Virus record (IMG/VR): IMGVR_UViG_3300033064_005685
Location: 1 to 22,582 of that record
Origin: a virus
DNA length: 22,582 nt
Direction: 5' to 3' (one strand)
Both the position numbers and the translations under genes were made by a program. Positions within the stretch are counted from its first letter, which is position 1; every line of letters starts with the position of its first letter. Under the pieces are notes generated by a model, which ran no database searches, was not told the origin of the DNA, and saw only the letters and a list, made by a program, of their open reading frames with translations. Of this stretch, positions 1-22,582 are shown piece after piece.

Positions 1-494
1 GCGCCAATAGAGCCCCAATTACCAAGACCTGCTTTCCAACCTTCGACGTCGGTCAATCCTTTCCAGGCTTTGCCGGTCAACGACGGTTTGGCATCACCGT
101 CTAAAAATCCTTCCATTGCACCACTTACCGACGGCGACGCCGAAGGGACAACTGCCCCCGGCGCACTTTCCCCGCCACCGCCGTAAGCTGCAATTAATTC
201 TTCTAACTTTTCATTCTTTTTCCGGCCCGTATATGTTTCAACACCTAACTGACCTAATCCAATCGCCATGCCCCTATCGGAAGACTCTTTGTCCGATTCG
301 ATTTTATCCCTGGCAAGTGCGTTTTCCTGGGCTAACTGCTGGGACTGCATCGCCAAGACCTTATTCCGGTAAGCCTCTTCATCCTTTATGGCTTTTGTGC
401 GGCTCAAATAAGGGGTCTGCGCATTAATTTGGGAGACACGATCCTGTCTGAGCCGTCTCCCGCCGGAAATACCGTAATACTGGTCTACCATCAT
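1..494 (-). CDS. Possible internal virion protein, partial (runs off left edge)
   Basis: The frame is open from an ATG at 494 to the window edge, giving 164 codons with no stop; the C-terminus is missing. The start overlaps the upstream stop as ATGA, which supports translational coupling. The N-terminal half is charged and probably helical. The stretch AIGLGQLGVETYTGRKK resembles GIGLGQVVAETHFGKQR in the upstream neighbour. After about residue 95 the sequence becomes rich in Gly, Ser, Pro and Ala. The position downstream of the tail genes, plus the helical then Gly-rich composition, would suit an internal or ejection protein of a short-tailed phage. That role is inference from position, not from a recognised domain. 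Confidence 0.75.
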   Translation of the reverse strand, partial: MMVDQYYGISGGRRLRQDRVSQINAQTPYLSRTKAIKDEEAYRNKVLAMQSQQLAQENALARDKIESDKESSDRGMAIGLGQLGVETYTGRKKNEKLEELIAAYGGGGESAPGAVVPSASPSVSGAMEGFLDGDAKPSLTGKAWKGLTDVEGWKAGLGNWGSIG

Positions 495-901
495 GCACCC
501 CCATATTGTCTTTTCAAAAGATTCTGGAATTCGAGTTTTCTTTTCAAAAGAGCCATGTCAATATCTTCCCGCTGCTTTCCGAAATGGGTTTCTGCAACTA
601 CTTGACCCAAACCAATCCCTGTAGATAGTCTATCCTGGCGCTGTTCTTCGCCAAAGGCTTCCCGCTCTAATCCCATTCGACTGGTAAACGCCTTAGACCG
701 CAAATCAAGGGACTTGTCTTGATACCGCTTTGTTGATGCCGCGAGTAAGTTTCTCAATCCTTTTCTTGCGTATTCATCCGCAAAAGTCTCATCTGCCAGC
801 ATGGTGCTCATAACCGCCCTTTGCTCCGGACCGATACGCTGCAATTTCTGAACCATGCGCTGATAGCGCGGGTCGTCCTGAAAAGCTGAATAATCAACCA
901 T
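491..901 (-). CDS. Small helical possible internal virion protein
   Basis: This 136-residue protein is highly charged and probably mostly alpha-helical or coiled-coil, with no cysteine and no membrane segment. It starts at an ATG preceded by AGGGAT and ends in an ATGA overlap with the next gene. Residues around 95-112 (GIGLGQVVAETHFGKQR) match a similar stretch in the downstream protein, so the pair looks like an old tandem duplication. I do not recognise a family. Its place directly after the large tail protein suggests a minor virion or ejection protein, but this is inference only. Confidence 0.7.
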   Translation of the reverse strand: MVDYSAFQDDPRYQRMVQKLQRIGPEQRAVMSTMLADETFADEYARKGLRNLLAASTKRYQDKSLDLRSKAFTSRMGLEREAFGEEQRQDRLSTGIGLGQVVAETHFGKQREDIDMALLKRKLEFQNLLKRQYGGA

Positions 902-911
902 GTTTTTATCC

Positions 912-3900
912 CTATTCGTCGTGTCTTTCCACGCCGTATTTATATGCCCATCCCAAGGGTCTGAATCGCTTGTCGTTGCCGTTTGTGCTCTGCGTGTAAA
1001 GGGCGGATATCTCGTCGGCAGTTAATGCGCGATTATAGATCCGGGGTTCGTCAATTTTGCCGTTCAACTCGTATGTACCGCCGCCACCATCATGTGTGTT
1101 GCCCCATGCGACATTAGCAGCATTAGAGATATCGGCCGGAAGTGAAGATAGGTCCAAGGTAGATGAACTGGCAGATCCATCCATGTAAGCTGTTGCTAAA
1201 TCGGTAGTTCTGTTCACCGTCACAACCACATGGTGCCATGTAGCATCAAAAGCGAGCAAGTCCGACCAGTTGTTTGTCGCTTGAACGTTGTTTTTTTCAA
1301 GGTGAAGATACAGTTGTTGAGATCCCCCATACGTGCTAATAAATATTTGGTCGGTGGCATCTACCCATTTTGAAAATGCAATATTATATTGGCTACTGCC
1401 ACCAATACCGTCACAATTGACCCAAAATGCTACACTAAAATCACTGGTGCCAAGTTCATCCAATGGTGAGGAATTCCCGCAATCAACCCTGTCGTCAACA
1501 TTATCAAACTCAATTCCGTTGTCTATGTTCCCGGTCACCCAATCAGCATCGGTCATGGTGCCTTCCAGCGTTCCGTCGTTATCATAACATGCATCGGCAG
1601 CAGTAGTGCCTGCGCTTTCATCAAATGGCCAGTACCCTATCAACCCATCGTCCCGGGTCGTGACAAATTTCAGTCTATGCGTCCACCCAAGAAGGTTCGT
1701 GTTCTGGGTATCGCGCGTAATCCGGTTCGTCATGTCCCCTATGAGTACCGATGTTAAGGAAGTACCTGTAACTGAGGCGTCCGCATAATGGGTAATGTCA
1801 ACACTGTCTACGGTTTCTATGCCTTCCCATAGGAATTTTGACTTATAAAGCCTCGTCAGATCCCATGTGTTATCGGAAGGCCAGAAATCCCCTGTCTCGA
1901 TTGTGTGGACTATTTCGGTCTGATACCAGTGGTCGCCATTATCAAGTCTGAGCATAAACCCGCTATCCGCACCGGCATAGACATATTTCGTGCCGTTTGT
2001 GTCCTGTACCGGAAACCCGCATTCAGGGGGGTCGGCAGCGCCCACGTTTTGCTCGAACCATCGCTTTCTCACCAGATCGTAAACAAACCATTTGGTTGAT
2101 ATTCTCAGGTTGTATTCTTTGTGGCTTTGGTCGTACCATCCCGTCGCTGATTCGATATTTGAAGCACCCAGATAATCATCGCCTTGCACGTCAAAATACT
2201 TATCTATTCCGTGTACGATATATGGGACGGCTCCATCGAATATAATAGGCCCTGAATATGACAACCAGATTGCGATATTTCTCTCAACATCGGCGGCAAT
2301 TTTAAAACCCACCTCGGCGGTTGCGAGTGTAAGCGGTGCAGGACAGCCCAAATTGTAACTGATAGGGAATATCCTGAACGGGTCTGAATCCGTCGCATCG
2401 GGGGTACTGCCGGAAAGAAGATAAATCTCTGTTTTCTTCAGCGCCAGAAACATTGAGAAGATATTCGAGCCAAATCGATTGTAAATCTCAGTCCCGGCTG
2501 TAAGTTCTTCCGCGCCCCCGAAATAAAGCGATTGAGCGCCGTCCATGCTTGACTCGTACCCGTTAAAGGCTTGCGGGGCGTGTGTGACGGAATAATCACA
2601 TCGATTGCCTTCGCCGCCTTCGGTGTACCCACACAGCATCAACCGGTTTTTATAGGTTGCCGGGAACTTAAATGGCATAATTGGTAGTTGGGCGGGTATG
2701 CCAAGAACCACATTGACCTGTGATTTTGCAGTAGTAAGCGTTGCATCCCACACAAACTTATAAGTATATCCAACAGACCCGAACATTTCCCTTGAAAATT
2801 CTTGTTCTATACTCGGTGGCGTCCAGGACATTACCCCGGATTGACTAAGAGACGTATCTAAACCGGCATCATCGAGTGTTTCGTCAGAAACCGTGCCTAC
2901 AGTTGCCCAACCTTCACCATTCCAATAATAAATCGTTACGATTGCAGCCGTTTCATTGGGCGTACCAGCTACAATGAGAAATTTTACGGCTGTCATACGC
3001 TCGTCGAATTGCGCAATTACCCATTCTGAGCTTGTTAAATCAGCTAAATCGGCATAGTATGTGCTATCAGAGTCGTTTACTTCGAGGGTGTAATCAACAT
3101 ATATTGCAGATTTGTATGGCTGAAACTGTATAGGTTGCCGGTAAACACCATCCCATATATCGACAATGGGCTGCATGGCCGCATCGACGGTACATTTGTA
3201 GATAGTGGCTTCCCCGGCGTCAATATTGAACTGATACCAATAAAATAGGCGGCCTTCCATAAACTTTGTAGCGGAAGTATCGACGGTGGATGTCCATGTC
3301 ACAGTGCCGGTTGTGGCAAGACTAGCCCCGGTGTCCGTGTTGTCGGTAATTGAAAGCCCATTCCAGGAATTACCGTCCCATTCCCAGGCGGTCATTTTGG
3401 ATGCTTCGGCGTTGGCCTCATCGACGTAAAACTTAACACCTTGCAGGGGTCGTGTAGACCCTACGAGCCAATAAAGTGCGCTTGTCGCATAGGGGCGGAC
3501 AGGAAAATCAAAATTAGCAACCCATCTTGAAACGCCCTTGCTTATACGGAATTCATCTATCCATCCGGCAACTCCCATAAGGTCAAATGGGAAAAGAAGT
3601 TTTTCGTTTCCATCAGGTGTATGCGCTGCGGTTGGAATTGTAATTGTATCGGTTAGACCTACAACGGGTCTGGCTGAAAAGCTGTTGAACCGCACCATTT
3701 GGAAATCATCAACATAACCAGCTAAATCGAAATTCGCTGCATTAGTTCCACCGATTCTTGCAATTCCCGTCAGGGTCGAAGCGTATGTATACGAATCGTA
3801 ACTAATCTGAGTGCCATTATCGTAAACTCCCCAATCATCCCCTACTTTACAGATAGCTATATGATGCCAGTTGGCATCAGCTATTTCAGCCCCGATTGCC

Positions 3901-5426
3901 GCTACTTGAACAACCCCGCCGATTTTAACCTCTAAATACAATCCGGTTCCGTGAATGTTTTCAAGCCAAATGCGGTTGTTATCGTCTTCTCGATAAAAGA
4001 AATACGTTTCGCTCCCGGCGTGATCGGTGTGCTTAACCCAGAAATTGACAGTCCATTTGGTCGTGGGGTTAAAATCCGTGGTGGACGCACTAAAAAGCTG
4101 ACTATTATTTCCATTATCTAAAGAAAGCCCGCCTGTACCCCATTTTAAAGCGGCAGCGGCGATTGTCGCATTTACAGAAGTCGAAAATCCGTGAGTCAGA
4201 CTTCCAAAGTCAAGATACGACGTTGCCACCATATCCCCAACTTCAATAGCGGCGGCTATATCGGGAAGTGTGCCTACCTGCGTAAACGTCGATACTGAAG
4301 TGCCATCGACAACAAGTGCCCAAGCATCTGTGACGCCACCCCAACCACGAACAACTGCAACATGATACCATGTGTTGATTACGGGCGCCCACGTTGCACT
4401 TTCGGAAACAAGTCCTACCCCAGCAGTGCTTGTAGCCATAAAATAAAGTTTGCTATTATCGTGATCTACAAACAACGCCACATAACCATAAGCGGTTGCC
4501 TGACTGTAAAGACACATTTTCCCGGTTACGGCGCTGAACCTAACCCATGTGTCTATTTCAAATTCACTTGCCCCGAAGTTCCATACGGCATTATCATTCC
4601 ATGAAACATAATCGCCCGTGCCGTCCAACAAAAGAGACGTTTGCCCAAATTTTGCTTGAATTACATCTAGTTGTGCGTTGCCGCCAACCGTGTCGGCGTT
4701 TCCTGTTGGTCCACCCGTGGAACTATCGGCAATCGCAACCGCTTCAGCATCGGCTCCATCGTTATGAAGCAAAAGAACCGTTGACGAATCATTCCCCCCG
4801 CCAATAATTGCGATATCGTCCGCACCGGTCAGGTCGTTATTAACCTCGATTGAATAGTCTTTCGGGTTTGTCATAGCGATGTCAGTGGTGGTCGCTGCCG
4901 TAGAGGTGATAAACGCTGAGGCCTTCATCTCGTCACCGCCCCAGATAACTGATTCTACCCCATTGGCGTAGGCGACTTGACCATTTGCCGCCACCGCGAA
5001 CCTACCAAAGCCCGCCCCTGAAGCGTCTGTATAAGCGGCGGATGACAAGAACGTACCGGCAGTCGGTACAGCGGTTGTATTGTCGTAAACAACAGCATCG
5101 TCGCCGTGGATGAGGATATGGCTTTCGGCAGGGGAGTCTTTTCTGAAATGAAATCCGTTTTGAATCGTAGGCGCGCTGGTAATCGCGGTCGTGTTGACCC
5201 TTGTAAATCCCTTCACGCCTTCAATCCCCTGCTCATTGTAGCGCATATTGGTCAGGGTTTTGAAATTGTTCGCGCCTATCTTGGCCGGGTCTACATCCGG
5301 CAGCCATTGACCATCAAAGCGGTATTGAAGACCTTTTATGGGGTCGTCGGGTGTTTGGGGAAGTTCCTGGGCAAAACATACCGATGCGAAAATGAACAAA
5401 AAAGCTATTAAAAATATCTTTCTCAT
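912..5426 (-). CDS. Large tail protein with LamG domains and signal peptide
   Basis: This 1504-residue virion protein is probably a tail nozzle or stopper with a beta-rich core; stretches such as LSYSGPIIFDG and the aromatic- and Gly-rich repeats recall beta-propeller tail proteins. Residues 1-19 (MRKIFLIAFLFIFASVCFA) look like a Sec signal peptide, and no in-frame alternative start lies just after them. LamG/concanavalin-like domains sit at roughly 217-400, 407-575 and 1262-1480. The usual closing motif GWIDEFRISKG of the first appears only near 618, after the second domain. The third is inserted just before the last 24 residues. LamG domains bind glycans or serve as adhesive modules in other proteins, so a host-surface role is plausible. 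It overlaps the upstream gene by ATGA. Confidence 0.85.
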   Translation of the reverse strand: MRKIFLIAFLFIFASVCFAQELPQTPDDPIKGLQYRFDGQWLPDVDPAKIGANNFKTLTNMRYNEQGIEGVKGFTRVNTTAITSAPTIQNGFHFRKDSPAESHILIHGDDAVVYDNTTAVPTAGTFLSSAAYTDASGAGFGRFAVAANGQVAYANGVESVIWGGDEMKASAFITSTAATTTDIAMTNPKDYSIEVNNDLTGADDIAIIGGGNDSSTVLLLHNDGADAEAVAIADSSTGGPTGNADTVGGNAQLDVIQAKFGQTSLLLDGTGDYVSWNDNAVWNFGASEFEIDTWVRFSAVTGKMCLYSQATAYGYVALFVDHDNSKLYFMATSTAGVGLVSESATWAPVINTWYHVAVVRGWGGVTDAWALVVDGTSVSTFTQVGTLPDIAAAIEVGDMVATSYLDFGSLTHGFSTSVNATIAAAALKWGTGGLSLDNGNNSQLFSASTTDFNPTTKWTVNFWVKHTDHAGSETYFFYREDDNNRIWLENIHGTGLYLEVKIGGVVQVAAIGAEIADANWHHIAICKVGDDWGVYDNGTQISYDSYTYASTLTGIARIGGTNAANFDLAGYVDDFQMVRFNSFSARPVVGLTDTITIPTAAHTPDGNEKLLFPFDLMGVAGWIDEFRISKGVSRWVANFDFPVRPYATSALYWLVGSTRPLQGVKFYVDEANAEASKMTAWEWDGNSWNGLSITDNTDTGASLATTGTVTWTSTVDTSATKFMEGRLFYWYQFNIDAGEATIYKCTVDAAMQPIVDIWDGVYRQPIQFQPYKSAIYVDYTLEVNDSDSTYYADLADLTSSEWVIAQFDERMTAVKFLIVAGTPNETAAIVTIYYWNGEGWATVGTVSDETLDDAGLDTSLSQSGVMSWTPPSIEQEFSREMFGSVGYTYKFVWDATLTTAKSQVNVVLGIPAQLPIMPFKFPATYKNRLMLCGYTEGGEGNRCDYSVTHAPQAFNGYESSMDGAQSLYFGGAEELTAGTEIYNRFGSNIFSMFLALKKTEIYLLSGSTPDATDSDPFRIFPISYNLGCPAPLTLATAEVGFKIAADVERNIAIWLSYSGPIIFDGAVPYIVHGIDKYFDVQGDDYLGASNIESATGWYDQSHKEYNLRISTKWFVYDLVRKRWFEQNVGAADPPECGFPVQDTNGTKYVYAGADSGFMLRLDNGDHWYQTEIVHTIETGDFWPSDNTWDLTRLYKSKFLWEGIETVDSVDITHYADASVTGTSLTSVLIGDMTNRITRDTQNTNLLGWTHRLKFVTTRDDGLIGYWPFDESAGTTAADACYDNDGTLEGTMTDADWVTGNIDNGIEFDNVDDRVDCGNSSPLDELGTSDFSVAFWVNCDGIGGSSQYNIAFSKWVDATDQIFISTYGGSQQLYLHLEKNNVQATNNWSDLLAFDATWHHVVVTVNRTTDLATAYMDGSASSSTLDLSSLPADISNAANVAWGNTHDGGGGTYELNGKIDEPRIYNRALTADEISALYTQSTNGNDKRFRPLGWAYKYGVERHDE

Positions 5427-6520
5427 CTGGTTACGTTGCTTTCCGGTTCTTTGGGTCTATCGACAAAATCCGTTCGGAATCTGTCCAACTCCTCGTAATA
5501 TTCGGCCATGAGCCTTGCGGATTTGCCGTATTGTTTCGCCTTTAAAAACCCCTGGGCCGCGACATATAGTGTCAATGCTCTGTCATAAACGACAGGAACA
5601 AGTATGTTTTGAACCGCTGTAACCGCAGACGGCGTGGAAACAAAATGCACGGTTGCCGTCGGCGTTGCGTCGGTATAGCCTACTGCGGTATTGGAAGCAT
5701 TTAAGGCGGTTGTACCAAATGTAAACGCACCGTCAGATTTATAGGCGGTCACATATCCTATACGAATATGCCCGTCCGCAACCCCTGGAAGACCGGCGAC
5801 GGAAAACGCTGTAGTCGAATAACCCACCGCATTATGATAAGCCTCAACAGCGTCAATCGTACCGTCGCTACCGATATCGAAGGCTACAGCACCGTATTTC
5901 GTTGCCGGAACAACATCGTCACCCGGAGCGGTGCCCGCAGCTACAGCGGCTTTTGTGTATAGCTTGTCCCTTATTTTGTAGCTGAAAGCGCCGGATGAAA
6001 CAGCGGTTGTGGTCGAACCAATGGCAAGGTTAGCATCGGTGATAAGATCCAGCGCGGGAAATACGCCCACACTTCCATTCCATTCATACCACCATAGCGG
6101 AACAACGTCGTTTGAGTGTCCTATGGATTGCGGGTTTTTCTTTACGAGACCCTTTTTAACCCCGTTTCTGTCAATATAAACTACTGTAGAAACGTCAAGA
6201 TAGGGGCCGGTAAGGGCGTACTCGACGGTATTTTCCAGCAAGGTTACAGACTCGCTTGATTCAAGACAGCGGGTTCTCGCAACGATATCCTTTGTACCTT
6301 CATTGACCCACACGAGAAGCTCCGCATCGGACCAAAATGACGCAGTAGCCTCATTAAGATGATATCTCGCATTGGTAATGATTGTGGATGACAGCGTGGA
6401 AGAAGTCTGTTGAGATCCACCAAAGGCAATACCGGCAATAAGAAAACTTATGGCAAGTGCAATAAATAACAAAATGTTTTTTGCACAACTTAACCTGTTG
6501 TAAATAAGGAATCTTTTCAT
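5423..6520 (-). CDS. Head-tail adaptor-like protein with N-terminal signal sequence
   Basis: This 365-residue protein has residues around 46-75 (TNARYHLNEATASFWSDAEL and following) that match the opening of phage head-tail adaptor or joining proteins. The C-terminal helix-rich part (ALTLYVAAQGFLKAKQYGKS) fits the same fold. Roughly residues 165-285 form a Gly/Ala/Thr-rich insert of a kind seen in phage structural proteins. Unusually, the N-terminus has a basic region followed by about 18 hydrophobic residues (NILLFIALAISFLIAGIAFG), an apparent signal peptide or anchor. I see no ATG, GTG or TTG after it that would give a cytoplasmic form. Both ends overlap neighbours by ATGA, so the gene is embedded in the tail operon. 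The adaptor call is by resemblance. Confidence 0.8.
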   Translation of the reverse strand: MKRFLIYNRLSCAKNILLFIALAISFLIAGIAFGGSQQTSSTLSSTIITNARYHLNEATASFWSDAELLVWVNEGTKDIVARTRCLESSESVTLLENTVEYALTGPYLDVSTVVYIDRNGVKKGLVKKNPQSIGHSNDVVPLWWYEWNGSVGVFPALDLITDANLAIGSTTTAVSSGAFSYKIRDKLYTKAAVAAGTAPGDDVVPATKYGAVAFDIGSDGTIDAVEAYHNAVGYSTTAFSVAGLPGVADGHIRIGYVTAYKSDGAFTFGTTALNASNTAVGYTDATPTATVHFVSTPSAVTAVQNILVPVVYDRALTLYVAAQGFLKAKQYGKSARLMAEYYEELDRFRTDFVDRPKEPESNVTR

Positions 6521-7536
6521 GCGCTCATTCCCTCGGACATATAAGGCTGTCTGCCGGAAAGTTTGCGGCTGTATTCAAATAGTTCGATTTCGTCCCTGGC
6601 AGATACCGCGATCCAGTAATTAGCGTTTAATATCTCAATCTTCGTGTTGTCGCCGGCGTCCTTGGTTTTTCTGCGGTGTTTCTGTGAGTCCATGGCAAGA
6701 TTAGACAAAGCCCTGTGCCAAATGTATTCATGGATTTGACCGGGACATGGCGGGTAAACACCTTCTGACCAATCGCTTAAATCGGGGTATTCTTTTTCCA
6801 GCGACACCTTGACATTGTATCTTTGACCCGGCCAGTTGTACCAAAACAGAAGATGCTCGATAGACGCGAAAGTACCATATGCGTATTGCTGATACCTCCA
6901 TCTTGACGGACGCCCCCCGGGTTGAGATACCCTTTGAGCGGGTGCCTCTGAAATAGGGTCGGATGGATACAGGTCAAACTGTACGTCATAGACCCTTTTT
7001 ATGGCCCATTCGTAGTGAGTATCGAGACCTGTAGCATCGGCAGGTTCGATGGTCGACGCCGGCAGAACAATCCCGGCATGGTAAATAGTCCCCCCTGAAT
7101 CGTAGGCCTCATAATCCGTGGTGTCGATTTCGGTATCCCCGTTGATTGATTTCAGAGAAAGAGTTGTAGCATCTATCCTGACCGCCCGGAAAAGACGGCT
7201 ATTGAGCCGGTGAAGTTGGTTTTCCCCGTTGATACCCTCAATGAATATGATATCATCGGTCTGAAATCCATGGTCGGTTCCGAGATCCGGGTCAACCGAA
7301 TCGGCAGTTATCACCCCTGGATCGGCAGCGGTTATCGCGGATATCACAGCATAATAGCGCGTGAAAATCTCATCGTAAACCTCACGGTTCCATTCTAACG
7401 GCATCATGCCTAAATTGGATATCTCACGATTTGCGGTGATTAGAGCGTTTTGGATTAACTCATCCTGGTCCGTTCTTGACATATCCGTCAGAAGATACCG
7501 CTTGCACCTGTCCACCAAATGTAGGTTTGAAATCAT
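6517..7536 (-). CDS. Tail tubular/adaptor-like protein with E1-FCCH-type insert
   Basis: This 339-residue virion protein has an N-terminal helical region (roughly 1-60) and a C-terminal helical region (roughly 255-339) that resemble phage connector or tail tubular proteins. Between them, residues about 64-155 look like the E1-FCCH beta-domain often inserted in phage tail proteins: VITADSVDPDLGTDHGFQ, then DIIFIEGINGENQLHRLN, ending near YEAYDSGGTIY. It starts 2 bases after the upstream stop and ends in an ATGA overlap, so it is translated as part of the tail gene block. The exact role (tube, adaptor or nozzle) is inferred from order: capsid gene first, large tail protein last. Confidence 0.8.
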   Translation of the reverse strand: MISNLHLVDRCKRYLLTDMSRTDQDELIQNALITANREISNLGMMPLEWNREVYDEIFTRYYAVISAITAADPGVITADSVDPDLGTDHGFQTDDIIFIEGINGENQLHRLNSRLFRAVRIDATTLSLKSINGDTEIDTTDYEAYDSGGTIYHAGIVLPASTIEPADATGLDTHYEWAIKRVYDVQFDLYPSDPISEAPAQRVSQPGGRPSRWRYQQYAYGTFASIEHLLFWYNWPGQRYNVKVSLEKEYPDLSDWSEGVYPPCPGQIHEYIWHRALSNLAMDSQKHRRKTKDAGDNTKIEILNANYWIAVSARDEIELFEYSRKLSGRQPYMSEGMSA

Positions 7537-7538
7537 TT

Positions 7539-8336
7539 TTATTCTTCCCTAGCTCGTTTTTCCCGCATGATTTTATCCCCGGCTCCCTTTTGGGCAAGAT
7601 ATTCTTCCCTCGAGGCTTCCCTTAACGTGGTATATGGATATTCCTGAATTTTACCGACCAGTTTCCGGCCTTTTTCAGGTGTTTGGGCGTAGTGGTCGCG
7701 GGTAGCATTATCGGCCACTTCAAGGTAGAAGCCTGGTTGAATCACCGGTTTCATGCGCTGAATTACCAGCCATTGCCCTTCCCACCCAAGCTGCACGTCT
7801 ATCGTATCGTTGTCGCTTCTCATCGGGGAAAACTGCACTTCCCAATATCCCTCTACCAGCAAATCGAACGTGCCGTTAATTTCGCCGTGGTCCTCTTTTG
7901 AATCGAGTATTTTCTGAGCGGGTTTATCCCCGAGAATTTCCTTCAGGCGCTCAACTTCTAAATTCTGGAATATCGGGCGCTCCTTATCGGTAGCGGCAAC
8001 AACACCATGCAGGGTGTATAGATACCTGAATCTTTTGCTGATCTTGCGGCGTAGCTTCTGCCACGAAATTGATTTAAAAATCACATTCGCACGATACTTT
8101 CTTGAGCGCGGGTCGCTTCTTTCCGTGATGGTTTCCGTAACCTGTGGTTTCACGGTAGTCACGGGCTGATAATAACTGTTATCGGTGACTTTCCGCCACT
8201 GTTGGTCAAACGCATCTTTCACGATAAGGGACGCATCGGAGATTCTGACGCGGTGTTTCTTCTCGTAATCGCACAGCATTCCCTCTGCCTGAATCCGCTT
8301 AAATTCGTCTATGAATTTCTGTTCTTCTTCAGTCAT
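7539..8336 (-). CDS. Hypothetical virion-module protein
   Basis: This 265-residue protein is charged, with no signal peptide and no membrane segment. I chose the ATG at 8336 because AAAGGAGAT lies at good spacing before it; the longer frame back to 8402 adds 22 residues, has no clear SD and overlaps the upstream gene. The middle part (about 95-150) is basic, with RKYRANVIFKSISWQKLRRK, while the C-terminus is rich in Glu, Arg and Lys. I do not recognise the family. Its position between capsid-proximal and adaptor-like genes suggests a head or head-completion role, which is inference. Confidence 0.8.
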   Translation of the reverse strand: MTEEEQKFIDEFKRIQAEGMLCDYEKKHRVRISDASLIVKDAFDQQWRKVTDNSYYQPVTTVKPQVTETITERSDPRSRKYRANVIFKSISWQKLRRKISKRFRYLYTLHGVVAATDKERPIFQNLEVERLKEILGDKPAQKILDSKEDHGEINGTFDLLVEGYWEVQFSPMRSDNDTIDVQLGWEGQWLVIQRMKPVIQPGFYLEVADNATRDHYAQTPEKGRKLVGKIQEYPYTTLREASREEYLAQKGAGDKIMREKRAREE

Positions 8337-8389
8337 TTTAAATGATCTCCTTTGTTTTGGTTTTTTAGAAACTCTTAATAAATATGTTC

Positions 8390-9109
8390 CTATCCTGGGC
8401 AAATAGCTACAAACGAGTGGTGTTCGGCATTGACGTTTATCGGCGTGACCATGGTGATAACCATACCCGGCATTGTAACCGCACCGATGGCCGATGGTTT
8501 ATACCCGTACATACCGCCGATGAACTCGACCGTTCCCGAAGGAACCGCCCATGACAGTCTTACCTCGTTGGCTGTAACACCCTGGCCGGCGGTAAGCGTC
8601 TGAATATAAGCTTTATAAACGTGCTTCCGGTCACTCGATTGGATTCTGATCTCACTTCCCGGACCAATATACGCCCCGGTAACATCACCGTTAAAACTAC
8701 CGGTGGGTGTTGCAGCGGTGTCCAACGTCCAGGTCGTGATATCCTCGGTAGCCGCATCGCCTGAAATCCCGGCGGCGGCATTTGTGACCTGACGGTAATC
8801 TTTATCGTCGCGCTCGATATACACGCCTCCGCCATACGTGGTGTCGGATTGGTTTGTGGTTGTCAGCAGATCCCCACCATAATACGGCGAAATGCCGGCC
8901 CCGAATACGTTATCTACTACTGCACCGCCGTTTCCGGTTCTCACAAGACCTTCAGTTGTCAGAATGTCGCACGCCATGACCTCATCCCAAATCATTTCGT
9001 CGGGAGTGGCCCCGCCAAGATTGTAAATACGGATTTGGTGAGGAATGGACCCCAACTGAAGATATAGAACGGCGCCAGTACCTTCAAAATGTCCTGTTAT
9101 AATTTGCAT
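8390..9109 (-). CDS. Hypothetical structural protein, possible head decoration
   Basis: This 239-residue protein is rich in Gly, Thr and Ala and probably mainly beta-structured, as in virion surface proteins. It starts at an ATG preceded by AGGAGGTACAAG, a strong SD site. No catalytic motif, cysteine cluster or signal peptide is visible. Before the HNH gene was inserted it would have followed the major capsid gene directly, a usual position for head decoration or completion proteins. The structural assignment rests on composition and position; I do not recognise a named family. Confidence 0.8.
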   Translation of the reverse strand: MQIITGHFEGTGAVLYLQLGSIPHQIRIYNLGGATPDEMIWDEVMACDILTTEGLVRTGNGGAVVDNVFGAGISPYYGGDLLTTTNQSDTTYGGGVYIERDDKDYRQVTNAAAGISGDAATEDITTWTLDTAATPTGSFNGDVTGAYIGPGSEIRIQSSDRKHVYKAYIQTLTAGQGVTANEVRLSWAVPSGTVEFIGGMYGYKPSAIGAVTMPGMVITMVTPINVNAEHHSFVAICPG

Positions 9110-9146
9110 CTTGTACCTCCTGTTAAATGATATTTATGTCCTGCCT

Positions 9147-9803
9147 TTAGTTATTGAACACTATGGTTCTTAGCTGTTCGTTTTCTTTTTCCAATTGCTC
9201 AATTCTATTCTTTGCATCAGATAATTCCTGAGCGCGCATATCATTGTGCAATTTTGTGTGCTTGCTCGAAGACAGGGCTTCAAGATTCTCGGGTCGGTTG
9301 TCTGTACTGACCCCGTTTTTGTGGTGAACATGCCAACCTTTAGGAACTATTTTTCCGTTTGCCTGTTCCCAAATAAAAATATGTTCAAGAATATACCCAC
9401 TCTTTCTTGATTGAGGATATTCTGGCTTGTAAATCAACCAATAATCTTTTTCCCTTGATTTGTGCTTGTGCAAATATCGTCCACCCTGCCAATTTTTATT
9501 TTTCGGACCTTTAAGGCTCTTGTACGCAAGAGCAATTCCTTCTGTATCCGTTCGCATCTTAACACCAACTTCCTGTAATCTTCTCCACACAACCATATGA
9601 GATAGATTGAACCTTGAACCTATCTGCATACAACTAAGACCATCAACATAAGACGCTGCTAATATTTCACTCGGAACACTCTTGTTTTTCTGGCTTTCAT
9701 CCTTGCAGAATCTTGAACAATATTTCCCCTCGCCTCTTTTTACCCAACACGCTTGCGTTTTAAACAATTTCCCGCAATTCATACATTCTTTAATTATTGG
9801 CAT
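9147..9803 (-). CDS. Free-standing HNH homing endonuclease
   Basis: This 218-residue protein starts at the ATG at 9803, just after AAGGAGGATTTT; an upstream in-frame ATG extends the frame to 9881 but would include the promoter region. Domains in order: a Cys4 zinc site (C7, C10, C29, C33), a helix-turn-helix around 44-83 (QIGSRFNLSHMVVWRRL), an HNH nuclease domain around 138-185 with GWHVHHKNGVSTDNRPENLE, and a C-terminal coiled coil. Such enzymes cut DNA near their own insertion site and spread by repair. The gene separates the capsid gene from the next structural gene, has its own sigma70-like promoter, and appears more AT-rich than its neighbours, consistent with recent acquisition. No intron or split gene is apparent here. 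Confidence 0.93.
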   Translation of the reverse strand: MPIIKECMNCGKLFKTQACWVKRGEGKYCSRFCKDESQKNKSVPSEILAASYVDGLSCMQIGSRFNLSHMVVWRRLQEVGVKMRTDTEGIALAYKSLKGPKNKNWQGGRYLHKHKSREKDYWLIYKPEYPQSRKSGYILEHIFIWEQANGKIVPKGWHVHHKNGVSTDNRPENLEALSSSKHTKLHNDMRAQELSDAKNRIEQLEKENEQLRTIVFNN

Positions 9804-9830
9804 AAAATCCTCCTTATGGTTATTTAAGGC

Positions 9831-9859
9831 ATTATACCATGTATGGTTTGCGCGTTCAA
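9831..9859 (-). promoter_or_regulatory. Sigma70-type promoter of the HNH gene
   Basis: On the minus strand there is a perfect TATAAT -10 box (9836-9831) with an extended TGG in front, and a -35-like TTGAAC (9859-9854) at the ideal 17-base spacing. It lies 28 bases before the HNH start codon and its SD. The endonuclease gene can therefore be transcribed by the host polymerase independently of the late operon. Confidence 0.75.
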
Positions 9860-9920
9860 GACTTTTCGTCAACATTGTCAAAGTTTCCGATTAATCAATT
9901 TTATCTAACAAAATCAACTA

Positions 9921-10940
9921 CTAAGATGGAAGAGCCGTTGCTGCGACCTCATATCTGGCTACCCAGGCCGAATTCAAAATCACGCTGGTGTAATAAATCT
10001 TCCAGCTTACAAAGCCTGACTGTCCAAGTTCGTCGCCTTTTACCGCCTTCGGATATACAACAGCGGGTTTAATCGCATCCATACCCTGAAGGCGAACAAC
10101 GCCGTAACCGTCTTTAGCCACGACAATAAGCGGATACACGTCGGCGGCTAAGGATGAACCCGGAATGTCCCCACTGGACAGATACGTTGTACCCGCCGTA
10201 CCCGCTGCCAGCCAAGGCTCGAAAAGCGGGGTCAAAAGAAACCTATGCGCCCCTAAAGAACCCACCTCTGACGGATGCAGCATTTTGCTACTGTCGGCAT
10301 AGTTTCTCACCGGCACAAAACCCTCCATACCTTCAATGTCGGCTTTCAGGTCTGTGTGGCCCATGGCGATAAACGCGGGATCCACCGGCTCGGTAGAAAT
10401 CATCTGCGAAGCCTTAATCATCGATGAGATTTTTTCGGCCTTGTTTTTGGAAAAACTTCTTTCGATTCTCTTGAAATCTCCGGGCAGGGGCGGGCTGTTG
10501 ATGGCCCCCCTGGACCCTGCGTTGTTGGCGTAAAACGCATTTGAACCGGCTTTAAGCACGGCAATGGTAACCACTTCTACGGTTTCCCCCATTTGGTCGC
10601 CACAAAGGTTCACGGTTTCCTTGGGTACGTCGTCTTCGTGGGTGTCGAACACAAGGTCTGTCAGTTCGGCCCAATCACCGTATTGCTGAAGCGTACTGGT
10701 TATGTCGGTTTTTGCCAGTTTGCGGCCCGGTGGTGTGATGCCTTCCGAAAGTGGTGCGTCCGCTGTCGGAAAGTTTGTGTACCGGCGCCATTTGGATGTG
10801 AGTGTGGTGTGTTTTCCTTGGGTAAATGCTTGACCGAACTTCGCAGCAACTAACTTGTAGTTGCCCCGTCGCAATAGCCGTTTTTTGACTTTGCCGGCTG
10901 ATCTATACCCGATATCTCCGACTGTGTTGAAATTAGGCAT
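9921..10940 (-). CDS. Major capsid protein, N4-gp56 family
   Basis: This 339-residue protein matches the N4-gp56-type major capsid family. I see KWRRYTNFPTADAPLSEG around 50-67, then TPPGRKLAKTDITSTLQQYG, DLVFDTHEDD, and near the C-terminus GQSGFVSWKIYYTSVILN followed by AWVARYEVA. It would form the icosahedral shell. The acidic scaffold-like gene lies upstream with only a small zinc-ribbon gene between. The ATG at 10940 follows GGAGG at 10952-10948. This start region lies inside a long inverted repeat, described separately, so expression of this most abundant virion protein may be translationally controlled. Length is close to the family's usual 330-400 residues. Confidence 0.93.
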   Translation of the reverse strand: MPNFNTVGDIGYRSAGKVKKRLLRRGNYKLVAAKFGQAFTQGKHTTLTSKWRRYTNFPTADAPLSEGITPPGRKLAKTDITSTLQQYGDWAELTDLVFDTHEDDVPKETVNLCGDQMGETVEVVTIAVLKAGSNAFYANNAGSRGAINSPPLPGDFKRIERSFSKNKAEKISSMIKASQMISTEPVDPAFIAMGHTDLKADIEGMEGFVPVRNYADSSKMLHPSEVGSLGAHRFLLTPLFEPWLAAGTAGTTYLSSGDIPGSSLAADVYPLIVVAKDGYGVVRLQGMDAIKPAVVYPKAVKGDELGQSGFVSWKIYYTSVILNSAWVARYEVAATALPS

Positions 10941-10985
10941 TAGAGTTCCTCCATTATTAAAAGGTTAATAAGTTCAGAACTCTAA
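10938..10985 (-). promoter_or_regulatory. Two-tier hairpin over the capsid gene start
   Basis: On the mRNA strand TTAGAGTTC (10985-10977) is perfectly complementary to GAACTCTAA (10948-10940), whose last base is the A of the capsid AUG. Inside, TTATTAA (10971-10965) pairs with TTAATAA (10960-10954) around a CCTT loop. The GGAGG Shine-Dalgarno site lies in and beside the internal loop. Folded this way, the SD and start codon would be largely hidden. No T-tract follows, so it is not a terminator. Function is inferred. Confidence 0.65.
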
Positions 10986-11003
10986 GGTTTCTATGTTATT
11001 ATA

Positions 11004-11234
11004 CTATCCGATTAGTTGGTAAGTCGTGAATTTTCCACAACTTGCGCATTTAAATGCTTGTGGTCTTGGCGATGCTTCTCCTTTTAGAAACAATCTGTTA
11101 CAGATTCTTCTTATTTTATCATTGTAGTGCGGACAACGCAATTCTTGCCCGGGCTTAACCGTGAGTTTCACGTCATCCGGGATCTCGTCAACTATAAAAG
11201 TCGTCGTCGTCGTCTTTGGATTCAAATCCGGCAC
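11004..11234 (-). CDS. Com-like zinc-ribbon protein
   Basis: This 76-residue protein has four cysteines placed to bind zinc: C34 and C45 in one half, C63 and C66 in the other. The text around them (ELRCPH, then ICNRLFLKG, then FKCASCGK) resembles phage Mu Com, a zinc-finger translational activator that opens a hairpin over the mom start, although the first cysteine spacing is longer here. The GTG start at 11234 is supported by GGGAGG six bases upstream and lies inside the end of the scaffold-like gene, a 47-base overlap. The gene ends just before the predicted hairpin over the capsid start. An RNA-binding role is inference; it could instead be a minor virion or DNA-binding protein. Confidence 0.75.
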   Translation of the reverse strand: MPDLNPKTTTTTFIVDEIPDDVKLTVKPGQELRCPHYNDKIRRICNRLFLKGEASPRPQAFKCASCGKFTTYQLIG

Positions 11235-12165
11235 GTTCTTCCTCCCTGTCTGTCACGGCGCCTGCTTTAGGTTTGGGTTTACTTTTCACGGTCATTTTAT
11301 GAATAGCGTCGAATTTTTCCTTTTTGGCTTTTTTCGCCGCATCTTTTTCCGCAATTTCTTCCTTTGCCGTGTCGAGTCCGGATTTACCCAAGAATCGTTT
11401 ATAAAGCCTTGCGTGGTCGTCCGGGTCTTTGGACTTTAAAAGCGCCTGAATCTCTTTCGGTTGTTCGGGTAGCCACTTCTTGAAATCTTCGCTGTTGTAA
11501 ATCTTTTTGGCATCCTTAACACCGTCATGCTTATTCGTGAGTGTGCGCATAAATAACTTGTCGTCGAAGTCCTCGCCCAGGCCGGCTATATCCAAGTTGG
11601 TCGCTAAATACTTATTGGCGACAAGTTGGCGGATGAGATTGTTTGCTATGGTCGTAATCATAACCGGTATTTCAGGGTCAGTTTCGAGCACCGACTTAAA
11701 ATTAAGCTCGGTTCCGTCTTCCAGGGTTACGATGTCGGGAAGCAGATTCGGTGGAATAATGCCCCTAAAAAACGATAAACTCTTGGCGTCGTGCTGCTCT
11801 GCGAAGGGATTGTAAGCACCTTCTTCACGACGCTGCACCTTCTCGGCGTCTTCGGCTACCTTTTTGTCGGTCTCTTCTTTTTCCTGCTCGGCAACGAGTT
11901 CTTTCCCGCGAATCGTATCCTCATCGTCTTCTTCGTCTTCCCCGAGACCTTCCGCTACCTTGTCATCGGGCTTTTCCACCTTGTCATCGGGTTTTTCAGC
12001 TTCGGCTTTTTCCACCTTGTCTTCGAGCAAAATCGGCTCTTCCTGGTCTAATCCTTCAAGGCCGTCTTCCAGGTCGTCATCAACATCAGAAGCAAATCCG
12101 GCTGCCTCGTCCGCCGGGATGTCGGGTGTTTCTTTTTCTTCGACCTCTTTTATGGGCTCTTCCAT
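11188..12165 (-). CDS. Probable capsid scaffolding protein
   Basis: This 325-residue protein has a very acidic N-terminal third, a mixed central region (about 115-250), and a basic Lys-rich segment (about 265-310) before a short acidic tail with five aspartates. Such a soluble, helical, highly charged protein immediately before the capsid gene is typical of phage scaffolding proteins, which guide shell assembly and then leave. The C-terminal basic patch would suit capsid binding. Residues 57-70 are two copies of EKPDDKV. The ATG at 12165 follows AAAGGAG. No catalytic motif is seen. The call rests on composition, length and gene order rather than on a recognised family. Confidence 0.75.
   Translation of the reverse strand: MEEPIKEVEEKETPDIPADEAAGFASDVDDDLEDGLEGLDQEEPILLEDKVEKAEAEKPDDKVEKPDDKVAEGLGEDEEDDEDTIRGKELVAEQEKEETDKKVAEDAEKVQRREEGAYNPFAEQHDAKSLSFFRGIIPPNLLPDIVTLEDGTELNFKSVLETDPEIPVMITTIANNLIRQLVANKYLATNLDIAGLGEDFDDKLFMRTLTNKHDGVKDAKKIYNSEDFKKWLPEQPKEIQALLKSKDPDDHARLYKRFLGKSGLDTAKEEIAEKDAAKKAKKEKFDAIHKMTVKSKPKPKAGAVTDREEERAGFESKDDDDDFYS
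11957..11998 (-). repeat. 21-bp tandem repeat in the scaffold-like gene
   Basis: Two adjacent 21-base units (11957-11977 and 11978-11998) differ at two positions and encode EKPDDKV twice. A degenerate third copy follows on the high-coordinate side. The unit keeps the reading frame, so copy-number changes would only lengthen the acidic N-terminal region. Confidence 0.8.
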
Positions 12166-12166
12166 T

Positions 12167-12268
12167 TTAAATCTCCTTTGGGTTATTTAATATACATGCC
12201 GCTAAAATGACCGCAACCAGGACCAATAGCACTTGAATCCATGGGTTACTGATTAATTCGATCAACAT
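12167..12268 (-). CDS. Tiny membrane peptide (33 residues)
   Basis: An ATG at 12268, inside the end of the TPR gene, opens 33 codons ending just before the scaffold-like start. The product is one membrane segment (WIQVLLVLVAVILAAC) flanked by short polar ends. LAAC could be a lipobox, but cleavage would leave only nine residues. GAGGA lies about 12 bases upstream, a weak ribosome site. It fills the gap between two confident genes and follows a membrane-protein pair, so a small membrane partner is possible. No family is recognised, and a chance ORF remains possible. Confidence 0.4.
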   Translation of the reverse strand: MLIELISNPWIQVLLVLVAVILAACILNNPKEI

Positions 12269-12647
12269 AACTTGGTTTTATCCTCTCGATTCTTTCCGCA
12301 AATTCCAGGGACTTTTCCTTATTACCGATATACACATGCGAATAAGTCATATTAACCAACAAATTTAACTGATTCGGATAGTATTTTAAGCTGGTGTTGA
12401 AAAAAGAAAGCGATTCTTTATACATTTTCTTCTTCAAGAGTGCCACGCCAGCGAAGTTGTTAAGAAGGATATTATACGGATTTGCTTCAAGCCCTTTTAG
12501 TGCAAAATAAACCGTATCGTCGAATTTTCCTAACCCTTCGGATATTCGGGCAAGTTCTATATATTTCAACCCTTCAATCCGTTTAAGGTGAACGTGGAAT
12601 AGTATAATTATACAGAGAATGCACAACATCATAGCGATTATTTTCAT
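12246..12647 (-). CDS. Membrane-anchored TPR protein
   Basis: This 133-residue protein has an N-terminal membrane anchor (about 2-18, IIAMMLCILCIIILFHVH) followed by about three tetratricopeptide-like helical pairs, e.g. ALKGLEANPYNILLNNFAGV and SLKYYPNQLNLLVNMTYSHV. It overlaps the O-antigen polymerase-like gene by ATGA, so the two are probably co-translated. Many Wzy/WaaL-type proteins carry C-terminal TPR repeats on the same chain; here the TPR part is a separate gene. The likely role is a periplasmic helper of the upstream membrane protein, an inference from context and family architecture. The sequence appears more AT-rich than the virion genes around it. Confidence 0.85.
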   Translation of the reverse strand: MKIIAMMLCILCIIILFHVHLKRIEGLKYIELARISEGLGKFDDTVYFALKGLEANPYNILLNNFAGVALLKKKMYKESLSFFNTSLKYYPNQLNLLVNMTYSHVYIGNKEKSLEFAERIERIKPSYVDRINQ

Positions 12648-13771
12648 ACTGTTAAAGCCCCAAGCATACAGGCGGTAAAAAGCACCGGCATTGGCTGGAG
12701 CATTGGAAAACTAAAGGATGCAGCCACCCCGACGCTTACCAGGGAGGCCGCGACATATTGCCAATTATCGTTGAATTTGATGTTTTTTACGGCTACGACA
12801 AATACCAGGACCATGAGCGCAATCCCGGCCCACCCGGTTTCCGCCCACAAATGCAAGAAGTCATTATGCGCTGCCCAGACTTCAACGTGAGTTGACATAG
12901 CCATCGCGTCACTTTCAGCGTAGTACAAAGGGTACATTATACTGAAATTTCCAAAGCCTACACCAGACGGATAATCGATAGCCATTCTCGATGCGTTTCG
13001 CCACCAATCAAGTCTTTCCAGTAATCCGTCCGGAGGGGAAATCGCTGCGTACAAGCCAACTGCGAGCACCGAAACAACAACCGGTTTGTACCACTTTTTC
13101 ACGATGCATAGAAAAAGCACCGCAGCGAATAAAGCTAAAACCGCTGCATCCGAGCGGCATACACCAATGTAGGCCAGCATCGGAATGGAAAGCGGTAGCA
13201 GAAACTTGAAATACTTCTTATACAAACACCCCGCCAATGGGAGTGTGAAGACGACATAATGAGCCGCCATGTTTTTATTGGCAAAAGTTGCTGCCGGCGG
13301 AAATGATTGGGGTATAAAATTTATCATATTCAACCATTGCATTAAGCCGATTATCGAAACGAGAAACCCGCTTAAAAATAACGCTATGAAAAGGTGTTCA
13401 ATGTTTACCACGTTCACAATTATTAATATCGTAAGCGCACAAGCCAGCCATGTAAGGACACGCATGAAGCCTTCGTATGGGTTTATTGCCCATAATAAAC
13501 TTGCAAAACAGTAACCGACAAAGAGCAAAACGGCCAGGAAGACCTGCGGGATTTTAAATTGCAGGTCTTCCACCGCGTAGTTACATAGGATTATTGCCAG
13601 CAACGCCAACACGCCGATTTGAATAACCATTTCCTTTGGCGCATGAGCGTAGAACCTCATGCCGCTTTTAAACACAAACGGTACTGCGAACACGAAACAG
13701 CAAAATAATCCGCTGACTAATTTGCCGTAACCGTTGCTCCAACCGCTAAGGGTTCGTACCTGATCCGCCAT
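12644..13771 (-). CDS. O-antigen polymerase/ligase-like membrane protein (Wzy_C)
   Basis: This 375-residue protein has about ten hydrophobic segments and the Wzy_C signature: TFANKNMAAHYVVF (162-175), WWRNASRMAIDYPSGVGFGN (256-275) and AAHNDFLHLWAETGW (300-314). The large loop between membrane segments with conserved Arg and His is typical of O-antigen polymerases and ligases, which use lipid-linked glycans on the periplasmic side of the inner membrane. The ATG at 13771 follows AGGGG at good spacing and overlaps the out-of-frame tail of the upstream gene. It is somewhat shorter than the usual 400-450 residues but looks complete. It lies between portal-proximal and capsid genes of the phage, so late expression and host-surface change are inferred. 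Polymerase versus ligase cannot be told from sequence. Confidence 0.9.
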   Translation of the reverse strand: MADQVRTLSGWSNGYGKLVSGLFCCFVFAVPFVFKSGMRFYAHAPKEMVIQIGVLALLAIILCNYAVEDLQFKIPQVFLAVLLFVGYCFASLLWAINPYEGFMRVLTWLACALTILIIVNVVNIEHLFIALFLSGFLVSIIGLMQWLNMINFIPQSFPPAATFANKNMAAHYVVFTLPLAGCLYKKYFKFLLPLSIPMLAYIGVCRSDAAVLALFAAVLFLCIVKKWYKPVVVSVLAVGLYAAISPPDGLLERLDWWRNASRMAIDYPSGVGFGNFSIMYPLYYAESDAMAMSTHVEVWAAHNDFLHLWAETGWAGIALMVLVFVVAVKNIKFNDNWQYVAASLVSVGVAASFSFPMLQPMPVLFTACMLGALTV

Positions 13772-13842
13772 GTAATGGCCCCTGTGTTAGTTGCGCTTGT
13801 TGCGAGTTCAATCGTACCTACCGGCACGACTACAGTAAAACC
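13717..13842 (-). pseudogene. Out-of-frame C-terminal end of the upstream virion-like gene
   Basis: In the +1 frame relative to the upstream signal-peptide gene, codons from 13842 encode a plausible beta-rich end, with VPVGTIELATSATNTGAITW then RIRYEPLAVGATVTAN and a stop at 13719-13717. The sequence reads like the C-terminus of a structural protein rather than chance coding. It has no start of its own here, so it is reached only by a frameshift near GGGTTTT (13843-13837) or is a remnant after deletion. Confidence 0.5.
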
Positions 13843-14203
13843 CGTCGGCTGCCGTGTAGCTCTCAGCGTGTCCGGGCAGAACGTGGATAATATCCCCGTT
13901 GTTGGCCGTACACTGGTTAATGGCATAATCCACCGTGTCAAACGGTTTCTCCCAGGATTCGCCGTAATCGTTGCCCCTGGTATTGGCCCCACTCGCAGAG
14001 TCCACATACCAGACGTCGCCAACGGCATTCCCAGAGAGAGCCACGCCGTCAACAGTTACGCTTCCGTATGCGGTAATCCCTTTCTTAAAAACCTGCTCGG
14101 CCTTCCAAACATTCTTTTTCAATGTCGAAGGGGTCGCCGCAAAAACCAATCCCGCCATCAGCACAAGTGCCATGCAAATGGATAAAACTTTGAATTTCTT
14201 CAT
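13808..14203 (-). CDS. Signal-peptide beta-helix-like protein, probably frameshifted
   Basis: This 131-residue protein begins with a clear Sec signal peptide (MKKFKVLSICMALVLMAGLV, cleavage likely after VFA). The mature part VWYVDSASGANTRGNDYGES followed by WEKPFDTVDYAINQCTANNG resembles the opening turn of right-handed beta-helix (pectate-lyase-like) proteins, which normally continue for hundreds of residues. Here the frame ends abruptly after TAADGF with nine residues that look out of frame, while a sensible C-terminal sequence continues in the +1 frame. An internal deletion with a frameshift, or a +1 shift on TTT-T, would explain this. The ATG at 14203 follows GGAGGTAATAAA, which overlaps the upstream stop. 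Role: exported or virion-associated, unknown. Confidence 0.75.
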   Translation of the reverse strand: MKKFKVLSICMALVLMAGLVFAATPSTLKKNVWKAEQVFKKGITAYGSVTVDGVALSGNAVGDVWYVDSASGANTRGNDYGESWEKPFDTVDYAINQCTANNGDIIHVLPGHAESYTAADGFYCSRAGRYD

Positions 14204-14207
14204 TTTA

Positions 14208-14447
14208 TTACCTCCGTTGGTTTAAATCGTTTAAACATTGGATTGGTTTTTGCAAAACTCTTTTAAATCCTATCTTTATGCCAAGTTTGAATCTAAAATC
14301 TTCGTGTATAATATCGCTTATCTGCAACCCGGATTCCTCCGCGTCTTCCATCAGCTTTATTTCTTCTTCCAACCATTTGATGAGCGCCTGACCGTATTCC
14401 GTAGTCGAAAGATGCGATAACAACTGCTTTTCGGTATCCGTCAACAT
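14208..14447 (-). CDS. Small helical hypothetical protein
   Basis: This 79-residue protein is charged and probably all-helical (EKQLLSHLSTTEYGQALIKW, then acidic EEEIKLMEDAEESG). I use the ATG at 14447, which overlaps the upstream stop as TGATG; the preceding TTG codon at 14450 is less likely. No motif, membrane segment or zinc site is seen. It is the third of three small genes after the portal gene, so an accessory head-assembly role is possible but not shown. Confidence 0.75.
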   Translation of the reverse strand: MLTDTEKQLLSHLSTTEYGQALIKWLEEEIKLMEDAEESGLQISDIIHEDFRFKLGIKIGFKRVLQKPIQCLNDLNQRR

Positions 14448-14800
14448 CAACCGGACTTTATAACCGTATTAGGAACAACGATGAGCTTTGAAGGCTTCCT
14501 GTCAATCTCCCCCTGATAGACCTCGTGAAGCTGACCGGATTTGTTTAAAACCCGTATCTCCATGTGGGCAGAATCCGGGATATAAACATCGACAAAATTA
14601 CGATAGTTTTTCCCATCCGGACCGGTAAGCCTCGATACAACGGTTGTCATTCTTTTATTCACCGCGTCTTCTTTGAGAAACGTCAAGCACGGGGTTTTAA
14701 TCCTGTACCATCCTTCGCCCATCGGGTGCGGAGTTTGGTCGAACTTGCCGATAAAGTCATGTATCCCACCAATTAAGTGAATTATCTCGTCATTATACAT
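14447..14800 (-). CDS. Hypothetical portal-proximal protein
   Basis: This 117-residue protein has mixed alpha/beta character and one cysteine. The ATG at 14800 follows AAAGGAGAGG and overlaps the upstream gene by 8 bases; its own stop overlaps the next start as TGATG. Features include GEGWYRIKTPCLTFLKED and a C-terminal KLIVVPNTVIKSG. I do not recognise the family. Tight coupling to the portal gene suggests expression with head proteins. Confidence 0.75.
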   Translation of the reverse strand: MYNDEIIHLIGGIHDFIGKFDQTPHPMGEGWYRIKTPCLTFLKEDAVNKRMTTVVSRLTGPDGKNYRNFVDVYIPDSAHMEIRVLNKSGQLHEVYQGEIDRKPSKLIVVPNTVIKSG

Positions 14801-15101
14801 TTTGAACCTCTCCTTTTGTTTGGGTTTCTAATTTAGGTACATCCCACTCAATAGACATGAAATTCTCACCGATTCTCACACCCAATATCTTTATGCCCTC
14901 GTACTCGTAAATCGCTAAGGCAAACGGATCGTGGGGGAAAAAGGTTTCCCGGACAATGCCATCTGCATAACTCACACCAAGTTTTTGAAGTTGCAACTTC
15001 AGCAACCTCTCGGTTTCTTCCTCTATCCTGTTGAAAAGATTCTCGGCAATATCCTCGATTTTGGTTTCTTCATCCACGCCCTGGTCTGTGATTTTATCCA
15101 T
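14793..15101 (-). CDS. Hypothetical acidic protein after portal
   Basis: This 102-residue protein has an acidic helical N-terminal half (about 1-45) and a probable beta-rich C-terminal half (DPFALAIYEYEGIKILGVRI). The ATG at 15101 follows GGAGG and overlaps the portal stop by 8 bases. No known motif is visible. The position suggests a partner of portal or head assembly, which is inference. Confidence 0.75.
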   Translation of the reverse strand: MDKITDQGVDEETKIEDIAENLFNRIEEETERLLKLQLQKLGVSYADGIVRETFFPHDPFALAIYEYEGIKILGVRIGENFMSIEWDVPKLETQTKGEVQNV

Positions 15102-17175
15102 TATCTTTAGCCTCCTCGGGCTTATCGGGTGCGTAAAGCCTGTTTAACTTAGCCTCTAAAATAACCTCTTCCATGTCATCAATATGCTCCGCTTCGAGAG
15201 CGTTCAGTTTTTGAACATGCTCTAATTCCGATTTTTCGAGGTCTTGCTCGTGCTCCTCGGCGGATAGTTCGAGTTTGTTTTCGTGCTCCTGATCTTTGCC
15301 GGCCTGCTCGAACGTGGCGTCTAATTCCTTTTCCATTACGGCCATTTGAATCGCTTTTTGCTCGGCTTCCGCCTGTTGCTCGGCCTGCTGCTGCGCTTCT
15401 TCAGCCATTTCCTCTTCGGATTTTATGAATTTCTCAGGATCTTCGTCCATCGATTCGTAAATTATATCCAAATGAGGCTTGACCTTAATGTAGGGGAATA
15501 GAATCTCGCTTGACACAAACATCCCGAGAGACTGACGCATTCTTTCGCCGCGGACTTCTTTATTCTGGAATGAAGTGAACCCGCCGGCTATAACTTTGGC
15601 GTTGACCTTGCACGATTCGTCCTCACCGAATTCCATGTTGTATTCGTACATGTCCCGGATTTCAGGTTCTATAAACTGCTCATCGTTGTTCCTAATGGCC
15701 TGCCCGATATATTTCCCGGCGTTCTCGGTCATCTGCCTAACTTCATAAGCGGTGTCCGGTTTGTGTTTTGGAAGATTAAAACCCTGCATAATCGTGGGAA
15801 CCATGGATACACGATCCCCGAACTCCAGCATGAGGTTTATTCCCGAAAGCAGTGTTTCCCCCACGTCCGGGGTTGTGATGAACATAACCGCCTTGCGCAC
15901 ATCATCGCACGAATCAGCAATATCGTATCTCTTCCCAGGTTGAATATCGTTAAGCTGGTCGGGATTGTTGAAGAACCTTGCCTTAACCGCCGAAGTCACA
16001 TTGGCAGATAGTTTCTTGTTGTCCTCATACGCCCGAATCATGCCTACGAGAGACCCCTGCACGTCCTCCATGTTGTCTGCGATGCCCGTTCCGGTGCTTT
16101 CGTCAAGATTCTGCTCGACCGTCCACATCTTATGGACTCTCTTACCGTCATCGTTTCGGATATACCGGATGATTTCCTTGTCAACAATCTCGCCCATGAT
16201 TTCAATATCATCACCGCTATCCTCAGCATCTTCGTATTCGTTGATTAAACCGATATAGGCGATTTCGTTTCTTCCCAAGCGCAGGATATCCTCGAATTCA
16301 TCCACCAGTTTCCGGGGGGCTCTCGTATAAAACTCGTATCGCGTGAATCTCTTTTTGCGGTCGCTAATGTCGGCTTTGCCCGGATGCTCGGCAGGGTCGT
16401 CTTGCGGATCAGAGTCGTCCCTGCTTTTGCTGTTGATAACTCTTTTAATGGCTTTTTCTATGTACCCGGGCTTTCCGATTAACTGCTTTAAATCAAAAGC
16501 CGATGAGCGCAAAACCTCGGCATAGCCCTCACCATCCTGAAGATTGTCACTATCCATGTCCCAAACCATATTCCAAACCGAAACATAGAGATGGCCGGGA
16601 ACGTCCTCGGGAATTCTTTGAAGCTCATAACGGGTGTATTGAGACAACTCTTCCGGGGCCATATACTCAGCCGCAGGGCCGATATCCATGGGGACTTGTA
16701 CGAATTCCGTGCTGATAACCGGTTCGACGTTAAACTTCGAAAAGGCCATACCGTAATAACCACCAGACAGCCATTTTTTCATGTACTCACGATCCGCATG
16801 ACGCATAGATAACTGCTGCTCTATTTTGCTCGTCATGCGCTCGATTCTGGTGTCTCTTTCCTGGTTTTCGGTATCTTCCTCGTAGGGTGATGGTTCGAGC
16901 GTAAACGGGATCTTGCCGGCCTTCAGCACCGTATCGAGCAAAACGGAATAAAACGCCCAGACCTTAACCCGCACAAAACCTATCCATGTATCCGACCGCC
17001 AGCCAACCGCCTCGCCCTTCTTCCATTTTCTCCTGCGGAAATCGCGGTTAGTGACAGCTTCGAAATTGCGAATCAGTTTGCCCTCAAGCGTGTCTTTCTT
17101 CTGTCTTGCCCAACGCTGTATGGACTTGTCTACAAATTCCGGTAAACCACTTATGTACGTTGCATCATCCGGCAT
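15094..17175 (-). CDS. Portal protein, P22-type
   Basis: This 693-residue protein has the length and layout of the P22-like portal family: N-terminal WRSDTWIGFVRVKVWAFYSV, a long mixed core, and the crown-side region with PTIMQGFNLPKHKPDTAYEV followed by RQMTENAGKYIGQAIRNND. The last 100 residues are a very Glu/Gln/Lys-rich coiled coil (about 590-680), like the barrel of P22 portal. As a dodecamer it would form the DNA entry channel and bind terminase and adaptor proteins. The ATG at 17175 is preceded by GGGTGAT and lies just 19 bases after the T-tract of a strong terminator. Terminase is not in the window. Family identity is by visual match. Confidence 0.88.
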   Translation of the reverse strand: MPDDATYISGLPEFVDKSIQRWARQKKDTLEGKLIRNFEAVTNRDFRRRKWKKGEAVGWRSDTWIGFVRVKVWAFYSVLLDTVLKAGKIPFTLEPSPYEEDTENQERDTRIERMTSKIEQQLSMRHADREYMKKWLSGGYYGMAFSKFNVEPVISTEFVQVPMDIGPAAEYMAPEELSQYTRYELQRIPEDVPGHLYVSVWNMVWDMDSDNLQDGEGYAEVLRSSAFDLKQLIGKPGYIEKAIKRVINSKSRDDSDPQDDPAEHPGKADISDRKKRFTRYEFYTRAPRKLVDEFEDILRLGRNEIAYIGLINEYEDAEDSGDDIEIMGEIVDKEIIRYIRNDDGKRVHKMWTVEQNLDESTGTGIADNMEDVQGSLVGMIRAYEDNKKLSANVTSAVKARFFNNPDQLNDIQPGKRYDIADSCDDVRKAVMFITTPDVGETLLSGINLMLEFGDRVSMVPTIMQGFNLPKHKPDTAYEVRQMTENAGKYIGQAIRNNDEQFIEPEIRDMYEYNMEFGEDESCKVNAKVIAGGFTSFQNKEVRGERMRQSLGMFVSSEILFPYIKVKPHLDIIYESMDEDPEKFIKSEEEMAEEAQQQAEQQAEAEQKAIQMAVMEKELDATFEQAGKDQEHENKLELSAEEHEQDLEKSELEHVQKLNALEAEHIDDMEEVILEAKLNRLYAPDKPEEAKDNG

Positions 17176-17193
17176 TTATCACCCATCTAAAAT

Positions 17194-17241
17194 AAAAAAG
17201 CCTCCACCAGATTCAGATTGAAAGTGAATCCGGGGAGGCTT
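17194..17241 (-). terminator. Intrinsic terminator just upstream of portal
   Basis: On the minus strand AAGCCTCC (17241-17234) pairs with GGAGGCTT (17205-17198), and inside GATTC pairs with GAATC (17210-17214 with 17226-17230) plus two G-C pairs, giving about 15 pairs with small bulges. A run of six T and a further four T after one A follow. Direction is minus: no T-tract follows on the plus strand. It separates the small-gene region from the portal operon. Confidence 0.85.
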
Positions 17242-17291
17242 GTCTGTAAGCGTTTCCGGTAACCTACGGCGTTACGAATGGAGACCGCAGG

Positions 17292-17403
17292 CGTCTGAAT
17301 ATCTATCTGCGATTACACATCTTCACCTTTTTCCCATTTTGCAATCAGGGAAAGAAAAAACATGATTGTCCGCCTTAAAATCTTAATGAACGTCTGAATA
17401 TCT
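17292..17403. repeat. 13-bp direct repeat flanking a short ORF
   Basis: CGTCTGAATATCT occurs at 17292-17304 and again at 17391-17403, exactly 99 bases apart, which equals the length of the short ORF at 17313-17411. It may mark a duplication or slipped recombination, but it is short and could be chance. Confidence 0.4.
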
Positions 17404-17411
17404 TTATTCAT
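17313..17411 (-). CDS. Tiny hydrophobic peptide, tentative
   Basis: An ATG at 17411 opens 32 codons encoding MNKDIQTFIKILRRTIMFFL and ending SLIAKWEKGEDV: polar ends around a hydrophobic stretch of about 12 residues, too short for a sure membrane span. A weak GTGTGG lies upstream. It occupies the otherwise empty space between the coiled-coil gene and the terminator. It could be a small membrane-active peptide, but the evidence for translation is thin. Confidence 0.3.
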   Translation of the reverse strand: MNKDIQTFIKILRRTIMFFLSLIAKWEKGEDV

Positions 17412-17443
17412 GCGCTTACCACACCAAAATCATGCTGTCAAGG

Positions 17444-17629
17444 TTATTTTCCAGAACGCTTTTTCACCGGCTTTTCGGCTTTTTCCAGGTTTTCCACCCG
17501 TTTCTGAAGGGAAGCGACGACATCCATCAAAGCCCAGAGGTCGTCCCCTTGCTTCTTGTCACGGGCTTCATTCGCCGCGAGAAGCATATTGATGTCGCTG
17601 ATAACTTTCCGTTCTTGGCTTGGTTTCAT
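17444..17629 (-). CDS. Small coiled-coil protein
   Basis: This 61-residue protein is polar and helical, with a heptad-like segment around 35-52 (DVVASLQKRVENLEKAEK) and a basic end (KPVKKRSGK). The ATG at 17629 follows AAAGGAG at ideal spacing. It is the last confident gene before the terminator. A possible promoter lies directly upstream. No family is recognised; a small structural or regulatory coiled coil is possible. Confidence 0.75.
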   Translation of the reverse strand: MKPSQERKVISDINMLLAANEARDKKQGDDLWALMDVVASLQKRVENLEKAEKPVKKRSGK

Positions 17630-17643
17630 TTTTAGTCTCCTTT

Positions 17644-17670
17644 GTTATAGGTTAATTATCAATGTATCAA
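17644..17670 (-). promoter_or_regulatory. Possible sigma70 promoter before the coiled-coil gene
   Basis: On the minus strand TTGATA (17670-17665) and TATAAC (17649-17644) each match consensus at five of six positions, but the spacer is 15 bases, shorter than the preferred 17. It lies in the gap between two genes, just before an SD site. Confidence 0.35.
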
Positions 17671-18302
17671 CCATTTAGTTTCACCCACGGTTGATGGTCA
17701 AACCCCGCTAAAAGCGCCATAAGCGCCAATGCAGGATTATCGTAATCCGTATTAGTCGTCTGCATGTTGGCAAATTGAATCGCCGATTGGTGTAAAATAG
17801 ACCCATTCTCGGCATAGAACTTGCGGGTCTTAATCTTTTCATGCAATAAATCAGGTCCCAACACAGCGACAAACGGCACTTCAATTAATTCCAGGCGCTT
17901 AGGCATCTGGGGATGGGCGTAAACCGCCCTTGCGTGCCTGGTCCATACGTCTATGTGTTGCCCGCCCCAAAAATAAGAACAGCACCGGTAAAGACTTAAA
18001 TTGTCGGTAATGAACTTAATCAAACCTAAATGCCAACCATCACCATCATCCCGAGTGTGTATCGTGCCGTCGCTATTGAACCAATGAGGGACAGTCCAGA
18101 ACCGAAACTGCTCGAATATTATCACCTGGTCGGCGTCAAGATCGTACCCGGACATGATAGCAAATCCCTCTTTCCTGCCTTCAGGCCAGGCAATCGACCC
18201 CCGCATATAAAAACTCTTTACAATACCGTTGCCGAAATGAAGATGCGTTGTATAATGGTTGTGCGGGTCAATGTCCGTGGTAAAGGGGCGTACGATTCTC
18301 AT
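17667..18302 (-). CDS. Hypothetical protein with MRIV-PFT leader
   Basis: This 211-residue soluble protein is rich in His, Trp and Asp (e.g. DGWHLGLIKFITDNLSLYRC, YFWGGQHIDVWTRHARAVYA). I use the ATG at 18302, which overlaps the upstream stop as ATGA; the longer frame adds eight residues inside the previous gene. Its first 13 residues (MRIVRPFTTDIDP) match the start of the preceding gene (MRIVKPFTADIDP) at 11 positions, while the rest is unrelated. No catalytic motif is recognised, although the many His and Asp could bind metal. Function unknown. Confidence 0.8.
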   Translation of the reverse strand: MRIVRPFTTDIDPHNHYTTHLHFGNGIVKSFYMRGSIAWPEGRKEGFAIMSGYDLDADQVIIFEQFRFWTVPHWFNSDGTIHTRDDGDGWHLGLIKFITDNLSLYRCCSYFWGGQHIDVWTRHARAVYAHPQMPKRLELIEVPFVAVLGPDLLHEKIKTRKFYAENGSILHQSAIQFANMQTTNTDYDNPALALMALLAGFDHQPWVKLNG

Positions 18303-18622
18303 TTTCTCTTCGGTATGCTTTTCCAAAGATAAAGCGTTACGGGGATTCCGACTGAATCCCCTATTCTTTCGACAATCTCATAACTTCTATGCCTACCATC
18401 CGGCGCGTCTTTATCGTCGAATTCATGCTGCCACCGCCTGTCTTTCCATCTCCTGATCTTAACATCTGGATGATCTTTGAAGATTTCTTCAATTTGTGCC
18501 GCTATTAGCTTTTCCACTTCACCAAGTATGTCTTTGGTTGTATCATGCCCCGCGACTATTAAATAGTCGCCATACTGTTGTGTTGGGTCAATGTCGGCTG
18601 TGAAGGGCTTTACGATGCGCAT
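18299..18622 (-). CDS. Hypothetical protein with MRIV-PFT leader
   Basis: This 107-residue protein is charged, with an acidic helical middle (LGEVEKLIAAQIEEIFKDHP) followed by a basic Arg/Trp/His-rich stretch. It starts at 18622, overlapping the upstream gene by 13 bases, and couples by ATGA to the next gene, with which it shares a conserved N-terminal 13-residue leader. No known fold is evident. Function unknown. Confidence 0.75.
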   Translation of the reverse strand: MRIVKPFTADIDPTQQYGDYLIVAGHDTTKDILGEVEKLIAAQIEEIFKDHPDVKIRRWKDRRWQHEFDDKDAPDGRHRSYEIVERIGDSVGIPVTLYLWKSIPKRK

Positions 18623-18813
18623 GCGTCAAAAGCCCTCTCTGTGTTACATTCTGAACAAATCTTCAATTCAGCTTCAAACTTGCGGGTATTCACAACTTCT
18701 CCGATTTCTTTCTTGCAGATTGGACAGAATACAGGGTTAATGTTGATCGAAAAGCCCTTAATCCCTGTCATCGCAAAAGTCCAATATTCCTGCCATGGTA
18801 TGAATGGTCTCAT
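18610..18813 (-). CDS. Small zinc-ribbon protein
   Basis: This 67-residue protein has two CxxC knuckles, FCPICKKE and ICSECNTE, separated by about 20 residues, a probable single zinc ribbon. The ATG at 18813 overlaps the upstream stop as ATGA. It begins MRPFIPW, similar in its first residues to other genes in this array. Small zinc ribbons in phages often bind nucleic acid or host proteins; the target here is unknown. Confidence 0.75.
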   Translation of the reverse strand: MRPFIPWQEYWTFAMTGIKGFSININPVFCPICKKEIGEVVNTRKFEAELKICSECNTERAFDACAS

Positions 18814-18980
18814 AGCTTATCCACCATCTCCGGCAAAATTATCCGCACCCCGTTGCGGCCATAATCTTTTGTTATTAAACAGCCATAATACGCCACGATT
18901 AGCCACATTGCTTTGGGCTGAAGTCTTCTTGCTAAAAACCCGTTTGATTCTTTGATTCTATGAAATATGTAATCTGACAT
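18810..18980 (-). CDS. Small hypothetical protein (56 residues)
   Basis: The ATG at 18980 lies 2 bases after the upstream stop, with GGTGGAG as SD. The protein has a basic helical N-terminal half (FHRIKESNGFLARRLQPKAM), a hydrophobic middle (WLIVAYYGCLI) and ends LPEMVDKL. The last residues resemble the ends of two neighbouring proteins (VVVDKL, VVEKL). The stop overlaps the next start as ATGA. The exact fit into the gap between two genes supports it. Function unknown. Confidence 0.75.
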   Translation of the reverse strand: MSDYIFHRIKESNGFLARRLQPKAMWLIVAYYGCLITKDYGRNGVRIILPEMVDKL

Positions 18981-18982
18981 TT

Positions 18983-19222
18983 TTATAATTTCTCCACCAC
19001 GGGCCTAAACTTAGCTGCGTGGCTTTTCCTTTCCAACATATTCTTCAAAGCAACATCCCATTCTGGCAACGGTTTCCCGAAATCCTTGCCACATATAGGG
19101 CAAAAATCCCAATGCTTACCATATCTGACGAAACAATCATCTGATTTGCCTATCAGTTTTCGAGAGTTTCTGTAATTATCCCACTTTTTCTTTTTCCTTG
19201 CGTGGTCTAAATCTAATGCCAT
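18983..19222 (-). CDS. Small basic protein with CPIC motif
   Basis: This 79-residue protein has a Lys/Arg-rich N-terminus (HARKKKKWDNYRNSRK), then a Cys pair CPICG preceded by another Cys and His (DDCFVRYGKHWDF), a possible zinc site. It shares an A with the upstream stop (TAATG) and ends RPVVEKL, like its neighbour. A nucleic-acid-binding role would suit the charge and zinc site but is not shown. Confidence 0.75.
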   Translation of the reverse strand: MALDLDHARKKKKWDNYRNSRKLIGKSDDCFVRYGKHWDFCPICGKDFGKPLPEWDVALKNMLERKSHAAKFRPVVEKL

Positions 19223-19701
19223 TACAATTTATCCACCACCACCGGCCTCAGACTTGCCGGGATCTCGGTTAATACCTCAATTTCCTTTTCAAATATCTCC
19301 GTCCCAGGCACAAGATACACCGCCTGTTTCTCTTCCGGGTATGAATTCGTACCCATATGCATGGCAGAGGACTTGACTCGCAGGGCGTCAATGATGAACC
19401 ATGCAAGACGTATCGGGATAGGCCAAACACGGTACTTCCACCAACGCATTTCACCACCGAAAACGCCTATATGCTCAACTTCCTCGATTGTGTACCCGCC
19501 ACCAATCACATATGTTGCCCCCGGGCAAAACACTGGACCCTCGCCCTCCGGTGAACTATTCGGATTTTCATCCAGTAAATCCGCCTCCACATAGAAATAC
19601 CCACCACCCATCTCCTGCACAAGCGTGTTGGCGTAAGCCTGAATACCCACATCCTCAATCGACTTGTGAATATCGTGTACTGTGATTATCTCGGGCCTCA
19701 T
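19222..19701 (-). CDS. Hypothetical protein with MRPEII leader
   Basis: This 159-residue protein starts at an ATG preceded by GGAGAAGGAATAAT. The first 19 bases of the gene are identical to those of the gene starting at 20054, giving MRPEII in both. The middle is rich in Gly, aromatic residues and short beta-like stretches (MGGGYFYVEADLL, TYVIGGGYTIEEVEHIGVFG); it ends RPVVVDKL. There is no clear signal peptide; a hydrophobic patch (IRLAWFIIDAL) is too short for a sure membrane span. Function unknown. Confidence 0.78.
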   Translation of the reverse strand: MRPEIITVHDIHKSIEDVGIQAYANTLVQEMGGGYFYVEADLLDENPNSSPEGEGPVFCPGATYVIGGGYTIEEVEHIGVFGGEMRWWKYRVWPIPIRLAWFIIDALRVKSSAMHMGTNSYPEEKQAVYLVPGTEIFEKEIEVLTEIPASLRPVVVDKL

Positions 19702-19702
19702 A

Positions 19703-19879
19703 TTATTCCTTCTCCGGTGGGGTCCATCCCAAATTAATCAAAGCCTGTTTTATAGTGGCCTCCCGCGTATCACACACCCACCGGGTCACTTCATTTATGT
19801 GATCCTGAATGTCAGAAGATAAAAGCGATTGGCTAATCACACCATCACCGGAAACTGAAGTTTCTAATTTATATTTCAC
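19703..19879 (-). CDS. Small hypothetical protein, GTG start (58 residues)
   Basis: A GTG at 19879, six bases after GGAGG, opens 58 codons and overlaps the end of the upstream gene by 11 bases. The protein is polar and helical; the end QALINLGWTPPEKE is of a kind often seen at the C-terminus of tiny phage proteins. It fills the space between two confident genes, which supports its reality. Function unknown. Confidence 0.75.
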   Translation of the reverse strand: MKYKLETSVSGDGVISQSLLSSDIQDHINEVTRWVCDTREATIKQALINLGWTPPEKE

Positions 19880-20054
19880 CGCCGTCCTCCCATAAATCCT
19901 TCAACTCATAGCCATCAACGAAAGCAGCTACCATGCAATTAAGCTCTTTTTGTGCAGCCTCAACCTTTTCTTCAGATAGTGGGATAAACACCTCTCCCCA
20001 AACTGGCTCTTTGCTTTTCTTGTATTCGGCGAGGTTGATTATCTCGGGCCTCAT
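19869..20054 (-). CDS. Small acidic hypothetical protein with MRPEII leader
   Basis: I use the ATG at 20054, preceded by AAAGGTGAG, rather than the upstream in-frame ATG at 20105 inside the previous gene. The 61-residue product starts MRPEIINLAEYKKSK and is acidic at its end (YELKDLWEDGGEI). The first 19 bases match the gene at 19701 exactly. No known motif is visible. Confidence 0.72.
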   Translation of the reverse strand: MRPEIINLAEYKKSKEPVWGEVFIPLSEEKVEAAQKELNCMVAAFVDGYELKDLWEDGGEI

Positions 20055-20058
20055 GGAC

Positions 20059-20349
20059 TCACCTTTCGGGACTCCAATGAATGTTAGGGAATGGAAAATA
20101 CTCAATTTCTACGGCATAGAAGGTCATAAACCACTCAAGACTGCGTTTTTCGTACCAGGTTAATCCATCTATGTTTCGCATCTCACTACCATGCGGAAAA
20201 GGGTCAAATCTCTTGAAAAGACGAAACACCATATTGTCTTCCAAGGTAAAGGCTTGAATTAGTTCACGGTCATCAGCACATGCCACGGCCGCAAATATGG
20301 AAATTGCCGCCAAAATCAATACGCAAATAACAATTTCACCTATTCTCAT
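20059..20349 (-). CDS. Small exported or membrane-anchored protein
   Basis: This 96-residue protein has a hydrophobic N-terminus (IGEIVICVLILAAISIFAAV) followed by ACADD. Cleavage after ACA by signal peptidase I, or lipidation at Cys24 in AVAC, are both possible; the lipobox is not ideal. The rest is polar and aromatic (YEKRSLEWFMTFYAVEIEYF). The ATG overlaps the upstream stop as ATGA. A periplasmic or envelope role, such as changing surface properties or aiding lysis, is possible but unproven. Confidence 0.72.
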   Translation of the reverse strand: MRIGEIVICVLILAAISIFAAVACADDRELIQAFTLEDNMVFRLFKRFDPFPHGSEMRNIDGLTWYEKRSLEWFMTFYAVEIEYFPFPNIHWSPER

Positions 20350-20567
20350 GGACTCTCCCCCTTTATCTCGGTGCGATATTTATCCCATTTAACCTTTAAG
20401 AACAATCGGGCATCCTCTTCTTCCCTAAACTCGCCTATTATCGTACCGTCACCCTCATGCGCAACGATCCACGGGCCTCGCCAAGGCACACGGGTTTCCC
20501 ACAGAACAAGCGTTTTGCTCAAAACCACAAGCGGTGTTTTGCAGCCAAAAAGCTCATTATATTCCAT
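20346..20567 (-). CDS. Small hypothetical protein
   Basis: This 73-residue protein starts at the ATG at 20567, which overlaps the upstream stop as TGATG; a TTG codon just before could also serve. It has mixed alpha/beta character (VLWETRVPWRGPWIVAHEGD, then EEEDARLFLKVKWDKY). No motif is recognised. Confidence 0.72.
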   Translation of the reverse strand: MEYNELFGCKTPLVVLSKTLVLWETRVPWRGPWIVAHEGDGTIIGEFREEEDARLFLKVKWDKYRTEIKGESP

Positions 20568-20803
20568 CAAGTACCACGCATCATTGCATTAGTTAATGTA
20601 ATGCTGCCCTCAAAAAGCACCGAATCATCTTCGGCAAAAACATCGGAATGAAGCCCAAGTGGGCTGTTCGGCCCCTCCCTCACCACAGTGCCGCTATTTC
20701 GTGCGGTAAATAAAATAATCACTCCGTCAGCGAGTTCCTTTAAATACGGATACATTATAATTTGATCGCTTAAAGGTTCTTTAACCGACACCAAAATTCC
20801 CAT
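20567..20803 (-). CDS. Small hypothetical protein after the methyltransferase
   Basis: This 78-residue protein starts at an ATG preceded by GGGGAGG and overlaps the methyltransferase end by 23 bases. It is probably beta-rich (VIILFTARNSGTVVREG, SVLFEGSITLTNAMM), with no cysteine, signal peptide or membrane segment. No family is recognised. Tight linkage places it in the same transcript as the sugar genes. Confidence 0.72.
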   Translation of the reverse strand: MGILVSVKEPLSDQIIMYPYLKELADGVIILFTARNSGTVVREGPNSPLGLHSDVFAEDDSVLFEGSITLTNAMMRGT

Positions 20804-21917
20804 TTTTTACCTCCCCCTGCATAAATCTGTTAATTGATCCAAAAGTCCAGATATTGATTTTATCCGACGAAATCTGGCGTTTTATTTCATCTAAATAATT
20901 CTCGTTCATAACTATTACGGTTTCGACAGGAACCTTATCTAAAATGTCAGGACTTGAAATTTTATGCCCCGTCTTTCCAACATAGCGTCCCTGTTTCTTT
21001 GGATTGATGTCGATAAGCCCAAGAATTCGTTTTCTATCCGGGTCCATAAGGTTAACGAAAGTCACTCCTTTGGCCCCCGCTCCCCAGACAACAATGTTGC
21101 GTTCTTTTGCTATGAAACTTCGATATTTCTCAAGTTCATCTCTGAAAAGGCCATGCTTCGGAAAAACAGAGTTTGGCGTCGCAGAGGCTCTTATTTTCCC
21201 GAGATCCCCGATTACATAAATATATTGTCCACCGAAGAGTGTCCCAGTGTCGGCATCTGCGAACAAAGAGCTAAGGGTGCGCTTTGTAAAGTAATTACAA
21301 TGTTCGTAACAAAGATCCCAAAACGCATTATTTTTACTTATCCACTCAAAACACGGGACCTCAATATAGATGCGACCACTCCATTTATTGGCTTTTGCGA
21401 TTTGGTGCAAAAATGTTACAGGATCGTGAATATGTTCTAATGTATGCCGCATCAAAAAAGTGCTTGTATCCCCAAATAAATACCTTTCATCGAAGTAGTC
21501 CTTTACAATTCCGGGATGGTTTCCTTCATACGCAGGATCGAAACCCAGGATATTTTTCCCTGTTTTTGCCAACTTGCTGAAAAAGTATGCCTTGCCGCAA
21601 CCGATTTCGACTATCCGCCCATTAAGAAGGCCGCGCTTCTCCAAGAATTCGATGAGCTTTTTGAGGTAAATTTTAAAATACTCGGAATGTGCCTGTTCGT
21701 CCTGATAACTTTTACCGTAAACAAGCCGGGTGGGATCAAAAGCCATGTTGAAAACGAATCCACAGAAGGAACACACAACCAGATCCAGTTCGCCGGTCGG
21801 GGCCTGCTGCGCGACGTCTAATGAACTATACCCCCTGTTTTGAAAGCCCGGCAATTCTGTTGTTTGGTATATGGTGCTAAGATTATCATCTCCACAAAGC
21901 GGACAGAAAATCAGCAT
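20781..21917 (-). CDS. Sugar C-methyltransferase-like, SAM-dependent
   Basis: This 378-residue protein has the three-part layout of sugar C-methyltransferases such as TylC3 and NovU. An N-terminal zinc domain has C5, C8, C49 and C52 (CPLCG, CSFCG). The SAM-binding fold has IVEIGCGKAYFF (102-113) and RHTLEHIHDP, then the family motif YEHCNYFT. The C-terminal Rossmann-like domain has VVWGAGAKGVTF. In this family the enzyme adds a methyl carbon to an NDP-keto-sugar made for O-antigens or antibiotics. It overlaps the upstream sugar epimerase-like gene by 7 bases, so the two probably act on one deoxysugar. Exact substrate unknown; a non-sugar substrate cannot be excluded. Confidence 0.88.
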   Translation of the reverse strand: MLIFCPLCGDDNLSTIYQTTELPGFQNRGYSSLDVAQQAPTGELDLVVCSFCGFVFNMAFDPTRLVYGKSYQDEQAHSEYFKIYLKKLIEFLEKRGLLNGRIVEIGCGKAYFFSKLAKTGKNILGFDPAYEGNHPGIVKDYFDERYLFGDTSTFLMRHTLEHIHDPVTFLHQIAKANKWSGRIYIEVPCFEWISKNNAFWDLCYEHCNYFTKRTLSSLFADADTGTLFGGQYIYVIGDLGKIRASATPNSVFPKHGLFRDELEKYRSFIAKERNIVVWGAGAKGVTFVNLMDPDRKRILGLIDINPKKQGRYVGKTGHKISSPDILDKVPVETVIVMNENYLDEIKRQISSDKINIWTFGSINRFMQGEVKNGNFGVG

Positions 21918-22582
21918 TTTCCAATAATACCCCGTAATTTGGCGTTATCCCCCCAAAAAGCCATCGACTCGTATTCCGGATAGGGATAGAATCCTAAGTC
22001 TAACTGAATTTTGTATCCCTTTTTACAAATGTATTCTTCCACGAGACGCCTGATGGAAACTGGTATTCCGCTGCAACAATTAATCGGCCCCTGGGTCTTC
22101 TTTTGAATGGCAATGGCTGCAATGTGTTCAGCTACGGTTTCGACAGGAAGATAGTCCCTTAATTGCTCCCCGCCTGACATTCTAAAACGATCTTTTCCCT
22201 CAACAACAGCCCTGTCAAGTTGGGGAAATAAAGAAGCGCTATTTTGCCCTTCTCCATAAATGTAAAAGAGCCGAACCCATTGAAATGTCGCATCCCTGGT
22301 AAGATGTTGCAAACATTTGTTGAGGCAATCCTTCGCTATGCCATAGGGAGTCGTCGGCATGGTCACCGCGCTTTCCTTTAAACAACCTGATTGGAGACCA
22401 TATTCAAGACACGTTCCAATTCCCACCACTTGCTTTAACCCACCCTCTAATAAACTTTTTATAAAACTGTAATGGATGGGCGTATTGTACTCGAAATGAA
22501 ATGCATCGTGATAATTTGGCAAACCAGTCCAAGCAAGGTCAATAAGACAGTCGGGTTCCAAAAAGAATCGGTATAGATCGTA
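21911..22582 (-). CDS. NAD-dependent epimerase/dehydratase (SDR), partial
   Basis: The frame is open to the right window edge, so the N-terminus with the glycine-rich nucleotide motif lies outside; the 223 codons seen are the C-terminal part. LIDLAWTGLPNY, the catalytic-type Y-x3-K in TPYGIAKDCL, and RLFYIYGEGQ followed by RDYLPVETVAEHIAA are typical of extended SDR nucleotide-sugar epimerases, dehydratases and ketoreductases. It overlaps the C-methyltransferase gene by 7 bases. Together they suggest part of a nucleotide-deoxysugar pathway, with more genes probably upstream of the window. The specific reaction is undetermined. Confidence 0.88.
   Translation of the reverse strand, partial: YDLYRFFLEPDCLIDLAWTGLPNYHDAFHFEYNTPIHYSFIKSLLEGGLKQVVGIGTCLEYGLQSGCLKESAVTMPTTPYGIAKDCLNKCLQHLTRDATFQWVRLFYIYGEGQNSASLFPQLDRAVVEGKDRFRMSGGEQLRDYLPVETVAEHIAAIAIQKKTQGPINCCSGIPVSIRRLVEEYICKKGYKIQLDLGFYPYPEYESMAFWGDNAKLRGIIGKC

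Follow-up and report, generated by a model that had tools for sequence, protein, structure and literature searches.

A WaaL-fold ligase gene paired with the gene of a predicted exported protein in the head region of uncultured phages

Introduction

Enzymes of the WaaL family transfer undecaprenyl-linked glycans in the periplasm, and among phages Wzy_C polymerases are familiar from lysogenic conversion. For the PglL/PilO ligases, enzyme and pilin acceptor have been recognised by their adjacent-gene arrangement, with 21 of 31 PglL homologues lying beside or close to pilin genes that are the likely acceptors (PMC3643930). In phage D3, His300 of the polymerase Wzy-beta is essential by mutagenesis (PMC4815439).

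Here we describe a Wzy_C gene in a 22,582-base IMG/VR virus fragment (the window, analysed over its whole length), its placement among head genes, and the gene of a predicted exported protein that directly precedes it.

Results

Layout of the window

Nearly all large ORFs of the window lie on the minus strand. In transcription order, an epimerase fragment, a methyltransferase gene, small genes, the portal gene and three small conserved genes are followed by genes for a signal-peptide protein, the Wzy_C protein, a TPR protein, a 33-aa hydrophobic ORF and a scaffold-like protein, and then by those for a small Cys-rich protein, the major head protein, an HNH endonuclease and the tail. The features that concern the argument are as follows.

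15094-17175, minus strand: portal / head-tail connector (phrog_332, E 2.5e-25; matches portal proteins of HMO-2011-like phages)
14208-15101, minus strand: three small genes (14208-14450, 14447-14800 and 14793-15101), conserved between portal and slot
13808-14203, minus strand: predicted exported (signal-peptide) slot protein, directly upstream of the ligase (MKKFKVLSICMALVLMAGLVFA/ATP; strong SD GGAGGT)
12644-13771, minus strand: Wzy_C / WaaL-fold membrane protein, 375 aa, putative lipid-linked-glycan ligase or polymerase (PF04932, profile, model and active-site residues)
12246-12647, minus strand: membrane-anchored TPR protein, 133 aa (TPR_2, E 1.2e-5; ATGA overlap with the ligase stop)
12167-12268, minus strand: 33-aa hydrophobic peptide ORF, uncertain
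11188-12165, minus strand: acidic scaffold-like protein, in relatives conserved between the slot and head-protein genes
9921-10940, minus strand: major head protein (phrog_1357, E 1.8e-49; relative of the N4-gp56 family head protein of Pseudoalteromonas phage Y3)

The first-pass annotation had described the region 12167-13771 correctly, coordinates included, and had placed it on one strand between the portal side and the scaffold. This placement holds, with the portal and small genes upstream and the scaffold-like and head-protein genes downstream, all on the minus strand. Its account omitted the signal-peptide gene at 13808-14203, directly upstream of the ligase. A chimeric contig is ruled out, since L003 and L005, two phage loci whose head proteins are 86% and 84% identical to that of the window, carry Wzy_C at the identical position.

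The major head protein gene has an HNH endonuclease gene (9147-9881, minus strand) as its neighbour. At the 5' end of the minus strand lie a methyltransferase gene with a C-methyltransferase C-terminal domain (20781-21917, minus strand) and a truncated NAD-dependent sugar epimerase gene (21911-22582, minus strand). These two genes, upstream of the packaging genes and absent from L005, possibly serve sugar-nucleotide supply. The only hints of a host are MAG contigs labelled Desulfobacteraceae and Deltaproteobacteria, labels that may reflect mis-binned phage.

The WaaL-fold ligase

The claim of a complete Wzy_C protein is borne out. The ligase ORF is intact, encodes about nine hydrophobic segments and scores above the PF04932 cut-off (33.5 bits against 31.7 in the Pfam scan; 37.6 bits in a six-frame search). 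A profile of nine phage Wzy_C sequences had a sole match in the PDB, WaaL 7tpg (E 5.7e-15). The AlphaFold model of the ligase (pLDDT 76, pTM 0.77) aligns with the same structure in VIA-align (Z 23.8, rmsd 4.0, 339 residues), with FtsW/RodA as the runner-up fold (Z 12.2); Foldseek alone did not recover WaaL from this model. PHROGs, NCBIfam and phmmer against the PDB returned no ligase match for the window protein. A single-sequence search with the window ligase found no match in viral contigs or phage records because the sequences are too divergent, so that profiles were needed.

Residue numbers of the window protein were counted from the profile alignment, in which Arg253 and His302 align with Arg265 and His313 of WaaL 7tpg, the equivalents of the catalytic R288 and H338 of E. 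coli WaaL. Among 32 phage Wzy_C proteins, the His and a GxG motif are each kept in all 32 and the Arg265 equivalent in 31. The first conserved WaaL Arg, Arg191 in 7tpg and R215 in E. coli, is less clear: the window protein has an Arg near this position that remains unaligned, and most phage proteins have no conserved Arg there. His300 of D3 Wzy-beta shares the alignment column of window His302. Conservation of the active-site residues across the phage proteins argues, at the level of sequence, for working enzymes. Homology and fold rule out a chance ORF, and the intact frame and retained active site rule out a pseudogene.

The TPR protein and the 33-aa ORF

The downstream gene had been read as encoding a membrane-anchored TPR protein coupled by ATGA. 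Its 133-aa ORF does carry an N-terminal membrane segment and the ATGA overlap is present, with a TPR_2 match that is weak (25.4 bits, under the cut-off of 27). The protein is 26% identical to the product of an ATGA-coupled TPR gene in locus L236 (E 9e-10). In cellular relatives, at about 26-32% identity, Wzy_C and TPR parts reside in one protein; those found in the Desulfobacterota-like class genomes tested are 31-32% identical. The cellular fusion L191, a single 715-aa ORF, matches the window ligase (E 7e-27) and then the window TPR protein (E 4e-10) in the same order, in agreement with the earlier remark that a TPR part often fused in this family is separate here. By homology and gene order, the window ligase and TPR protein are a split form of the cellular Wzy_C-TPR protein, encoded by two ATGA-coupled genes.

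A possible tiny membrane peptide had also been proposed. The 33-aa hydrophobic ORF exists, but it has no clear ribosome-binding site and is missing from L003 and L005, while in L236 a 62-aa peptide with a single membrane segment occupies the equivalent place; its status as a gene is therefore uncertain. Homology to Iap of phage D3 was ruled out for want of sequence similarity.

The slot protein of the window

The window slot protein is 58% identical to the N-terminus of the L003 slot protein. Towards the 3' end its frame is interrupted, and a tail like that of the family is read in a different frame, ending near 13717; within the slot region (13717-14203, minus strand) this out-of-frame tail overlaps the ligase start. 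The tail, ending ...NTGAITWRIRYEPLAVGATVTAN, is similar to the terminus of the L103/L236 partner, ...STGEITWYMTWIPYDNGTTVTAQ. An error of assembly, a step of gene decay or frameshifting may account for the break. The window partner is without the domain of about 130 aa common to other partners (below).

The slot in related phages

Searches with the head protein and portal yielded about 90 related loci. The slot Wzy_C proteins of L003 and L005 are only 17-25% identical to that of the window, and L085, L048, L019 and L103 also carry Wzy_C in the slot. In a maximum-likelihood tree, the slot proteins of L003, L005, L019, L048 and L085 form a separate clade (support 100/100), and those of the window and L103 group with the cellular Wzy_C-TPR protein L191 (97/91). 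These two clades in one slot indicate that it has been filled at least twice, by two unrelated Wzy_C lineages, as judged from the tree. Locus L019 (5481-7705), like L020, holds two tandem Wzy_C genes in one slot, with catalytic residues in both.

Locus L236 repeats the order of the window: exported slot protein, Wzy_C, ATGA-coupled TPR gene, single-membrane-segment peptide, scaffold and head protein. Placement of Wzy_C is conserved in relatives (L003, L005 and L236), and where the earlier annotation had considered absence from close relatives together with inactivating changes, the genes are found to be intact and syntenic. Wzy_C is present in only a minority of the related phages, and most of those without it still hold a slot protein at the slot. 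Among loci with a slot protein, a signal peptide was called in 41 of 58, one call (L132) probably being false.

Several further features of these loci were noted. In L011 and L132 (both 6374-7512) the slot holds a gene with a weak likeness to glycosyltransferase-2 and one like a hexapeptide acyltransferase, not Wzy_C, and the slot protein is without a signal peptide. The slot-protein signal sequences of L053 and L063 end in a lipobox-like FTGC, as would those of a lipoprotein. An ORF bearing a LAGLIDADG-like motif (LAGVLDSDGCISI), a possible intron or intein, interrupts the head-protein gene of L236 (3998-5725), and L132, on a MAG contig labelled Desulfobacteraceae, has an intein-like end (VAEGVVVHN) in its terminase ORF region (2-1770).

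Pairing of exported protein and ligase across phages

A profile search of all viral contigs with the slot family added many further phages with unrelated head modules. Across the phage Wzy_C loci, the same-strand ORF immediately upstream starts with a signal peptide in 32 of 32, against an expectation of 10% from the other ORFs in those loci, of which 30 of 290 have one (binomial 3e-32, the loci sharing ancestry and so not being fully independent). The rule used to call signal peptides was home-made rather than SignalP; it recognised OmpA, PhoA, LamB and OmpF, missed MalE, and is adequate for this comparison. The partner ORF typically overlaps the ligase start by about 30 nt. A TPR gene adjoins Wzy_C only in the window, L236 and L028/L029, the last two having Wzy_C and a TPR-like gene (weak TPR match) at the end of the tail module. 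The proposal that ligase and TPR protein form the unit consequently does not stand, and the recurrent unit is exported protein and ligase.

A homologous C-terminal partner domain of about 130 aa occurs in 16 of the first-found loci and, within the MCP/portal-derived set, only in phages having Wzy_C. In the reverse search of all viral contigs, using a profile of this domain alone built from five sequences, Wzy_C lay directly downstream in every one of the 14 loci returned. At least six families of head protein are found next to the pair (phrog_1357 in the window, 1005, 371/4523, 212, 1328 and 3437). By these sequence comparisons, the two-gene pairing of a predicted exported protein and a ligase recurs in dozens of unrelated uncultured phages; tblastn with seven queries (six ligases and one partner) gave no match in 50,697 phage records.

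A model of the slot-protein/common partner domain (mean pLDDT 60) resembles carbohydrate-binding modules (Z 11.8), a likeness that serves only as a lead because the model is poor and the jelly-roll fold common. In L213 (7094-10048), L215 (7022-8391) and L221 (6446-7533), one to several more consecutive signal-peptide ORFs lie downstream of the ligase.

Discussion

The pairing suggests that, late in infection, these phages attach glycans either to proteins that they themselves secrete or to the surface of the cell. We tentatively favour, at slightly less than even confidence, a late module of the envelope: in the periplasm, a WaaL-fold enzyme would transfer glycan from a lipid carrier, with the exported partner as the most likely recipient. 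The ligase gene would be one half of a conserved two-gene module within the late virion operon. Its upstream gene would give a phage protein exported through its signal peptide, and the downstream gene an enzyme embedded in the membrane, with the His and Arg of its active site predicted to face the periplasm. Made late and by translational coupling, the enzyme would be active on a glycan taken from a host undecaprenyl-linked donor. Transfer would most likely be onto the partner, as with PglL/PilO and neighbouring pilins, and less likely onto lipid A-core, and the TPR protein would probably serve to keep partner or enzyme at the membrane.

On the arrangement of the genes, the simplest reading would make the partner the acceptor or an obligatory co-factor, and it could also be a separate, co-expressed surface protein that serves the same end rather than a substrate. 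PF15864 (PglL_A) was not matched in a Pfam scan of the window protein and eight proteins of set A4, which returned only PF04932; the ligase is therefore not assigned as a PglL, and the likeness is one of logic only. Should the partner be the acceptor, phages would possess genes of their own for glycosylating proteins in the periplasm; as a source of O-glycan ligases and as a layer of surface interaction between phage and host, this would be new.

The first-pass annotation had proposed instead that the enzyme changes the host surface. It would re-polymerise or re-ligate the O-antigen or another surface polysaccharide before lysis, sparing progeny from binding to debris or excluding a second phage, as a lytic analogue of D3/epsilon15 conversion in which the exported protein is a helper or a second surface barrier. 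We regard this as possible, if doubtful. D3 wzy-beta does encode a Wzy_C protein that alters the O-antigen, and D3 offers the best precedent as regards chemistry; the nearest relatives of the window-type enzyme are cellular Wzy_C-TPR proteins. The likeness of the partner-domain model to carbohydrate-binding modules, weak as that model is, would suit the same purpose, as would the methyltransferase and epimerase genes at the far end of the minus strand. A hydrophobic mini-peptide nearby recalls Iap of D3, although the two are not similar in sequence. The expectation that serotype-conversion genes lie outside the virion genes holds for D3 wzy-beta, and in both D3 and VarioGold the gene is separate from the virion operon and runs against the late genes, unlike the window pair. 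Moreover, late lysis leaves little time for LPS remodelling, and constant one-to-one coupling with an exported protein would be unnecessary for it. Because the exported partner is conserved, a partner-directed role is at least as likely as avoidance of debris or superinfection.

A further set of signal peptides bears on what else the ligase might modify. By the same home-made rule, canonical signal peptides begin the SU10-type head-tail adaptor and the large tail protein of the window (5423-6520 and 912-5426, both minus strand), and they recur in L002, L004, L006, L012-L014, L016, L018, L028/L029, L037, L039 and L044. The adaptor and tail genes of the related isolates Y3, StenR_269 and Rollin have none, and a literature search found no paper describing signal-peptide adaptor or tail proteins in tailed phages. 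These signals raise the possibility that such phages send virion proteins by way of the periplasm, where the ligase would find its substrates. A broad version, in which an uncultured tailed-phage group exports some fibre, adaptor or tail proteins by Sec, O-glycosylates them in the periplasm with its WaaL-fold ligase, and has the products join virions or coat the host at lysis, seems to us unlikely. The stricter version, in which virion proteins with signal peptides enter the periplasm, receive glycans there from the ligase and are added to particles at lysis or later, we hold to be improbable. It would account for the presence of these signals in the window and most relatives and their absence from related isolates, and for the ligase-TPR pair that directly follows a signal-peptide tail protein in L028/L029. 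However, an exported adaptor is hard to square with completion of the head in the cytoplasm, and the tail proteins of L005 and L132 are without a signal.

That Wzy_C is a passenger acquired by chance and without a role in infection would fit its restriction to a minority of related phages, but is very improbable and already largely refuted by conservation, given active-site residues kept across very divergent sequences, the constant pairing and the repeated recruitment.

The favoured module, glycan transfer to an exported partner, can be set against the known systems. The window protein resembles WaaL (PF04932; PDB 7tpg) in fold, Pfam domain and periplasmic Arg265/His313 equivalents. In contrast to WaaL, it is phage-borne, is encoded beside an exported protein and a TPR protein rather than in an LPS locus, and does not clearly possess the Arg191 equivalent. 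With PglL/PilO it shares the Pfam family and a gene that adjoins a co-oriented, exported candidate acceptor outside LPS loci; it differs in that PF15864 is not detected, the partner is not a pilin and the carrier is a phage.

Cellular Wzy_C-TPR proteins such as L191 have the ATFANKNMAAH motif in common with the window ligase and a collinear TPR domain. They are single fused chromosomal proteins, whereas the phage form is two coupled genes with a much shorter TPR part. The D3 Wzy-beta/Iap/Oac system, together with epsilon15 and VarioGold, likewise offers a phage Wzy_C protein with an essential His and a small hydrophobic peptide in the vicinity. The D3 genes, however, form a lysogeny cassette between the tail and lysis genes, the upstream neighbour of wzy-beta is an HNH endonuclease rather than an exported partner, and Wzy-beta has no significant sequence similarity to the window protein. 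A constant pair of exported protein and ligase within the predicted late head operons of unrelated phages is an arrangement distinct from that of the lysogenic conversion genes.
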